Below, piece by piece: positions 1 to 64,000 of a stretch of DNA of 64,000 nt (position 1 is its first letter; every line of letters starts with the position of its first letter). The notes under the pieces were generated by a model. That model saw nothing but the letters and a program-made list of their open reading frames with translations, was not told where the DNA came from and made no database searches. This DNA comes from Paenibacillus sp. BIC5C1 (lineage in GTDB: Bacteria > Bacillota > Bacilli > Paenibacillales > Paenibacillaceae), in NCBI RefSeq assembly GCF_032399705.1, contig NZ_CP135922.1, forward strand, positions 1,550,001 through 1,614,000, in the 5' to 3' direction. Position numbers and translations under genes: made by a program.

Positions 1-1
1 G

Positions 2-694
2 ACTGCGCATCGCTACATGCTCGGGCTGTATGATGTTATGGAACGAATCACTTCAGCGTTCCCGAACATCCTGTTCGAGAGCTGTTCAGGTGGTGGTGGC
101 CGCTTCGATCCAGGCATGCTGTATTACATGCCACAGACGTGGACCAGCGATAATACGGACGCGATATCCCGTTTGCGTATTCAGTATGGTACAAGCCTGG
201 TATATCCGGTAAGTTCAATGGGGTCACATATTTCAGCTGTACCTAATCACCAGGTCAATCGAATTACTTCTCTAGAAATTCGTGGACATGTCGCGATGTC
301 GGGTAACTTTGGATACGAGTTGGATTTGACTCGTTTCACAGAGGAAGAGAATGCCATTGTAAAGGCGCAGGTTGAGCTGTACAAAGAAATTCGGGGAACC
401 ATCCAATACGGAACGTTCCGGCGCTTGCTAAGTCCGTTTGAGGGAAATGAAACGGCCTGGATGTTTATTGCACCAGATGGCAGAGAAGCTGTTGTATTCT
501 ACTTCCGTGTGCTGTCTGAACCGAATGCACCGCTCCAACGTCTGAAGCTGAAGGGCCTGGACCCTGATGCGGATTACCGCCTGAAAGGTGGCTCCGAGAC
601 GTTTACCGGGGATGCGCTGATGTATGGTGGGATCTCTGTAGGCCGTGCATCGGGAGACTATCTGAGTGAAATGTTCCGCTTCGAACGGGTATAA
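2..694 (+). CDS. alpha-galactosidase, GH36 family (C-terminal part)
   Basis: The reading frame is open from the window edge, so the N-terminus lies outside. The visible 230 residues carry the GH36 signature around the acid/base catalytic region (FESCSGGGGRFDPGML, then WTSDNTDA) and the YPVSSMGSHISAVPNHQ stretch, followed by the C-terminal beta-sandwich domain. GH36 enzymes remove terminal alpha-1,6-galactose from raffinose-type sugars and galactomannan, usually in the cytoplasm of Firmicutes. No signal peptide can be judged. The gene is followed by a hairpin terminator. Family assignment is firm; substrate is inferred. Confidence 0.93.
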   Translation, partial: TAHRYMLGLYDVMERITSAFPNILFESCSGGGGRFDPGMLYYMPQTWTSDNTDAISRLRIQYGTSLVYPVSSMGSHISAVPNHQVNRITSLEIRGHVAMSGNFGYELDLTRFTEEENAIVKAQVELYKEIRGTIQYGTFRRLLSPFEGNETAWMFIAPDGREAVVFYFRVLSEPNAPLQRLKLKGLDPDADYRLKGGSETFTGDALMYGGISVGRASGDYLSEMFRFERV

Positions 695-728
695 TAAACT
701 GGCGTGATTGCAGTGTTTATCAGGGGAG

Positions 729-766
729 ACCGGAAGACGTCGGGGAGACGTTTTTCGGTTTTTTTC
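729..766 (+). terminator. Rho-independent terminator after the alpha-galactosidase
   Basis: A 13-bp stem with G-U pairs (left arm 729-741, right arm 747-759) and a GGGGA loop is followed by a run of T. Confidence 0.75.
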
Positions 767-831
767 TAATGGCTGAGAGTAAGATTTGATACGTAATCTC
801 AATTGTAAGAACTTGTAACCTGGACGAATGC

Positions 832-860
832 TGGAAATCTGAACGGGATTTTGTGATAAT
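832..860 (+). promoter_or_regulatory. candidate promoter of tex
   Basis: An extended -10 (TGTGATAAT, hexamer 855-860) is preceded 17 bp upstream by a weak -35 (TGGAAA, 832-837). It would leave a leader of roughly 100 nt before tex that contains small hairpins. Seen only as a consensus match. Confidence 0.35.
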
Positions 861-968
861 ATAGGGGAGAGGAATCTGCATGATGCAGGTTCGATACTGT
901 GATTACAGCAGCAAAGCTGCCCTGAACAAGCTTCAACTGAACGATTCAGGAAGGAAAGAGGGATTTAT

Positions 969-3191
969 TTGTCTGAACAGGAAACGGTTCTGGAACCCAA
1001 TGAAGAAACAATAAAGGCAGAACGCCATGAACGAATCATCAAACAGGTAGCCAAGGAACTGTCACTGTCCTTGAAGCAGGTCCGCACTACGTCGGAGCTT
1101 CTGGACGAAGGCAATACGATTCCATTTATCGCCCGCTACCGTAAAGAAATGACTGGAGAGCTGGATGAGAACCAGCTGCGGCTCATTGAAGAGCGCATCG
1201 TTTACTTGCGCAATCTGGAAGACCGCAAAGTGGAAGTCATCCGTATTATAGAGGAACAAGGCAAGCTGACCGGAGAACTGAAACAGTCTATCACGCAGGC
1301 AGTTAAGCTGCAGGAAGTAGAGGACTTGTACCGTCCGTTTCGTCAGAAGCGGAAAACCCGTGCCAGTGTAGCGAAGGAAAAAGGTCTTGAACCACTCGCT
1401 GTCTGGATCTGGGGTCAACCGAAGCAAGGCAATGTCATGGAGGAAGCTGCGCGTTATATCAATGCTGAACTTGGGGTAGAAGATGCAGAGGTCGCACTTC
1501 AGGGAGCCAAAGACATTTTGGCTGAGAATATTGCAGATGATGCTGCTATTCGTGCGTGGATTCGTCGTTATACGCTCGATCATGGCATGCTGACTTCGGA
1601 AGCGAAGGATGCTGAGCAGGAATCTGTATATGAGAACTACTATGATTATCGTGAATTAGCCAAAAAAATGCCTCCTCACCGTATTCTTGCCATTAACCGC
1701 GGTGAACGTGAAAACATTTTGAAAGTGGGCCTGGACGTGCAGCCTGAACCGGCTCACCGCCATATGGAAGGACAAATCATTAAGGGTGAATCTGCGGTAC
1801 AGGACGTTTTGCGTGATGTCATTGAAGATGCTTACAAACGATTGATTGCCCCTTCGATTGAGCGTGAGGTTCGTGCAGAGCTGACGGAAAAAGGCGAAAA
1901 CCAAGCGATTTCCGTATTCTCCGCTAATCTTCGTAATCTGCTGCTTCAGCCGCCGATTCATGGAAAACGTGTGCTTGGTGTCGATCCTGCCTATCGTACC
2001 GGTTGTAAACTGGCTGTGGTCGATGATACGGGCAAGCTGCTGGAAGTGGCTGTTACGTACCCAACGCCACCGCACAACAAGAAGCGTGAAGCTGCCGAGG
2101 TTTTCCATCGGATGATCAAGCAATATGACATCGGGTTGATTGTCATCGGCAATGGTACCGGATCCCGTGAAACAGAACAGTTTGTTGCCGAGATTATTCA
2201 GGAGAACGGGGACGAAAGTCTCGTGTATCTGATCGTCAATGAAGCTGGAGCGAGTGTATATTCTGCATCCAAGCTGGCCCAGGAAGAATTCCCGGATCTG
2301 GACGTTGCTGAACGGAGTGCTGCTTCGATTGCCCGCCGGGTGCAAGACCCGCTGGCTGAGCTGGTTAAGATTGACCCTAAAGCCATTGGTGTAGGCCAAT
2401 ACCAGCACGACGTATCCCAAAAAATATTGGAAGAAAGCTTGAAGGCTGTTGTGGAATCCGCAGTTAACCATGTGGGCGTGGATGTGAACACGGCTTCGCC
2501 TTCACTGCTGTCCTATGTGGCGGGTGTAAATGCCACCATTGCCAAAAATATTGTGAAATACCGCGAAGAGAACGGCCGGTTCACGAATCGTCGCCAGTTG
2601 CAGAAGGTGCCGCGTCTGGGTGCCAAAACCTATGAGCAATGCGTAGGCTTTATGCGGATTGGCGAAGGCGAGAACCCGCTGGATCGCACACCGATTCACC
2701 CTGAATCGTATAAGGTCGTAGACCAGCTCTTTAAGGAGCTTCAGGTTGCGCTGGACAAGCTGGGCAGCAAGGAACTGTCTGTTCTCCTGTCGGAGCAACA
2801 ACCGGAACAGCTGGCTGTGAAGCTGGATGTGGGTGTGCCTACACTGCGTGACATTCTGGACAGCTTGCAGCGTCCGGGTCGTGACCCGCGTGAGGAAATG
2901 CCGCTACCGATCTTCCGCACAGATGTGCTCAAAATTGAGGATCTGGTGGAAGGCATGGAGCTGCAAGGTACGGTTCGTAACGTGATCGACTTTGGTGCCT
3001 TTGTTGATATCGGCATCAAGAGTGACGGGCTTGTCCACATCTCACAGCTCAGTAACGGTTACGTCAAACATCCGATGGATGTTGTATCTGTCGGAGATAA
3101 TGTAACGGTTTGGGTGATGAACGTGGATACCAAAAAAGGCCGTGTCGGCCTCACGATGAAGAAACCTGCCTCTTCTAAGCAGTCTTCCTAA
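969..3191 (+). CDS. tex: Tex family RNA-binding transcription accessory protein
   Basis: 740 residues, the usual Tex length. The order is a helical Tex N-terminal region (about 15-200), a YqgF/RNase H-like fold starting near residue 330 (GKRVLGVDPAYRTGC), a helix-hairpin-helix region near 505-560 (VNTASPSLLSYVAGVN) and a C-terminal S1 domain from about 659 (GTVRNVIDFGAFVDIG). Tex binds nucleic acid and is linked to transcription and ribosome functions; the YqgF fold is thought non-catalytic. The start is TTG at 969 with a GGAAAGAGGG site just upstream. In Bacillus subtilis the same gene (ydcI) neighbours cmpA and a sprT-like gene, as here. Confidence 0.95.
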   Translation: MSEQETVLEPNEETIKAERHERIIKQVAKELSLSLKQVRTTSELLDEGNTIPFIARYRKEMTGELDENQLRLIEERIVYLRNLEDRKVEVIRIIEEQGKLTGELKQSITQAVKLQEVEDLYRPFRQKRKTRASVAKEKGLEPLAVWIWGQPKQGNVMEEAARYINAELGVEDAEVALQGAKDILAENIADDAAIRAWIRRYTLDHGMLTSEAKDAEQESVYENYYDYRELAKKMPPHRILAINRGERENILKVGLDVQPEPAHRHMEGQIIKGESAVQDVLRDVIEDAYKRLIAPSIEREVRAELTEKGENQAISVFSANLRNLLLQPPIHGKRVLGVDPAYRTGCKLAVVDDTGKLLEVAVTYPTPPHNKKREAAEVFHRMIKQYDIGLIVIGNGTGSRETEQFVAEIIQENGDESLVYLIVNEAGASVYSASKLAQEEFPDLDVAERSAASIARRVQDPLAELVKIDPKAIGVGQYQHDVSQKILEESLKAVVESAVNHVGVDVNTASPSLLSYVAGVNATIAKNIVKYREENGRFTNRRQLQKVPRLGAKTYEQCVGFMRIGEGENPLDRTPIHPESYKVVDQLFKELQVALDKLGSKELSVLLSEQQPEQLAVKLDVGVPTLRDILDSLQRPGRDPREEMPLPIFRTDVLKIEDLVEGMELQGTVRNVIDFGAFVDIGIKSDGLVHISQLSNGYVKHPMDVVSVGDNVTVWVMNVDTKKGRVGLTMKKPASSKQSS

Positions 3192-3211
3192 TCCAGACAC
3201 AATGATCGGAG

Positions 3212-3248
3212 AACAGCCTTCCCTGTTATGGGAAGGCTGTTTGTTGTC
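3212..3248 (+). terminator. Rho-independent terminator after tex
   Basis: Perfect 12-bp stem (3212-3223 with 3230-3241), six-base loop, short T-rich tail. Confidence 0.75.
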
Positions 3249-3344
3249 AGCTATAATAGTACTGTTGCCCGTACTGTATTCTTCGAAGGGATTTTATGAA
3301 AGAAGTGAGAGCTTGAAGTGGACGGAGAGAGTGGCGTCAGGTTC

Positions 3345-3488
3345 TTAGAGTTCGCTGTCCGCGCTGCGCGGGGTGCCACTTGTCGGTTTGTTTCGGTAAA
3401 AGAACCAGCATTCGTTCAGCAGCTTGATCTGTCTGCTATCCTTTTTGTGAAATGCACGCATCAGTTGATTGCAAAGCCATTGAGGCAA
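3345..3488 (-). CDS. cmpA: cortex morphogenetic protein CmpA
   Basis: A 47-residue protein beginning MPQWLCNQLMRAFHKKD and containing IKLLNECWFFYRNK, which matches the CmpA family as I remember it. The start is TTG at 3488 with an AGAGGAGG site eight bases away. In B. subtilis CmpA is a sporulation protein that, with the ClpXP protease, monitors spore envelope assembly and delays cortex formation until the coat is proper. It sits antisense between tex and the sprT-like gene, the same position as in Bacillus. This marks the organism as an endospore former. A sporulation promoter was not identified. Confidence 0.88.
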   Translation of the reverse strand: MPQWLCNQLMRAFHKKDSRQIKLLNECWFFYRNKPTSGTPRSADSEL

Positions 3489-3636
3489 GGGTATCTCCTC
3501 CTCTTGCATAATTCATCTGTACGTTAGCATATGTGGCAATAGCCTGGACTGTGCGAATTAACCCGTGATGAACACGGAAAAATCAATATCTAGACAGATA
3601 TATGAGGACGGGGCTCATGAATGTAGGGTTGAAAAA

Positions 3637-3680
3637 AATGAAAAAAAGCGCAACCCTCCGCTTTTAGGAGATGCGCTTTT
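3637..3680 (-). terminator. terminator for the hypothetical gene at 3717-4073
   Basis: Inverted repeat AAAAGCGCA (3644-3652) with TGCGCTTTT (3672-3680); read on the minus strand it ends in a T run (3637-3650). Confidence 0.65.
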
Positions 3681-3716
3681 GGTTCCATCTGCATTAATAA
3701 TAAGTCCAAAAGTAGA

Positions 3717-4073
3717 TTAGAATGATTCCATCTCTTCTTCATACCATTGCTCTAGTTGTGCCTGAAGCGCCCGGATTTCAGTGAGCAGAGAAATCAAAGG
3801 ATATTCACTCTCTTTTAGTGCTGAGAAGCTTTGTTCAAGCGCATTGATATAATCAAGGCCTCCGATGATGGAGAGTTGCTCGTCCAGGAGATCAAGATTG
3901 TCACATTCGGCGATTGCCCAAGGAAGAACAGGTACATCTGCTGCGGTAAGTTTGTCAATTTCTTTGTGTAGGCGCAGGTTGAGCGCACTGAGTTGATAAG
4001 CGTAATCGGCAGGCATTTCCACAAACTGCAATTGTTGTTCCTGCTGCAGGATGACGTAGCGCATTGTAGGCAT
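3717..4073 (-). CDS. hypothetical protein, helical
   Basis: About 118 residues, rich in Leu, Gln and Glu and predicted by eye to be mostly helical, ending in an acidic WYEEEMESF tail. There are no cysteines forming a metal site, no signal peptide and no membrane segment. I do not recognise the family. A longer form starting at 4100 is possible, but it has no ribosome site; GGGGAG lies 13 bases before the ATG at 4073, which I prefer although the spacing is long. The gene stands alone, divergent from the sprT-like gene, and has its own terminator. Confidence 0.6.
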   Translation of the reverse strand: MPTMRYVILQQEQQLQFVEMPADYAYQLSALNLRLHKEIDKLTAADVPVLPWAIAECDNLDLLDEQLSIIGGLDYINALEQSFSALKESEYPLISLLTEIRALQAQLEQWYEEEMESF

Positions 4074-4197
4074 AACGAGTAATAATCTCCCCTCATACAT
4101 TCTACTTGACAGTGTAGCTCACGAAACGGTTAAAATTCAAGTATTATGGCGGAAAAACAAACAAATGGCCCAAGGGGTGTGAAAGGAGGACAAACTG

Positions 4198-4659
4198 ATG
4201 GAAAATGAGGAATTGCAGCAATGGATTGAGCAGGTATCACTGGATCATTTCGGGGTTCCGTTCACTCACGAGGCGCTGTTTAACCGTCGTCTGACCACAA
4301 CGGGTGGGCGTTACATGCTCAAGAGTCATCGAATAGAGATTAACCCTCATCAGCTCGAAGCTTATGGGCGGGAAGAGGTTGAGAAAATTATTAAGCATGA
4401 GCTGTGTCACTACCATCTGCATATTCGTGGACGCGGCTATCAACACCGGGACCCTGAATTCAAGGCCTTGTTGCAGAAGGTAGGCGGTTCGAGGTTCTGC
4501 CAGTCCCTTCCGGATGGAAAGGGAAGAAAGCCCTTACCGTATCGCTATAAGTTGGTGTGCAAGAGCTGCGGCACGGAATATTTACGTAAACGCAAAGTTG
4601 ATCCGAAGAGGTATCGCTGTGGTCGATGTGCGGGCAAGTTGGGGATTCATACCATCTGA
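4198..4659 (+). CDS. SprT-like zinc metalloprotease-fold protein (YdcK family)
   Basis: 153 residues. The SprT domain holds the zinc-binding HELCH motif at residues 67-71, followed by a C-terminal zinc ribbon with Cys121, Cys124, Cys141 and Cys144. This is the SprT-like layout of bacterial YdcK proteins, whose substrate is not established. The GGAGG ribosome site lies before the ATG at 4198. It is next to tex and cmpA as in Bacillus. Confidence 0.9.
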   Translation: MENEELQQWIEQVSLDHFGVPFTHEALFNRRLTTTGGRYMLKSHRIEINPHQLEAYGREEVEKIIKHELCHYHLHIRGRGYQHRDPEFKALLQKVGGSRFCQSLPDGKGRKPLPYRYKLVCKSCGTEYLRKRKVDPKRYRCGRCAGKLGIHTI

Positions 4660-4770
4660 GGTGAACGAATTTGGCAGCACCACTCGTTACCACAGAGCCA
4701 TGTGTACTGTGCTCTAGGTGACTATTAATAAGAGTATCAAAAGCTTATTAAGAAAGTCACCGAAGGCATG

Positions 4771-4799
4771 TTGACTTGGAATATTAATCATGATAAATT
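4771..4799 (+). promoter_or_regulatory. candidate promoter of the tRNA-Asn/tRNA-Ser pair
   Basis: TTGACT (4771-4776), 17-bp spacer, TAAATT (4794-4799), about 20 bp before the first tRNA. Confidence 0.4.
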
Positions 4800-4820
4800 T
4801 AGGTTATTCAAGATTATTAT

Positions 4821-4896
4821 TCCCTGATAGCTCAGTTGGTAGAGCACTCGACTGTTAATCGAGTTGTCACAGGTTCGAGCCCTGTTCGGGGAGCCA
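4821..4896 (+). tRNA. tRNA-Asn (GTT)
   Basis: 76-nt cloverleaf with the CCA end encoded. The acceptor arms TCCCTGA/TCGGGGA pair with one G-U, the T loop is TTCGAGC, and the anticodon loop CTGTTAA gives GTT. Confidence 0.97.
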
Positions 4897-4901
4897 TTCT
4901 T

Positions 4902-4990
4902 GGAGAGATACCCAAGTGGCTATAAGGGGACCCTCTGCTAAGGGGTTAGACTGCGTAAGCGGTGCGAGGGTTCGAATCCCTCTCTCTCCG
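4902..4990 (+). tRNA. tRNA-Ser (GCT)
   Basis: 89-nt class II tRNA with a long variable arm. The acceptor arms GGAGAGA/TCTCTCC pair and the anticodon loop CTGCTAA gives GCT. No encoded CCA. It follows tRNA-Asn by 5 bp and probably shares its transcript. Confidence 0.97.
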
Positions 4991-5010
4991 TTCTGAATAA
5001 AACAAAACAT

Positions 5011-5060
5011 AATCCCCCTCCTCAGTAACCTTTAACGGATACTGAGGAGGGGGATTTTTG
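5011..5060. terminator. bidirectional terminator after tRNA-Ser
   Basis: Perfect 17-bp stem (5011-5027 with 5040-5056) with T runs on both strands. It closes the tRNA cluster and the converging ArsR-type gene. Confidence 0.85.
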
Positions 5061-5114
5061 TGTATCATTATTTTTCCAAGTACACAAGTACAGGAAAGAA
5101 TGTTCTTTTTCCAC

Positions 5115-5813
5115 CTATAATGAAATGTCCAGTACCTCATGAAGACCTTTCCTGCCAGCTTCCGTGACTTCCACCGAACGGCTACCTGTCTTCTGGCGAG
5201 TCCAGCCCAGTTCAGACAAGCGGCGTCCCAGTTCGTCTCCCAGTACTCCGGAGATATGGTGACGACGTTCACTCCAATCCAAACATTTGCGAGCCACAGC
5301 ACGGCGTGATCCGGCTTTCCCTTCAAGCATAATGCCAAAAGAAGTGAACCATTGAATCCCTTTCTCTGTAATGTGGTAATCCTTGGCCTGCTCATCCTCA
5401 GGTTCTTCGAGATAACCTTTCCCCAATAAAGCTTCGCACAATGTTATCCCCAATTTTCCAGCCAGATGCCCATAACAGGTTCGAGCAAAGCTAAGATGCT
5501 GAAGCTGGTTGGACTGTTTGAGGGATCTCACTTGTACAGGTGCAGCGATACTACCCATCGTCTCAATCAGAAAAGCTACCTCTTTGCCTGCGAGACGATA
5601 GTATCGATGTCGTCCTTGCTGTTCAACGACGAGTAGCCCGCCTTCGACCAGCTTGGCGAGATGACTGCTTGCTGTTTGAGGAGTAACACCTGCCATGTAT
5701 GCAAGTTCGCCGGCAGGAAGGGCACGACCATCCAACAAAGCTTCCAAAAAAACAGCACGACTGGGATCAGCAATTAATGATGCAATCACAGAAATATTCG
5801 GATATGTATTCAT
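5115..5813 (-). CDS. ArsR-family winged helix-turn-helix regulator
   Basis: 232 residues. The N-terminal 85 residues form an ArsR-type winged helix (DPSRAVFLEALLDGRALPAGELA, recognition helix near VTPQTASSHLAKL, wing GRHRYYRLAG). The remaining ~145 residues form a C-terminal half that is unusually long for ArsR and has no recognised effector motif; the CxxC metal box of ArsR/SmtB is absent, so metal sensing is unlikely. It is divergent from the flavin reductase and may control it. A TTGTAA-17-TATCAT promoter lies so close to the ATG that the transcript would be nearly leaderless. Confidence 0.85.
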   Translation of the reverse strand: MNTYPNISVIASLIADPSRAVFLEALLDGRALPAGELAYMAGVTPQTASSHLAKLVEGGLLVVEQQGRHRYYRLAGKEVAFLIETMGSIAAPVQVRSLKQSNQLQHLSFARTCYGHLAGKLGITLCEALLGKGYLEEPEDEQAKDYHITEKGIQWFTSFGIMLEGKAGSRRAVARKCLDWSERRHHISGVLGDELGRRLSELGWTRQKTGSRSVEVTEAGRKGLHEVLDISL

Positions 5814-5819
5814 ACTTCG

Positions 5820-5848
5820 ATGATACCTTAACTATTGGTGTATTACAA
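5820..5848 (-). promoter_or_regulatory. promoter of the ArsR-type gene
   Basis: Minus strand TTGTAA (5848-5843), 17-bp spacer, TATCAT (5825-5820). Only six bases separate the -10 from the start codon at 5813. Confidence 0.45.
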
Positions 5849-5914
5849 TTCAATCATGCATGAATTACAGTCCAAGAGATGGAAGGGATGGATTGCAGAA
5901 TGGAGGAAGAAGTA

Positions 5915-6583
5915 ATGTATACCAATGATAAAACGCAAGAAGAGTATAAACTGGAGAACCATAGGAACTTGAACAGAGAGCTGATGCAGCACGAGGTGAT
6001 AACTCCAAGTATTTTGTACTATGGCACACCGGTATTGCTGCTGAGCACCTTAAATGAAGATGGAACGACAAACCTGTCTCCTCTTTCTTCATCATGGGCA
6101 CTGGGTGACTGCCTGGTACTTGGAGTCGGTATTCAGGGCAAAGCCTTTGAGAACTTGAGTCGTCATCCCGAATGTGTGATTAATCTGCCGGATGCATCCA
6201 TGTGGGAGCAGGTTGAGGGACTGGGGCGTTATACCGGAATATATCCCGTTCCGGGGGAGAAAAGGATGATGGGGTTTGAGTTTTGTGATGATAAATTTGC
6301 CATCTCTGGGCTGACACCCCAAAGTTCAATTCGAGTTGAGCCGGATAAAATAGCGGAGTGTCCGCTCCAGATTGAAGCCGCGGTACAACACATTCGTATT
6401 CCCGAACATACACCATTCATGGCGATTGTGGAAGTAAAGGCGTTGAAGGTACATGTACATACCCGCCTGATATCAGGTTTGAACAAGATTAACCCGGAGA
6501 AGTGGAATCCTTTAATTTATAATTTCCGACATTATTATGGACTTGGAGAAAGGCATGGGGAGAGTTTTCGGGCAGAGAAGTGA
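5915..6583 (+). CDS. flavin reductase-like (FMN-binding split barrel) protein
   Basis: 222 residues from the ATG at 5915, which has GGAGGA eight bases upstream; an ATG at 5879 lacks a site. The flavin-reductase-like fold shows in YYGTPVLLLSTLNEDGTTNLSP, SSWALGDCLVLGVG and FENLSRHPECVINL, the usual FMN-binding segments. Members reduce or bind flavin, often for partner oxygenases, but the substrate cannot be read from sequence. It lies divergent from the ArsR-type gene and is followed by a weak terminator. Confidence 0.85.
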   Translation: MYTNDKTQEEYKLENHRNLNRELMQHEVITPSILYYGTPVLLLSTLNEDGTTNLSPLSSSWALGDCLVLGVGIQGKAFENLSRHPECVINLPDASMWEQVEGLGRYTGIYPVPGEKRMMGFEFCDDKFAISGLTPQSSIRVEPDKIAECPLQIEAAVQHIRIPEHTPFMAIVEVKALKVHVHTRLISGLNKINPEKWNPLIYNFRHYYGLGERHGESFRAEK

Positions 6584-6634
6584 TGTATATGGTCTGTATA
6601 GCATAGACAACCAATAAGTGATCCAGAATATATG

Positions 6635-6668
6635 AAGTGGTGCCGGTTGGGGTGCCGCTTCTTTCTAT
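6635..6668 (+). terminator. probable terminator after the flavin reductase
   Basis: 10-bp stem with three G-U pairs (6635-6644 with 6651-6660) followed by CTTTCTAT. Confidence 0.5.
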
Positions 6669-6794
6669 CTATATTGAGGCTACATTGAGATTTTAATGTG
6701 GGTAATCAAAACATTCGGTTATTTTATTAGGCAGGGATTGGGTAAATAGTAAAGAAAGATACATGTAAGCATATACATAAGAGAGGTGATGAAC

Positions 6795-7466
6795 ATGGAA
6801 ATGGAATACTTAATGCGTGTACTCATAGCTGGCATATGCGGCGTGTTGATCGGATATGAGCGCAAGAACCGAATGAAGGAAGCGGGCATACGTACACACT
6901 TTGTTGTTGCAGTGGGTGCAGCATTGATGATGATTGTATCCAAGTATGGCTTTCAGGATCAGGCAGGGTGGGCGAATCTCTCGCTTGACCCCTCCAGGAT
7001 TGCCGCACAGGTGGTCAGTGGGGTTGGCTTCATTGGAGCCGGGATGATCTTCACACAGCGCCACACGGTTCGGGGATTGACGACAGCGGCGGGAATTTGG
7101 GCGACCGCAGGGATGGGACTGGCTGTGGGTTCAGGATTGTATTGGACAGGGGCGGGGGTAACGCTGCTTATTGTTGTGGCCCAGATGCTGCTGCATCGGC
7201 CGACACGCTGGCTGGTGTCCGCGAGAACAGAGACGCTGACCATTCGTCTGCTAAAGGAAGGAGACACCCTCAAGAACGTTTTGGCTCTGCTGGGACAGGA
7301 GAAAATTTCGGTGGTCGGATTCAAAACCGAACAGCAAATAAGCACAGACTCCGGGGAGGAGACTGTACTTGAATTCACTCTGCAACTGCCTGGATCATAT
7401 CGGGCCGAGCAATTAATTATTTTATTGCAGGATGTGCCTCACGTTCGATCGGTTGATATGAGGTGA
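6795..7466 (+). CDS. MgtC/SapB family membrane protein
   Basis: 223 residues. Hydrophobic N-terminal half with about four membrane segments carrying the MgtC signature (LIGYERKNRMKEAGIRTH, then GVGFIGAGMIF and VRGLTTAAGIWATAGMGLA), followed by a cytoplasmic ACT-like tail. The family is linked to magnesium limitation and membrane ATP synthase control in Gram-negative pathogens; its role in Firmicutes is less clear. The ATG at 6795 follows GAGAGG by eight bases. It is a single gene converging on the HAD gene, with no obvious terminator between. Confidence 0.88.
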   Translation: MEMEYLMRVLIAGICGVLIGYERKNRMKEAGIRTHFVVAVGAALMMIVSKYGFQDQAGWANLSLDPSRIAAQVVSGVGFIGAGMIFTQRHTVRGLTTAAGIWATAGMGLAVGSGLYWTGAGVTLLIVVAQMLLHRPTRWLVSARTETLTIRLLKEGDTLKNVLALLGQEKISVVGFKTEQQISTDSGEETVLEFTLQLPGSYRAEQLIILLQDVPHVRSVDMR

Positions 7467-7512
7467 ATCTTGGAATTGCTAGGTAGTTATGCCGAACCAT
7501 CAAGAAAATAGA

Positions 7513-8409
7513 TTACTGACCGCTTTCAATGACAGTCTCCGGCCGGGAAACGGGCTTTCCTTCAAGAACACACTGAATGGCATGTGCGACACCATGCTCC
7601 ACGTTGGTCAAAGAGATAGCCTGGGCAAGTGCCTTAATCTCTGGTTCAGCATTGCCCATGGCAATACCGAGTCCTGCCATTTTCAGCATGGATACATCGT
7701 TGAAGTTATCACCAATAGCTGCCGTATCTTCCATGGAGATGTTCAGATGAGCTGCCAGTTTGCTTAAGGCGTTACCTTTGGATACATCAGGGTGCTGCAT
7801 TTCGAAGTTGTGTTCAGCGGATACCACCATGGCTACATCGGAGCGAGAAACAAAGTATTCGCGTCCCTGCTGCAATTGAGCCGGATCCAATGAAAAGGCC
7901 ATAATATTGTAAATGTAAGCTTCGGAAGGGATGTCCTGATGGGAGTGTACGCGGTGATAGTCTTTCTTGTCATAGTGCTTTTTAACAGCTCGAATAAGGC
8001 GTTCAATATCTTCCCCAGGACTGGAACCCAGAATGCGATCCATCTCAGCGAGCATCGCCTCATGGCTGCTTATAGGGGCGTAAATACCCTGTTGTGTGGA
8101 GGCCTCGTAGTAGCAATGATGATCCTCCAGCCACTGCATGACGGACGCGGCCGTCTCTCGCTCGAGTGGAAGATGGAATAGGCGTTCACCGTTGGCATCA
8201 TGGATGGTAGCTCCGTTGGAGCCGATAACTGGCGTGTTAATTCCGCCTTCGCTGCTTATAGTTAATACGTCGGAATAGACCCGTCCTGTAGCGATCGTAA
8301 TCTTTAATCCCTCTTGTTGCGCCTTATGGATTGCAGCTGCGTTTTCCGGACTGATCTGACTGTCTCTGTTCAACAGGGTTCCATCTAAATCGGTAGCAAA
8401 TAATTTCAT
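7513..8409 (-). CDS. Cof-type HAD-IIB hydrolase
   Basis: 298 residues. HAD motif I is FATDLDGTLLN (Asp7, Asp9), motif II lies in TIATGR, and motif IV is AIGDNFNDVSML near residue 237. The inserted cap of the IIB type lies between. Such enzymes dephosphorylate sugar phosphates or flavin/PLP-type substrates in the cytoplasm. The start is three bases after the stop of the DeoR-type gene and its ribosome site lies inside that gene, so the two form an operon. Substrate unknown. Confidence 0.9.
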   Translation of the reverse strand: MKLFATDLDGTLLNRDSQISPENAAAIHKAQQEGLKITIATGRVYSDVLTISSEGGINTPVIGSNGATIHDANGERLFHLPLERETAASVMQWLEDHHCYYEASTQQGIYAPISSHEAMLAEMDRILGSSPGEDIERLIRAVKKHYDKKDYHRVHSHQDIPSEAYIYNIMAFSLDPAQLQQGREYFVSRSDVAMVVSAEHNFEMQHPDVSKGNALSKLAAHLNISMEDTAAIGDNFNDVSMLKMAGLGIAMGNAEPEIKALAQAISLTNVEHGVAHAIQCVLEGKPVSRPETVIESGQ

Positions 8410-8412
8410 ATG

Positions 8413-9189
8413 TTACAACTCCTTTTCAATTGTAGGTTCAGGAATGAGAATCTCGACTTGTTGTTCGGCTAGAAAAGTTCGCCAATCTTGGGAAGGCCAT
8501 TGGTCTGTAATTAACATGTCAACGAATGACCAGTCCGCAAAACGATAACCATATCGCTTATCAAACTTGGAATGGTCAGCGAGTACAATGACCTGTTTTG
8601 CAGCCTGCATCATTTTGTGTTTGATCTTTCCTTCTTCTTCAGAGGCACTGAACCCATCCATCGTAATTCCGCCAATGCCGATAAAGGCTTTGTCTACATA
8701 ATAATGGGAAAGAGTTTCAATCACTGAAGTTCCATAGACATAACGTTGCTCCTTATCGACTGTTCCGCCCAGCAAACGAATCTCGACAGCGGTATGATTG
8801 GAGAGAAGATCAGCTGAATAAATGGAATTGGTGATGACGGTACAGGACTTGCCATTTAGATTTTCGGCACAAGTCTGCACAGTAGTGGAAGAATCCAGAA
8901 TAATGTGTTCGCCTTGGCGGACGATCGCGGCCGCTAGTTTGCCAATAGCTCTTTTTTCGTCGGAAATGTGGAGCAAACGATCTTTATAAGATCGGCGCTC
9001 ATCTGGTGGAACGGGGAGAATTGCACCGCCGCGCGTTCGGATAATGGCATCCTGTTCTTCGAGCTTAATCAGATCCCTTCGTGCTGTGTCCCGGGAAACG
9101 TCAAAGAGGGATACAATATCATCAGCCGAAATGCGATTGTGTTTACGCAAATGTTCAATAATCAGCTGCATTCGTTCTTCCTGAAACAA
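8413..9189 (-). CDS. DeoR-family transcriptional regulator
   Basis: 258 residues. N-terminal DeoR helix-turn-helix (ERMQLIIEHLRKHNRISADDIV, then VSRDTARRDLIKLEEQ) and a C-terminal sugar-phosphate sensor domain (ILDSSTTVQTCAENL, VITNSIYSADLL, FIGIGGITMDGFSASEEE). The start is TTG at 9189, eight bases after GGAGG; a nearby ATG is out of frame. DeoR repressors usually sense a phosphorylated sugar and control its catabolism, here probably the coupled HAD phosphatase. Confidence 0.9.
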   Translation of the reverse strand: MFQEERMQLIIEHLRKHNRISADDIVSLFDVSRDTARRDLIKLEEQDAIIRTRGGAILPVPPDERRSYKDRLLHISDEKRAIGKLAAAIVRQGEHIILDSSTTVQTCAENLNGKSCTVITNSIYSADLLSNHTAVEIRLLGGTVDKEQRYVYGTSVIETLSHYYVDKAFIGIGGITMDGFSASEEEGKIKHKMMQAAKQVIVLADHSKFDKRYGYRFADWSFVDMLITDQWPSQDWRTFLAEQQVEILIPEPTIEKEL

Positions 9190-9239
9190 ACATGCCGCCT
9201 CCTTATACGTAGCTGACCGTGTATATAACTGATAGGTTA

Positions 9240-9268
9240 ATTATAAGTACTAATAATGATATTTGCAA
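9240..9268 (-). promoter_or_regulatory. promoter of the deoR-HAD operon
   Basis: Minus strand TTGCAA (9268-9263), exactly 17 bp, TATAAT (9245-9240). Near-consensus sigma-A promoter. The rest of the 308-bp gap to tRNA-Glu holds only the tRNA promoter and AT-rich sequence. Confidence 0.75.
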
Positions 9269-9432
9269 TATTATAAGTGAATGTAAGTGTACTTAAGTTT
9301 TTTGATACTAATTTTACAAATTGCGATGATTACGGTGATAAATTTGTGAAAGACATTTTAGGCGTGTGCATGCTCTTGACCTCATGGAGAAAGAGGGGAG
9401 AGGAGTGCATACAAAAGTTTTTAAAAAAAGTG

Positions 9433-9462
9433 TTGCACATTTAAGTTGGCCTATGATATACT
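9433..9462 (+). promoter_or_regulatory. promoter of the tRNA-Glu/Lys/Leu cluster
   Basis: TTGCAC (9433-9438), 18-bp spacer, TATACT (9457-9462) with an upstream TG (extended -10). Confidence 0.7.
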
Positions 9463-9497
9463 CATTCTTGTCGCCAAGAAAGACAACTTGTTTACAA

Positions 9498-9569
9498 GGC
9501 CCGTTGGTCAAGGGGTTAAGACACCTCCCTTTCACGGAGGTAACAGGGGTTCGAATCCCCTACGGGTCA
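9498..9569 (+). tRNA. tRNA-Glu (TTC)
   Basis: 72-nt cloverleaf; acceptor arms GGCCCGT/ACGGGTC, anticodon loop CTTTCAC gives TTC. No encoded CCA. Confidence 0.97.
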
Positions 9570-9676
9570 TTATCTTCACCACCTCAGGGATGTACAATCC
9601 TGATGAGGAATCCTCAAAAAGTCATAGCTCCTAAGCAAAAGAGTTACGCATGGCACATCCGGTGAAGTTACAGCAA

Positions 9677-9752
9677 GAGCCATTAGCTCAGTTGGTAGAG
9701 CACCTGACTTTTAATCAGGGTGTCGAAGGTTCGAGCCCTTCATGGCTCACCA
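9677..9752 (+). tRNA. tRNA-Lys (TTT)
   Basis: 76-nt cloverleaf including an encoded CCA; acceptor arms GAGCCAT/ATGGCTC, anticodon loop CTTTTAA gives TTT. Confidence 0.97.
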
Positions 9753-9769
9753 TTTTTATAATTGAATAT

Positions 9770-9852
9770 GCGGTCGTGGTGGAATGGCAGACACGCTATC
9801 TTGAGGGGGTAGTGGGTGTATACCCGTGGAGGTTCGAGTCCTCTCGACCGCA
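9770..9852 (+). tRNA. tRNA-Leu (GAG), copy 1
   Basis: 83-nt class II tRNA with a long variable arm; acceptor arms GCGGTCG/CGACCGC, anticodon loop TTGAGGG gives GAG. An identical copy lies at 22779-22861. Confidence 0.96.
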
Positions 9853-9871
9853 TCACAGCAACAAACGTATA

Positions 9872-9912
9872 AGATAGACTCTCATGATTATTCATGGGAG
9901 TCTATCTTTGTG
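9872..9912 (+). terminator. terminator of the Glu-Lys-Leu tRNA cluster
   Basis: Sixteen-base arms (9872-9887 and 9892-9907) around a TTAT loop, then TTTG. Confidence 0.8.
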
Positions 9913-10024
9913 TTATGAGAAAATACCAGAACGTATTCCTGGGATTAAAAGGCTGAGGATTCAGGAAGGTTGTGGTATAATTTAGGTACATGTATTGATT
10001 ATTACGGTTGGAAGGCGGTTCTGT

Positions 10025-10441
10025 ATGCAGTCGATCTATGAGCGAATTGAACACCTGATTGCCGAACGAGGAATGACCAAGAAGGCTTTCTGCCAACAGC
10101 TGAAGATCAGCACGGGCAATCTGGGTGACTGGAAACGCGGTAAATCTATTCCGAGTACGAATAAACTAATTGAGATTGCTTCGTTTTTTGATGTGAGCCT
10201 TGACTGGCTCATGATTGGACGTCCATCCAAGGAGGCGATGGTACGGGAAAAACGGGAGGATTATTTTTTTGACGTGTTGCGGCAATTGAATTGCCAAGAA
10301 GGCGAATTATCGACTGTGGAACAGTCTTTTATCAGTGAATATATTGAATTTACCCGTTATCGCAAATCCAAGGAAAGCAGAGATTTAGGTGATTTTCGTT
10401 ACAAGGGAGAAGATAAGCCCAAAGGAGACGAGCTGTTGTAG
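10025..10441 (+). CDS. XRE-family helix-turn-helix protein
   Basis: 138 residues from the ATG at 10025, which follows GGAAGGCGG. Residues 1-65 are a Cro/CI-type helix-turn-helix (ERIEHLIAERGMTKKAFCQQ, LKISTGNLGDWKRGKSIPST, FFDVSLDWLMIG). The C-terminal half is charged and holds no recognised domain. Probably a DNA-binding regulator of unknown targets. It is a single gene with its own terminator, between the tRNA cluster and the converging urease operon. Confidence 0.85.
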   Translation: MQSIYERIEHLIAERGMTKKAFCQQLKISTGNLGDWKRGKSIPSTNKLIEIASFFDVSLDWLMIGRPSKEAMVREKREDYFFDVLRQLNCQEGELSTVEQSFISEYIEFTRYRKSKESRDLGDFRYKGEDKPKGDELL

Positions 10442-10485
10442 TGCAAGTTAGTGAAAGCTGCAACTTGACCGAATTACCTGGGTAT

Positions 10486-10542
10486 ATAAAAAACCTCTGA
10501 ACACATCCGAAACCCGTCGGAGAGTTGTTCAGAGGTTTTTTT
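10486..10542. terminator. bidirectional terminator between the XRE gene and ureD
   Basis: AAAAACCTCTGAACA pairs with the complementary arm ending in a T run at 10535-10542; the opposite strand also ends in T. Confidence 0.8.
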
Positions 10543-10577
10543 GAACTTGTTGCATTAGTCTGTTAGACGTATAGCTT

Positions 10578-11483
10578 TCACTTACGGAATATGAGGTTAG
10601 GTTTACCCAAAAGATCGGATCGAAGGGCGTTCCAGATCTCAAGGCATTGCTCCTGAAGTTCCCAGGCAGCCATTCCGAGCAAACGAACACCGATCCCGCC
10701 TGAAGTGAGCAAGCTGGCCCCGGCAAGCATACGACCATCTGGGGGAAGAATTGACCGTACGGACTCCAATTGTGCTGCGCCCAATCGAGGGGCAATCATC
10801 CATAAAGCCGCAGTATGGGTGTAGTCTAACATTGCTGCGGATGATTTTGGATCGTCCGCTTCTGGTTCGAACCCGAAGCGATCCCATACGGCCAACTGCT
10901 TCCCTTGCCAGATTTCTGTCAGACTGCGATATCGCTTGAACTGAAAGGCCTCTCCCCGATGAATCCGTCCAGCGGACCAGATATCAGCATACGCAAGTAT
11001 TGCTTGTTCACCCAACTCGAAGGTCGTGGTGAGTGAGGATGAGCTACCTTTAAACGGAATAACGCATTCAGGGAAGTACTCCAGCACCGCTCCTTGCTCC
11101 AGCCGAAAATGGTGGTTCACAGATGACGGAACAGTGGGTGTGGGATGAAGCCTCGTGGCTGATGTGCTGCTTAACATTAAGTGAGTGTTCTGCCCCAATT
11201 GCCATTCGGATCGATATTGATCACCGTTCAGCACGCCTGGAGAGACGTCTGAAGTGTATACACATAATTCATCTCCGCCACCCGGGGGTCGAAAGGATCG
11301 GCTGAACCGGAGAGGGGCGCTGTAATATCGATCGGTCATGACGGTGCGCCCGCCTTGGAGGGCGAACGTGGCCCGAAGCTCGCTGCGGCGTATCACGGCA
11401 TCTCCAGTACTGCGGTTCAGTCCATATTCAACTCCGTGTACAGAGGGAGGTGAACTAGTGGCTGTGAGTCGTTCCGTGCTCAT
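10578..11483 (-). CDS. ureD: urease accessory protein UreD
   Basis: 301 residues from the ATG at 11483 ([11 protein letters not shown]). UreD features include [21 protein letters not shown] near the start, [11 protein letters not shown], a [15 protein letters not shown] segment and a [16 protein letters not shown] block. UreD is the scaffold that binds apo-urease and recruits UreF and UreG for nickel insertion. The first 29 bases overlap the end of ureG, so the two are translationally coupled. It is the last gene of the ureABCFGD operon. Start chosen because the UreD family begins here; upstream codons belong to ureG in another frame. Confidence 0.9.
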
Positions 11484-12177
11484 GGGTGTGTGTATGCAGA
11501 TGCGCAGCGGAAGCATCGTCATCCATATATTGATGTTCAAGCCAATGGACGATTTCGGATACCCCTTCACCGCTCATCAGGTTCGACATCACATAAGGTC
11601 GTCCCTCACGTACCCGTTCGGTATCATCCTTCATTACTTGCAGACTTGCGCCAACATAAGGGGCGAGGTCGGTCTTATTAATCAGCAGTAGGTCAGAACG
11701 TGTAATACCCGGACCGCCTTTGCGAGGTAGCTTTTCCCCTTGAGCCACATCAATAATGTAAATGAATACGTCCGCCAGTTCCGGACTGAAAGCGGCAGAG
11801 AGGTTGTCGCCGCCGCTTTCGATAAAGATCAGCTGCAGGTCCGGGAAGCGTTCAATCAACTCATCAACGGCTTCGAAATTCATTGAGGCATCCTCACGAA
11901 TAGCGGTATGCGGGCATCCCCCTGTTTCTACACCAATAATACGTTCTGGTGCGAGTGCATTCTGACGCAGTAAAATCTCGGCATCTTCCTTTGTGTATAT
12001 ATCATTAGTAATAACGGCCAGGCTGTAGCGTGTACGAAGTGCCTTGGACAGCTTCTCCACTAGGGCTGTTTTTCCTGAACCTACTGGCCCACCGATTCCG
12101 ATTCGCATCGGGCGACTCCGATCAAATACTTTACGTTCCCATTCCGTATGATGCGTATGATTAGCTCCTCCACACAT
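11455..12177 (-). CDS. ureG: urease accessory GTPase UreG
   Basis: 240 residues, longer than the usual ~205. The Walker A motif GPVGSGKT is at 30-37, the nickel-binding CPH motif at 88-90, ESGGDNL and the NKTD guanine motif follow. The last ~18 residues are His-rich ([15 protein letters not shown]) and the N-terminus also has HTHH. UreG is the GTPase that delivers nickel to urease. No ureE is present in this cluster, and the His-rich tail may store or pass nickel in its place. GGAGG ribosome site before the ATG. Confidence 0.96.
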
Positions 12178-12213
12178 AACAAATTCCTCCTTGGTTTTGA
12201 ATTAATGTAATAG

Positions 12214-12909
12214 TTAGGACATGAACAGACGAGCTGGCAGGCTCTCGTGCCGCATAGCGTAGATTTCCTGGGCAATACCGAAGCTGTGCATATCTTCCGG
12301 GTCTTCGTCCCGAATTTGAGACCATTCAGAATCGATATCATTCAAAAGTTTTTGAATAAGCATCTGTGCTTCGGTTTGCCCGATGGGCAGAAGACGCAGA
12401 GCGCTATTAACATAAGCATTAACTGAGGTATACAAATGTCCAGTGATGGCTTCATCCAGACCAATTTCCAGCTGATAATTGATGTAGCCGTGAATCGTTG
12501 TAATGCCGCAAAAGGCTCCGTGTTCCTGTACGGCTTCGTCGATTAGGGAAAAGTCCATCCACGGGTAAAGTGATCTCGCAAGCTTAAGTAATCGCTTCCC
12601 CATCTTGTGCCCGCTTTCCCGCAGTTCCCTGGGGGTTCGCTGCGCGTGTACACGTTTGTCGTAAAGGGCTAGAAGGGAGGCATCCTGTTGTTTAATGGCC
12701 TGGTAGACGCCTTTGATGGCAAGACCATCGAGCCGTACGAGGCTGGAATGGAGCTGGCCGCGAATGAACTGTTCCAGCTGGGCAGTAGTCCGTATTCTAC
12801 CGTCATGAGTGTATGCCTCCAGACCGAACGAGTGGGAGAACCCGCCGATGGGCAGGGCCGAATCCAGCAGTTGAACATAACGGAGCAACTTCGTGCCGCT
12901 GTGCATCAT
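12214..12909 (-). CDS. ureF: urease accessory protein UreF
   Basis: 231 residues. UreF motifs are LLDSALPIGGFSHSFGLEAY near the start, VHAQRTPRELRESGHKMGKR in the middle and the conserved C-terminal tail MRHESLPARLFMS. UreF bridges UreD and UreG and activates the UreG GTPase during nickel loading. It follows ureC by 18 bases in the operon with a GGGGG site before two ATG codons. A diverged paralogue lies at 21657-22358. Confidence 0.95.
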   Translation of the reverse strand: MMHSGTKLLRYVQLLDSALPIGGFSHSFGLEAYTHDGRIRTTAQLEQFIRGQLHSSLVRLDGLAIKGVYQAIKQQDASLLALYDKRVHAQRTPRELRESGHKMGKRLLKLARSLYPWMDFSLIDEAVQEHGAFCGITTIHGYINYQLEIGLDEAITGHLYTSVNAYVNSALRLLPIGQTEAQMLIQKLLNDIDSEWSQIRDEDPEDMHSFGIAQEIYAMRHESLPARLFMS

Positions 12910-12927
12910 TATGCGTGGCCCCCTTTG

Positions 12928-14646
12928 TCAAAACATGAAATAGCGTTGTGCCATCGGTAATTCGTCCGCGGGCTCACAGGTGAGAAGTTCACCATCGGCC
13001 CGTACCTCGTAGGTTTCGGGATCGACTTCAATGATGGGTGTAACGTCGTTATGAATCATGTCCTTTTTGCTCACCGAACGGCAGCCTTTGACAGGTTCCA
13101 CGCGCTTGTTCAAACCTAGTGCATCCTTGATTCCTGCATCTGCTGCGGCTTGGGAGACAAAGGTGATCGACCCTTTGGTGAGTGCGCCGCCGTAAGCGCC
13201 GAACATCGGTCTGCCGAATACGGGCTGCGGCGTAGGGATCGATGCGTTGGGGTCACCCATCTGAGCGAAGGTGATCATACCGCCCTTGATGACCATCTCA
13301 GGCTTTACCCCGAAATAGGCCGGATTCCAGACGATCAGGTCTGCGAGCTTGCCAACCTCCACGGAACCAACGAGATGGCCTATGCCGTGAGCGATAGCTG
13401 GATTGATCGTATATTTGGCGACATACCTTTTGATCCGATCGTTATCGGAGGGTGAGCCTGAGGTCAGTTCAAGCTTGCCTCGCTGCTTTTTCATCTTGTC
13501 AGCGGTCTGCCAGGTGCGAATAATGACTTCGCCAACCCGGCCCATCGCCTGTGAATCGGAACTGATGATGCTGAATACACCAAGATCATGCAAAATGTCT
13601 TCGGCCGCGATCGTTTCGGGGCGAATCCGCGAATCAGCAAAGGCAACGTCTTCGGGGATCGAAGGGTCCAGATGGTGACAAACCATCAGCATATCGAGAT
13701 GTTCTTCTACGGTATTGCGTGTGTAAGGACGTGTTGGGTTGGTTGAAGAGGGGATGACGTAAGACTCTCCGGCAGCACGGATAATATCTGGCGCGTGTCC
13801 GCCGCCAGCACCTTCCGTATGATAGGTGTGGATTGTGCGTCCGTTAATGGCCGCCAGTGTATTTTCGAGAAATCCGGTCTCGTTCAGCGTATCGGTATGA
13901 ATGGCTACCTGGACATCATGTTCTCCGGCTGCGGTCAGACAGGCATCGATAGCACTTGGTGTTGTGCCCCAATCTTCGTGCAGTTTCAGTCCAATGACCC
14001 CGGCTTCAATCTGTTCAATTAATGGAGCGGTGCTGGAACTATTGCCTTTGCCGAGATAACCGATATTCATGGGGAATGCCTCTGCGGACTCTAACATACG
14101 GTGGATATGCCAGGCTCCGGGTGTACAGGTGGTGGCTTTGGTGCCGGTTGCAGGTCCTGTACCACCACCGATCATGGTTGTTACACCTGAAGATAATGCC
14201 GTTTGAATCTGTTGTGGACAAATAAAATGAATATGGGTATCAATGCCTCCTGCGGTCACAATCATGCCTTCCCCGGCAATGATTTCGGTCGATGCGCCAA
14301 TAACCAGCGCGGGATCGACTCCGTCCATCGTATCCGGGTTACCGGATTTTCCGATTGCGCAGATGTGGCCGTCGCGAATACCGATATCTGCTTTTACAAT
14401 CCCCCAATGATCAATGATGACGGCGTTGGTAATGACGGTATCGGGTGTCCCATCACTGCGAAGGGCTGATGTGGACTGACCCATCCCGTCACGAATAACC
14501 TTGCCGCCGCCGAATTTGCTTTCATCTCCGTAAACTGCATAATCATGCTCAATCTCTGCCCATAGTTCCGTATCCGCCAGTCTGACAGCATCCCCGGTTG
14601 TAGGTCCGAACATGGACGCGTATTGTTCGCGGCTCATTCGTTTCAT
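12928..14646 (-). CDS. ureC: urease subunit alpha
   Basis: 572 residues, full length. All catalytic residues are present: His138 and His140 (THIHF), carbamylated Lys221 with His223 ([11 protein letters not shown]), His250, His276, the flap Cys323-His324 (MVCHHLD) and Asp364 (SSDSQAMGR). This is the nickel-bearing subunit that hydrolyses urea to ammonia and carbamate in the cytoplasm. Its first four bases overlap the ureB stop (ATGA), so the two are coupled. Confidence 0.98.
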
Positions 14647-15032
14647 AGAGGTTCCCCTCCGTTCTGCACAGGGGGTGCGAATGTCTTCAGAAATGTTTCC
14701 AGTTTCTGTGGATCAGGTGGCTGATCGGCTGATCCTTCGGTTAGTCCGTTAAATCCATAAATCTGACGTTTGCCGCCAAATGTGGTGAGTTCGACCGGTT
14801 TTTCCTCACCGGGTTCAAAACGAACAGCGGTGCCTGCCGGAATATGCAGGCGATGTCCGAAAGCGGAAGCGCGATCAAAGTCCAGCGCAGCATTGACTTC
14901 ATAGAAATGAACGTGAGAACCAACCTGAACCGGACGGTCGCCGCGGTTCAGTACAATCAGACGCACGGTTAAGCGATCGGGATGACAGATGATCTCATCA
15001 TCCTGTTTTAAGCGATATTCACCTGGGATCAT
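14643..15032 (-). CDS. ureB: urease subunit beta
   Basis: 129 residues with the UreB core ([47 protein letters not shown] and [18 protein letters not shown]). It starts 18 bases after ureA and overlaps ureC by four bases. The extra ~25 C-terminal residues are typical of some Firmicutes. Confidence 0.97.
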
Positions 15033-15050
15033 GGAGTTCTCCTGCCTTTC

Positions 15051-15353
15051 TCAGCGTATAGGTTCATGGACAGTGACCAGTTTTGTTCCGTCAGGAAAAG
15101 TGGCTTCCACCTGTACCTCAGGAATCATATCGGGTACACCTTCCATGCAGTCTTCGCGTGTCAGGATCGTGCCGCCGTATCTCATCAACTCTGCAACACT
15201 CATGCCATCGCGTGCACGTTCCATGAGCTCGGAGGTCAACAATGCGATAGCTTCGGGAACATTCAGTTTCAGTCCGCGTCCTCTGCGTTCGCGGGCGAGG
15301 TTAGCAGCCACGGTAATCAGGAGTTTTTCTTTTTCCTGCTCAGTCCAGTGCAA
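15051..15353 (-). CDS. ureA: urease subunit gamma
   Basis: 100 residues, full length, with the UreA signature ([17 protein letters not shown] start, [40 protein letters not shown]). It is the first gene of ureABCFGD. The GlnR/TnrA-type box at 15406-15422 lies about 55 bases upstream, a good place for activation under nitrogen limitation. Confidence 0.97.
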
Positions 15354-15405
15354 GGTAATCCGACCTTTCCCTTAGATAGTCTATGTCGTCATGGATCATG
15401 TTATA

Positions 15406-15422
15406 TGTTAAATATACTCACA
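15406..15422 (-). promoter_or_regulatory. GlnR/TnrA-type box upstream of ureA
   Basis: TGTTAAATATACTCACA is a perfect match to TGTNA-N7-TNACA. The box is nearly symmetrical, so it reads on both strands. It is 53 bp upstream of the ureA start codon. Confidence 0.7.
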
Positions 15423-15499
15423 CAGGGTGGACCCTTTGTCAATATGGTTCCAATTATATTAGCAGCATGCATGAAACGAGTATGCATAAAATAAAATTG

Positions 15500-15516
15500 T
15501 GTAAGCATTATTGACA
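15500..15516 (+). promoter_or_regulatory. GlnR/TnrA-type box upstream of urtA
   Basis: TGTAAGCATTATTGACA is a perfect match to TGTNA-N7-TNACA. It includes the TTGACA -35 of the urtA promoter, a placement that suggests repression by GlnR in nitrogen excess. Confidence 0.7.
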
Positions 15517-15539
15517 CGGTGAGTGTAAGACTCCATAAT
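15511..15539 (+). promoter_or_regulatory. promoter of urtABCDE
   Basis: TTGACA (15511-15516), 17-bp spacer, CATAAT (15534-15539). The consensus -35 lies inside the GlnR/TnrA-type box. Confidence 0.75.
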
Positions 15540-15613
15540 TTGGATCAACGAACATTTCGGACATATATGACCTTAATGTTCGTCAATAGACTAAAAAAAG
15601 GGAGTGTAGGCTA

Positions 15614-16864
15614 TTGAAGAAGAGGTCGGTCAAGTTATGGAGTGTTTTGCTCGGTGCAGTCATTGCGTTGACAGGATGTGTGGAGGGTGGAACGTCACCT
15701 GAGGCATCGGGTTCCGGTGGGGCGGGAGAGCCAGCTTCATCCGGAGATACGATTAAAGTAGGTGTTCTTCACTCCCTGAGTGGAACGATGGCAATCAGTG
15801 AAGTGTCGGTTAAGGATGCGGAGATGCTTGCCATTGAAGAGATCAATGCAGCGGGCGGAGTTCTGGGTAAACAGATCGAGCCTGTGGTCGAGGATGGCGC
15901 TTCCGATTGGCCTACATTTGCAGAGAAAGCTGGGAAGCTGCTGCAGCAGGATAAAGTAGCCGCTGTGTTTGGCGGATGGACCTCTGCGAGCAGGAAGGCG
16001 ATGCTTCCGGTGTTTGAGCAGAACAAAGGTCTGTTGTTCTACCCGGTGCAATATGAGGGATTGGAATCATCACCCAACATTTTTTATACAGGAGCGACAA
16101 CGAATCAGCAGATCGTTCCATCCGTAACCTGGTTGCTCGAGAACAGGGGCAAGAAGTTTTACCTGCTGGGTTCGGATTATGTTTTCCCGAAAACCGCCAA
16201 TCAGGTTATTAAAGCTCAGCTTGCAGCTGAGGGCGGTGAAGTGGTGGGGGAGGAATATACACCGCTGGGACATACGGATTACAGTACAATTATCAGCAAA
16301 ATCAAGGCTGCCAAGCCGGATATTGTATACAACACGCTGAACGGAGACAGCAATGTCGCCTTTTTCAAACAATTAAAGGATGCCGGGATCTCTTCGGAAC
16401 AGTTGACAACTCTGTCAGTGAGTGTGGCGGAGGAAGAAATTCGGGGGATTGGTGCTGATGTATTGAAAGGGCATTTGGCCTCCTGGAACTATTATCAGAC
16501 AACAGAAACACCTGAAAATAAAACATTTGTAGAGAAATATAAAGAAAAATACGGAGCTGACCGGGTGACGGCCGATCCGATTGAAGCGGGATATGTGGCC
16601 GTTTATCTGTGGAAAGCAGCCGTGGAAAAAGCCGGATCAACCGATGTTGAAAAGGTGAAGGAGGCCGCCAAAGGTCTGGAATTCGATGCACCGGAAGGAA
16701 AAGTGACGGTGGACGGAGAGAACCAGCATATCTACAAAACGGTGCGGATTGGCGAAGTGCAGGAAGATGGACAGTTCAAGGAATTGTGGAACTCCGGCGC
16801 ACCCGTCAAACCTGATCCATATCTGAAAACGTACGAGTGGGGCGCTTCCCTCAGTGCCAAATAG
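15614..16864 (+). CDS. urtA: urea ABC transporter substrate-binding lipoprotein UrtA
   Basis: 416 residues. It opens with a lipoprotein signal peptide with lipobox LTGC (Cys22) and a Gly/Ser-rich linker. The mature part is a periplasmic-binding-protein type I fold of the UrtA kind ([62 protein letters not shown]). It captures urea outside the membrane. The start is TTG after GGGAGTG. It is first in urtABCDE, next to the urease operon on the other strand. Confidence 0.96.
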
Positions 16865-16900
16865 CGCAGGCTTTTCACGCCAAAATTGCTGAATAACAGA

Positions 16901-16924
16901 TGAGGGTGAGACAACACACCCTCA
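16901..16924 (+). other. intercistronic hairpin between urtA and urtB
   Basis: TGAGGGTG (16901-16908) pairs with CACCCTCA (16917-16924) in the 145-bp urtA-urtB gap. There is no T run, so it looks like an mRNA-stabilising or processing hairpin that favours the binding protein over the permeases. Confidence 0.5.
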
Positions 16925-17009
16925 TACAACATTACGGTAAAGCGTTGATGTGAAACGTTAATGATGTCTTCTATAAAATTAGATGTTCACAGCATGGGAG
17001 GGAAAAGTG

Positions 17010-17915
17010 ATGGATATGTTTGTCCTGCAAATGTTCAATGGGTTAAGCATCAGTTCCATCCTGTTGCTGATTGCATTGGGACTCGCGGTTACATTTGGGT
17101 TGATGAATGTCATTAACATGGCGCATGGTGAATTGATCATGATCGGCGCTTACGCTACGTATGTGACGCAAAATCTGTTCATTTCGTATGCTCCGCAAGC
17201 GTGGTTCGATGTCTACTTTATTGTGGCTCTGCCTATCGCCTTTGGTGTGGCGGCTCTTATAGGCTGGTTGCTGGAAGTGGTGCTGATCAGGCATCTGTAT
17301 GGGAGGCCGCTCGACAGTCTGCTTGCTACATGGGGTGTGGGCATGATGCTGCAACAATTGGCCCGAACGATATTTGGGGCGCCAAATGTAGGGGTATCCA
17401 GTCCTGCTTGGCTCAACGGAGGTTTGACCGTCGCGGACGGTATTGTGTTTCCGTATAAACGTCTTTTCATTATCGCGCTGGTTGTGATTGTGTTGCTCTG
17501 CATGTATCTATACATCTATCGGACTTCTTCCGGGAGACGGATGAGGGCCGTGATGCAGAATCGAAGCATGGCGGGCTGTCTTGGGATTTCCACCAGGCGA
17601 GTGGATGGCATGACCTTTGCGATTGGTTCAGGCATTGCCGGCATCGCTGGATGTGCGTTGACACTTATCGGCCCGATTGGTCCTTCGCTGGGCACGTATT
17701 ATATCGTGGATGCATTCATGGTGGTTGTACTGGGCGGTGTGGGGAAACTGGTGGGAACTGTGTGTGGTGCACTCGGCATTGGCATGTTCAACACGTTATT
17801 TGAAACGTATACCTCAGCCTCCATCGGTAAGGTGCTGGTGTTTGTCTGTATTGTAGCTTTCCTGCAATGGAAGCCACGTGGGCTCGTTGCCATACGGACC
17901 CGGAGTCTCGATTAA
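17010..17915 (+). CDS. urtB: urea ABC transporter permease UrtB
   Basis: 301 residues from the ATG at 17010, with GGGAGG seven bases upstream. It is a LivH-type permease with about eight hydrophobic segments ([52 protein letters not shown]). It forms half of the urea channel with UrtC. The upstream GTG/ATG codons are less well placed. Confidence 0.95.
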
Positions 17916-17933
17916 TGCGAAGAAGGGGGTTAT

Positions 17934-19028
17934 ATGATGTCGGCACTTCTCAAGACGGGTAGTCTGAAAATGAAGATCATCTGGGCGGTTGTCCTGATTA
18001 TGATGTGTCTGGCTCCACTCATTTCCACGGAGTTCCGGCTTAGTTTGTTGGCGAAATTCCTGGCCCTGGCCATTCTGGCGATCGGTCTGGATCTGATCTG
18101 GGGATATGGAGGAGTGCTTAGTCTGGGGCATGGCGTATTCTTCGGACTTGGTGGGTACGCCATGGCGATGTATCTGAAGCTGCAGGCGAGCGGTACAACA
18201 CTTCCAGACTTTATGGGATGGAGTGGTCTTAGCGGTCTGCCGTGGTTCTGGGAACCATTCAGGTCATTCCCGATGGCACTATTGCTGGGCATTGCTCTTC
18301 CGGCATTGCTGGCCTTTGCTCTGGGGTGGTTCACGTTCCGTAACCGGATCACCGGTGTGTATTTTACAATTCTGACCCAAGCATTAGTCCTTATTACAGT
18401 AACGTTATTTGTGGGCAAACAGGAATGGACGGGAGGGACTAACGGTATAACGGGATATAACGCAATCTTTGGTTTTACCCTTCATTCGGCAGGGACAACG
18501 ATTGCTCTTTACTATATAACGCTTGCTGTTCTGGTGATTGCCTATCTGCTGTGTCGCCGGGTTGTGAACAGCAGGTTCGGTCAGGTGCTTGAAGCTGCGC
18601 GGGATGGGGAGAATCGGGTTCGCTTTCTAGGCTATGACCCGGCAGGGTTCAAAACGCTGGCCTTTGCCCTTTCCGGAGCGCTGGCGGGAATCGCTGGTAT
18701 GTTATTTGTGCTCCAGGTAGGGATCATCTCGCCTTCCATGATGGGAATCGTGCCTTCAATTGAAATGGTGTTATGGGTTGCCTTGGGCGGTCGTGGAACG
18801 CTGATTGGTGCGGTAATCGGAGCGGTGGTGCTGAACGCAGCCAAAACGGGCATCAGTGAAGCTTATCCCGAAGGTTGGTTGTTTGTCATTGGTGGGCTCT
18901 TTGTAACCGTGGTCTTGTTCATGCCGAATGGGCTTGTTGGTGTATACCGTCATGTGGTGCGCTTGCTGAAACGGAGAGGAGAGGTTGTGCATGTTCCAGT
19001 CAGTCAGGAAAAACCAAAAGTCTACTGA
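17934..19028 (+). CDS. urtC: urea ABC transporter permease UrtC
   Basis: 364 residues. LivM-type permease with about ten hydrophobic segments (LAILAIGLDLIWGYGGVLSL, GHGVFFGLGGYAMAMYL, GISEAYPEGWLFVIGG). It follows urtB by 18 bases with a GGGGG site. Its end overlaps urtD by 38 bases. Confidence 0.95.
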   Translation: MMSALLKTGSLKMKIIWAVVLIMMCLAPLISTEFRLSLLAKFLALAILAIGLDLIWGYGGVLSLGHGVFFGLGGYAMAMYLKLQASGTTLPDFMGWSGLSGLPWFWEPFRSFPMALLLGIALPALLAFALGWFTFRNRITGVYFTILTQALVLITVTLFVGKQEWTGGTNGITGYNAIFGFTLHSAGTTIALYYITLAVLVIAYLLCRRVVNSRFGQVLEAARDGENRVRFLGYDPAGFKTLAFALSGALAGIAGMLFVLQVGIISPSMMGIVPSIEMVLWVALGGRGTLIGAVIGAVVLNAAKTGISEAYPEGWLFVIGGLFVTVVLFMPNGLVGVYRHVVRLLKRRGEVVHVPVSQEKPKVY

Positions 19029-19800
19029 CGTTCCGGTAGTCCTGGTCGCCGACGACATTACGGTGGCATTTGGCGGTTTTGTTGCGGTCAAAGGCATGAA
19101 TCTGAAGCTGCATGAACATGATCTGCATTTTCTGATCGGCCCCAATGGTGCGGGGAAAACAACGATGCTGGATGTGATTTGCGGCAAAACCAAGCCCTTG
19201 TCCGGTACAGTGAAGATGGCTGATGGCACGGATTTGACACGTCTGAAGGAGTACCAGATTGTTCGAAAAGGGATAGGGCGCAAGTTCCAGGCGCCATCCA
19301 TCTTTGCTGGTCTGACCGTGCAGGAGAACCTGACGCTGGCTGCGGAGACCCGTCGTTCTCCTTTACAGGCTCTAGGTATTCAACGGTATTCAAAAATAAG
19401 TCCGGCCATGGAGCGGATTACGCTCCAGATTGGTCTGCAGGATCGTGTGGATGCGCGTGCGGGGGCACTATCACATGGGGAAAAGCAGTGGCTTGAGATT
19501 GGCATGCTGCTCCTGCAGGAACCCCGTGTATTGCTGCTGGATGAGCCGGCAGCGGGGATGACGGACGAAGAAACACATAAGACGGGCAGACTACTGCAGG
19601 AGATTGCGCGAGAAAGGTCTGTTGTGGTAGTGGAGCATGATATGGAATTCGTTCGCGAGTATGCAGCCAAAGTGACGGTGATGCATGAAGGCAAGCTTCT
19701 AAAGGAAGGTACGATGGCGCAAGTGCAGGAAGATCCAAGAGTGGCTGAAGTGTACCTGGGCAAAAGGAGGGATGACCATGTTGTCGCTGCAACGAATTGA
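18991..19800 (+). CDS. urtD: urea ABC transporter ATP-binding protein UrtD
   Basis: 269 residues from the ATG at 18991; a TTG two codons earlier is less well spaced from GAGGAGAGG. Walker A is GPNGAGKTT, the signature region is LSHGEKQWLEIGMLL and Walker B is LLLDEPAAGMT. The LSHGEKQ signature in place of LSGGQ is characteristic of UrtD. It powers urea uptake with UrtE. Confidence 0.95.
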   Translation: MFQSVRKNQKSTDVPVVLVADDITVAFGGFVAVKGMNLKLHEHDLHFLIGPNGAGKTTMLDVICGKTKPLSGTVKMADGTDLTRLKEYQIVRKGIGRKFQAPSIFAGLTVQENLTLAAETRRSPLQALGIQRYSKISPAMERITLQIGLQDRVDARAGALSHGEKQWLEIGMLLLQEPRVLLLDEPAAGMTDEETHKTGRLLQEIARERSVVVVEHDMEFVREYAAKVTVMHEGKLLKEGTMAQVQEDPRVAEVYLGKRRDDHVVAATN

Positions 19801-20473
19801 GTCCGGTTATGGGGAAAGCAATGTGCTGCGCGGTGTGAATCTGGATGTCGAGCCTGGTCAGGTGGTATGCCTGATGGGGCGTAATGGTGTGGGGAAAACC
19901 ACCTTAATGAAGACGTTGATGGGCCTTCTTAAAACGCGCAAAGGAAGTATTCAGTGGAAAGGTCAGGAATTATCCACCCACGATCCGGCCAAGCGGGCCA
20001 GGTCGGGGATTGGATATGTGCCACAGGGTCGAGAAATCTTCCCCCAGCTAACAGTGAAGGAAAATCTGCTACTGGGTCTGGAGACAAGTGCAGTGGGGGA
20101 AAAGACGTTCCCCGAGGATGTGCTGGCGATGTTTCCGGTGCTTGCCACGATGTATGGGCGGCAGGGTGGTGATCTGAGTGGCGGGCAGCAACAGCAGTTG
20201 GCATTTGCCCGCGCGCTGGCTTCACGGCCTGGACTATTGCTTCTGGATGAGCCGACAGAAGGCATTCAGCCTTCTATCGTAGAGGATATCCGGCAGGTCA
20301 TTTTGAAAATTAAGGAAAAGGGTGAAATCTCCGTATTGCTGGTGGAACAAAGTATTGATTTTGTTCGCGGTGCTGCAGATTATATCTATGTAATGGACAA
20401 AGGGGCGATTGCACTGCAAGGAACACCGCGAGAGCTGGATATGTCGCAGTTTGAGCACCATCTGTCTGTGTAG
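19778..20473 (+). CDS. urtE: urea ABC transporter ATP-binding protein UrtE
   Basis: 231 residues from the ATG at 19778, six bases after GGAGGG. Walker A is GRNGVGKTT, the signature is LSGGQQQQLAFARAL and Walker B is LLLLDEPTEGIQ. It overlaps urtD by 23 bases and ends the operon. The converging PAS gene ends 26 bases further on. Confidence 0.95.
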   Translation: MLSLQRIESGYGESNVLRGVNLDVEPGQVVCLMGRNGVGKTTLMKTLMGLLKTRKGSIQWKGQELSTHDPAKRARSGIGYVPQGREIFPQLTVKENLLLGLETSAVGEKTFPEDVLAMFPVLATMYGRQGGDLSGGQQQQLAFARALASRPGLLLLDEPTEGIQPSIVEDIRQVILKIKEKGEISVLLVEQSIDFVRGAADYIYVMDKGAIALQGTPRELDMSQFEHHLSV

Positions 20474-20498
20474 TTAAGGATCTTGGTGTAGGGTCAGT

Positions 20499-21152
20499 TC
20501 AGGGACGCTTGTCCAGAATGTTGGAGTACTTTGGATAGAGTCTTCGGATGCAATCTGGGCAGATATCATGGGTAAATTCGGCATGAGTGTGCTTCTCCAA
20601 ATAACTCTCAACAGAGTTCCAACTGTCCTGTTCATCCTTGATTTGTTTGCAGACAGCGCAGATGGGAAGTAGTCCACGCAAAGTACGCACTTCAGACAGG
20701 GCCTTCTTCAATTGGCGTTCTGTCTGTTTCTGTTCGGTAACATCCGTGTGTGCAATCAATGCGAGATCAGACAGCAGGGATGGGGCGGCCTGAATCAATG
20801 GGGTGAGTTCCAGTCGGAACCACCGCTGTTCGTTGTGGACAGTTTGGACGGAGATGTCGTATGTATAACTGTCTTTAAAAGGTGCGGTCATGCTTTTTAA
20901 CTCCTGAACGATCTTTGTATTCTTTGCTTTCTCCTCGCATGATGCCCACTCCTCTACAAGATGGAGGTAATGGGGTGGTTTAGATGCTGTTCTGGAGGGG
21001 CCTGTTATGCTTGGTTTGGGAAGCAGCTGCCCGAGTCCGTGTTGCCAAGCGGTGTTGCAGCTTCGGATGATCCAGTTGTGGTCAACGATGATAAGCTGGT
21101 GCTGTATGGACTGGAACGATAATCTCTCCAGATCGGATATTAAGTATCTCAT
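20499..21152 (-). CDS. PAS-domain protein with C-terminal Cys-rich motif
   Basis: 217 residues. Residues ~10-140 form a PAS fold (HQLIIVDHNWIIRSCNTAW, then LALIAHTDVTEQKQTE), followed by a short coiled linker and a C-terminal CxxC pair (LPICAVCKQIKD with ICPDCIRRLYP) that could bind zinc. This tail is known at the end of PAS and response-regulator proteins; its function is not settled. There is no kinase, cyclase or DNA-binding output. It lies between urtE and the small helix-turn-helix gene, on the opposite strand to urt. Confidence 0.75.
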   Translation of the reverse strand: MRYLISDLERLSFQSIQHQLIIVDHNWIIRSCNTAWQHGLGQLLPKPSITGPSRTASKPPHYLHLVEEWASCEEKAKNTKIVQELKSMTAPFKDSYTYDISVQTVHNEQRWFRLELTPLIQAAPSLLSDLALIAHTDVTEQKQTERQLKKALSEVRTLRGLLPICAVCKQIKDEQDSWNSVESYLEKHTHAEFTHDICPDCIRRLYPKYSNILDKRP

Positions 21153-21179
21153 GAAATGAGCTCCTCCTTGGCAGAAATC

Positions 21180-21383
21180 TTATCTTAAATCATCAGGTAT
21201 TTCCAAAATGTCAGCGACCTGGTTCCTGAACCGGGTTGCTTTGCGTGTGCCGTGAATGAGATTGGACAGGCGGTATGGCGGAATGTCATACTGTTCACAA
21301 AATGTCTTTTGGTCGACCTGGAGTTCGGTTAGACGTCGTTTAATGGCCCATCCGAAAGGAGTCACAGGTTTCTTTTTGTTCAA
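21180..21383 (-). CDS. small HTH-type DNA-binding protein
   Basis: 67 residues, TTG start after GAGGGGTGA. The sequence FGWAIKRRLTELQVDQKTFC and PPYRLSNLIHGTRKATR read as a Cro-like helix-turn-helix filling almost the whole protein. It is 27 bases upstream of the PAS gene on the same strand and probably co-transcribed. Resembles phage-type regulators; targets unknown. Confidence 0.65.
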   Translation of the reverse strand: MNKKKPVTPFGWAIKRRLTELQVDQKTFCEQYDIPPYRLSNLIHGTRKATRFRNQVADILEIPDDLR

Positions 21384-21570
21384 AAGGGTTCACCCCTCGT
21401 TGGAATGTAGTGTTCAGCTGGTTATTCTCGGTGTAAAATATATAGATATGCGAGCTGTATGTTTCATTATATACGTATTTGCGTCATCTAACAATTAAAA
21501 AAGACGGAAATAAGTGTATTTTAATATGTTAAATGGCGTAAATGCGTTAAATAGACAAAATAATTGACAT

Positions 21571-21609
21571 AAAAAACACGCCAACAATGGGGTTGCGGCG
21601 TGTTTTTTA
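21571..21609. terminator. bidirectional terminator below the second ureF
   Basis: AAAAAACACGCCAAC pairs with the GTTGCGGCGTGTTTTTT arm; T runs on both strands. Confidence 0.8.
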
Positions 21610-21656
21610 TATTTTTACAGTGTGAGGAGGCGGGTTAGGGATGGAAAAGGGCTAGA

Positions 21657-22358
21657 TTAGGCTCTATAGGCGTGAAGCCCTGCTCCAAGCATGTGAAAGC
21701 TTGGGAACGACGTTTTCATGGACATTGAGGTTGGTTGTACCAGTCCATCGGCAGCGGTGGCGCTGACGGTATGCCATTCATGCTCCAGATCTGCGGCCAG
21801 GCGAACCAGCAGGTCCTGGATTGTATCGATATGAAGAGGAATCACTTTGGAGGCTTCGGTTATGCAGGCACTCATGGCTGAATGCAGATAACCAAGGACC
21901 GCCTCCTCGACAGGGATTTCGAGGTGGTGGTTAATCCAGGCGTGAACGGTGGAGAGGCAGCCGACGGATTCATACTTAGCCAGGGTTTGTTCGAGGTGGC
22001 TAAAATCAATCCAGGGGTGGAGTGCACGAGCCAGTTTAATCAGTCGTTTGCCCATTGTGGAGGCGTGTTCTCTAAGATTAACTGGTGTCCGCTGGACGTG
22101 GACGAGCTTGTCGATGAGTGCTGTACGCCATGCGTCATTATGATCTGCGGCGGTGTATATGCCTTTAATCGCCATGCCTTCCAGACGCGCGATGCTGGGG
22201 TGCAATTGGCAGCGCATGAATGATTCGAGATCTTCGGCGTTACGAATGGTACCTTCAGCGATATGGGCATCCATTCCGAAGGAATGAGTGAAGCCTCCAA
22301 CCTGGATAGAGGAATCAAGCAGTTTGACGTAATCGAGCAGCTTATTCCCACGGTTCAC
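21657..22358 (-). CDS. UreF-like protein, orphan paralogue
   Basis: 233 residues from the GTG at 22358, nine bases after AGGAGG. It follows UreF through the main fold (DYVKLLDSSIQVGGFTHSFG, VHVQRTPVNLREHASTMGKR, LARALHPWIDFSH) but lacks the conserved C-terminal MRHESLPARLF tail; the end reads FHMLGAGLHAYRA instead. In UreF that tail contacts UreD. It is more than 6 kb from the urease operon and stands alone. A perfect GlnR/TnrA box lies 28 bases upstream. Function may be changed or lost. Confidence 0.85.
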   Translation of the reverse strand: MNRGNKLLDYVKLLDSSIQVGGFTHSFGMDAHIAEGTIRNAEDLESFMRCQLHPSIARLEGMAIKGIYTAADHNDAWRTALIDKLVHVQRTPVNLREHASTMGKRLIKLARALHPWIDFSHLEQTLAKYESVGCLSTVHAWINHHLEIPVEEAVLGYLHSAMSACITEASKVIPLHIDTIQDLLVRLAADLEHEWHTVSATAADGLVQPTSMSMKTSFPSFHMLGAGLHAYRA

Positions 22359-22385
22359 AATCTTTCGCCTCCTACGTTCGTTAAA

Positions 22386-22402
22386 TGTTATGTTAAATAA
22401 CA
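22386..22402 (-). promoter_or_regulatory. GlnR/TnrA-type box upstream of the second ureF
   Basis: TGTTATGTTAAATAACA, perfect match to TGTNA-N7-TNACA, 28 bp before the GTG start. Being this near, it would act by repression. Weaker 9/10 matches lie at 22450-22466 and 22523-22539. Confidence 0.55.
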
Positions 22403-22640
22403 TTTATACTCCTTTTTAGTTCGCTTTATGTTTGTAAATCCGAATTATATGATATATATATTCACATAAATATCCGCTTTTTGTCAACATATTCTTGTTT
22501 TTTAAATATTAAATCTATTTAATGTTATTTTATATAACTTAATTAGTTATGTTATGCTGAGGAGATGTAAAGGATGGCAATACAAATTAAGTAGAGTGAT
22601 CAGCCTAATTGGATATACAAAGGAGATCAAATTTAATCAT

Positions 22641-22706
22641 ATGCACTTCGTAGGAGAAAATGACGAGATTATACGATTTATGGAAGGAAAAATGCAGTTA
22701 AAATGA
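22641..22706 (+). CDS. possible 21-residue peptide
   Basis: ATG at 22641 after a distant AAAGGAG (13 bases away), ending at TGA 22706. The reading MHFVGENDEIIRFMEG is acidic and unrecognised. It lies in a 420-bp gap between the second ureF and tRNA-Leu that otherwise holds only box-like sites and the tRNA promoter. Chance is a fair explanation. Confidence 0.2.
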   Translation: MHFVGENDEIIRFMEGKMQLK

Positions 22707-22721
22707 TTTTAATAAAAATAC

Positions 22722-22750
22722 TTTACTTTTAAACATGAACCGGGTATAAT
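22722..22750 (+). promoter_or_regulatory. promoter of tRNA-Leu copy 2
   Basis: TTTACT (22722-22727), 17-bp spacer, TATAAT (22745-22750), 29 bp before the tRNA. Confidence 0.65.
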
Positions 22751-22778
22751 CAATTCTGTTGCCGATTATTTACGACAT

Positions 22779-22861
22779 GCGGTCGTGGTGGAATGGCAGA
22801 CACGCTATCTTGAGGGGGTAGTGGGTGTATACCCGTGGAGGTTCGAGTCCTCTCGACCGCA
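22779..22861 (+). tRNA. tRNA-Leu (GAG), copy 2
   Basis: 83 nt, identical to 9770-9852, anticodon GAG. It has its own promoter and terminator. Confidence 0.96.
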
Positions 22862-22878
22862 TCATAAGAATGATTAGG

Positions 22879-22912
22879 AAGAAGCTTCCCGTATGGGGAG
22901 CTTCTTTTTTTG
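22879..22912 (+). terminator. terminator after tRNA-Leu copy 2
   Basis: GAAGCTTCCC pairs with GGGGAGCTTC around GTAT, followed by a T run. Confidence 0.85.
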
Positions 22913-23013
22913 TGTTTTTTTACAATCAAGATGAGTCCAGACAAAAAAAAGGTCACCCGTTTCCCCTGAATGCATGCTCATTCTGTCTGCCGGGGTCGGA
23001 TGGCCTTCACTTG

Positions 23014-23490
23014 TTATTTAAGCAATTCTTTGATGTCCGCTTCAATTTTATCAGGTGTTGTTTTGGGAGCATACCGTTTCAGAACACGTCCGTTCTGGTC
23101 CACAAGAAATTTGGTAAAGTTCCATTTGATGGCTTTGGAGCCGAGTACGCCCGGTGCTTCTTTGGTAAGGTGTTGGAATAGAGGGTGAGCGCTTGAACCA
23201 TTCACATCGATTTTCTCGAACATCGGGAAGCTGACACCATAGTTCATCTGACAGAACTCGGCAATATCATCAGAGGAGCCTTTTTCCTGTGCAAACTGGT
23301 TGCTTGGAAAACCAAGAACTTCAAATGGGGAGTCTTTGAACTTGTCCTGAAGCTCTTGCAGACCTTTAAATTGAGGTGTGAGGCCGCATTGGCTTGCTGT
23401 ATTCACGATAAGCAGTACTTTGTCACGATAGTTGGACATTTCAACTTCCTGACCGCGAAGGGTGTTTACTTTGTAGTCGTAGACTGACAT
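23014..23490 (-). CDS. glutathione peroxidase-family peroxidase
   Basis: 158 residues from the ATG at 23490, which follows GGAGG; an upstream ATG is less well placed. The catalytic Cys35 (NTASQCG), Gln65 (FPSNQF) and Trp123-Asn124 (KWNFTKF) form the peroxidase site, with cysteine in place of selenocysteine. Cys80 is the probable resolving residue, so it most likely runs on thioredoxin. It reduces lipid and organic peroxides. An inverted repeat covers the promoter -35 region. Confidence 0.92.
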   Translation of the reverse strand: MSVYDYKVNTLRGQEVEMSNYRDKVLLIVNTASQCGLTPQFKGLQELQDKFKDSPFEVLGFPSNQFAQEKGSSDDIAEFCQMNYGVSFPMFEKIDVNGSSAHPLFQHLTKEAPGVLGSKAIKWNFTKFLVDQNGRVLKRYAPKTTPDKIEADIKELLK

Positions 23491-23525
23491 GAAAATCGCC
23501 TCCATTTCATATTCTTCTTTCTTCT

Positions 23526-23554
23526 ATTATATTGATTGCAATTAAATATTGCAA
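23526..23554 (-). promoter_or_regulatory. promoter and overlapping operator of the peroxidase gene
   Basis: Minus strand TTGCAA (23554-23549), exactly 17 bp, TATAAT (23531-23526). A perfect inverted repeat TTGCAAT-TAAAT-ATTGCAA (23536-23554) overlaps the -35 and spacer, the usual place for a repressor. The AT-rich repeat is MarR/OhrR-like in style, but the regulator is not known. The rest of the gap up to the riboswitch (about 23880) shows nothing else. Confidence 0.6.
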
Positions 23555-23879
23555 AATTAATATTGCTTTTTTAACTCAATTTGAACCTGTCGTGTATGAT
23601 CTGTGACTGATTTAATGCCTAATTTTCGCTAAAGAGAGAATTAGAGAGCTTTGATGAGATGGGTAGAGAATAGAGTCGTTGTAAGCGCTATTATTGATGG
23701 GAAATGGCAAAAATCCGTCGATTCGGTGATCTGCGCAGACTTTACACCAATATGGCACGGGTGTATGATTCATATCGTAATTCCAATTTAAATTAAATTT
23801 TACATGAAAAACGAAACAAACGATAATATCGCTCTGATTAATGATTATAAAAGAACGATGTTTTAATCGCTGAGTTTCC

Positions 23880-24040
23880 ATTCATTCATGGGTGGGAAAC
23901 GGGGGAACCAACAGGATGAACTGTCCAGGACAGTAGGCATCCATGGGGTGAATTTTCCGGTGACAGCCGGAAATAGGGCGACTCTCGCGCCCGAATCCGT
24001 CAGCTAACCTCGTAAGCGTTAAAGGGAGAGGCAACAAGCC
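23880..24040 (+). promoter_or_regulatory. c-di-AMP riboswitch (ydaO/yuaA type)
   Basis: The conserved ydaO blocks are present in order: GGTGGGAAACGGGGGAACCA (from 23891), GGGGTGAAT (from about 23944), a GGGCGACTCTCGCGCCC stem (from about 23977), and CGAATCCGTCAGCTAACCTC (from 23992) with GTAAGCG and GGGAGAGGCA (to about 24035). This RNA binds cyclic di-AMP and in Bacilli usually turns off potassium-uptake or cell-wall genes when the ligand is high. A terminator at 24077-24121 forms the expression platform for the gene at 24151. Confidence 0.92.
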
Positions 24041-24076
24041 GTACGCTGGTTCATAGTGTCTTTTTGCTATGGATTA

Positions 24077-24121
24077 TTGAAGAAGCGTCCGGGAGGCCTT
24101 GGTCCCCCACGCTTCTTTTTT
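24077..24121 (+). terminator. riboswitch-controlled terminator
   Basis: AGAAGCGT (24081-24088) pairs with ACGCTTCT (24109-24116) with an inner G/C-rich helix, followed by a T run, 30 bases before the start of the next gene. Confidence 0.8.
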
Positions 24122-24150
24122 GTTGTCTTTTCACGCCAAGGGAGGAACGA

Positions 24151-24549
24151 ATGATGGATAAAGAGATGATCTTAGTGACTGCTCCAAATGAAGCAGGACG
24201 TAAATTTATCAAATTGCTGATGTACAAAAAAATGCCGTTTGCCGTTCTGACCAACAGTGCAGGGGAAGAGCGCAGGCTCCGGAGAATCGGTGTGGAGCAT
24301 GTTATTCGCATGAACACGGCTGCAGCTCAGAAATGGTTTTTGCCGCAAGGCAGTGTCGGCAATGTTTTTATTTTTGAAAATAGCCTAAACCTGACCTGTC
24401 GATATTTGCAGATTTGCCGCTCCTGGACGTCCAAGTCCTTGTGTGTCATTACGGAACAAAGCCATCCCAAAGGGATCTATCGGGGAATGGGCGCAGACCG
24501 TATTGTATATTCCTTGAATGGGGAAGTTGGGTTTCTGCTTAATGGCTAG
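24151..24549 (+). CDS. Rossmann-like protein under c-di-AMP riboswitch, RCK_N-like
   Basis: 132 residues from the ATG at 24151 after GGGAGG. The first half reads as a beta-alpha-beta start (MILVTAPNEAGRKFIKLLMY) without the Gly-rich GxGxxG loop. The second half (SLCVITEQSHPKGIYRGMGA, then DRIVYSLNGEVG) resembles the end of the RCK_N domain in the KtrA potassium-channel subunit (NELHGKVLEKIGADRVVF). There is no RCK_C domain and no channel gene nearby. Not a known family to me. The riboswitch context supports a link to potassium or cell-wall homeostasis. Confidence 0.7.
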   Translation: MMDKEMILVTAPNEAGRKFIKLLMYKKMPFAVLTNSAGEERRLRRIGVEHVIRMNTAAAQKWFLPQGSVGNVFIFENSLNLTCRYLQICRSWTSKSLCVITEQSHPKGIYRGMGADRIVYSLNGEVGFLLNG

Positions 24550-24624
24550 TGGTTAGTACTATTCCTGTGATTGATCCAGTGTCAGCTGCCTGTTATAATT
24601 GAAATCATAAATAAATGGAATCTT

Positions 24625-24664
24625 GAGGAGACTCATGCATGATGGTGGGTCTTCTTTTTTATGG
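24625..24664 (+). terminator. probable terminator after the riboswitch gene
   Basis: GAGGAGACTCAT pairs imperfectly with ATGGTGGGTCTTC, followed by a T run. Confidence 0.55.
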
Positions 24665-24710
24665 TTTGGGAAATAGGGAAATTTCCTGTGGCTAACGAGG
24701 AGGAATAGGC

Positions 24711-25403
24711 GTGCCGGATGTACGTGGAATACAATGGTTATTCTTTGATGTGGGGGATACGCTCGTGGACGAATGGGAGCCGGTAGATGATATTATCGGT
24801 CAATTCGTTCGTGAAGCTTGTGCGCTTGGTTATCAGGTGGAGATGCAGACGGTGCGAGATATATTTGCCGCCTCCTACCGAAATTACGAGCAATGGCCGA
24901 TGAAATTGGCTATTCGTACCCTTATCAGCGACGAGGGGCACCGGGAACAGATACAGGAGAAGCTGAAGTTCCGCAAAGAGCTTGAGCGCCCCTTCGCGTC
25001 AGCCGACGCTGTTCTCCAGACGTTGTCGCAGCACTATAAGATTGGTATCATTGCCAATCAGAGCCCAGGGACGGAAAATCGGCTGGATAGCTACGGCTTG
25101 CGCAAGTATGTGGATGTGCTGGCCTGTTCGGCTGAAGAAGGAGTGTCCAAGCCTGATCCTGAATTGTATGCTGTAGCATTGAAACAGGCTGGATGTAAAC
25201 CCGAGGAAGCGGTCATGATCGGCGACAGGATTGATAATGATATTATTCCGGCTAAGAAGCTGGGTATGCACACGATCCGGATTTTGCAGGGTTATGGCAG
25301 GTTCCAGCCGGAGCTTGCAGATGCAGAGCGTCCAGACTGGACTGTTGAATCGCTGGAGGAACTCCTTCCATTGTTAATGGTAACTCAAAGTTCAGATAAC
25401 TAA
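24711..25403 (+). CDS. HAD superfamily hydrolase
   Basis: 230 residues from a GTG after GGAGG. HAD motif I is FFDVGDTLVD, motif II is GIIANQS, motif III Lys in VSKPDPELY and motif IV is VMIGDRIDNDI. Such a layout is that of a YjjG/phosphoglycolate phosphatase-like enzyme with a helical cap (about residues 20-90). Substrate unknown. It stands alone and its terminator also serves the converging mntH. Confidence 0.9.
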   Translation: MPDVRGIQWLFFDVGDTLVDEWEPVDDIIGQFVREACALGYQVEMQTVRDIFAASYRNYEQWPMKLAIRTLISDEGHREQIQEKLKFRKELERPFASADAVLQTLSQHYKIGIIANQSPGTENRLDSYGLRKYVDVLACSAEEGVSKPDPELYAVALKQAGCKPEEAVMIGDRIDNDIIPAKKLGMHTIRILQGYGRFQPELADAERPDWTVESLEELLPLLMVTQSSDN

Positions 25404-25459
25404 ATAAGAGCAGTATGTAAGATCTAATAGGTATGGATCAGGTGGCTGCTCAAACATAT

Positions 25460-25511
25460 AAAAGGCTGATCATCTCAAGGTAGACGTTACTTGAGTTGAT
25501 CAGCCTTTTTG
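25460..25511. terminator. bidirectional terminator between HAD gene and mntH
   Basis: AAAAGGCTGATCA and TGATCAGCCTTTTT pair, with an inner CTCAAG/CTTGAG helix. Confidence 0.85.
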
Positions 25512-25544
25512 AGTTAGACAAAATTCCGTGTAGTTCCGTTTAAA

Positions 25545-26894
25545 CTAGAATAACAGAATGGTCTGGATAATCAGATACACATTCAGGACAACGATAACTC
25601 CAGCAATGATCCAGGAGATGATTTTGAGCCACAGCTTGTTGGCAAAAGCCCCCATGCTTTTTTTGTCACTCGTAAACATCACCAGTGGAATGACGGCAAA
25701 GGGTAGCTGTAAAGACAGCACAACCTGGCTCAGAATCAGCAGTTCCTCTGTTCCGTGCTCTCCGGCAATGGCTGTTACGATAACTGCCGGAATGATTGCA
25801 ATCAGACGTGTAACCAGTCGACGAAGCCATGCTGGGATACGAATGTTCAGGAAGCCTTCCATTACAATCTGTCCGGACAACGTGCCGGTGAGTGTAGAGT
25901 TCTGGCCGGAAGCCAGCAGGGCTACACCGAAGAGGATGCTGGCGATGGTAGTACCCAGCAGAGGTGTCAACAGGTGGTAAGCATCCGTAATTTCCGCGAC
26001 CTGAGTCATACCTGCACTATGGAACACGGCAGCAGACACAATCAGAATAGCAGCATTGATGAAAAGGGCCAGCGTTAAAGCAATGGTTGAATCCATGGTG
26101 GAATACCGGATCGCTTCTTTTTTGCCCTGAGGTGTCTGTTCAATCTGACGTGTCTGCACGATGGAAGAGTGCAGATACAGATTATGGGGCATCACGGTAG
26201 CACCGATAATCCCGATAGCGATGTAGAGCATGGCTGGATTTTGCAAAATCTCGGCACTGGGTACAAAACCATGCATGACGCCGCCCATATCCGGTTTAGC
26301 GAGAAACAGGTCAATCCCGAAGCAGAGGGCGATGGTAGCCATCAGCACAATAACGAGCGATTCCAATGCTCGGAAGCCTTTATTTTGCAGCAAAAGAATG
26401 ACGAGTACATCGACAGCAGTAATTATGACGCCGTATAACATGGGAATGTTGAACAGCAGCTTGAGCGCGATGGCCGAACCAATAACCTCGGCAAGGTCGG
26501 TGGCTGCAATCGCAAGCTCACACAAGATCCATAACACCATAACCACAGGCATACTGAACCGTTCGCGGCAGGCTTGGGCCAAATCCCGTCCTGTGACAAT
26601 CCCGAGCTTGCCAGCGAGAGACTGTAATACTACAGCCATTAGATTTGAAATCAGAATAACGGACAATAACGTGTAACCGAATTGTGAACCACCGGCAATA
26701 TCCGTTGCCCAGTTCCCAGGATCCATATATCCAACGGCAACGAGGTAACCCGGTCCAACAAAAGCAAGGAACTTTTTCCACCAAGCAGCGTTCTGAGGCA
26801 CCTTCATGGAGCTGTGGGCTTCCCCGAGAGATGGGGCCATACCCGCAGCCAATGGTTCATTTGAAGGAGCGTTGAACGGATTTTTTTTACTCAT
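25545..26894 (-). CDS. mntH: Nramp-family divalent metal transporter MntH
   Basis: 449 residues with about eleven membrane segments. The Nramp signature [15 protein letters not shown] lies near residues 57-70 and the metal-binding [10 protein letters not shown] lies near 233. It imports manganese (and iron) with protons. About 50 residues before the first segment are polar. I see no clear MntR box upstream, so regulation is open. The 390-bp gap to ohr is AT-rich and holds no other gene. Confidence 0.95.
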
Positions 26895-27233
26895 AATATA
26901 ATCACCCGACTTTGAAGTATTGATATTCTATATGAAGAGGAACGGTGTCATTCCTTTGATTACATTTGAAGAGTTAAATCAAAATCAAAAGCGTAATTAA
27001 ACTACTTTTCATATGTCTAAACGTTTATGTTTATACTTACATTGTACTCCTTCAATTATTTTTGTCTAGTGCAACTTTTGTGTATGAGGACAAAATTTAC
27101 CGGAGGATGAATTGTGCCTTAGTATATTACCCAACCTTAAATAAATTACCTGTATTCCTTTCCCAATGCATGAAAAAGATAAAGATGTAAAACCTGAATA
27201 AGGATCAACAACGTTTCAAAATGAGCCAGAAGT

Positions 27234-27248
27234 TTAAATTGAATTGTA
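27234..27248 (+). promoter_or_regulatory. weak OhrR-like site upstream of ohr
   Basis: TTAAATTGAATTGTA matches 12 of 15 bases of the Bacillus OhrR palindrome TACAATTAAATTGTA. It is 38 bases before the ohr start. AT-richness makes chance matches common. Confidence 0.3.
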
Positions 27249-27285
27249 GGCAGTAAAAAACTTAAAGGTGAAGGAGAGATTCTTA

Positions 27286-27705
27286 ATGGAAGCTTTATAT
27301 ACAGCAACAGCGACAGTTAAAGGTGGACGTACAGGTTCGGTAGCTTCTTCGGATGGAGTGCTCAAGCATGATCTGAAAATGCCCAAAGAACTTGGAGGCT
27401 CTGGTGGTGAAGGAACCAATCCTGAGCAGCTCTTTGCAGCGGGGTATGGTGCATGTTATGAAAGTGCTCTTGCCAATGTGGCACGCAAAGCGGGCGTGAA
27501 ATTGGAGAATGTGGTGGTCACCAGTAATGTATCCATCGGCAAAGATCCGGCAGATGATGGTTTCCAACTGTCTGTACGTTTGGATGTGAGTATGCCTGGC
27601 GTCGATCACAGTCAAGCAGAAGACCTTGCTCGTAAGGCACATGATTTCTGTCCTTATTCCAAAGCAACACGCGGCAATATTGATGTGGTACTTAATGTAG
27701 TTTAA
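27286..27705 (+). CDS. organic hydroperoxide resistance protein Ohr
   Basis: 139 residues, usual Ohr length, from the ATG at 27286 after AAGGAGAG. The two catalytic cysteines are Cys57 (AAGYGACYES) and Cys122 (FCPYSKATRGN), with the OsmC/Ohr fold around them. It reduces organic peroxides with dihydrolipoyl carriers. Single gene with its own terminator. Confidence 0.95.
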   Translation: MEALYTATATVKGGRTGSVASSDGVLKHDLKMPKELGGSGGEGTNPEQLFAAGYGACYESALANVARKAGVKLENVVVTSNVSIGKDPADDGFQLSVRLDVSMPGVDHSQAEDLARKAHDFCPYSKATRGNIDVVLNVV

Positions 27706-27774
27706 GACCTGACTCGTAGGAGTAAAGGGAACATATAGAGCAGGGTATCTCAGGATACCTGATGTTCGAGTACA

Positions 27775-27808
27775 AGACCCTGCTGGCCTTCGGCAGGGTT
27801 TTGTTTTT
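27775..27808 (+). terminator. terminator after ohr
   Basis: ACCCTGC/GCAGGGT stem with a GC-rich loop, followed by TTTTG and more T. Confidence 0.75.
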
Positions 27809-27909
27809 ATAATACAGTTGAGATGCAGGAGATTGCATGTTGAACAGCGTACTATTTTACATAATCTACTCTTGCTTGAAGTCATACATTCGAATAAGGG
27901 GGAACGACA

Positions 27910-28155
27910 ATGAGTATTGAAGAGATGATAGAACGGCGATTTGTATGTACCAAGTGCAGGGGTACGGATTGTAACATTAAGGAAGTGTCCATGTCAGGAG
28001 CGGGACTTAGCAAAATGTTTGATATTCAGCATAATCATTATCTCTTCGTTGCCTGTTCTTCCTGTGGATATGTTGAAGTATTCGATCCGGATGTGTTGAA
28101 AGGGAAAAAACAGGGTCAGGTGGGTACCATTCTTGATATTCTATTTGGTGGGTAA
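27910..28155 (+). CDS. zinc-ribbon protein
   Basis: 81 residues. A four-Cys zinc ribbon is formed by CTKCRGTDC and ACSSCGY, like small nucleic-acid-binding Zn-ribbon proteins of Firmicutes. Downstream is an aspartate-rich, GKKQGQ tail. Ribosome site GGGGGAAC. Function unknown; binding of nucleic acid is a family-based guess. Confidence 0.8.
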   Translation: MSIEEMIERRFVCTKCRGTDCNIKEVSMSGAGLSKMFDIQHNHYLFVACSSCGYVEVFDPDVLKGKKQGQVGTILDILFGG

Positions 28156-28253
28156 ATGTGCGTGAGTTGACATCGAACTAAAATTTCTTTAATATGACTT
28201 AGTACTGAGAAGTGTCATTGCTTGAACCAAATTTGAATTGACAGGTGATATCC

Positions 28254-28532
28254 ATGTCTTATAGACCGCGTATTGCAAAATTGGAAGTAGCTAGTAAAAA
28301 TGAAAAAGACGGATTGTATGAATTTACAATGAAATTGGTAGATGGTACACAGTGCCGTGTATTCTACTCCCATTCCCCAGAATGGAAGATGACCAATATC
28401 AGCCGTCTACAGAAAACGCCTTGTCCAGTATGCCGCAAAGATTTCATTTGCAAATGCATGGACCAGTGGGCTGGTGACCTGCACCAACAAATGATCGATG
28501 ACCAATGGATGGAAAAGGCAATTGCCGAGTAA
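28254..28532 (+). CDS. small hypothetical protein with four cysteines
   Basis: 92 residues from the ATG at 28254 after AGGTGAT. CPVCRKDFICKC near residues 58-69 could be a metal site. The N-terminal half reads as beta strands, KLEVASKNEKDGLYEFTMKL. No known family. Single gene with its own terminator, near other small zinc proteins. Confidence 0.7.
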   Translation: MSYRPRIAKLEVASKNEKDGLYEFTMKLVDGTQCRVFYSHSPEWKMTNISRLQKTPCPVCRKDFICKCMDQWAGDLHQQMIDDQWMEKAIAE

Positions 28533-28548
28533 TTGCCAAAACAGATAC

Positions 28549-28580
28549 GAGCGTGGGCGTAGAGCCTGCGCTCTTTTTCT
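28549..28580 (+). terminator. terminator after the 92-residue gene
   Basis: GAGCGTGGGC/GCCTGCGCTC stem with a GTAGA loop and a T run. Confidence 0.8.
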
Positions 28581-28676
28581 ATTTTCCGTTACACTTAAAT
28601 AAAATGTAAAAAAAGCGACCACGATGAATCAAAACGGGTAAGTTACTCTAATAGCACACATGAGGAGGCCGCGATT

Positions 28677-29099
28677 ATGATAGCAAACCAAATGGATCAG
28701 CATCAGGGACACCCGATTGTGCTTGTGGACGGAGTCTGTCATTTCTGCCAAGGATTAACGAAGTGGATAATCAAGCGTGACCCTGAGGGGAAATTTCATT
28801 TTGCATCACTTCAATCGGATGTAGCGAAAAAATTGCTGGAGAAGGGCAATTTGTCCACGGACAGCATGGACACTTTTGTACTCATTGAGGATGGAAAATA
28901 TTATACTCGTTCAACCGCAGCGCTGCGTCTGGCCAAAGGTTTGAAATTCCCCTATCCATTATTGTACGTGTTGATTATTGTACCGAGATTTATTCGAAAT
29001 GCCATATATAACATGGTAGCTCGCAATCGATATCGATGGTTCGGTAAAGATGAAGTGTGTATGCTGCCCACACCTGACATTAAGGATCGATTCCTTTAA
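28677..29099 (+). CDS. DCC-family (YuxK-like) thiol protein
   Basis: 140 residues. The DCC signature VLVDGVCHFCQGLTKWI (CxxC pattern) sits near residues 16-32 and the DUF393 body follows (HFASLQSDVAKKLLE, STAALRLAKGLKFPYPLLYV). Predicted thiol-disulfide oxidoreductase-like fold. Ribosome site GGAGG before the ATG. Substrate unknown. Confidence 0.88.
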   Translation: MIANQMDQHQGHPIVLVDGVCHFCQGLTKWIIKRDPEGKFHFASLQSDVAKKLLEKGNLSTDSMDTFVLIEDGKYYTRSTAALRLAKGLKFPYPLLYVLIIVPRFIRNAIYNMVARNRYRWFGKDEVCMLPTPDIKDRFL

Positions 29100-29198
29100 A
29101 AGGCTAAAGTGTGACAAATTGTATCGGCAACGATTGATTAATAACGGAAATAATTGGGTAATGAGTACGGATCAATTCTTTTTTGGGAGGCAAATAAC

Positions 29199-30062
29199 TT
29201 GAAGAAGTGGACTACATTAATTATTGGGGCATTATTAGCAGTAAGCATGACAGCTTGCAGTAGCGATGCAGATAACAGTACAGCAACGCCGCCAGCTGGC
29301 AACGAAACGTCTAACGAGGGTAATACAACTGCGGAGCAGGAGACAAAGACCCCTACATTGGACGAGTTAATTGAGAAAACAAATGCAGCAACTAAGGACA
29401 TGAAAAGTTTCACTACGGAAGCCAATATCGATCAAAAATTGAAACTGGTAGCTGGCGAGCAGTCCCAGGATCAACAGGTGAAAACATCGCTGAAGATGGA
29501 TATCATTAAAGATCCAATGATGATCTATCAGGAGATGAAAATGGAAATGTCCGGACAGGAAGCGCAAAATGTGAAGCAGTACATCACTTCGGATAAGATT
29601 TATTCGCAGGTGGGAGATCAATGGGTCAAAATTCCTGATGAACAAACGAAACCACTGATTGAGCAAATGCAGGCAAGCATGAAACCGGAAGGTGAGCTGG
29701 ATCAATTTAAAAAGATTGCCGAAGACACCAAAATTACGGAAGAAGGCGATAACTATGTCATTAACGCTGACGTATCCGGAGATAACGTGAAGGAACTGGC
29801 CAAAGCAGTCATGGAGCAAAACGGATCGGATGCCCAAACTCAGGCGATGCTTGATCAAATGAATATTACCAGCATGAAAATGAAATATATGATCAACAAA
29901 GAAACCTATCTGCCTGCAAGTACGGATGTCAATATGGTTATGGATATGGAGCAGGAGGGACAGAAAATCTCGATGGACATGAAAATGACCAGCACGTTCT
30001 CTAACCATAACGGTGTGAAAGAGATTAAGATCCCGCAAGAGGCATTGGATAGTGCGAAATAA
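29199..30062 (+). CDS. secreted lipoprotein, DUF6612-like
   Basis: 287 residues from a TTG at 29199, eight bases after GGGAGG. Lipoprotein signal peptide ends at lipobox MTAC (Cys20), then a Ser/Thr/Pro linker. The mature part (about 55-287) resembles the LolA/LppX-like DUF6612 family of Firmicutes, rich in Met and Lys with repeated KMEMS/MKMK-type strands. It probably binds a lipid-like ligand at the membrane surface. Function unknown. Followed by a long gap without a clear gene. Confidence 0.82.
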   Translation: MKKWTTLIIGALLAVSMTACSSDADNSTATPPAGNETSNEGNTTAEQETKTPTLDELIEKTNAATKDMKSFTTEANIDQKLKLVAGEQSQDQQVKTSLKMDIIKDPMMIYQEMKMEMSGQEAQNVKQYITSDKIYSQVGDQWVKIPDEQTKPLIEQMQASMKPEGELDQFKKIAEDTKITEEGDNYVINADVSGDNVKELAKAVMEQNGSDAQTQAMLDQMNITSMKMKYMINKETYLPASTDVNMVMDMEQEGQKISMDMKMTSTFSNHNGVKEIKIPQEALDSAK

Positions 30063-30829
30063 GAAGGCAAGGATAGCGGGAGAGACTATTGAATGAGAAG
30101 TTAATCTGATAAAAGTTGCTTAAGATGTGTATCTTCTGAAGAAGGCACTTCTGATATGAATTTATGTGAACCAACAGGTTCGGCGGATTCAATCAGGGGT
30201 GTTTTTCTTTTTTTTGTATGCGTTTTGTGGTCAGAGTATTAACAAACGGGTGAGCAGTAGTGGCTTCCGCATGGGGAGTGATAAGCCTATAGCGTACCGG
30301 GCTACAAAGGACCTTGTCTCGAAGGTGCACAGGACTGGGAATGAGTGAGTGAGGTCTCTTACGGAGTGAGTGTTCATGCGTCATAGGCTCTAGCAGATTG
30401 CCTCAAGAGATCGCATCACTTCCGTTAACCGAATCCATTCGTGTCCTCAAATATGACTGACAGAAGCTCTCTCCCTTGGTCATATAGGGTCCGGTTGTGG
30501 ACCACAAGGGTGATATCCTGACTGAATCCTCATCCTTGACTTAGGAATCAAATCAAACGTCTTAACACACAGAAATGGTCAGAGATAGTCTCCATTGCCA
30601 TGCTTGCGTCGTGCCATCCAATTCCTACACTGGAAACGGAGCAATCTTCATTACAGCTACCTCAGCTACTTGGTTGGAAGTAGGCTCATAGCTACACTGT
30701 TGTTTGCTTCTGCTGAACTTTTTCCCTTGGCGAAAGCTCTTGGATTTTCTACAATAGTCATGTAAGCGAATCGATTTAGGGTTGGTAGGAAGCTGGAGAA
30801 AGTCTATTTCAGGGAAGAAGGTTGGAGAA
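30063..30829. other. ~770-bp stretch without a convincing gene
   Basis: No reading frame with a ribosome site and plausible composition is seen. It has a more even base composition than the intergenic DNA around it and several hairpins, for example GGTCC-GGTTGT-GGACC (about 30489-30504) and CTACTT-GGTTGG-AAGTAG (about 30663-30680). It may be a decayed mobile element, or a structured RNA; the evidence is not enough to choose. Short minus-strand frames here lack starts. Confidence 0.45.
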
Positions 30830-31213
30830 ATGATTGAATATGCACATATACACCACGTGAGTCTGGCTGTACGTGATTTGGAGGTTGCGAAGAAATTCTA
30901 TTCGGGTTTGCTCCGTATGCAGGAGATTGAACGTCCGCCGTTCAACTCCACAGGCACCTGGTATGCCCTTGGTAGTCAGCAGCTTCATCTATTACAGCAT
31001 CCGCAGGGACATACGCTTCGTGAGGCTGGCATCGATACTACAGATGGACATTTTGCGATCTGGGTGAAGAGTTACAAGGAGACATTGGATTGGCTGGAAC
31101 AGCAGGGAATTGAATATGAGGCAAGACCAGATAGTATTGCCGGGTTCGCACAAATTTTTGTGCTTGATCCTGACCGCAATATTATTGAGTTTGATGCACC
31201 TTATCATTCTTAA
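30830..31213 (+). CDS. VOC-family (glyoxalase-like) protein
   Basis: 127 residues from the ATG at 30830. The VOC fold shows as IHHVSLAVRDLEVAKKFYSG (first beta-alpha unit), LHLLQHPQGHTLREA, HFAIWVKSY and FVLDPDRNIIEFDAP, with metal ligands His8 or 9 and Glu in IIEFD. Members isomerise or dioxygenate small molecules, or bind antibiotics such as fosfomycin. Function here cannot be chosen. Confidence 0.88.
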   Translation: MIEYAHIHHVSLAVRDLEVAKKFYSGLLRMQEIERPPFNSTGTWYALGSQQLHLLQHPQGHTLREAGIDTTDGHFAIWVKSYKETLDWLEQQGIEYEARPDSIAGFAQIFVLDPDRNIIEFDAPYHS

Positions 31214-31334
31214 TTTGATTGGATTTTTGAAATAGGAGTAAAGAGATACTAGAAGAAAGAGTTTATTTTATAATTCTTAAATACCATTAATACTCTAAAT
31301 TGAGGGTTATTTACAAAATGGTACTTATGAAAAT

Positions 31335-31384
31335 AGCCTTCCATATACTGCATGTTCATGCGGGTATTGGATGGCTTTTTTTCG
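31335..31384 (+). repeat. repeated hairpin, copy 1 (terminator of the VOC gene)
   Basis: An imperfect palindrome with a T run. Its 35-base core (TCCATATACTGCATG, then TTCATGCGGGTATTGGATGG) differs at only five positions from 32253-32287. It can serve as the terminator of the VOC gene. Confidence 0.6.
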
Positions 31385-31505
31385 AGGAAGGGAATCAGAA
31401 TAAAAAGTCTAATAAATATACTTTGCTAAAATACATTAGGATATATTAGATAAATTATCATAGGAAAGAGGGGATGCGTTACATCCCCTCTGATTACGTA
31501 TGGGT

Positions 31506-31844
31506 TTATCGTACAGTGACTGTATAGAGTACAGTATCACCGTTAGGTAAATAACCGACTACTGTACAAACCCCAGGTGACAAACCAATTATTAATCCTT
31601 GTTGATTTAAATAAATGCCGCCATAGTCTCCACTAATCCAAAAGTTGGAGCCAGCAACTGTAATGCTCTCGCCAACTCTCAAACTAATAGGAACGGAAAT
31701 CTGATCTGCAAGAGTTATTACATTGGACGTTTCTGCAGAAGTAGTACTAGGACTTGGTGTAGTAGTACTAGCTGCGAAAGATGTAGAACCAACAGTGAAG
31801 CACGCAACGACAGTTAATAGACCAGTAATAAGTTTCTTTTTCAT
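31506..31844 (-). CDS. small secreted protein with Ig-like (BIG2-type) tail
   Basis: 112 residues from the ATG at 31844, nine bases after GAGAGG. A Sec signal peptide ends at about residue 25 (SFAAS), then a Ser/Thr/Pro linker. The C-terminal ~60 residues (LRVGESITVAGSNFW, GLIIGLSPGVCTVVGYLPNG) read as a bacterial Ig-like BIG2 fold. Probably a surface or extracellular binding domain; it may not be retained on the wall as no sorting motif or lipobox is present. It has its own promoter. Confidence 0.72.
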   Translation of the reverse strand: MKKKLITGLLTVVACFTVGSTSFAASTTTPSPSTTSAETSNVITLADQISVPISLRVGESITVAGSNFWISGDYGGIYLNQQGLIIGLSPGVCTVVGYLPNGDTVLYTVTVR

Positions 31845-31878
31845 CGTTATCATCCTCTCATATTTGGAATACAACTCT

Positions 31879-31907
31879 ATTATATAGAAAATATATCCAA
31901 TAGTAAA
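31879..31907 (-). promoter_or_regulatory. promoter of the small secreted protein
   Basis: Minus strand TTTACT (31907-31902), 17-bp spacer, TATAAT (31884-31879). The rest of the gap to the Tad operon is AT-rich and holds the second hairpin repeat. Confidence 0.65.
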
Positions 31908-32245
31908 CTATATTCGGAAAATAAAGTATTTTTTTGGATGAATATTATGTGAACCAAGGATTAATTTTGAGATACTCAATTTTGTGAAACTGCTAATAAT
32001 AATTTATTTTTTTCTCTGCAAATTGATAAAAATATTAAATATAGTGGTGTATCGTTACGAAAGGGATAAGCGATAGAATGTACAGTGACAAACATTGCGT
32101 AAACATGGAACTGATGCAACAAATGAGGTATATTACCTGAATAACAACTATAAGGAGTAAGAGGATTAGTGGAGCAGAATAAATCCCTTGCTCCTCCAGA
32201 AATTGTATGCTATATTATCCATACATTCATAGCACGTGACGGAAG

Positions 32246-32296
32246 CACCGTCCATACACTGCATATTCTTGCGGTTATTGGACGGTGCTTTTTTGT
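32246..32296 (+). repeat. repeated hairpin, copy 2, before the Tad operon
   Basis: AAGCACCGTCCA and TGGACGGTGCTT pair around ACTGCATATTCTTGCGGTTA and end in a T run, only 30 bases before the TadZ start. Core shared with 31335-31384. It may work as an attenuator for the Tad operon. Confidence 0.6.
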
Positions 32297-32323
32297 GCTT
32301 TTTTTGCAGGGAGGGGAGAAGAA

Positions 32324-33547
32324 TTGATTGTTCTTAAGGCAGTGCTGGCTTCCAAAGACAGAGAGTATATCAGCGCCTGGCTTGATTTTGTACAAGGCAG
32401 CTCGTCCGGCTCCGGTATACGATTTACCGCCTTTTCGCAATGGGAACCGTTCAGGGACTACATGAATGAACAGGGAGGCAGGGAACAGCCGGATCTGGTG
32501 ATTGCGGAGCCGGAGTTTCTAAACCATTGGCTGGGTAACGGTGGCGAAACCTCGGGTATTCCATGGCTGATGCTTAGTGAAGGAATGGATGAAGTCGATG
32601 AGGATAAACGACTGATGAAATATCAACCATTGCCTACACTGATGGACGCTGTTCTCAATGCTTGTCGGCAGCCGCGTCGGAAGAAGACTCATCGTCCAGG
32701 TCAGGAGACGCTTTCTATTGGAGTTGTATCAGCTTCCGGCGGGAGTGGCAAAACTGCCGTGGCGATGCATATGGCGAAGCAATTGGGGATTGCAGGATAC
32801 GCTGTTCTGTATCTCAATCTGGAGACGCTGGATAGCTCGATGCCGTTTCTGGAAAAAGGTTTGTCTAGAAGTGGGCAGCGTATACCTGATGCAGAAACAG
32901 GACTGTCACGTCTGCTTTACGATTTGAAGGTGGGCAGGAAGGAATCGGTTAAACAGGGACAAGCACAGTCTTCCTCCAAAGGGGTGGACGGATATGTACT
33001 GCGTCACGAAGCGCTGAAGTCGGATGTGTTTTGGCCGTTATCGAATCGGAAGGAATTGCTGCAAATGTCCCGTGAGGATACGAAGAGCCTTATTCGGTAT
33101 TTGGCGGACTGCGGGCAATATGATGTGCTCATTCTGGATGGGGACTCCGGTTGGGATGGACGCAGTGAGGGGATCTTCGATGCTTCCGATGCATTCGTGT
33201 GGCTGGTCGAGGATGACATCTCTTCCATGCACCGCTGGGGTCAATGGATGCAGCATATGGAGCGCACGAGGCCAGATCTGCATGAAAGTGTGTTGGACCG
33301 TGCCCACTTCATTGTCAACAAGTATCGGAACAACGTCATTAATGCCTTGCCAAGACCTGATCTGCATTTGGATGCTGTGCTGCCGTATATCCCTTCCTGG
33401 AAGCAACTTAGTCAGGAGGAAGTGATGCTCAGCTCACCGATCTTTCAACGCGAAGTGAAGAGGTTATGCGCCATGATCGTACAGGATGGGGAAGAAGAAC
33501 TAAAGCAGACAGGACGAATCCAGAAGGGTGATGTGTGGTCACTATGA
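32324..33547 (+). CDS. tadZ: Tad pilus ATPase-like protein TadZ/CpaE
   Basis: 407 residues from a TTG at 32324, five bases after GGAGGGGAG. The N-terminal ~120 residues are a receiver-like pseudo-domain. A P-loop ParA/MinD-like domain follows (ISASGGSGKTAVAMHMAKQL near residue 135), with an Asp-rich VLILDGDSGWDG Walker B. TadZ positions the pilus machine at one site in the cell. First gene of the Tad operon, whose start overlaps with the next gene. Confidence 0.85.
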   Translation: MIVLKAVLASKDREYISAWLDFVQGSSSGSGIRFTAFSQWEPFRDYMNEQGGREQPDLVIAEPEFLNHWLGNGGETSGIPWLMLSEGMDEVDEDKRLMKYQPLPTLMDAVLNACRQPRRKKTHRPGQETLSIGVVSASGGSGKTAVAMHMAKQLGIAGYAVLYLNLETLDSSMPFLEKGLSRSGQRIPDAETGLSRLLYDLKVGRKESVKQGQAQSSSKGVDGYVLRHEALKSDVFWPLSNRKELLQMSREDTKSLIRYLADCGQYDVLILDGDSGWDGRSEGIFDASDAFVWLVEDDISSMHRWGQWMQHMERTRPDLHESVLDRAHFIVNKYRNNVINALPRPDLHLDAVLPYIPSWKQLSQEEVMLSSPIFQREVKRLCAMIVQDGEEELKQTGRIQKGDVWSL

Positions 33548-34854
33548 TGGATTCATCTAAGATGATACTGGACCGAGAAGAGCAGTTTCAGATCATGCGT
33601 CGCGAGGTCAGGGAAGGCCTGGATTTGACGTCCTCTGCGGGAGACGAAGAACTGTGGCAGGGAATTGAGCGTAAAGTGCTTTCTGACCCGAAACTGAATG
33701 ATCTGACCTCCGGGGAGCGTCATACGCTGGTGCAGCGATTATTTGACTCCTTTCGAGGGCTGGATATTCTGCAACCATTGGTGGATCATCCTGAAATTAC
33801 GGAAATTATGATCAACAGCCACCGGGAAATTTTCGTTGAGCAGGAAGGTGAAGTCAGACAGATCACGCTGGAGTTCGAGTCCAGGGAACGATTGGAAGAC
33901 ATTATCCAGATGATTGTATCCGGGGTGAACCGGATTGTGAATGAGTCTTCTCCAATCGTGGATGCGAGATTGAAAGACGGCTCGCGGGTCAATATCGTGC
34001 TGCCTCCGATTGCGTTGAAGGGTCCGACCATGACGATTCGGAAATTCCCGAGTGAACCGATGAAGATGTCCGATCTGATTGGTAAAGGTGCCCTGCATGA
34101 AGAAGCGGCAGAGTTGCTGCAACAGTTGGTACGCAGTAAATACAATATTTTTATCGGTGGCGGAACCGGGTCGGGGAAAACCACTTTCCTAAATGCATTA
34201 TCTCAGTTTATCCCTGCGGATGAACGTATCATCACGATTGAGGACTCTGCTGAATTACAGATTGTCACGGTACCCAATCTGGTATCGCTGGAGACACGTA
34301 ATGCGAATACCGAGGGCAAGGGGCAAATATCCATTCGGGACTTGATCAAGTCATCCTTGCGGATGCGTCCAAATCGAATTGTCATTGGTGAGGTGCGGGG
34401 GGCAGAAGCGCTGGATATGTTGCAGGCTATGAACACTGGACATGATGGCTCGTTGTCTACGGGACACGCAAATACGATCTCTGATATGATCAGCAGATTG
34501 GAAACCATGGTGCTCAGCGGTGCGGATCTTCCCATCGCGGTTGTGCGCCAGCAGATCAGCTCGGCCATTGATATCTTTGTACATTTATCCCGGCTGCGCG
34601 ACCGTTCACGTCGGGTGACCGAGATTAGCGAAGTGATTGGCATGCAGGACGGAGAAGTACTGCTCAATCCACTGTTTCGTTTCCAGGAAATTGAAGAAAA
34701 AGAAGGCAAGATTATTGGCGGACTCGTGCAAGTTGGAACGCTGAGACAAGTGGATAAAATTCAGATGGCAGGGCTAGGGGAATGGTTGAACGAGTACATA
34801 GAACGAAATAGTGATGAGGTAAAGGATTTGGGATCGGATAACAACGTAAATTAG
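33535..34854 (+). CDS. tadA: Tad pilus assembly ATPase TadA/CpaF
   Basis: About 439 residues. Walker A is GGGTGSGKTTFLN near residues 206-218 and the Walker B region is RPNRIVIGEVRGAE; the Asp box, His box and CpaF N-terminal domain are present. This is the GspE-type motor that drives pilus assembly. The GTG start overlaps tadZ by 13 bases; an ATG at 33544 is an alternative. Confidence 0.93.
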   Translation: MVTMMDSSKMILDREEQFQIMRREVREGLDLTSSAGDEELWQGIERKVLSDPKLNDLTSGERHTLVQRLFDSFRGLDILQPLVDHPEITEIMINSHREIFVEQEGEVRQITLEFESRERLEDIIQMIVSGVNRIVNESSPIVDARLKDGSRVNIVLPPIALKGPTMTIRKFPSEPMKMSDLIGKGALHEEAAELLQQLVRSKYNIFIGGGTGSGKTTFLNALSQFIPADERIITIEDSAELQIVTVPNLVSLETRNANTEGKGQISIRDLIKSSLRMRPNRIVIGEVRGAEALDMLQAMNTGHDGSLSTGHANTISDMISRLETMVLSGADLPIAVVRQQISSAIDIFVHLSRLRDRSRRVTEISEVIGMQDGEVLLNPLFRFQEIEEKEGKIIGGLVQVGTLRQVDKIQMAGLGEWLNEYIERNSDEVKDLGSDNNVN

Positions 34855-34879
34855 ATGATTCTATTGGTAGGTGATGAAG

Positions 34880-35641
34880 TTGGGTGAGGCCAGACAGGTG
34901 TTAACGGACTACACCGTATTTACGCTATCCCGGAGGCAGCGAATTGTCTGCATGCTGATTAGTGGTTTGTTGTTCTTTGGTGTCGGTATTCTGTTCTATC
35001 ATCACTGGTTGGCCGGACTGATATTGGCAGCGGGATGTATATGGGTACCAAAACACTGGACAAAAGTACTGTTGGAACGTAGAAGAATGACTCTAAGTTT
35101 ACATTTCAAGCAGGCATTATATGCGTTGTCCTCCGCGCTGGCTGCGGGAAAATCGGTAGAGAATGGATTTAAGGAATCAGTGGAGGATCTGCGCATGCTG
35201 AATCCTGAGGCGGATACAGATCTCATTCGTGAATTCACTATTTTGAGGACACGAATGGAATATGGTCAGCCCATTGAAGAGGCGCTGCAAGACTTCTCGG
35301 ACCGGGCAAAAATTGAGGATATCACAAACTTTGCCGATGTGTTCATCACTTGTAAGCGAACGGGTGGAGATCTGGTCGAAGTGGTGAGGCGAACCTCTGC
35401 GGTCATTGGTGAAAAGCTGGATATTCAGCAGGACATCATGGTAGCGGTGGCACAGAAGAAGTTTGAATCCAAAGTGATGTTTGCCGCTCCATTTATTTTT
35501 CTGATTTTTCTGAACTTTACGGCCAAGGATTTTATGGAGCCGTTATACAGTGGGATGGGATATATGATTTCCAGCGGGGCATTGGCGTTACTCGCCTGCT
35601 GTTACTTGTGGATTACACGCATTATGGATATCAAAGTATAA
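34880..35641 (+). CDS. tadB: Tad pilus inner-membrane platform TadB
   Basis: About 253 residues from a TTG at 34880 after TAGGTGATGAAG; a GTG at 34871 is possible. Two hydrophobic segments at the start and two near the end flank a GspF-type cytoplasmic domain (LSSALAAGKSVENGFK, TEYGQPIEEALQ-like segment, TCKRTGGDLVEVVRRTS). It anchors the TadA motor with TadC. Confidence 0.87.
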   Translation: MGEARQVLTDYTVFTLSRRQRIVCMLISGLLFFGVGILFYHHWLAGLILAAGCIWVPKHWTKVLLERRRMTLSLHFKQALYALSSALAAGKSVENGFKESVEDLRMLNPEADTDLIREFTILRTRMEYGQPIEEALQDFSDRAKIEDITNFADVFITCKRTGGDLVEVVRRTSAVIGEKLDIQQDIMVAVAQKKFESKVMFAAPFIFLIFLNFTAKDFMEPLYSGMGYMISSGALALLACCYLWITRIMDIKV

Positions 35642-35653
35642 GGAGCTGACACG

Positions 35654-36523
35654 ATGCTGCTTCCCGTTATTTTCGGAGGGGTGCTCGGAGCAGGGTGGCT
35701 GGTGCTTGATCGAACGCGAGGGCAGACCTACCGACATTTGCGCAAACTGGATATGGAAGGATTACGTCTGAAGAAGCTGCATGGTCCCTTTTTGTATTTA
35801 CTGGACAAGTTCGAGGTGGGCCGTAGGTTGCCTGTGCTCATATTCCGCATGCAGCATGCCATTCAGAAAATGTATGGCATACAGCACAGTGGAGAGAAAA
35901 CGATGCTCTACTGTGCTGAAATGCTGACCTACTCATGGCTGATGTTACTCGTAGGCTGCCTTTTGTCGCTCGTTGGGGATATGGGGCTTGGCGGTATGGT
36001 GGGTGGATTGGCACTGGGCGTTGCACTTCCCTTTGCGCTCTACCAAGATCTTAACACCAAAGTGCAGCGAAGAGATCAGGACATACTCATGGAGCTACCG
36101 GAGTTATTGAACCGAATTGTTCTGCTGGTTGGTGCGGGAGAAACGGTGCAGCGTGCCATTGTTCACTGTGTAGCCAGTCAGGGGGAACGAAATCATCCCC
36201 TCTATAATGAGCTACGAAAGATGGTTGGGGATTGGAACAACGGTTATTCGTTTCAACAATCCTTTGAACAGTTCAGTCGTCGCTGTGGTGTACAGGAAGT
36301 GACGATTTTTACAACAACAGTGCTGCTGAATTTCCGGCGAGGGGGAGGTGACTTTGTACTGGCGCTGCGGGATCTGTCCCAAGTGTTGTGGGAGAAACGC
36401 AAGGCCGTTAGTCGGGCTAAGGGAGAACAGGCTTCTTCCAAATTGGTGTTTCCGATGGTATTGATCTTTTTTTCGATTGTGGTGATGATCGGGGCACCTG
36501 CTTTTATGATGATGAATATGTAG
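35654..36523 (+). CDS. tadC: Tad pilus inner-membrane platform TadC
   Basis: 289 residues. GspF-type protein with terminal hydrophobic segments (AGWLVLDRTRGQ, LVFPMVLIFFSIVVMIGAP) and a central GspF domain (LPELLNRIVLLVGAGETVQR). Twelve bases after tadB with AAGGAG. Partner of TadB. Confidence 0.87.
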   Translation: MLLPVIFGGVLGAGWLVLDRTRGQTYRHLRKLDMEGLRLKKLHGPFLYLLDKFEVGRRLPVLIFRMQHAIQKMYGIQHSGEKTMLYCAEMLTYSWLMLLVGCLLSLVGDMGLGGMVGGLALGVALPFALYQDLNTKVQRRDQDILMELPELLNRIVLLVGAGETVQRAIVHCVASQGERNHPLYNELRKMVGDWNNGYSFQQSFEQFSRRCGVQEVTIFTTTVLLNFRRGGGDFVLALRDLSQVLWEKRKAVSRAKGEQASSKLVFPMVLIFFSIVVMIGAPAFMMMNM

Positions 36524-36534
36524 GAGGAATTGGG

Positions 36535-36723
36535 ATGCTGGAATTGATGAAAAGCAAAGTAACTGGATTTTGGAAGGAAGAGGACGGACTCGGCACGTTG
36601 GAGCTCATTCTAATCATCGGCGTTATTATCATTATTGCATTAATATTCAAAGATCAAATTAAAACATTGGTAGAAAGACTGTTAACCAAAGTGAGCAATA
36701 AAAGTAATGAGTTTTTTGAGTAA
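36535..36723 (+). CDS. Flp-type pilin (Flp1-like)
   Basis: 62 residues. The leader ends KEEDG at residue 18; cleavage after Gly18 gives LGTLELILIIGV with Glu at +5, the G-xxxxE motif of prepilins. A single hydrophobic helix and a short polar tail follow. This is the main structural subunit of the Tad pilus. Ribosome site AGGAGG. Confidence 0.9.
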   Translation: MLELMKSKVTGFWKEEDGLGTLELILIIGVIIIIALIFKDQIKTLVERLLTKVSNKSNEFFE

Positions 36724-37381
36724 AAAATTCAAAAAGGAAGAAGGGAGCTTCACTATTGAAGCCTCCCTGGTCTTTCCTATTGTGTTGTTTATTCTCGTGT
36801 TACTTTTATTTTTCTCCATGTACATGTATCAGAAGACATTTCTGAACCAACATGCGTATGCAGCTTCTGAACGTGCTGCCTACAGCTGGGACAATAGCCA
36901 CAAACAGCCACTTACAGGAGAAGTTGTTGCTGGGGAACATGACAACTTGTACTGGAGATTGACCGATGATCGATTGCTCGGAGCACTGTTTGGTTGGGCG
37001 GGAGCAGACAATGAGGTTATTGTTTCTGTACTCGCAGGGGAAGGCGGAAGTCTATCGGAAAAGAAACTTTCCCAAGCCACACAAGGTATGCCCTCTGGCA
37101 TGAACGGAACGATTGAATACCAGAACTCGCTGATCCATCGAAAAGTTACAACCAAGCTGGATCAGGTGATTTCTTTACCACTGCCTTCTTTTTTATTTGA
37201 CTCAGGTAACAGTGTACTTACACAAGGGACATCTGCAGTTGTAGAGCCTACTGAATTCATCCGAACGGTGGATCTGGTCCGTTATTATGCAGCCAAGTTT
37301 AAAGGCAAGGGCGGAGCCGCATCCAGTACTGCCGCTGAAGCAGGACAGATTGTACAGCATTTTAGCAAAACCAAAAAATGA
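36707..37381 (+). CDS. TadE-like pseudopilin
   Basis: 224 residues. Leader ends KKEEG at residue 13; cleavage gives SFTIEASLVFPIVLF with Glu at +5, then one membrane helix. The rest is an extracellular domain rich in Gly and Ser. It overlaps the Flp pilin by 17 bases. TadE-like proteins are minor pilins of the Tad pilus. Confidence 0.8.
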   Translation: MSFLSKKFKKEEGSFTIEASLVFPIVLFILVLLLFFSMYMYQKTFLNQHAYAASERAAYSWDNSHKQPLTGEVVAGEHDNLYWRLTDDRLLGALFGWAGADNEVIVSVLAGEGGSLSEKKLSQATQGMPSGMNGTIEYQNSLIHRKVTTKLDQVISLPLPSFLFDSGNSVLTQGTSAVVEPTEFIRTVDLVRYYAAKFKGKGGAASSTAAEAGQIVQHFSKTKK

Positions 37382-37399
37382 GGAGAGGAGGAGGAAACA

Positions 37400-39589
37400 C
37401 TGTTCAGAAAAAAAGACGGTGAATCTGGAGCCGTAACCGTGTTCTTGATCTTGATTTTGGCTGGAATCTTTATGTTTGTTTCCATTTTCATTGATTATGC
37501 ACGTATTGCTGCTTTCAAAGTACAGGCAGAACGAATGACGCATGCGGCGATGAGATCAGTGATGTCGGCCTATGATACTTCCTTGCGGGAGTATGGTCTA
37601 TTTGGATACGGTGACAGCAGTGGTGAGGCCATCATGGCGAAGGTGCTAAATGATAGTGTGAAGCCCTCGGCTGTGAAAGATGGTTTTCCAATTTTGGATA
37701 TCCAATGGGATACGACTTCACTAAGCATGGAGCGTGAACTGGGCAGATACGATATCTTTAATCGCCAAATTCAGGAGGATATGAAATATCGTGCGCCGGT
37801 TGATTTTACCCTGGAAGTGGTCAATCGTTTTAAGCCGATGTCAGAAGAGATGAAAGAAGCTGTTCATACTGTGGATTTGCTCAAAAAATTGCAAAAACTG
37901 TATGACAAACGTGAGGAATTGCTGGACGAAGCAATAGCCAATCAGACGGAATCGGCCGATAAGCTGAAGAGTCTGTCCGCACTGATCATGAATCCACCTT
38001 CCTCTGCCATTTACGACGAGATGCTAAGAGAGACGCCAGAGACAGCTGCTGAAGTAGCAGCACGTTATGCAGATTATCTAAACAAAAAACAAATGGATGA
38101 GGGACTGCCATTCAACCAGCAACAGTACATGCTAGAGCTGGCTCGTTATCGAACAGGCGTAGGGAATGTGGCGACAGGCATAAGCATGATCATACAACCA
38201 GCATTGCAGGCTCACCAGACAAAATTGGAGGAAGCTCAAGCCAAGATTGAAGAAGCTCGCAAGATCAATGAGGAAATGAAGCGGGTCATCGCTGAGGGGG
38301 AGAACCGTTCACAGAATGCCAGTTATGAAAAAGTAGGCAACTCAACACTGCCTGGGACGAGCCCTCCGTCTACCGGATCGGGAAGTGAAGCCAAAAGTAC
38401 ACGCTCCCTTGCATCTGAACTTGTAAGGGCCGACACATTATTCGATCAGTTAAATGCACGTGTACGCTCACAAAATTCGGATTTTACCAATGTCAGAAAT
38501 GACAGCATGGAGCTTAATACGCAGCTTCGTTCGGTTACGGTAATGAGTGGTGTCTCCATTAAACCAGCGGTTAGACAGGCTAGTCAGGTCACGGAACGAT
38601 ACATGGACACTTACGTGAGAAGTGGGCCCTCCAATGTCATTCTTCAAAGCAAACAGCTGTTGGAGAGCGGTCGTGGGTCCGATGCCCAGCGTAAAGCGAA
38701 TGACAAGGAATCCAAAGGGAAGCTGAAGGATGTTAAACGTATTTTGTCGCAGATTGAAAAGGGAAGCTCTGGCTCAACAGAAGCGTTCAAACAACTGGAG
38801 GAGTACTACAACGCCAACATCGCTTTTAACCAAGCAAGCCGTGAGGAAGCCAAGAAGGCAGAGATTGCTGGTGATCCGTATGATTCTGGTGGTGACGCGA
38901 TGAACGGGATGGACAGTTTATTCAGTGGGATGTCGAATTTGCTGGATAGTCTTGGCGATGAGTTGTTTCAGAATGAGTATGCACTCGCGTATTTCAACTC
39001 TATGGATTTTGGACAGCTGCTGGACTGGACTGAAGGTAGTGGAGATGCTGGTGAAATGTTCAAACTGGAAAATCAGGAACTGGAGTATATCGTATATGGT
39101 TTTCATAATCCTTCGGGAAATATTGCTGCTGCATATGGGGAGATCTTTGGCATGCGTTTGGCGATTCGAACTGCAGAAGGATTAGTTGAGAACAGCAAGC
39201 TGGGTAATCCACTACTTGTATTATCTGCTGCGATTTTATACGGAATTACAAACGCTATAGCAGATATGGTGAAATTGGCTAAAGACGGCAGTGTGGAATT
39301 GTCCAAATATATCAAAGTCAAGCTTACATACAGGGACCATCTTCGTTTGTTCCTATTGATGCATAGCAACAACGAACGCAAAATGTCCAGAATGTTGGCT
39401 TTGATCCGATTGAATACCGGCGTGAATCCGGATGAGAAGCAGACATACGCTTCAGGAAACATGCGCAGCAGTATCAAATTATGGTTTTTACCGGGAGTCA
39501 CAAGAAGTATAGGTGCTGTCATGGGTAGTACAGACCAAGTAGAAGATGGGCGATTTTTCATAGATCGGAAGGCCGATTATTCCTATTGA
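37400..39589 (+). CDS. TadG-like protein, probable CTG start
   Basis: 729 residues if translation begins at CTG 37400, five bases after AGGAGG. The N-terminus reads LFRKKDGESGAVTVFLILIL and continues into a membrane helix. A long extracellular part follows with a coiled region near 250-300 and a Ser/Thr/Gly-rich linker, then a folded C-terminus. The next in-frame start, GTG at 37439, would cut the first helix, so CTG is likely real. Family: TadG/DUF5702-like minor pilus components of Firmicutes. Confidence 0.8.
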   Translation: MFRKKDGESGAVTVFLILILAGIFMFVSIFIDYARIAAFKVQAERMTHAAMRSVMSAYDTSLREYGLFGYGDSSGEAIMAKVLNDSVKPSAVKDGFPILDIQWDTTSLSMERELGRYDIFNRQIQEDMKYRAPVDFTLEVVNRFKPMSEEMKEAVHTVDLLKKLQKLYDKREELLDEAIANQTESADKLKSLSALIMNPPSSAIYDEMLRETPETAAEVAARYADYLNKKQMDEGLPFNQQQYMLELARYRTGVGNVATGISMIIQPALQAHQTKLEEAQAKIEEARKINEEMKRVIAEGENRSQNASYEKVGNSTLPGTSPPSTGSGSEAKSTRSLASELVRADTLFDQLNARVRSQNSDFTNVRNDSMELNTQLRSVTVMSGVSIKPAVRQASQVTERYMDTYVRSGPSNVILQSKQLLESGRGSDAQRKANDKESKGKLKDVKRILSQIEKGSSGSTEAFKQLEEYYNANIAFNQASREEAKKAEIAGDPYDSGGDAMNGMDSLFSGMSNLLDSLGDELFQNEYALAYFNSMDFGQLLDWTEGSGDAGEMFKLENQELEYIVYGFHNPSGNIAAAYGEIFGMRLAIRTAEGLVENSKLGNPLLVLSAAILYGITNAIADMVKLAKDGSVELSKYIKVKLTYRDHLRLFLLMHSNNERKMSRMLALIRLNTGVNPDEKQTYASGNMRSSIKLWFLPGVTRSIGAVMGSTDQVEDGRFFIDRKADYSY

Positions 39590-39618
39590 TTAATCCGGGT
39601 CGTTTCGGTGGAGGGATT

Positions 39619-40668
39619 ATGGATAAGCAGCATCAGCAGGAAAAAGTTGTGGCGTCTTTGCACAATCGATTAACAAGAATACACAGACTGGAAAGATTGA
39701 AATCGCTGACTAAGCAGATACATTCTATCCAAAAGATGCATTCTCGGAAAAGGGAACAGGGCAGTATCGTTTTGGAAGCTTCACTGGTTTTGCCTGTATT
39801 TCTTTTCTTTGTCATGTTCCTCATTTACATCGTACAGATGACGTTGGTATCAACAGCATTGCAAAGCACGGCAGGAGAGGCAGTAAAGCAGTTATCAACG
39901 AAAATATATCCGGTCTCCCTTGTATTCAGCCCCTCTGATTCCGCAGGTGGTGGAGGCTCGGAGGGTGGATGGAAAATACCGGAGCTGTCACTGACGGAAT
40001 GGGCCGAAGAGTACGCCTCTTCGCTGCCAGAGCCGCTAAGTGATTGGGTACGTGCTGCCGCTGCCAGAGGTGAACAACCATTACAGGAGATCAAGACATC
40101 CGTTCTTGAGACAGTACTTGATCCGACCGTTAAACCGTTGCTTCAGCCTTTTATCAACACTTCTCTACTGGATGTAGAGCGTGTGCATGTTAATGGGATT
40201 TCCATACCTGATCTTAAAAATAAAACGAATCCTTATTTTCGGCTTGAATTGAGCTATGAATTGCCTGTTAAGGTCCCCTTTCTAGGGAAGTCTTTACGTA
40301 TTCAAGCCGCTGCAGCAGAACGGGTATGGATTGGAGATACCGAAGAAGGCTCCAATAGTAGTGGGGGAGACGCAGATTCAGCTGGAGCAGCAACCGTACT
40401 ATCCAAGCCGGAGCCAGCATACATAGGCAACAACGCGACAATTAAGGTCCAAGTGGAGCCCGGAGCTACAGCGAACTTGACGATATTTTACAAGTCCGGT
40501 GAAAGTTCAGCCAAGCATATCGGATGGGCGACTGCGGATGAAAACGGTGTGATTGAGTGGAATTGGTTTGTTGGTACACGTACAACGGAAGGCACATGGA
40601 CATTTGTTGTAGAAACTGCGGATGGTGTCAAGACGGTGACCGAGTTTAATGTGGCTTCAAGAAAATAA
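39619..40668 (+). CDS. TadE-like pseudopilin with long leader
   Basis: 349 residues from the ATG at 39619 after GGAGGGATT. A 48-residue basic leader ends KREQG; cleavage after Gly48 gives SIVLEASLVLPVFLFF with Glu at +5. Then one membrane helix and an extracellular domain whose last ~90 residues read as an Ig-like beta sandwich (ATVKVQVEPGATANLTIF-like, EGTWTFVVETADG). Minor Tad pilin. Confidence 0.8.
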   Translation: MDKQHQQEKVVASLHNRLTRIHRLERLKSLTKQIHSIQKMHSRKREQGSIVLEASLVLPVFLFFVMFLIYIVQMTLVSTALQSTAGEAVKQLSTKIYPVSLVFSPSDSAGGGGSEGGWKIPELSLTEWAEEYASSLPEPLSDWVRAAAARGEQPLQEIKTSVLETVLDPTVKPLLQPFINTSLLDVERVHVNGISIPDLKNKTNPYFRLELSYELPVKVPFLGKSLRIQAAAAERVWIGDTEEGSNSSGGDADSAGAATVLSKPEPAYIGNNATIKVQVEPGATANLTIFYKSGESSAKHIGWATADENGVIEWNWFVGTRTTEGTWTFVVETADGVKTVTEFNVASRK

Positions 40669-40679
40669 GGAAGGAGATG

Positions 40680-41188
40680 ATGGAGGTGGAGTGGTTTTAC
40701 CTGGCCTGTGGTCTATATGTGATTGTAGCCTTTGTTACAGATGTTCGTTCGATGAAAATTCCAAATCGTTTAACTGTACCAGTAACTGCCGCGGGAGTGC
40801 TGGCCCATATCATCTGGGGAGGGGGGAGGGGTTTCTAATCTCAGCAGCTGGATTCGCGATTGGGTTCGGTGTCTTATTTCTAATGTATCTGATCGGCGCA
40901 GTGGGTGCGGGAGATGTTAAGTTGTTTGGAGGAATTGGAGCTTGGACAGGACTGGCCTTTGCTGTTCACGTTATTATTTACTCCGTTTTGTACGCAGGGG
41001 CAATTGGATTAGTCATTCTCTTGTTCCGCAGGGATTCAGCGAAGCGGATTCGTGGCATGGCAGGAAATCTTGCCGGTTTCTTCATGCTCGGTTCGCTTAA
41101 GCTGGTCAACCAGGAAAAGACACTGAAGTTTCCTTTTATGCTGGCCGTATTGCCCGGATTCATCAGCTCCTATATCTACATGAGTTAA
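40680..41188 (+). pseudogene. prepilin peptidase (TadV/CpaA-like, A24 family), frameshifted
   Basis: The ATG at 40680 (AAGGAG three bases upstream; a GTG at 40686 is better spaced) opens FVTDVRSMKIPNRLTV with the first catalytic Asp, then stops at TAA 40835. The +2 frame from about 40830 continues GFLISAAGFAIGFG and contains GAGDVKLFGGIGAW with the second catalytic Asp. Joining them needs one extra base in the G runs at 40816-40831, giving a 170-residue protein, the normal TadV length. This is the enzyme that should cut the three pilins. A sequencing error or slipped-strand phase variation are alternatives to decay. Confidence 0.8.
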
Positions 41189-41251
41189 TAAAAATTTATA
41201 AGATGTGGTGGAGTTTGGATTATAGCTTATTAACGGAAAGAGAGGATTGGC

Positions 41252-43171
41252 ATGTATGGATTAACGAGAGATTTCATTCGAAACGGCGGATCGTTTATGG
41301 TTCTGGAGAAAGTGGATGGGCTGCGAATGGACGAACTGAGCCGTGTGCAGATGGGCATGTTATCTTCCAATCATATTCCCCGACTTCTTCCCGTTTATAT
41401 TCGAGAGGTAGACCGAAATGTAACGTTACAATATGATATTTCAGGATATAAGATGTTACCTCAAATGTTGAAGTCTGGAAAAATCAAGCTGCGTGTATTA
41501 TATGGTCTATTGTTTCAGCTGGCGGATACGTTTACGGAATGTGGACAATATATGTTGGATTCACGTAAATTACAGATCCAGGAAGAGTACATATTTATCA
41601 ATGGCTCACTTGAAATAGGAGAGCTTGGCTTAGTATATATTCCAATTATTGATGCAGTTGAGGTAGATCCGACGCCTCAGCAATTCCGCGAACTGGTTAT
41701 TAGGCTAATGGCCCATGTTCAGGAACTTCAGGGCGAAGGAATTCAGCGTGTCCTCCAACTATGCGACAGTGAACAATGGGATATCAGACAACTGCGTGAA
41801 CTTTTGCTTGAATTATATGCAGATGAGCAGAGTGGTTCAAACCAGGCATCGTTTATGTCTTCACGTGGGTCATCCGGCGGCACAACTGACAGTCAATTTG
41901 GAATGCCATCTGCAGTTCCAGAGCAGGGAAAGGATCTGTTTTCCAATAGAAGTGGCCAAAATCAGTATCGTCAGTTGGATCGAAATGGCGAAGCTTGGCA
42001 GCAGTTGGAATCAAATCATCAACCAAGGATATCTACAACGAAGGATGACAAGCCGCTTAACAAACCCTTTTCAGGGTTATCCGGCAGACGTTCACCAATG
42101 GAGTCCTCATTGCAATCAAAAGGTGTTACGAATCCGTCACAGCGCCAATCGTTTGATTCATTATCGGACGATGATATGGAAAAGGACGGGAAGGACGAGA
42201 AGCAGGATTCTTCCAAAACGACCTATATCCTTCTGGGCTGCATGATTGCCATGGCGCTGGTATGGAGATTCATCTATATGGAACAACCAGGGCAGACACA
42301 AATGATTCTATCTGCAGCATTAAGTGCTGGGTTGCTTGGGATCGCGGGTTGGGCATGGATGACCAAAGGAAAATTCGGAATTTCAACATCCAATTTGCTA
42401 CGCAAAAAGATGCCGAATGAAGAATATGCTGATGGCGAATTACAAGAGGGCTCTTCCAATATGAGATCTGCTTTTTTTGGATTGGGAAGAGGCAAAGATA
42501 AGCAGAAAGAAAGCCAAGAAGAGATGTTTCAGGAGAGCTGGCGTTGGAATGCATCTGAAATGTCACCAGAAGGTAACAACACATATGCGCAAGGTTACAC
42601 GAGTCAACAGAGCTCTGGTGATATGCAAAGTTCTGAATCAGAACGGAGGCACTCTTTTGAATCCAGGTCATCTGTAGCAGGAAATTCTCGCTTTCAAAAT
42701 CTACATATACCATCCGAAGTATCTGATGAACCTTTTGTTCAGCCAGCTGTCGAATCCGTGGCTGCAACATCGGAACTTGTTCGTCATCATGCGGCGGCTG
42801 ATGCAACAGTAAACTTGCAAAGTGTTGCCGGCGGAAGCCTTACAGGAGCAGGTTCGGTAGCACCTTCCTTTTACCTTGAACGCAGATCAGCAACAGGGGA
42901 CAAAAATGAACGGATGGATATCCGTGGAGCCTCGTTTGTTATTGGCCGATCGGCGGACATGGTCCAGTGGGTAGATTCAGCAACCGGTGTGTCCCGTGCT
43001 CATGTGGAATTGAGCCGGAACAAATCGGGCTATGTCATTAAGGACTTGGGTTCTGTGAATGGAACCATTCTCAAAGGCGATGTTCTTGCTCCGTACAAAG
43101 AATATCCATTGGAAGATGGAGATACCTTTACGTTGGCTGAGTCTGTTTACACGTATCGATCAGTCGGATAA
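41252..43171 (+). CDS. DUF6382 and FHA domain protein of the Tad locus
   Basis: 639 residues. The first ~200 residues form a DUF6382-like domain (RDFIRNGGSFMVLEKVDGLR, YIFINGSLEIGELGLVYIP). Low-complexity Gln/Ser linkers surround two membrane segments (near 330-375), and the last ~95 residues are an FHA domain with GRSADM, SRAHVEL and DLGSVNGT. FHA domains bind phosphothreonine, so the protein probably couples Tad activity to a Ser/Thr kinase. Last gene of the locus; its 3' end overlaps the converging epimerase gene by 12 bases. Confidence 0.85.
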   Translation: MYGLTRDFIRNGGSFMVLEKVDGLRMDELSRVQMGMLSSNHIPRLLPVYIREVDRNVTLQYDISGYKMLPQMLKSGKIKLRVLYGLLFQLADTFTECGQYMLDSRKLQIQEEYIFINGSLEIGELGLVYIPIIDAVEVDPTPQQFRELVIRLMAHVQELQGEGIQRVLQLCDSEQWDIRQLRELLLELYADEQSGSNQASFMSSRGSSGGTTDSQFGMPSAVPEQGKDLFSNRSGQNQYRQLDRNGEAWQQLESNHQPRISTTKDDKPLNKPFSGLSGRRSPMESSLQSKGVTNPSQRQSFDSLSDDDMEKDGKDEKQDSSKTTYILLGCMIAMALVWRFIYMEQPGQTQMILSAALSAGLLGIAGWAWMTKGKFGISTSNLLRKKMPNEEYADGELQEGSSNMRSAFFGLGRGKDKQKESQEEMFQESWRWNASEMSPEGNNTYAQGYTSQQSSGDMQSSESERRHSFESRSSVAGNSRFQNLHIPSEVSDEPFVQPAVESVAATSELVRHHAAADATVNLQSVAGGSLTGAGSVAPSFYLERRSATGDKNERMDIRGASFVIGRSADMVQWVDSATGVSRAHVELSRNKSGYVIKDLGSVNGTILKGDVLAPYKEYPLEDGDTFTLAESVYTYRSVG

Positions 43172-44071
43172 ACCACGTTGTTTTAGATCTTCCAGTGCAT
43201 CGGTTAATGTAGGAAAAGTGAACTGAAATCCGTGATTTAGAGCTTTTTGAGGGATAACCCGTTGTCCCTGAAGCAGCACAACAGAGAGTTCTCCGACCAG
43301 TGTTTTGATCAGAATTCCAGGTACGGGGAACCAGTGCGGACGATGATACACTTTGCCTACCGTGCGTCCGAATTCATCGTTGGTAACCGGGTTGGGCGAA
43401 GAGGCGTTCACCGGACCGGAGATTTCTTTATTCTGGATCGTGAAATCAATCAACCGCACAATATCCATAATATGAATCCAACTGGTCCACTGTTTGCCAC
43501 TTCCCACCCTGCCCCCAACACCAAGCATATAAGGCAGTTTCATTAATGGAAAAGCCCCTTTTTTATGACCCAGCACGAGACTAACGCGGATTTTCACGAG
43601 TCTCACATGTTTGATGGCATCAGCAGCAACTTCCCATTGTTGAGAAACACGAGATGGGAAATTCACCGATTTTTGTGGGCTGTTTTCATCAAATGTTTCT
43701 GTGGGAGAGGTGCCATAGATTGCCATGGCAGATGCTTGTACGACTACCTCCGGTTTGTGTTCCAGTGAATCTACCAATTTGGCTACGCGCGCTACAGTAG
43801 TCACTCTGGATTCAACAATCTCCAGTTTCGCCTTGGTTGTCCAACGTTGATTCAACGTTTCTCCGGCGAGATTCACCAAGGCATCCATTCCTTCCAGCAA
43901 ATCAGGCTGTTCCTCTACCTGTTCCCATGAGATATAAGTAAGGTTTTGGCTTGGATTATGTAAATTCGGCAGTTTGCGTGTAATAACTTTCACATGATGG
44001 CCTGCCTGAAGCCAGGAATCAACGAGTGCTCCTCCGACAAAACCGGTACCTCCGCAAATCGCAATCTTCAT
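43160..44071 (-). CDS. TIGR01777-family epimerase (YfcH-like)
   Basis: 303 residues. N-terminal Rossmann nucleotide-binding motif AICGGTGFVGGALVDSWL and typical SDR-like ALVNLAGETLNQRW, YGTSPTETFDE. Substrate not known for the family, which lacks the usual catalytic YxxxK in some members. Single gene. Confidence 0.92.
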   Translation of the reverse strand: MKIAICGGTGFVGGALVDSWLQAGHHVKVITRKLPNLHNPSQNLTYISWEQVEEQPDLLEGMDALVNLAGETLNQRWTTKAKLEIVESRVTTVARVAKLVDSLEHKPEVVVQASAMAIYGTSPTETFDENSPQKSVNFPSRVSQQWEVAADAIKHVRLVKIRVSLVLGHKKGAFPLMKLPYMLGVGGRVGSGKQWTSWIHIMDIVRLIDFTIQNKEISGPVNASSPNPVTNDEFGRTVGKVYHRPHWFPVPGILIKTLVGELSVVLLQGQRVIPQKALNHGFQFTFPTLTDALEDLKQRGLSD

Positions 44072-44228
44072 CTTGGCGACCTCCTTGTTATTTTGACTAT
44101 GCTGACATGTAATATTGGATCGACAAACAGCCCCGGGCGGTAAGCACTGCCTTGCTGGGAATGACTTACCTGACGGAGCATGTTTGCAAATATGTAAGCC
44201 TAATACATGTTCGGCTGAATTGCATGAT

Positions 44229-44699
44229 CTATTTATTCATCAAATGTTTATAAGGCGAATAGTCAATTTGGTTTTTCTCCAGAAATTTCACCAAAAACTT
44301 ATTATCCCGCTTCGGTGTGGCTATAATGTATCCTTTAATGCAATGATCTCTGGATACTTCAGTTGCATTATTTTCGTATGCAATTTTGCCGATTTCTGCT
44401 GCTATGGAATGTTTGGCGATATCTCGAAATGGGCCGGGAACAGGTTCTACAAGTTGGTCGAGAAAAGCTTTTGCTTCATCTGTCCATAGATGACGGCTGG
44501 TTTCAACCCAGTGATTCTGCCAATCAAGTTTCGATTTACCGTCTGCCTTCGGAAGCACTTTCAAAAACTTGCGCATCATAAAAAATCCGCCAACACACAT
44601 ACTTCCAAGCAAAAGAACGGTCCAAAATGCGATCGTGTTCATAAACCAATTGCTGGGGGAACTACTGGTCAACGTCAAAGCGTAGGAGCCGAAAATCAT
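44229..44699 (-). CDS. DUF2621-family membrane protein (YneK-like)
   Basis: 156 residues. One membrane helix near residues 20-45 (AFWTVLLLGSMCVGGFFMM) and a cytoplasmic part with HWVETSRHLWTDEAKAFLD and HCIKGYIIATPKRDN, as in B. subtilis YneK. GAGGTGACTCCGCA precedes the ATG. Function unknown. Confidence 0.82.
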   Translation of the reverse strand: MIFGSYALTLTSSSPSNWFMNTIAFWTVLLLGSMCVGGFFMMRKFLKVLPKADGKSKLDWQNHWVETSRHLWTDEAKAFLDQLVEPVPGPFRDIAKHSIAAEIGKIAYENNATEVSRDHCIKGYIIATPKRDNKFLVKFLEKNQIDYSPYKHLMNK

Positions 44700-44865
44700 T
44701 GCGGAGTCACCTCGGTTTATTGATTTTCACGGAAAGACGGATTCCGCCCACCATGTTCCAAATTACAGCTGTAAAAAATAGCCTATATCCCGAATTATAG
44801 CGCATTTCTAGATTTATTTCGATAATCGCGTTAGAATAAGGGATAATTCAGAAAAAGGGGGATTA

Positions 44866-45996
44866 ATGATGCTTAAAATCGGCTCCCATGTGTCCTTTTC
44901 GGACAAGGGATTATTGAGTGCAACGAAGGAAGCGTCCTCGTACGGTTCCAGTTCGTTTATGATATATACGGGTGCACCGCAAAATACCCGCCGCAAGCCT
45001 ATTGAGTCCATGTTTATTGAGGAAGGCAAGCTTGCGATGCAAGAGGGCGGAATGGAAGATATCGTTGTCCATGCGCCATACATTATTAACCTCGGATCAT
45101 ACAAAGAAAACACGTATGAACTGGCCGTAAGTTTCCTTCAGGAAGAGATTCGTCGTACACATGCGATTGGTGTCAAAAATATCGTGCTGCATCCCGGCGC
45201 ATTTACGGACAAGGACGCTCACTACGGCATCGGACGTATTGCTGAAGGCTTAAATGAAGTGCTGGACGGTGTGAAAGAGACGGATGTGAACATCGCTCTG
45301 GAAACAATGGCTGGCAAAGGTACTGAAATGGGCCGCAGCTTCGAAGAAATTGCTCAGATTATCGAGAAGGTTACACACAATGAACGCCTTACTGTATGTA
45401 TGGATACATGTCACATTCACGATGCGGGTTATGATATCGTGAATGACCTGGACGGTGTTCTTGAACAATTTGATCGTACGGTAGGGCTTGACCGCATTGC
45501 CGTAATGCATATTAATGATAGTAAGAACCCTGTGGGTGCGCACAAGGACCGTCATACACCGATTGGCTCCGGCTGGATTGGTTTTGAAGCAATTAACCGT
45601 ATCGTGCATCACGAGGCTCTTCAGGGACGCCCATTTATTTTGGAAACGCCTTGGATTGGCAAAGAGGCCAAAACTCAGCGTCCTATGTATGAAGCAGAGA
45701 TTGCATTGCTTCGCGGGGATGTTGCTGGTCGATTTGGTCCCGAATTCCTGACAGAAGTGGAACAACTGCATCATTTCTTCAAAGGAAAAGAGATTGAGTC
45801 CCGTTCATATGTTCTGGATATCTGGACGTTGCTCAAAAATGATGCCAAAGCGAAGAAAGCCGATCCACGTGAGCCGTTGGAGCGTCTGTATGACCTCGTG
45901 GCTGAAGCCGCATTGTTCCCGCACTTGAATGAAGAACAACTGAATCATCGTTTGATCGCCTGGCTTGCAGGCAAAGAAGTTTTTGTCACGGCCTAG
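44866..45996 (+). CDS. nfo: endonuclease IV (deoxyribonuclease IV) with extra C-terminus
   Basis: 376 residues against ~300 for the family. Residues 1-280 form the AP endonuclease TIM barrel with zinc ligands in [36 protein letters not shown] and [16 protein letters not shown]. It cuts DNA at abasic sites in base-excision repair. The last ~90 residues ([39 protein letters not shown]) have no motif I can name. Two ATG codons; 44866 and 44869 are both possible. Confidence 0.92.
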
Positions 45997-46018
45997 TTGA
46001 AGGAGGAAGAATAACCCG

Positions 46019-46912
46019 ATGGAGATTCACGCTAAACAAGTACGACCTGATGTTAAAAACCGCGCCGATCGGGCGCGGATGCTTATTTCCTGTCCGGATG
46101 GACCGGGAATTGTTGCCGCAGTATCCCATTTCTTGCACCAGCATGGTGCAAACATTGTACAGTCGGACCAATACACAATGGACCCGGCTGGCGGCATGTT
46201 TTTTATGCGGATCGAGTTCGATCTTCCACAATTATCGTTAAACCTGCCTAAGCTGGAGGCTGATTTTGAAGAAGTGGCAAACCGATTCAAAATGGATTGG
46301 AGTCTCTCTGCGGTTAGCCGTAAGAAGAAACTTGCTATCTTTGTATCCAAGGAGGATCACTGTCTGGTTGAGCTGTTGTGGCAATGGCAGGCTGGCGATC
46401 TGGATGCAGACATCGCACTTGTTGTGAGCAATCATCTGGATATGAAGGACTATGTAGAATCATTTGGCATTCCTTATCATCATATTCCGGTTACAGCAGA
46501 TACGAAGAAAGAAGCGGAACAACGTCAGTTGGACGTTATTGGTAATGATATCGACGTAATTATTCTTGCGCGTTACATGCAGATCATTTCCCCGATGTTC
46601 ATTGAGCATTACCGCAATCGTATTATTAACATTCATCACTCGTTTCTGCCTGCCTTTGTCGGCGGTAAACCGTATGCCCAAGCGTACAACAGAGGTGTCA
46701 AAATTATCGGTGCTACAGCTCACTATGTTACGGAAGAGCTGGATGGCGGACCAATCATTGAGCAGGACGTTCAGCGTGTAAGCCACGGGGATGATGTAAC
46801 TGAGTTGAAACGTATTGGACGTACCATTGAGCGGGTAGTTCTTGCTCGTGCCGTTAAATGGCATGTTGAAGACCGTGTACTGGTTCATGAAAATAAAACC
46901 GTTGTGTTTTAA
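46019..46912 (+). CDS. purU: formyltetrahydrofolate deformylase
   Basis: 297 residues. N-terminal ACT domain (GPGIVAAVSHFLHQHGANIV) and C-terminal formyltransferase-like domain with NIHHSFLPAFVGGKPYAQA and the Asp of DGGPIIEQDV. It hydrolyses 10-formyl-THF to THF and formate, balancing one-carbon pools. AAGGAGG before the ATG. Confidence 0.97.
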   Translation: MEIHAKQVRPDVKNRADRARMLISCPDGPGIVAAVSHFLHQHGANIVQSDQYTMDPAGGMFFMRIEFDLPQLSLNLPKLEADFEEVANRFKMDWSLSAVSRKKKLAIFVSKEDHCLVELLWQWQAGDLDADIALVVSNHLDMKDYVESFGIPYHHIPVTADTKKEAEQRQLDVIGNDIDVIILARYMQIISPMFIEHYRNRIINIHHSFLPAFVGGKPYAQAYNRGVKIIGATAHYVTEELDGGPIIEQDVQRVSHGDDVTELKRIGRTIERVVLARAVKWHVEDRVLVHENKTVVF

Positions 46913-46978
46913 GCTAATGCTTTAATACTGCGCAAGGTTGATTCGGAAAGATACAGTTCAGTTCTATTCCGAAAAAAG

Positions 46979-47033
46979 AAAAGGCGATTCCCTATTCATG
47001 TCTAAACGGGGGATCGCCTTTTTGACTGTGTTT
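46979..47033. terminator. bidirectional terminator between purU and the YqhR-like gene
   Basis: AAAAGGCGATTCCC pairs with GGGGGATCGCCTTTTT. The left arm overlaps the end of the YqhR-like gene. Confidence 0.8.
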
Positions 47034-47480
47034 CCATACATGACCGCATACACCAACGGCCACGCCAAATAACACATGCCCTGCCAGCCAGTAAAATATG
47101 GCTTTTATATCATATAGATCAGGCACACGGCTTGATAGCTGGGAGAGCGGGATATACAGCAGGGAAGAGAGAACGCCGATCAGGACGCCATTGGCTATCG
47201 GATGACCTGAACGCTGAATCCACCATATGTAGAAGATACCAATGATAATGGAAACGATAAGATGCAGCATAAATTCAATGTATTCAGGTAATGTCGGCGG
47301 AAGCCATGGAACAAAATCAATGTTCAGCAGCAAGGTATAGACTTTTTCACCAGTGTAAGTCTGCATAGCCTTTAAAAAGAACCCAAGCACCAGTCCGGAT
47401 GTAAGACCTGTTAAAACCCCGGCTTTCCAGGGTAATATGTGCTTTAGCGAATTTGGTGACTTAGCCAAATGTTCCGGCAT
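46992..47480 (-). CDS. YqhR-like conserved membrane protein
   Basis: 162 residues from the ATG at 47480, eight bases after AAGGAGG. About five membrane segments (VLTGLTSGLVLGFFLKAMQ, FMLHLIVSIIIGIFYIWWI, ANGVLIGVLSSLLYIPL, AIFYWLAGHVLFGVAVGVCG). The pattern fits YqhR from Bacillus; the family call is moderate. Function unknown. Confidence 0.6.
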   Translation of the reverse strand: MPEHLAKSPNSLKHILPWKAGVLTGLTSGLVLGFFLKAMQTYTGEKVYTLLLNIDFVPWLPPTLPEYIEFMLHLIVSIIIGIFYIWWIQRSGHPIANGVLIGVLSSLLYIPLSQLSSRVPDLYDIKAIFYWLAGHVLFGVAVGVCGHVWKHSQKGDPPFRHE

Positions 47481-47667
47481 ATGCGAATCCTCCTTTCCAT
47501 ATGAAGTACAACCTAATGTACACAAAAGTCCAATTTTTCCAATCATGATCAAAGACCATTATATGCAAAATCAACTTCGATATCTAAAAAGAGTATGGTT
47601 TTCCGCTTAAAGGTTATACTTCATCCGATGGATTTGCGATGCTGGCTGAGCTAGAAGATATGTAGAA

Positions 47668-47799
47668 ATGCTCAGTATGACACTCTTTTTGCGCAACTGG
47701 AAACAAATCCCTCGTCATAAACAGCCGAATTTTCCCGATCTTCTAAAAGAAGGTTATGGAAAAGCTTCACGCCAAGTGATACAATACAAAAGTGAATAA
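47668..47799 (+). CDS. possible 43-residue protein
   Basis: ATG at 47668 to TAA 47799, giving MLSMTLFLRNWKQIPRHKQP and a basic, coding-like tail (LLKEGYGKASRQ). No ribosome site. A different frame just upstream reads GYTSSDGFAMLAELEDM to a stop, so this may be a decayed gene. The rest of the 433-bp gap before tkt holds nothing I can name. Confidence 0.3.
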   Translation: MLSMTLFLRNWKQIPRHKQPNFPDLLKEGYGKASRQVIQYKSE

Positions 47800-47913
47800 G
47801 TCAAAATGAAACACTCAAGCGGATTCACTTATTGTGAAATTCGGTTTGCTTGTATGATGAGAGGGATTCGCTTGCGCAACCCGACTTATCTAAAGACATG
47901 AGGAGGACAAACC

Positions 47914-49956
47914 ATGACTGACAAGAACGAAGCGATTCAAAAGGAAGAGAACAACACCATCGACAACCTGTCGATCACTACCGTACGTACACTGGCGATT
48001 GATGCAATCGAGAAGGCAAATTCCGGACACCCGGGAATGCCGATGGGCTCCGCTCCAATGGGGTACCAACTTTTTGCAAAAACGATGACACATAACCCGG
48101 ACCACCCAACTTGGGTTAACCGGGACCGTTTTGTCCTGTCCGCAGGACATGGCTCCATGTTGCTTTACAGCTTGCTTCACCTGAGTGGGTATGACCTGCC
48201 TATGGAAGAATTGAAACAGTTCCGTCAATGGGGAAGCAAAACGCCGGGTCACCCGGAATTCGGACATACTGCAGGCGTTGACGCAACAACTGGACCACTG
48301 GGCCAAGGTATTGCTATGGCTGTAGGTATGGCTATGGCTGAAGCTCAACTGGGCGCAACATACAATAAAGACAAATTCAACGTAATCGACCACTACACAT
48401 ACGCAATCTGTGGTGACGGTGACTTGATGGAAGGCGTATCCCATGAATCAGCTTCCCTGGCTGGACGTTTGCACTTGGGCAAATTGATCATGTTGTTCGA
48501 CTCCAATGACATCACTTTGGACGGTAAATTGAACCTGTCTTCTTCTGAGAGCATCGCGAAGCGTTTTGAAGCTTACGGCTGGCAAGTGCTGCGCGTTGAA
48601 GATGGTAACGATCTACCTGCAATCCAAAAAGCAATTGAGGAAGGTCAAGCAGATACGCTTCGCCCTACATTGATTGAAGTTAAAACTGTAATTGGTTACG
48701 GTAGCCCGAACAAACAAGGTAAAGGCGGCCACGGCGGTACTCACGGATCTCCACTGGGTGCAGACGAAGCCAAATTGACTAAAGAGTTTTACAAATGGGT
48801 TTACGAGGAAGATTTCCACGTTCCAACTGAAGTTCGCGAACACTTTGCACAAGTGAAAGATCGTGGTATCTCTGCAAACAAAGCATGGGACGAGAAATTT
48901 GCCGAGTACAAAAAAGCATTCCCTGAGCTGGCAGCTCAATTCGAAACGGCAATCAATGGCGACCTTCCAGAAGGTTGGGATCGCGATCTGCCTAAATATG
49001 CAGCAACAGACAAAGCTGTATCCACTCGTGTAGCTTCAGGTAATGCACTGAACGGTTTGGCTCATAACGTGCCACAACTGACAGGTGGATCTGCTGACTT
49101 GGAAAGCTCCACAATGACTCACTTGAACAACCTGGAGAACTTCTCACCTGAAGATTATTCCGGTCGCAACATCTACTTCGGTATCCGTGAATTCGGTATG
49201 GCTGGAGCAATGAACGGTATGGCACTGCACAGTGGTGTGAAAGTATTCGGAGGTACATTCTTCGTATTTACAGACTATCTGCGTCCAGCTGTTCGTCTGG
49301 CTGCCCTGATGGGTCTGCCTGTAACGTACGTCCTGACTCACGACAGTATCGCTGTTGGTGAAGACGGTCCTACTCACGAACCAATCGAGCAATTGGCATC
49401 CCTGCGTATCATTCCTAACCTGACGGTTATACGTCCAGCTGACGGTAATGAAACTTCTGCAGCATGGGCTTATGCGCTTGAGAACAAGAGCAACCCGGTT
49501 GCACTCGTACTCACTCGTCAAAACCTGCCGATTCTGGAAGGTACTGTTGAAGGTTCCCGTGAAAACGTGAAACGTGGCGCGTATGTTGTCTCTGATGCAA
49601 AAGAAGGCAAAGCTGTTGCCCAAATCATCGCTACAGGTTCCGAAGTGCAACTGGCTGTCAAAGCCCAAGCAGCACTTGCTGAACAAGGCATCCAAGTTCG
49701 CGTAATCAGCATGCCGAGCTGGGATCTGTTCGAGAAACAGGACAAAGCATACAAAGAATCCGTCCTGCTTCCGGATGTTAAAGCTCGTCTGGCGATTGAA
49801 ATGGCTCACCCAATGGGTTGGGAAAAATATGTCGGCGATCAAGGAGACATTCTCGGAATCAGCACATTTGGTGCATCGGCGCCTGGCGACCGTGTTATCC
49901 AAGAGTATGGTTTCACTGTGGAAAACGTGGTTAGCCGCGTAAAAGCATTGCTGTAA
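47914..49956 (+). CDS. tkt: transketolase
   Basis: 680 residues. Thiamine diphosphate site [12 protein letters not shown] and catalytic residues in [20 protein letters not shown], with the pyrimidine-binding [14 protein letters not shown]. The enzyme moves two-carbon units in the pentose phosphate pathway. AGGAGG before the ATG. Strong codon bias (highly expressed). Followed by ppnP and pgi. Confidence 0.98.
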
Positions 49957-50030
49957 TAGCTTGAAAAATGCTGCAGGAGGGACAGTTAACTTCTGTCCTG
50001 CCGAGCAGTAAGTGAATTCCGGCAGAGAAT

Positions 50031-50046
50031 GGGTGGGCGACCACCC
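50031..50046 (+). other. GNRA-capped hairpin between tkt and ppnP
   Basis: GGGTGG-GCGA-CCACCC, perfect six-base stem with a GCGA tetraloop, preceded by a GGACAG/CTGTCC hairpin. Probably stabilises the tkt message or weakly terminates. Confidence 0.45.
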
Positions 50047-50096
50047 TGATCTGTTTTGCCTTTTGTTTTCATTAACTTCAGGGGGAGCGGGTACGC

Positions 50097-50414
50097 ATGT
50101 CACAGTTTGATCAAGTCAGTGTAGTGAAAGAGGCCAACATTTATTATGAGGGCCAGGTAACTAGCAGAACAGTTATTTTGGGGGATGGCAGCAAGGTGAC
50201 CCTGGGCATTATGCTTCCAGGCAGTTATGAGTTCGGTACAGATTCCCGTGAGATTATGGAGATTCTGTCCGGCGATCTGAGAGTATTACTTCCCGGAGAA
50301 GAAGATTGGCAAGAGATTCAAGGTCAAGCTACGTTCCACGTGCCTGCCGAATCCAAATTTAAACTGGAGATACGCAGCGTTACCGACTACTGCTGCTCGT
50401 ACCCGGCGGAATAA
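50097..50414 (+). CDS. ppnP: pyrimidine/purine nucleoside phosphorylase
   Basis: 105 residues of the PpnP (YaiE, DUF1255) cupin family: [49 protein letters not shown] and the end [18 protein letters not shown]. It cleaves many nucleosides to base and ribose-1-phosphate. GGGGGAG ribosome site. Confidence 0.95.
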
Positions 50415-50419
50415 TACAA

Positions 50420-50466
50420 GAAGGGTAACCAGAACCGCGACTCGCGGATTCGGTTAACCCTTTTTG
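50420..50466 (+). terminator. terminator after ppnP
   Basis: AAGGGTAACC pairs with GGTTAACCCTT through a long GC-rich helix, followed by a T run. Confidence 0.85.
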
Positions 50467-50598
50467 CTTCTTAAACTCTACGACAAAGTTCGGGCTGCAA
50501 GCTTGTCAGCCCTGTGGATTTGAAGTATCCTTAGGCTAAGTTGTTTTGAATGGAAAACGGAAAAAATACGCTACCGATATCAGGAGGTTTTATAGATC

Positions 50599-51954
50599 AT
50601 GGCAAAAAAAGTGAAGTTTGACTACAGCACTGCCCTGCAATTCGTCAATCAGCATGAAGTGGACTATTTCGCTGAACCGATTCGTTTGGCTCACGAGCAG
50701 CTCCACAACGGAACGGGAACCGGATCGGACTATCTGGGCTGGATTGACCTGCCTACCGCTTATGACAAAGAAGAGTTCTCCCGTATTCAAAAAGCGGCTG
50801 CTAAAATCCAAAGCGATTCTGAAGTACTGATCGTCATCGGTATTGGTGGATCATACCTTGGCGCACGTGCAGCGATTGAGATGCTTACGCACTCTTTCTA
50901 CAACAATCTGCCAAAAGACAAACGCAAAACGCCTGAAATCTACTTTGCTGGAAACAACATCAGCTCCACGTATGTAACTCATTTGCTGGATCTGGTTGAA
51001 GGCAAAGACTTCTCCGTTAACGTGATCTCCAAATCCGGTACAACAACAGAGCCGGCGATTGCTTTCCGTATCTTCCGTGCAGCACTGGAGAAAAAATACG
51101 GTAAAGAAGAAGCTCGCAAACGTATCTATGCTACAACAGATAAAGAGCGCGGAGCACTGAAAAAACTGGCGAATGAAGAAGGCTATGAATCCTTCATTAT
51201 CCCGGATGATGTAGGTGGACGTTACTCCGTTCTGACGGCTGTAGGTTTGCTGCCAATCGCAGCAGCTGGCATCAGCATCGAAGAAATGATGCAAGGTGCG
51301 GCTGACGCTTCCAAAGAATACAGCAACCCGAACGTAGCCGAGAACGAAGCGTATCAATATGCAGCTGTTCGTAACGCACTGTATCGCAAAGGTAAAGGAA
51401 CAGAAATCCTCGTGAACTACGAGCCATCCCTGCACTTTGTATCCGAATGGTGGAAACAGCTTTACGGAGAGAGTGAAGGTAAAGACTACAAAGGGATTTA
51501 TCCTGCATCCGTTGATTTCTCAACTGACTTGCACTCGATGGGTCAATTCATTCAAGAGGGCAGCCGGAACATCTTCGAAACTGTGATTCAGGTTGCTGAA
51601 GTATCGGAGCATATTTCGATCGAAGCGGATCCAGATGATCTGGATGGTCTGAATTTCCTTGAAGGTAAAACGATGGACTTTGTTAACAAAAAAGCGTTCC
51701 AAGGAACACTGCTTGCACACACAGATGGTCAAGTACCAAACTTGATTGTGAACATTCCAGATATGTCTCCATATTCTTTCGGATATCTGGTATACTTCTT
51801 TGAAAAAGCATGCGGCATTAGTGGTTACCTGCTGGGAGTCAATCCATTTGACCAACCAGGCGTGGAAGCTTACAAGAAAAATATGTTCGCTTTGCTGGGC
51901 AAACCAGGCTTTGAAGAAGAGAAAGCAGCGCTTGAAGCGAGACTTTCCGAATAA
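50599..51954 (+). CDS. pgi: glucose-6-phosphate isomerase
   Basis: 451 residues, the short Firmicutes form. Sugar-isomerase motifs [28 protein letters not shown] and a [18 protein letters not shown]-terminal helix. It interconverts glucose-6-P and fructose-6-P. AGGAGG ribosome site; strong codon bias. Its terminator lies at 52043-52083. Confidence 0.98.
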
Positions 51955-52042
51955 TTCATCGGTCTGCTCATATAGTTAAATAAGGTAATGTAATTACATT
52001 CGGGGAGTCATTGTGAAGCAATGGTTTCCCGGATGTTAAACC

Positions 52043-52083
52043 AAGGCAGTTCGTCCGCGTGCGTGCGGGGAACTGCTTTCTTG
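52043..52083 (+). terminator. terminator after pgi
   Basis: AAGGCAGTTC and GGAACTGCTTT pair around a GC-rich core, then TTGT. Confidence 0.7.
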
Positions 52084-52118
52084 TAAAATGGATCAAATTG
52101 GTGGAAAGTTGGATAGGG

Positions 52119-52751
52119 ATGATTGAACGTTATCGCACGGTTCGAGGACCGGGCAATCTGGAAATTGTAATCAAAAAGTCGCGATTTATCGGTCATATTA
52201 TGCCGGTCACGACGGAAGAAGAAGCAAACGCTTTTATCGATGAAATCAAGAAAAAACATTGGAATGCTACTCATAACTGCTCGGCGTACATGATTGGTGA
52301 GCGGGATGAGATCCAGAAGCAATCCGATGATGGCGAACCAAGCGGAACCGCTGGCAAACCGATTCTTGAAGTCATCAAAAATCAGCAATTGAAAAATGTG
52401 GCTATCGTTGTTACACGTTACTTTGGGGGAATTATGCTTGGAGCAGGTGGGTTAATTCGCGCTTATACGGATGGAGCAGTTGCAGCCATTGAAGCCGGGG
52501 AAGCGATTACCAAAGTGCTCCATCGTGAAGTGTTTGTTGAACTGGATTATACATGGCTGGGCAAAGTGGAAAATGAATTAAGGAGTCGGGAAGTCCGTAC
52601 AGGTGAAACTGGGTTCACCGATAAGGTTACGTTGACTTGTCTTCCGCCGGATAGTGAAACCGAGGCATTTGTGGCCTGGATCACAGATTTGACGCAAGGG
52701 CAATCCCGGATCACGGAGGGACAGCGGCTTTATTTTATTGAAGGGGAATAA
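52119..52751 (+). CDS. YigZ (IMPACT) family protein
   Basis: 211 residues from the ATG at 52119, preceded by GGATAGGG. YigZ/IMPACT signature KSRFIGHIMPVTTEEEA, THNCSAYMIG and TRYFGGIMLGAGGLIRAY. Domain of unknown activity in bacteria; the eukaryotic homologue regulates Gcn2. Followed by the TetR gene after 5 bases, so probably co-transcribed. Confidence 0.93.
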   Translation: MIERYRTVRGPGNLEIVIKKSRFIGHIMPVTTEEEANAFIDEIKKKHWNATHNCSAYMIGERDEIQKQSDDGEPSGTAGKPILEVIKNQQLKNVAIVVTRYFGGIMLGAGGLIRAYTDGAVAAIEAGEAITKVLHREVFVELDYTWLGKVENELRSREVRTGETGFTDKVTLTCLPPDSETEAFVAWITDLTQGQSRITEGQRLYFIEGE

Positions 52752-52756
52752 AATAT

Positions 52757-53359
52757 ATGGCTAGAAGAGCAGTCGAACAGGAGTTGTCGAGGGAGCGGAT
52801 ACTGGAGGCGGCGAGGCATCTTTTTATTACCAAAGGATACCGTGCCATTTCGATGCGAAGCATCGGCCAGCATCTGGGCTATAGTCATGGGTCGCTGTAT
52901 TATCATTTTAAGGAAAAGGCAGAGCTGTTTTATGCCATCGTGGTTGAAGATTTCAATCATCTGGGGCATTTGCTGCTGCAAGCCATGGTCAGGCCAGTCA
53001 TGGGCGGCGTGAGCAAGGTTGAACATATCATGATGGAGTTTATTCGTTTTGGTTTGGAGAATCCGTATCAGTATGAGATCATGTTCATGATTCGGGATGA
53101 GGAATTGCTATCGTATTGTCGTACGGAGCAAGGAAGATGTTTTGAATTGTTCGCCTCCATTATTCGGCAATACATGAATGAAGAGGGCTGTACGGAAGAG
53201 GATATTCAATGTGTACCACGTACGCTGTTTTTGTCCATGCACGGATTCATATCGTATTACATTCAGGACCGTTTAACCTTTGCAGAGATTGAATCGGCTG
53301 CGTCATCTCATGTCAAAGTACTCTGTCGTAATCTCCAACACCAGCCTGGCGTCCAATAA
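52757..53359 (+). CDS. TetR-family regulator
   Basis: 200 residues. TetR helix-turn-helix ARHLFITKGYRAISMRSIGQ then YSHGSLYYHFKEKAELF in the first 60 residues; the C-terminal ligand domain is helical. Targets unknown. GAAGGGG ribosome site. Confidence 0.9.
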   Translation: MARRAVEQELSRERILEAARHLFITKGYRAISMRSIGQHLGYSHGSLYYHFKEKAELFYAIVVEDFNHLGHLLLQAMVRPVMGGVSKVEHIMMEFIRFGLENPYQYEIMFMIRDEELLSYCRTEQGRCFELFASIIRQYMNEEGCTEEDIQCVPRTLFLSMHGFISYYIQDRLTFAEIESAASSHVKVLCRNLQHQPGVQ

Positions 53360-53458
53360 GGCGCTTTTGTCGCACTCCACACTTCAGGGCGGTGAATTGT
53401 CATAACATTAATTCTTTATAACGTTGTCTCGCGAAAGTATTTGCGCGAAGAAGACCAT

Positions 53459-53508
53459 GACAGGCGGATTACATCCCTAAAATAGGGTGGACCGCCTGTT
53501 TGTTTTTT
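53459..53508 (+). terminator. terminator after the TetR gene
   Basis: GACAGGCGG and CCGCCTGTT pair, with an inner CCCTAAAATAGGG hairpin, then a T run. Confidence 0.8.
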
Positions 53509-53553
53509 TATTTCGACTGATGGGAAATCAATAGAAATGGGGTTGAAATGAAT

Positions 53554-53955
53554 CTAACCTTCCATGATTTTAAGGAAATATTCCCGCTGACGAGGACCAT
53601 CAAATTCGCAAAAATAGATGCCCTGCCATCTGCCAAGCAGTAATCTGCCCTCATGTATAATCACCGTTTGTGATGGGCCGGTTGTGATCGATTTCAAGTG
53701 AGAAGCCGTATTTCCCTCAGCATGCCGATATTCGGGATGTTCCCAAGGATACACTTCGTTCAGACGAAGCAGTACGTCATGTTTGACATCCGGGTCTGCA
53801 TTTTCATTAATTGCAATGCCTGCTGTCGTATGTGGACAATAAATCAATACAGTTCCATTCTGCACACCGCTATTGCGGACAACCTGCTCCACCTCCCGCG
53901 TAATATCCTGCATCTCATCCCTTCGGGATGTCGATAAATTCTTCGTATATAACAT
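53554..53955 (-). CDS. YjbQ family (UPF0047) protein
   Basis: 133 residues from the ATG at 53955, nine bases after AAGGAG. Motifs IYCPHTTAGIAINENADPDV and HEGRLLLGRWQGIYFCEFDG define the family, a trimeric protein with weak thiamine-phosphate synthase activity in the E. coli member. Single gene. Confidence 0.93.
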   Translation of the reverse strand: MLYTKNLSTSRRDEMQDITREVEQVVRNSGVQNGTVLIYCPHTTAGIAINENADPDVKHDVLLRLNEVYPWEHPEYRHAEGNTASHLKSITTGPSQTVIIHEGRLLLGRWQGIYFCEFDGPRQREYFLKIMEG

Positions 53956-54318
53956 ACTACTCAACTCCTTTGCTCCGCATTTTGTCCTCTAGATTGTACC
54001 TTAACCATTAGATACCAAACAAACCACTAAAATAAAGATGACCAAAGAAATCTGGGGATAACAGCGATGGAAGGTAGTTCTGACTGTGTAGAAGGCAGTG
54101 AGATCTTTATAAAATCCATCTCATATGTACGCCGATTATATTCAATAAAAGCATTGACGATTAGCACTGCAAACTGGTAAAGTATCAGATAAGCAAAAAC
54201 CAAGTAGACTAATGGGAATAATATTAAAGTAATAAAATCCAACTTAGGAAAATCGTTGTACCAAAGCAGGAAGACTGCCGACCGGACATAGAACCGGAGG
54301 CTGGGAGGGAATGCAGCA
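53956..54318 (+). other. leader region before the sulfate transporter
   Basis: 363 bp without a clear gene. A possible promoter TTGACG (54154-54159), 18-bp spacer, TAAAGT (54178-54183) lies in it. I see no S-box riboswitch and no clear CymR site. A 71-residue hydrophobic frame on the minus strand lacks a ribosome site. Confidence 0.35.
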
Positions 54319-55134
54319 ATGAATACCGTTCTTCGTCACAAGGGATGGACTTGGGGATTCCGCAGTACCGTATTGCTATATTTTATCGTACTCATTGTAC
54401 TTCCAATCATCGGTGTGTACGTCAATTCCTTCTCTGAAGGATGGAGCAACTTTATCCAAAGCATCATGGACCCAATTGCATGGAAAGCTGTGCTGTTAAC
54501 GATCCGTCTGGCTGTTATAGCCACGGTGATTAACGTCATTTTGGGAACCATGATTGCCTGGGTGCTGACACGTTATCGCTTTTTTGGGAGGTCGTTCCTT
54601 AACAGTCTGGTAGATCTTCCTTTTGCTCTTCCAACAGCCGTTGGTGGCCTGATGATTATGCTGCTCCTGGGTCCGATCAGTGCCATTGGTAAACTGGCGG
54701 AATCCATGGGGTTTGAAATTGTGTTTCACCAGCCTGCGATTGTGATCGCAATGACCTTTGTTACGTTTCCATTCGTCATCCGTGCGGTGCAGCCTTTACT
54801 CGAGGAGATCGATCCTTCAGAGGAAGAGGCATCCTACACGATGGGAGCATCAAAGGCGCGCACATTCAGGCAGGTCATTCTTCCGTCCATGGCTCCGGGT
54901 ATGATTAGTGGGGGAATGCTCGCATTCTCCAGAGCACTGGCCGAATTTGGAGCTGTTGTGCTGGTGGCAGGCAATATTCCGGGAAGAACATTGACGGCTT
55001 CCGTATTTATTTACGGCGAGATCGAAAGTGACAATCCAACCGGTGCCGCGGCCGTATCCGTACTGCTTTTAACACTCTCCTTCCTAATCCTCTGGCTCAT
55101 TAATCTGGTACAGATGCGGGGGAGAAGACGATGA
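54319..55134 (+). CDS. cysT: sulfate/thiosulfate ABC transporter permease CysT
   Basis: 271 residues. About six membrane segments with the permease EAA loop (EEASYTMGASKARTFRQVIL). First gene of a sulfate uptake operon that also contains cysW, cysA and a binding protein. GGGAGGG ribosome site. It overlaps cysW by four bases. Confidence 0.95.
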   Translation: MNTVLRHKGWTWGFRSTVLLYFIVLIVLPIIGVYVNSFSEGWSNFIQSIMDPIAWKAVLLTIRLAVIATVINVILGTMIAWVLTRYRFFGRSFLNSLVDLPFALPTAVGGLMIMLLLGPISAIGKLAESMGFEIVFHQPAIVIAMTFVTFPFVIRAVQPLLEEIDPSEEEASYTMGASKARTFRQVILPSMAPGMISGGMLAFSRALAEFGAVVLVAGNIPGRTLTASVFIYGEIESDNPTGAAAVSVLLLTLSFLILWLINLVQMRGRRR

Positions 55135-55928
55135 GGCGGCTATTAATAGGACTGACGTTTGCGGTGTTCATTGTACTGCTGATCATCCCGCTTGGACGTA
55201 TTTTTATTGGTGCATTTGAAGATGGGGCAGGAGGATTCCTGGATGGGCTGTTGCGCCCCGAAGCGCTGCATGCCTTGATGATGACAGGGCTTGTTGTGCT
55301 TGTTGTCACACTGTTAAATACATTGTTTGGTGTAATGATGGCCATCTATCTGGTTCGCGCCGGATGGCTGAGTGACCGGGTGAAAGGGCTGCTGAACAGC
55401 ATTGTGGATCTGCCCTATGCCGTATCGCCAGTCATTGGCGGATTGATGATTGTACTACTGCTGGGTCCCAATAGCATTATGGGTGCTTTTTTTGAAGGCA
55501 TTGGATTTAATGTGGTGTATGCCTTCCCTGGCATGGTCATTGCAACGTTGTTTGTCACCTTTCCACTGATGGTTCGAGAGGTGATGCCTGTCTTGCAGGA
55601 GCTTGGATCTCAGCAGGAAGAGGCTGCGTCAACGCTTGGTGCATATGGCTGGAGAACGTTTTGGAGTGTTACCTGGCCTTCCATACGCTGGGCAGTTGTG
55701 TACGGTCTTGTGTTGACGGTTGCACGCTCGCTTGGGGAATTCGGTGCAGTGCTGGTTGTATCGGGTAACATTATGAACAAAACGCAGACGGCTACAACGC
55801 TTGTATATCAGGATGTAGAGAATTTTAACGTTGCTGCCGCAAATGGTGTGGCATTGGTACTGGTTACCTTTTCTGTCGGACTGCTGCTTATGATGGAATG
55901 GGCCAAGAAGCGAAAGGAAGTGCATTGA
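55131..55928 (+). CDS. cysW: sulfate/thiosulfate ABC transporter permease CysW
   Basis: 265 residues, about six membrane segments and EAA loop (EEAASTLGAYGWRTFWSVTW). Partner of CysT. Starts in an ATGA overlap with cysT and is one base from cysA. Confidence 0.95.
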   Translation: MRRLLIGLTFAVFIVLLIIPLGRIFIGAFEDGAGGFLDGLLRPEALHALMMTGLVVLVVTLLNTLFGVMMAIYLVRAGWLSDRVKGLLNSIVDLPYAVSPVIGGLMIVLLLGPNSIMGAFFEGIGFNVVYAFPGMVIATLFVTFPLMVREVMPVLQELGSQQEEAASTLGAYGWRTFWSVTWPSIRWAVVYGLVLTVARSLGEFGAVLVVSGNIMNKTQTATTLVYQDVENFNVAAANGVALVLVTFSVGLLLMMEWAKKRKEVH

Positions 55929-55929
55929 G

Positions 55930-56994
55930 ATGCATGTGGAAGTCCGTGATCTGAATAAACATTTCGGTGATTTTCATGCGGTAAAAGATGTCTCGTTCGA
56001 TATTGCCAAAGGCCATCTGATCGGTTTGCTGGGGCCCAGCGGAGGTGGGAAAACGTCCATTCTGCGTATGCTGGCAGGGCTGGAGAATCCGGGTTCCGGA
56101 GAGATTCGTTTTCACGGAAAGGTCGTAAACCATCTGCCTCCGCAGGAGCGGGGAATCGGATTTGTATTTCAGAACTATGCCTTGTTCAAACATATGACGG
56201 TATTTGATAATATCGCCTTTGGACTCAAGGTAAAAAAGGCCCCCAAAGCCCAGATCCGTGATCGGGTCATGGAGTTGGTGGAATTGACAGGGTTGAAAGG
56301 TTTCGAACAGCGTTATCCACATCAGTTGTCTGGTGGACAGCGGCAGCGTGTCGCTTTTGCCAGAGCATTGGCCCCAGAGCCCCAGCTGCTGCTGCTGGAT
56401 GAACCGTTCGCCGCGATTGATGCCAAGATCCGTCAGGAATTGCGTTCGTGGTTGAGAGAACTGATTGAACGGGTGGGCATCACTTCGATTTTTGTAACCC
56501 ATGACCAGGATGAAGCAATTGAAGTTGCCGACGAAATTATGATTATCAGCCAAGGACGGTTGGAGCAAAAGGGCACACCTTGGGATATTTACAAAAATCC
56601 AGAGACCCCTTTTGTTGCTACATTTATAGGGGAATCTACCGTCGTGGAGGATGCTTCACAGCTCAAGGGCTTCGAACATGCGGTGGAAGGGGAGCGCACC
56701 CGTGCGCTGATCCGGCCTGAGTATATCGAAATCGGTTTGAAGAACGAGTTTAGCATGCTATCCGCTACTGAAAAGGGTATCGTCAAACACCTTCATTTCC
56801 GCGGAAGTGAATGGATGGTGGAAGTGGAAGTTGAGGGCCATAAACTCATTACGTACCGTTCACTGGAGAAAACAACGCTGCAAGTCGGCCAACAGATCCG
56901 GGTACTCGTGCATCGGGCATATCTGTTCAATGATACCCATAGCTGGGTTGTGGAGAACCGATTGAAGGAAGATCCAATGCCGGTCATCATCTAA
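55930..56994 (+). CDS. cysA: sulfate/thiosulfate ABC transporter ATPase CysA
   Basis: 354 residues. Walker A GPSGGGKTS, signature LSGGQRQRVAFARAL, Walker B LLLLDEPFAAID, His loop FVTHDQDEA. A TOBE-like C-terminal domain (about 240-345) follows. It powers sulfate import through CysT and CysW. Confidence 0.96.
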   Translation: MHVEVRDLNKHFGDFHAVKDVSFDIAKGHLIGLLGPSGGGKTSILRMLAGLENPGSGEIRFHGKVVNHLPPQERGIGFVFQNYALFKHMTVFDNIAFGLKVKKAPKAQIRDRVMELVELTGLKGFEQRYPHQLSGGQRQRVAFARALAPEPQLLLLDEPFAAIDAKIRQELRSWLRELIERVGITSIFVTHDQDEAIEVADEIMIISQGRLEQKGTPWDIYKNPETPFVATFIGESTVVEDASQLKGFEHAVEGERTRALIRPEYIEIGLKNEFSMLSATEKGIVKHLHFRGSEWMVEVEVEGHKLITYRSLEKTTLQVGQQIRVLVHRAYLFNDTHSWVVENRLKEDPMPVII

Positions 56995-57048
56995 CTGAAG
57001 ATCACTTGCTTCAGAAATGTTCTAGAATTTTGGAGAGAGGTGCTGCCC

Positions 57049-58110
57049 ATGCAGACGATGAAGAAGAAAATCAACCCTTTATACGTTGTCCTCATGCTTC
57101 TGCTCGTCTGCATGACCGTTGGATGTAGCAAGCAGGAGGATGCAAGCGGACAGAACGGAACCTCGACAGACGACCAATCCAATACATTGGTTATCGGTGC
57201 TTACAGTGTAGCCAAAGACGCCGTCGGAGAGTTATTGCCCAAGTTCCAGGCGGAATGGAAAGCCAAGACTGGACAGACGGTTCACTTTCAAGAATCTTAT
57301 GAAGCCTCAGGGACACAAGCAAGAGCCATTGTTGGTGGATTCGAAGCTGATGTTGCGCTTTTGGCGATGGAAAGTGATATCGACAAGCTGGTCAAAGCTG
57401 ATCTGGTCAGCTCCAACTGGAAACAGGCACCAAATGATGGCATGATCACTCGCTCGATCGTTGTTCTCGGTACAAGAGCAGGCAATCCGCTGGGTATTCG
57501 CGATTTTGAAGATTTGACCAAGCCGGGGGTTAAGGTGCTGTATCCTAATCCCAAGACGTCAGGCGGAGCGCAGTGGGACATTAATGCCATCTATGGTGCA
57601 GGGTTGAAGTTGTCTGAGGCGCAAGGGAAGAAAGATCCTGCCGTGGCTAAAGCTTTTCTGGAAAAAGTACATGAGAATGTCGAGTCACTGGATAAGAGTG
57701 GCCGTTCCTCCATGGCGGCTTTCGAATATGGCGTGGGTGATGTTATCGTCACATATGAAAATGAATTGCTTGCCCGGATTGCGAAGGGTGTAAATTACGA
57801 CATTGTGGTTCCCAAAAACACAATCCTGATTGAGAATCCGGCGGTTGTCGTGGACAAATATGCGGATAAGCATGGCAATCGTGAATTGGCGGAGGCTTTT
57901 GTAGCCTATCTAAGTACGCCGGAAGCACAGCGCATTTTTGCCAAGCACGGTTTCCGTTCGGTAGACCCTGAAGTGTTTGCAGAGACGAAGTCCTCGTTCC
58001 CAACGCCTGAAGGTCTGTTCGATATTAACTACCTCGGTGGATGGGACAAAGTACGCAGTACACTGTATTCCAAACGAGGCGTATGGTACCAGGTGTTGGC
58101 CGGGTTGTAG
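57049..58110 (+). CDS. sulfate ABC transporter substrate-binding lipoprotein
   Basis: 353 residues from the ATG at 57049, eight bases after GAGAGG. Lipobox VGC (Cys26). Sbp/CysP motifs: SYEASGTQARAIVGG, PNPKTSGGAQWDINAIYGAG, KHGNRELAEAFVAYLSTPEA. It binds sulfate outside the cell. Unusually it is the last, not the first, gene of the operon. Confidence 0.94.
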   Translation: MQTMKKKINPLYVVLMLLLVCMTVGCSKQEDASGQNGTSTDDQSNTLVIGAYSVAKDAVGELLPKFQAEWKAKTGQTVHFQESYEASGTQARAIVGGFEADVALLAMESDIDKLVKADLVSSNWKQAPNDGMITRSIVVLGTRAGNPLGIRDFEDLTKPGVKVLYPNPKTSGGAQWDINAIYGAGLKLSEAQGKKDPAVAKAFLEKVHENVESLDKSGRSSMAAFEYGVGDVIVTYENELLARIAKGVNYDIVVPKNTILIENPAVVVDKYADKHGNRELAEAFVAYLSTPEAQRIFAKHGFRSVDPEVFAETKSSFPTPEGLFDINYLGGWDKVRSTLYSKRGVWYQVLAGL

Positions 58111-58163
58111 GATCGTACGAGCTTCATCTTGGTATTGAATATCAGGAGATTAATTGTCATTCA

Positions 58164-58203
58164 AACCTTCATTTCACGATACAACGTGATCTGGAGGTTT
58201 TTT
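58164..58203 (+). terminator. terminator of the sulfate transporter operon
   Basis: AACCTTCATTTCACG pairs 13 of 15 with CGTGATCTGGAGGTT around ATACAA, then a T run. Confidence 0.7.
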
Positions 58204-58263
58204 GCATTGATAGGTAATAATGTTATTTCATTTAAACCCGATAGGTTAAGTTGGAAAAAATCG

Positions 58264-58292
58264 TTGCAATTTGTCGAATCCTTGCCTATACT
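58264..58292 (+). promoter_or_regulatory. promoter of the oligopeptide transporter operon
   Basis: TTGCAA (58264-58269), 17-bp spacer, TATACT (58287-58292), 42 bases before the start codon. Confidence 0.7.
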
Positions 58293-58333
58293 ATCTAACA
58301 GAACGTTAAATTACAGCGAGGGGAAATATCATA

Positions 58334-59941
58334 ATGAAATCGAAAAAAATGTGGCTGTCATTGATGCTGGTTCTGGTTGTAGCAATCATGAGTGCATGCG
58401 GAAGCAGCGGTGACGGAACAAGTTCTTCGTCTAATAACGCAGAAAATACAGCGACAACGGATGATGGGCAACCGAAAGACGGAGGAAGCATCATTATTGC
58501 TGTTCAGGATGATCCTAAAGTGATGAATCCGATCTATGCGGGTGACCGTGTAACGTTGACGATTGATCAATCCTTATATGCTCCACTGTTCAATGTGAAT
58601 GATGGTAAAAAAACGTATGTTCTCGCAGAAAGCGACAGCTTCTCTGATGATCACCTGACGTATACATTGAAGCTGAAAGACGGCCTGAAATGGCATGACG
58701 GACAGCCTCTGACAGCGGATGATATTGTGTTCACAATGGATAGCATCCTTGATGAGAAACAGCACAGTTCTTCCCGTAGTCAGTATGTTTTTGATGGCAA
58801 ACCGGTAAAAGTAACCAAGGTCGATGACCTGACGGTGGAATTCAAATTGCCGGAAGTATCTGCTGCTTTTGAAGGAGCATTGGTTTCTTTCTCGCCAATC
58901 CCTAAACACATTTTCGAAGGCGAAGCCGATATTGAGAAAAGCGACAAAAACAACAACCCGATCGGTTCCGGTCCGTTCAAGTTCAAGGAATATCGTCCGG
59001 GCGAATACGTAACACTGGAACGTTTTGATGACTACTTTGCTGGCAAAGCTCATCTGGATAGCGTGACGTATCGTGTAGCGAAAGACCCAAATGCAGCGAA
59101 CCTGGCTTTGCAAAACGGCGAGATTCAAATGCGTATGGTCGACACACAGGATTACAACAAATTGAATGACACAGGCAAATTCAACATGCTGACTTACCCG
59201 GAAGGCCGCTTGCAATACATGGTGTTCAACCTGAACGTGCCTTCAATGCAAAAGAAAGAAGTTCGTCAAGCGATTGCTTATGCTTTGGATAAAAATGAAC
59301 TGATCACTGCTTCGTATTCCTCAGCTGATTTTGCTGAACCGGCTCCGTCGATTCTGACACCGGACACGCTGTACCAAACGAATGATGTTGAGAAATACGA
59401 CTACAACGTGGAAAAAGCAAAACAATTGCTGGCTGATGCAGGCGTAAGCAATCTGAAATTGCGTCTTGCTTACACAAACACCAACAAACCACAAACAAGC
59501 CAAGCGCTGTACATTCAGCAAAAGCTGAAAGACGTGGGCATTGAAGTGGAATTGCTGCCGATGGATGGAACGGCTTATGGTAACCGTACATTGGACATGA
59601 ACAATACAGACTTTGAATTGTCCTTTGGTGGATACATCATGGGTTATGAGCCGGATGCTTACAAATCTCTCTTCTTGAGTGATGCGGCATACAACTACTC
59701 TCATTACAAAAATGCAGATTTCGACAAGCTGTGGAATGAAGCAGCCGTTCAAATTGACGAAACGAAACGTGGCGATTTGTACAAACAAATCCAACAAACT
59801 GTAGCAAACGAAATGACGGTATACCCAATTGCCTACACGAAAGCTGTGGTGGCTGTAGATAACACGTATGGCGGCGTTGAAGATGCAAATCCGAAACCAG
59901 TCGTTATGCTTGAAGATCTGTCCAAAATCTATAAAAAATAA
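58334..59941 (+). CDS. oligopeptide/dipeptide ABC transporter substrate-binding lipoprotein
   Basis: 535 residues. Lipobox MSAC (Cys22), Ser/Asn linker, then SBP_bac_5 domain (LKLKDGLKWHDGQPLTADD, GTAYGNRTLDMNNTDFELSF). It captures peptides outside the membrane for the permeases downstream. First gene of an operon of five genes. Confidence 0.94.
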   Translation: MKSKKMWLSLMLVLVVAIMSACGSSGDGTSSSSNNAENTATTDDGQPKDGGSIIIAVQDDPKVMNPIYAGDRVTLTIDQSLYAPLFNVNDGKKTYVLAESDSFSDDHLTYTLKLKDGLKWHDGQPLTADDIVFTMDSILDEKQHSSSRSQYVFDGKPVKVTKVDDLTVEFKLPEVSAAFEGALVSFSPIPKHIFEGEADIEKSDKNNNPIGSGPFKFKEYRPGEYVTLERFDDYFAGKAHLDSVTYRVAKDPNAANLALQNGEIQMRMVDTQDYNKLNDTGKFNMLTYPEGRLQYMVFNLNVPSMQKKEVRQAIAYALDKNELITASYSSADFAEPAPSILTPDTLYQTNDVEKYDYNVEKAKQLLADAGVSNLKLRLAYTNTNKPQTSQALYIQQKLKDVGIEVELLPMDGTAYGNRTLDMNNTDFELSFGGYIMGYEPDAYKSLFLSDAAYNYSHYKNADFDKLWNEAAVQIDETKRGDLYKQIQQTVANEMTVYPIAYTKAVVAVDNTYGGVEDANPKPVVMLEDLSKIYKK

Positions 59942-59954
59942 GTTACAAGCCAAT

Positions 59955-59978
59955 AACGCCGGCCGCGAGGCCGGCGTT
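59955..59978 (+). other. GNRA-capped hairpin between binding protein and permease genes
   Basis: AACGCCGGCC pairs perfectly with GGCCGGCGTT around a GCGA tetraloop. No T run follows, and the next gene's ribosome site begins 6 bases later. Typical of mRNA processing that favours the binding-protein message. Confidence 0.65.
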
Positions 59979-59995
59979 GATTCGGAGGTGCCCTT

Positions 59996-60946
59996 GTGAA
60001 CAACTATATTGTCCGGAGGATCGCACAAGCGATCCCTCTTCTTTTTGTAATCTCCATCGTATCGTTCACCTTGATCAAGCTGGCGCCGGGCGATCCGGTG
60101 CTTTCCTTTGTTACCCCGAATATGGGGGCAGAAGATGTGGAGCGTATTCGGCAAAACCTCGGACTTGATCAACCGATGTACGTGCAATATTTCGTATGGC
60201 TCAAAAATGTACTGTCTGGCGACCTTGGTTATTCATTGGTAAACCATCGCCCGGTTGCCGAAATGATTATTGAACGATTGCCCGCTACGTTTGGATTGAT
60301 GGGGGCATCGCTATTGTTGTCTTTGCTGATCTCCATTCCGCTGAGCATGATTGCGGGTTCGCGTCAGAACAGTCTGTTTGACCGTGGACTCAGCTTAATC
60401 TCGTATATCGGGATATCGATTCCTAGCTTCTGGTTCGGTATGATGCTGATCTATTTCTTTGCAGTAGAGCTGCACTGGTTACCAAGCATGGGTATGCGAA
60501 CGGTAGGTATGGACTCCGCTTGGGATATAATCAAACACGGCATTTTGCCATGTACCGTATTGACCTTCATGAACGTATCCGTGTACATGCGGTATATTCG
60601 TTCGAATACGATCAGTCAACTGGAAGAGGACTATGTTCAAATTCAGTATGCCTATGGCGCAACCAAAGGAACGGTACTGCTTCGTCACGTGCTCAAAAAT
60701 GTACTGCTGCCTGTAATCACCATTCTCGGCATGTCTTTGCCAGAGCTGATTGCGGGAGCGTTTATTACGGAGTCCGTTTTCTCATGGCCGGGAATGGGAT
60801 CTCTCGGGATCTCGGCGGTTCATGGTCTGGATTATCCGATTATTATGGGCATTACGATGATGTCCTCTGTGCTGCTGGTCGTCGGAAACCTGGTAGCTGA
60901 TATCTTATATGGCGTGGTAGATCCACGAATCAAGACAACGGGGTGA
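59996..60946 (+). CDS. oligopeptide ABC transporter permease (OppB/DppB type)
   Basis: 316 residues from a GTG after CGGAGGTG. Six membrane segments with the permease EAA loop (EEDYVQIQYAYGATKGTVLL). Forms the channel with the next gene. Confidence 0.93.
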   Translation: MNNYIVRRIAQAIPLLFVISIVSFTLIKLAPGDPVLSFVTPNMGAEDVERIRQNLGLDQPMYVQYFVWLKNVLSGDLGYSLVNHRPVAEMIIERLPATFGLMGASLLLSLLISIPLSMIAGSRQNSLFDRGLSLISYIGISIPSFWFGMMLIYFFAVELHWLPSMGMRTVGMDSAWDIIKHGILPCTVLTFMNVSVYMRYIRSNTISQLEEDYVQIQYAYGATKGTVLLRHVLKNVLLPVITILGMSLPELIAGAFITESVFSWPGMGSLGISAVHGLDYPIIMGITMMSSVLLVVGNLVADILYGVVDPRIKTTG

Positions 60947-60953
60947 GACAAAC

Positions 60954-61799
60954 ATGAATTCAATGCGCTGGCGTAATTTACGGACGCAGTTCCGACAGCA
61001 GAAACTGGGCCTTGCGGCTGTCATCATATTGGGCATCTTTGTGCTCGCATCCCTGTTTGCGTTTCTGTCCCCACATGATCCTAATGAAATTGTAGTGATG
61101 GAGCGGCTTCAACAGCCAAGTGCAGATCACTGGTTTGGTACGGACGATTACGGACGGGATTATTTGGCTCGGGCGTTGTACGGAGGACGAGTGTCTCTCG
61201 CCGTAGGTTTTTTGTCGATGGCAATCGCCGTTATTGTGGGAACACTTGTAGGTACGGTTAGTGGTTATTTTGGCGGCTGGGTAGATAATACGTTGATGCG
61301 TATTGTTGATGTGCTCATGTCGATTCCATCCTTCTTTCTGATGCTGATCCTGAACGCATATCTTAAGCCTGGGATCGGTACGATTATTGTCATTATCGGG
61401 GTGCTGAGCTGGATGAATATAGCCCGGATTGTCAGGGCTGAGGCGATGTCGGTCAAGCAGCGGGAATACGTACTTTATGCACGAGTATCGGGTCAAAAGC
61501 CTGGTCGGATCATCATGAAGCACATTATTCCCAACATTATTCCAACCATTATTGTCGCTGCAACCATCAACATCGCAAGTGCGATTCTGATGGAATCATC
61601 GCTAAGCTTCCTCGGACTGGGTGTTAAACAGCCAAACTCTTCTTGGGGCAGTATGTTGAATGACGCACAGGGCTTTATTAGTGAAGCGCCATATATGGCG
61701 ATCTTCCCGGGATTGTTTATTTTGCTGACGGTGCTGTCGTTTAACTTCCTGGGAGATGTGTTCCGCGTAGCCTTCGAGCCTAAAGCGAACAAGCGATAG
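60954..61799 (+). CDS. oligopeptide ABC transporter permease (OppC/DppC type)
   Basis: 281 residues. N-terminal OppC segment (HDPNEIVVMERLQQPSADHW, GTDDYGRDYLARALYGGR) and EAA loop (AEAMSVKQREYVLYARVSGQ). Six membrane segments. Partner of the OppB-type permease. Confidence 0.93.
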   Translation: MNSMRWRNLRTQFRQQKLGLAAVIILGIFVLASLFAFLSPHDPNEIVVMERLQQPSADHWFGTDDYGRDYLARALYGGRVSLAVGFLSMAIAVIVGTLVGTVSGYFGGWVDNTLMRIVDVLMSIPSFFLMLILNAYLKPGIGTIIVIIGVLSWMNIARIVRAEAMSVKQREYVLYARVSGQKPGRIIMKHIIPNIIPTIIVAATINIASAILMESSLSFLGLGVKQPNSSWGSMLNDAQGFISEAPYMAIFPGLFILLTVLSFNFLGDVFRVAFEPKANKR

Positions 61800-61904
61800 A
61801 TAATTGAAGTTGAGTTGATCACGTAGTGTTCCAGTATGTAATTAATCCTTTTAACTTATATATTAAAAAACCCATATTATGTAAACAGCGGGGTGAATAC
61901 AACA

Positions 61905-62930
61905 ATGACAGATTTATTATCGGTCAAACAACTGAAAACGTCCTTTGCAACCCGGGAAGGTGAGGTACAGTCCGTCCGGGGTGTGAGTTTTACGTTAAAA
62001 GAAGGCGAAGTGGTTGGACTGGTCGGCGAGTCCGGCAGTGGAAAAAGTGTAACTGCCCGTTCGCTGATTCGGCTGATCCAGTCGCCAGGCCGGATTACGG
62101 ATGGTCAGATTCTGTTCCGCGGAGAGGATCTGCTGACCAAGTCGGACAATGAACTGCGCAAAATCCGGGGCAACCGCATCTCGATGATTTTCCAGGACCC
62201 GATGACATCACTTAATCCAGTCGTTCGTGTAGGCAAACAGATGACAGAGGTCATTCGTCGTCACCGGAAAATGGACAAGTTGGCTGCACGCAAGGAAGCA
62301 ATTGAGTTGCTGCGACAAGTGGGCATTCCTTCCCCGGAAGAACGAATTGATCAATACCCACATGAGTTTAGCGGGGGCATGAGACAGCGGGTAATGATCG
62401 CCATGGCCTTGTCCTGCAAGCCGGAGTTATTGATAGCGGATGAACCGACGACAGCGCTGGATGTGACCATTCAGGCACAGATTTTGCAGCTGATGCAAGG
62501 ACTGAAAGAGTCTACGCAGACGTCCATTCTGATGATTACGCATGACCTTGGTGTTGTTGCTCAGGTCTGTACCCGAGTGATCGTGATGTACGGTGGACTT
62601 ATTATGGAAGAGGGACCAGTGGAGCGAATTTTCGCTCATCCGCAGCATCCGTATACTCAGGGATTGCTGCGCTCCATTCCGAAGCACGGCGAGGAAGGTG
62701 GACGCCAGCGGCTGGCAACCATTGAAGGTACACTGCCCAATCTGCTTCATCCACCAACTGGATGTCCGTTTATGGAACGTTGCCCACACGCCATGGAAGT
62801 ATGCAAACAGATGCCTGCGTATACCGAGACTGCACCTGGTCATCGAGCGCTATGCTGGTTGCTGGACGATGAGGGTCGGGAACAACAACAAGTACAAACA
62901 GGAGCATCGTCAGAGGAGGTGGGGCAATGA
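61905..62930 (+). CDS. oligopeptide ABC transporter ATPase (OppD/DppD type)
   Basis: 341 residues from the ATG at 61905. Walker [11 protein letters not shown], signature [15 protein letters not shown], Walker [14 protein letters not shown]-terminal oligopeptide-type tail with [14 protein letters not shown], which in relatives can bind an iron-sulfur cluster. Overlaps the next gene by four bases. Confidence 0.93.
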
Positions 62931-63862
62931 GTACAGGGACCGATCAGCGTGAAGTGCTGCTGGACGTGCGTGGCCTGAAAAAACATTTTCCGGTACGTGG
63001 TGCTGGCAAAGGCAAAGACGTCGTGAAAGCCGTGGATAACGTCAGTTTTCATATTCACAAAGGAGAAACGTTTGGACTGGTCGGTGAATCCGGCTGTGGC
63101 AAATCAACGACTGGACGAAGCATCGTAAGACTTTATGATGTGACGGACGGAAGCATTATGTTTGGCGGACAGGACGTTGCGAAGATGAATGAACGCCAGT
63201 TGAAGCCATTTCGCAAACGGATGCAGACGATTTTTCAGGACCCCTATTCTTCACTAAATCCGGGTATGAATGTCCTGCAGATTATTAGTGAACCGATGGA
63301 AATTCATAATTATGCTTCCAAGGCAGAGATGAAGGGGCGAGCGCTTGACCTGATGAACCGTGTGGGTCTGAAGCCAGAGCATGCGGAGCGTTATCCACAT
63401 GAATTCAGTGGGGGGCAGCGTCAGCGGATTAGTATTGCCCGTGCATTATCGGTGAACCCGGAGTTCATTTTGTGTGATGAGCCGTTATCCGCTCTGGATG
63501 TGTCCGTACAGGCACAGGTGGTCAATATGCTTGAAGATTTGCAGGCAGAGCTGGGACTGACCTATTTGTTCATTGCCCATGATCTGTCCATGGTACGTCA
63601 CATCTCGAACCGAATCGGTGTGATGTATCGCGGTAAGCTGGTGGAAGTAGCACCAACAGAAGAACTGTACCGTAATCCGGTACATCCGTATACCCAGGCA
63701 CTGCTGGCGGCAATTCCTGTACCTGATCCAACGGTGCGGAACGTGATGCCGCCGATCTACAGTGGAGATACCAACCCATCCGCTCGAGGACGGGATGAAG
63801 AACCGGAGTGGATGGAAGTTTCACCAGGACACTTTGTATCCGGCTATCGAGACAGGATATAA
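62927..63862 (+). CDS. oligopeptide ABC transporter ATPase (OppF/DppF type)
   Basis: 311 residues. Walker A GESGCGKSTT, signature FSGGQRQRISIARAL, Walker B FILCDEPLSALD. Paired with OppD-type protein. The last gene of the transport operon seen here, unless the next gene is co-transcribed. Confidence 0.93.
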   Translation: MSTGTDQREVLLDVRGLKKHFPVRGAGKGKDVVKAVDNVSFHIHKGETFGLVGESGCGKSTTGRSIVRLYDVTDGSIMFGGQDVAKMNERQLKPFRKRMQTIFQDPYSSLNPGMNVLQIISEPMEIHNYASKAEMKGRALDLMNRVGLKPEHAERYPHEFSGGQRQRISIARALSVNPEFILCDEPLSALDVSVQAQVVNMLEDLQAELGLTYLFIAHDLSMVRHISNRIGVMYRGKLVEVAPTEELYRNPVHPYTQALLAAIPVPDPTVRNVMPPIYSGDTNPSARGRDEEPEWMEVSPGHFVSGYRDRI

Positions 63863-63918
63863 TGGATTAGAAATATCAATGGAATAATGATATATAGTGA
63901 CAGGAAGGTGTGAGTTGG

Positions 63919-64000
63919 ATGAGCACTGAGGTTAAGTTGTCCCAAAATACAGCCATTCGGTTGGAACAGGCTCGTGGCAAAGGCATGTCGGATGCAGCTT
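63919..64000 (+). CDS. unknown protein (N-terminal part)
   Basis: ATG at 63919, eight bases after AAGGTG. The visible start is MSTEVKLSQNTAIRLEQARG. It continues past the window edge, so no family can be named. The position suggests a peptidase or other peptide-metabolism gene, which is only an inference. Confidence 0.6.
   Translation, partial: MSTEVKLSQNTAIRLEQARGKGMSDAA

Follow-up and report, generated by a model that had tools for sequence, protein, structure and literature searches.

The window, the whole 64,000-nucleotide stretch of DNA analyzed here, comprises positions 1550001 to 1614000 of a 7.08-Mb Paenibacillus genome (taichungensis/pabuli group) assembled as a single contig. Positions 23858 to 24033 on its plus strand hold an aptamer of the c-di-AMP riboswitch class (RF00379, ydaO/yuaA), which matched the full Rfam model (positions 1 to 134 of 134) at 95 bits (gathering score, 38). 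This result confirms an earlier sequence-only reading, which had recognized a full ydaO-type riboswitch, a terminator, and a 132-residue gene at this site. No non-standard base pair was marked in the aptamer alignment, and its score is the highest among the five RF00379 matches in the genome. The aptamer core was conserved across 12 aligned leader sequences (the window plus 11 of the 27 relatives retrieved), and the leader (23858 to 24130) folded better than 200 of 200 shuffled sequences (z = -3.48). The predicted intrinsic terminator of the riboswitch (24079 to 24121, plus strand) consists of a stem at 24079 to 24118 and a T run. It was missing from the output of a simple terminator scan, and 6 of 200 shuffled sequences folded as well as the stem; the outer stem and the T run were conserved in all 12 aligned sequences. 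Upstream, a consensus scan gave a candidate promoter, TTTACA-17-GATAAT (23799 to 23827, plus strand), named by its match to consensus only (10 of 12 positions). Its GATAAT is kept in 10 of the 12 aligned sequences, and the scanned region contained 9 promoter-like sites versus 3.0 expected.

The gene that follows (24151 to 24549, plus strand, 132 codons) is preceded by a ribosome-binding site, GGGAGG at 24140 to 24145 on the same strand, that is invariant in the alignment of 12. A listing of open reading frames gives the gene a longer TTG-start frame of 161 amino acids. A hairpin with a T run (24622 to 24660, plus strand), found by scan and conserved in every one of the 10 sequences aligned there (the window plus 9 of the 27 relatives), closes the unit. 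With riboswitch, terminator, gene, and closing hairpin all present, the locus forms a transcription unit containing one gene. Two further observations concern the window. An extended -10 promoter-like site, TTGATC-17-TATAAT, lies within 24571 to 24660, about 25 bases 5' of the closing hairpin, and is largely kept in the 10 aligned sequences; it perhaps belongs to a tiny RNA or to the leader of the HAD gene that comes next. Positions 14199 to 14494 matched the Rfam family 5_ureB_sRNA with 95.5 bits, perhaps merely reflecting similarity to urease gene coding sequence.

The encoded protein is identical to records of Paenibacillus taichungensis, P. pabuli, and P. xylanivorans. It had no match in Pfam (E value up to 10), NCBIfam, PDB, or PADLOC. 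Of 295 Paenibacillaceae genomes, 161 had a homolog in a single-query search, and a profile search detected the family in all 75 genomes of the genus (E values up to 1e-10). Some genomes of other taxonomic families also have it: across the class, matches occurred in 62 of 398 genomes at E values up to 1e-3, a count that takes in the Paenibacillaceae themselves and in which the weakest matches are unsure.

The ancestry of the protein became apparent through its relatives. In an alignment of 42 members, 13 matched TrkA_N (PF02254, the RCK_N domain of KtrA and TrkA) at E values up to 1 (best, 4.5e-6), and there were weak matches to ADH_zinc_N in 12 members (best, 5e-4) and to DUF4218 in 8 (best, 0.005). 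A homolog 51% identical to the window protein (L070) scored 27.4 bits for TrkA_N, above the cutoff of 23.8, over model positions 1 to 114 of 116. Ten further homologs, chosen by hand, included L199 (23.9 bits), L201 (printed as 23.8), L205 (23.6), L200 (23.3), L198 (20.0), and L202 (12.8); the other four had no TrkA_N match. Besides L070, none of 20 proteins in other scans attained the cutoff. The domain match is full-length in two homologs over the cutoff and in several near it, whereas most of the homologs scanned fall short of the cutoff. We take the family to be divergent RCK_N because TrkA_N is the only family attained at cutoff among the homologs scanned, and we regard this assignment as quite likely. 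The ADH_zinc_N matches and the four nonmatching homologs led us to lower our estimate slightly, from very likely. Since the window protein has no family match and some homologs do match TrkA_N, RCK_N ancestry is supported through relatives and not by the window protein directly. The earlier suggestion of RCK_N likeness therefore stands by way of some homologs; its restriction to the C-terminal half does not, because matches at or near the Pfam cutoff span model positions 1 to 114 or 1 to 115 of 116.

Profile-profile comparison lent this assignment no support. With hhalign, the family scored 7.8% against eight KtrA RCK_N domains, compared with 8.1% for a KdpE receiver control and 0.16 to 0.46% for five other controls; the KtrA alignment was shallow (Neff 1.9), so the comparison is weak either way. 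Matches in PDB profile searches were weak and mixed. The best match of the 42-member alignment was SPy1043 (E value of 0.009 over 45 residues), which we took to be a HAD-type phosphatase from similar rows, followed by a designed protein (0.013), the TrkA chain TM1088B (0.022), and KtrA (YuaA; 0.49). When the alignment was centered on L070, TrkA domain chains accounted for three of the four PDB matches (best E value, 0.4).

The family shares a KtrA-like C-terminal motif, but it differs from KtrA and TrkA in several respects. As the sequence-only reading had noticed, the GxGxxG loop and the RCK_C domain are absent: the commonest form of the glycine loop is A-P-N-x-A-G, compared with G-x-G-x-x-G in KtrA, and 132 amino acids leave no room for RCK_C. 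In an alignment made by eye, asparagine (N35) stands at the position of the acidic residue (D) that follows strand 2 of KtrA. The family also has an invariant F-E-x-S...C motif of its own. Residues F75, E76, S78, C83, and G114 are invariant in all 42 members, and R84, R90, and W92 are nearly so. No ktrB gene lies near the window gene, and the linkage of the family is to kdpA, not ktrB. Two other identities were rejected. The family is not a KtrA fragment, as it has its own invariant residues and is present in 161 genomes, nor is it a piece of Usp-type KdpD, as it has no Usp or KdpD Pfam match and the KdpD N-terminal gene is separate. The gene name kdpZ, which we take to denote a gene of the Alicyclobacillus kdp region, was considered as a possible relative; no conclusion rests on that name, and a literature search for the word found no paper.

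The linkage to kdp emerged from 40 homolog loci (L063 to L102) from 38 genomes, hand-picked for spread, 3 of them in the window's genus. kdpA started no more than 700 bp downstream of the gene in 30 of the 40, a count that, the loci being hand-picked, is not the share among all genomes. A c-di-AMP riboswitch ended within 250 bp upstream of the gene in 36 loci and within 1 kb in 38, and none was detected in the remaining two (L074 and L089); riboswitch positions for 20 genomes are among the matches listed, and absences there are less sure. Tandem riboswitches preceded the gene in 18 loci, the second one of L096 being below the cutoff, and L087 has an additional riboswitch between the gene and kdpA. 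A KdpF-like open reading frame was present in 29 of the 30 gaps between the gene and kdpA, and a hydrophobic frame of about 22 to 36 amino acids was seen by eye in 25 of the 27 gaps printed. Of 29 kdp-linked loci examined for it, all but L067 had the N-terminal gene of KdpD downstream, and 7 of the 29 had the C-terminal part of KdpD together with KdpE at high identity. To recognize KdpC, KdpD, and KdpE, we relied on similarity to the copies in the window genome, which had been named by eye. In four operons of the same genus (L157, L160, L161, and L162), the stretch retrieved contained no KdpD match; KdpD of genome G244 lies just beyond.

Co-occurrence pointed in the same direction. Among 295 genomes, 151 had both the gene and KdpA, 10 the gene only, 64 KdpA only, and 70 neither (Fisher P value of 1e-19, which ignores kinship, so that relatedness inflates the significance). 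KdpA was scored as absent from twelve genomes whose matches were weak (E values of 1e-6 to 1e-3), none of which has the gene. The gene is also linked to kdp in another family (L121 and L122). Most simply, the ancestral place of the gene is first in a c-di-AMP-controlled kdp operon. Such an operon would have comprised one or more riboswitches, the gene, a membrane peptide of about 35 amino acids, kdpF, kdpA, kdpB, kdpC, and usually the KdpD N-terminal kinase gene.

Several loci outside this sample showed variations on the arrangement. Tandem aptamers before the gene or kdp were also seen in L108, L109, L111, L125, and L137, and in L110 they precede an unrelated-looking gene. In L125 (6577 to 8121), tandem riboswitches are followed by a KimA-like frame of only 205 amino acids, a homolog split over two frames, and then kdpAB, a pattern that reflects either true decay or sequence errors. 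L126 (5087 to 8629), L127, and L136 each have two riboswitches, the second before a 127-residue homolog followed by kdpAB. The first precedes a 129-residue protein with a GxG loop in L126 and frames of 161 to 162 amino acids in L127 and L136; these loci possibly hold a paralog pair. In L128 (1605 to 5556) and L131 (5425 to 9380), where translations were read by eye, a distant homolog ends a riboswitch-led operon resembling a glycine betaine transporter.

A riboswitch of the same aptamer class heads the kdpFABC operon of Bacillus thuringiensis, as it heads kdp operons in the window's relatives. There, c-di-AMP promotes termination, and its fall under potassium limitation releases termination (PMC6488665). 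The first gene in B. thuringiensis is kdpF, whereas the Paenibacillaceae loci have the extra gene first and, in 18 of 40 cases, tandem aptamers; unlike the B. thuringiensis riboswitch, that of the window is followed by no transporter. The same study suggests that riboswitch and KdpDE control of kdp are mutually exclusive (PMC6488665). The two loci with no detected riboswitch, L074 and L089, agree with such exclusion. In contrast, L090, L091, L101, L121, and L122 combine a riboswitch close upstream with the KdpD C-terminal part and KdpE. L086 and L095 do so less clearly, with the riboswitch 730 to 925 bp away.

Gene order indicates how the window copy may have come to stand alone. Four genomes of the same genus carry kdpABC at the corresponding chromosomal place. 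G244, G269, and G294 read ureF, GPx, riboswitch, gene, kdpA, kdpB, kdpC, and an mntH-like gene; G286 shares this arrangement but has two additional genes before mntH. In G224, G229, and the window, ureF and GPx lead to the riboswitch(es) and the gene, after which come HAD and an mntH-like gene; G234 has two additional open reading frames after HAD, and G162 agrees with the window up to HAD. In G239, GPx is preceded by diverged ureF-like and response-regulator-like frames, and mntH directly follows the gene. The gene tree placed the window copy in a well-supported group (100/98) with the kdp-linked G191 and G150 and the G244 group. L085 was labeled stand-alone in that tree though kdpA follows it, which makes the label-change numbers (6 least forced, 14 fewest) approximate. 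Loss of kdpABC at this site is supported as a simpler reading than insertion, because kdp linkage predominates among the sampled wider-family loci and is also seen in a second family. In the window lineage, kdpABC would have been lost, the riboswitch and the gene would have stayed, and the HAD gene now stands in that place. Thus, what had been described as a new stand-alone protein is most simply explained as a remnant, the product of a gene that once headed a kdp operon.

The absence of kdpABC here raises the alternative that the riboswitch and gene are a decaying relic of the lost operon with no present function. Fragments like a decayed copy, seen by eye at the kdp locus of G194, would fit such a course. 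This explanation is disfavored and highly improbable: the median dN/dS of the stand-alone group was 0.019 (64 of 105 pairs of 15 sequences, with dS of 0.1 to 3), the aptamer, terminator, and ribosome-binding site are conserved, and the family is found in every genome of the genus searched. The stand-alone gene and its riboswitch are thus under strong selection.

Ten of the 40 loci were unlinked to kdpA. Four of these ten are in genomes (G050, G026, G194, and G105) that have kdp elsewhere with its own riboswitch or riboswitches, giving gene and kdp locus pairs that are both led by c-di-AMP riboswitches (L076/L111, L079/L108, L080/L109, and L102/L112). Co-regulation is not general once gene and kdp are unlinked, because the separate kdp of the window genome has no detected c-di-AMP riboswitch nearby, and for G029 and G142 no riboswitch lies within 25 kb of the separate kdpA among the matches listed. 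Of the remaining unlinked genomes, G224 and G088 lack KdpA, and G162 has a second, kdp-linked copy (L065); the last of the ten loci is in G102, with no kdpA position among the matches listed. Gene-like fragments lie between tandem riboswitches and kdp in L111 (6072 to 6548) and L137 (about 5321 to 5470); G194, which carries the fragments at L111, has an intact riboswitch-led copy elsewhere (L076).

In the window genome, no potassium transporter gene was found next to the gene among the open reading frames of 18000 to 32000, in agreement with the sequence-only reading. The strain's kdp operon (L105) begins at C1:277336, 1.3 Mb from the gene, and includes the N- and C-terminal parts of KdpD as well as KdpE. 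The genome's two TrkH/KtrB genes are at 82925 and 5843909, compared with 1574151 for the window gene. Of the genome's other four c-di-AMP riboswitches, two lie ahead of NlpC/P60-like proteins, one ahead of a G5/3D-type protein, and one ahead of a LysM-3D-type protein; these names, read by eye from translations, suggest cell wall genes. By coordinates, none of the five riboswitches adjoins the kdp operon, the two KtrA-type genes, the two TrkH/KtrB genes, or a KimA-like gene named from reading. Therefore, the window gene is the only riboswitch-led gene in the genome for which we can see a potassium link. In L105 (about 6551 to 6640), a hydrophobic frame of 22 to 36 amino acids lies directly upstream of kdpF, as in most gaps. 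A second copy of the gene in the same genome (L103, 1501 to 1890; G000 C1:2956785) is 32% identical and has no detected c-di-AMP riboswitch.

One explanation for these patterns is that the protein is an accessory for Kdp only, acting in assembly or regulation of KdpFABC, with stand-alone copies serving the kdp operon in trans. The operon linkage, the co-occurrence with KdpA, and the presence of a distant kdp operon in the window genome all fit this explanation. However, the gene occurs without KdpA in ten genomes, nine of the genus plus G088. In none of them did a KdpD match exceed the cutoff (G224 has one subthreshold match), and in all five neighborhoods read (G025, G224, G229, G234, and G088) the gene is open and riboswitch-led. 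Dependence on Kdp only thus seems rather unlikely. Because these ten genomes keep the gene and the stand-alone group is under strong selection, the product has a use beyond Kdp, and Kdp cannot be its only target. A KimA-like gene was found in all ten genomes, and TrkH/KtrB in the three of them searched. The linked transporter is Kdp and, given the retention of the gene in genomes without KdpA, probably another one too; it is not specifically Ktr or Kim, which had been put forward for binding tests at the outset. The broader proposal, of a partner for a potassium transporter encoded elsewhere, held as far as the link is concerned, given the kdpA genes that follow the homologs and the kdp operon elsewhere in the genome.

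Our best reading, inferred as to partner and mechanism and given about an even chance, is that the protein is an RCK_N-derived regulator of potassium uptake that acts in trans when c-di-AMP is low. c-di-AMP, higher when potassium is plentiful, would cause transcription to end in the leader (an OFF-type riboswitch). As potassium and c-di-AMP fall, the window gene would be expressed; by analogy with the B. thuringiensis kdp riboswitch, it would thus be on when potassium is short. The protein would be a divergent cytosolic RCK_N-like domain, RCK_C and the dinucleotide-binding signature having been lost, and would not be expected to bind dinucleotides in the classical way. It would most likely serve as a regulatory or assembly partner in trans, of KdpFABC where present and of another uptake system, with KtrAB and KimA as candidates, in species without Kdp. 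It may either promote or tune potassium uptake.

Regulation of Kdp by a soluble protein tied to c-di-AMP has a precedent in short KdpD, a KdpD/Usp serine kinase encoded with kdpFABC. Stimulated by c-di-AMP, short KdpD phosphorylates and inhibits KdpB (PMC11018627). Short KdpD differs from the present family in being a separate downstream gene, found in 28 of 29 kdp-linked loci, and the family has no Usp or KdpD Pfam match. Because of this inhibition of KdpB by short KdpD, a co-expressed second soluble regulator beside it is plausible. In the open-license literature we found no RCK_N-like protein in kdp operons.

KdpA, KtrB, and TrkH belong to one transporter superfamily, and KtrB and TrkH are gated by RCK rings; to our knowledge, Kdp has no RCK ring. 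It is conceivable, if distinctly unlikely, that the protein is a dedicated RCK-type subunit of KdpFABC, made only at low c-di-AMP, that gates or couples KdpA, with stand-alone copies having moved to another transporter of the superfamily, such as KtrB.

Alternatively, the protein might sense something else, such as redox state through its invariant cysteine or a nucleotide, or feed back on c-di-AMP metabolism, and be merely co-regulated with potassium uptake. Family-specific invariant residues that leave out the RCK_N dinucleotide signature, the replacement of the KtrA acidic residue by N35, and the distant homologs at the end of glycine betaine transporter-like operons would accord with this proposal. 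The main linkage, however, is to kdp, and no c-di-AMP enzyme gene was noticed on reading through the loci. We consider such a role unlikely.

A role in potassium uptake remains our preferred reading, and the riboswitch-led gene points to an unstudied helper protein of that process. A survey in the B. thuringiensis study (PMC6488665, section 11) counted 12 species with riboswitch-led kdp operons, most of them members of the Bacillus cereus group; here, c-di-AMP riboswitches, often in tandem, precede kdp operons across the Paenibacillaceae. To the c-di-AMP potassium circuit, the analysis adds an uncharacterized protein, common to all searched genomes of the genus, with Kdp as a testable partner. 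If this reading is true, Kdp pumps can be accompanied by an RCK-derived partner, and a riboswitch and its regulator can outlive the pump they came with.
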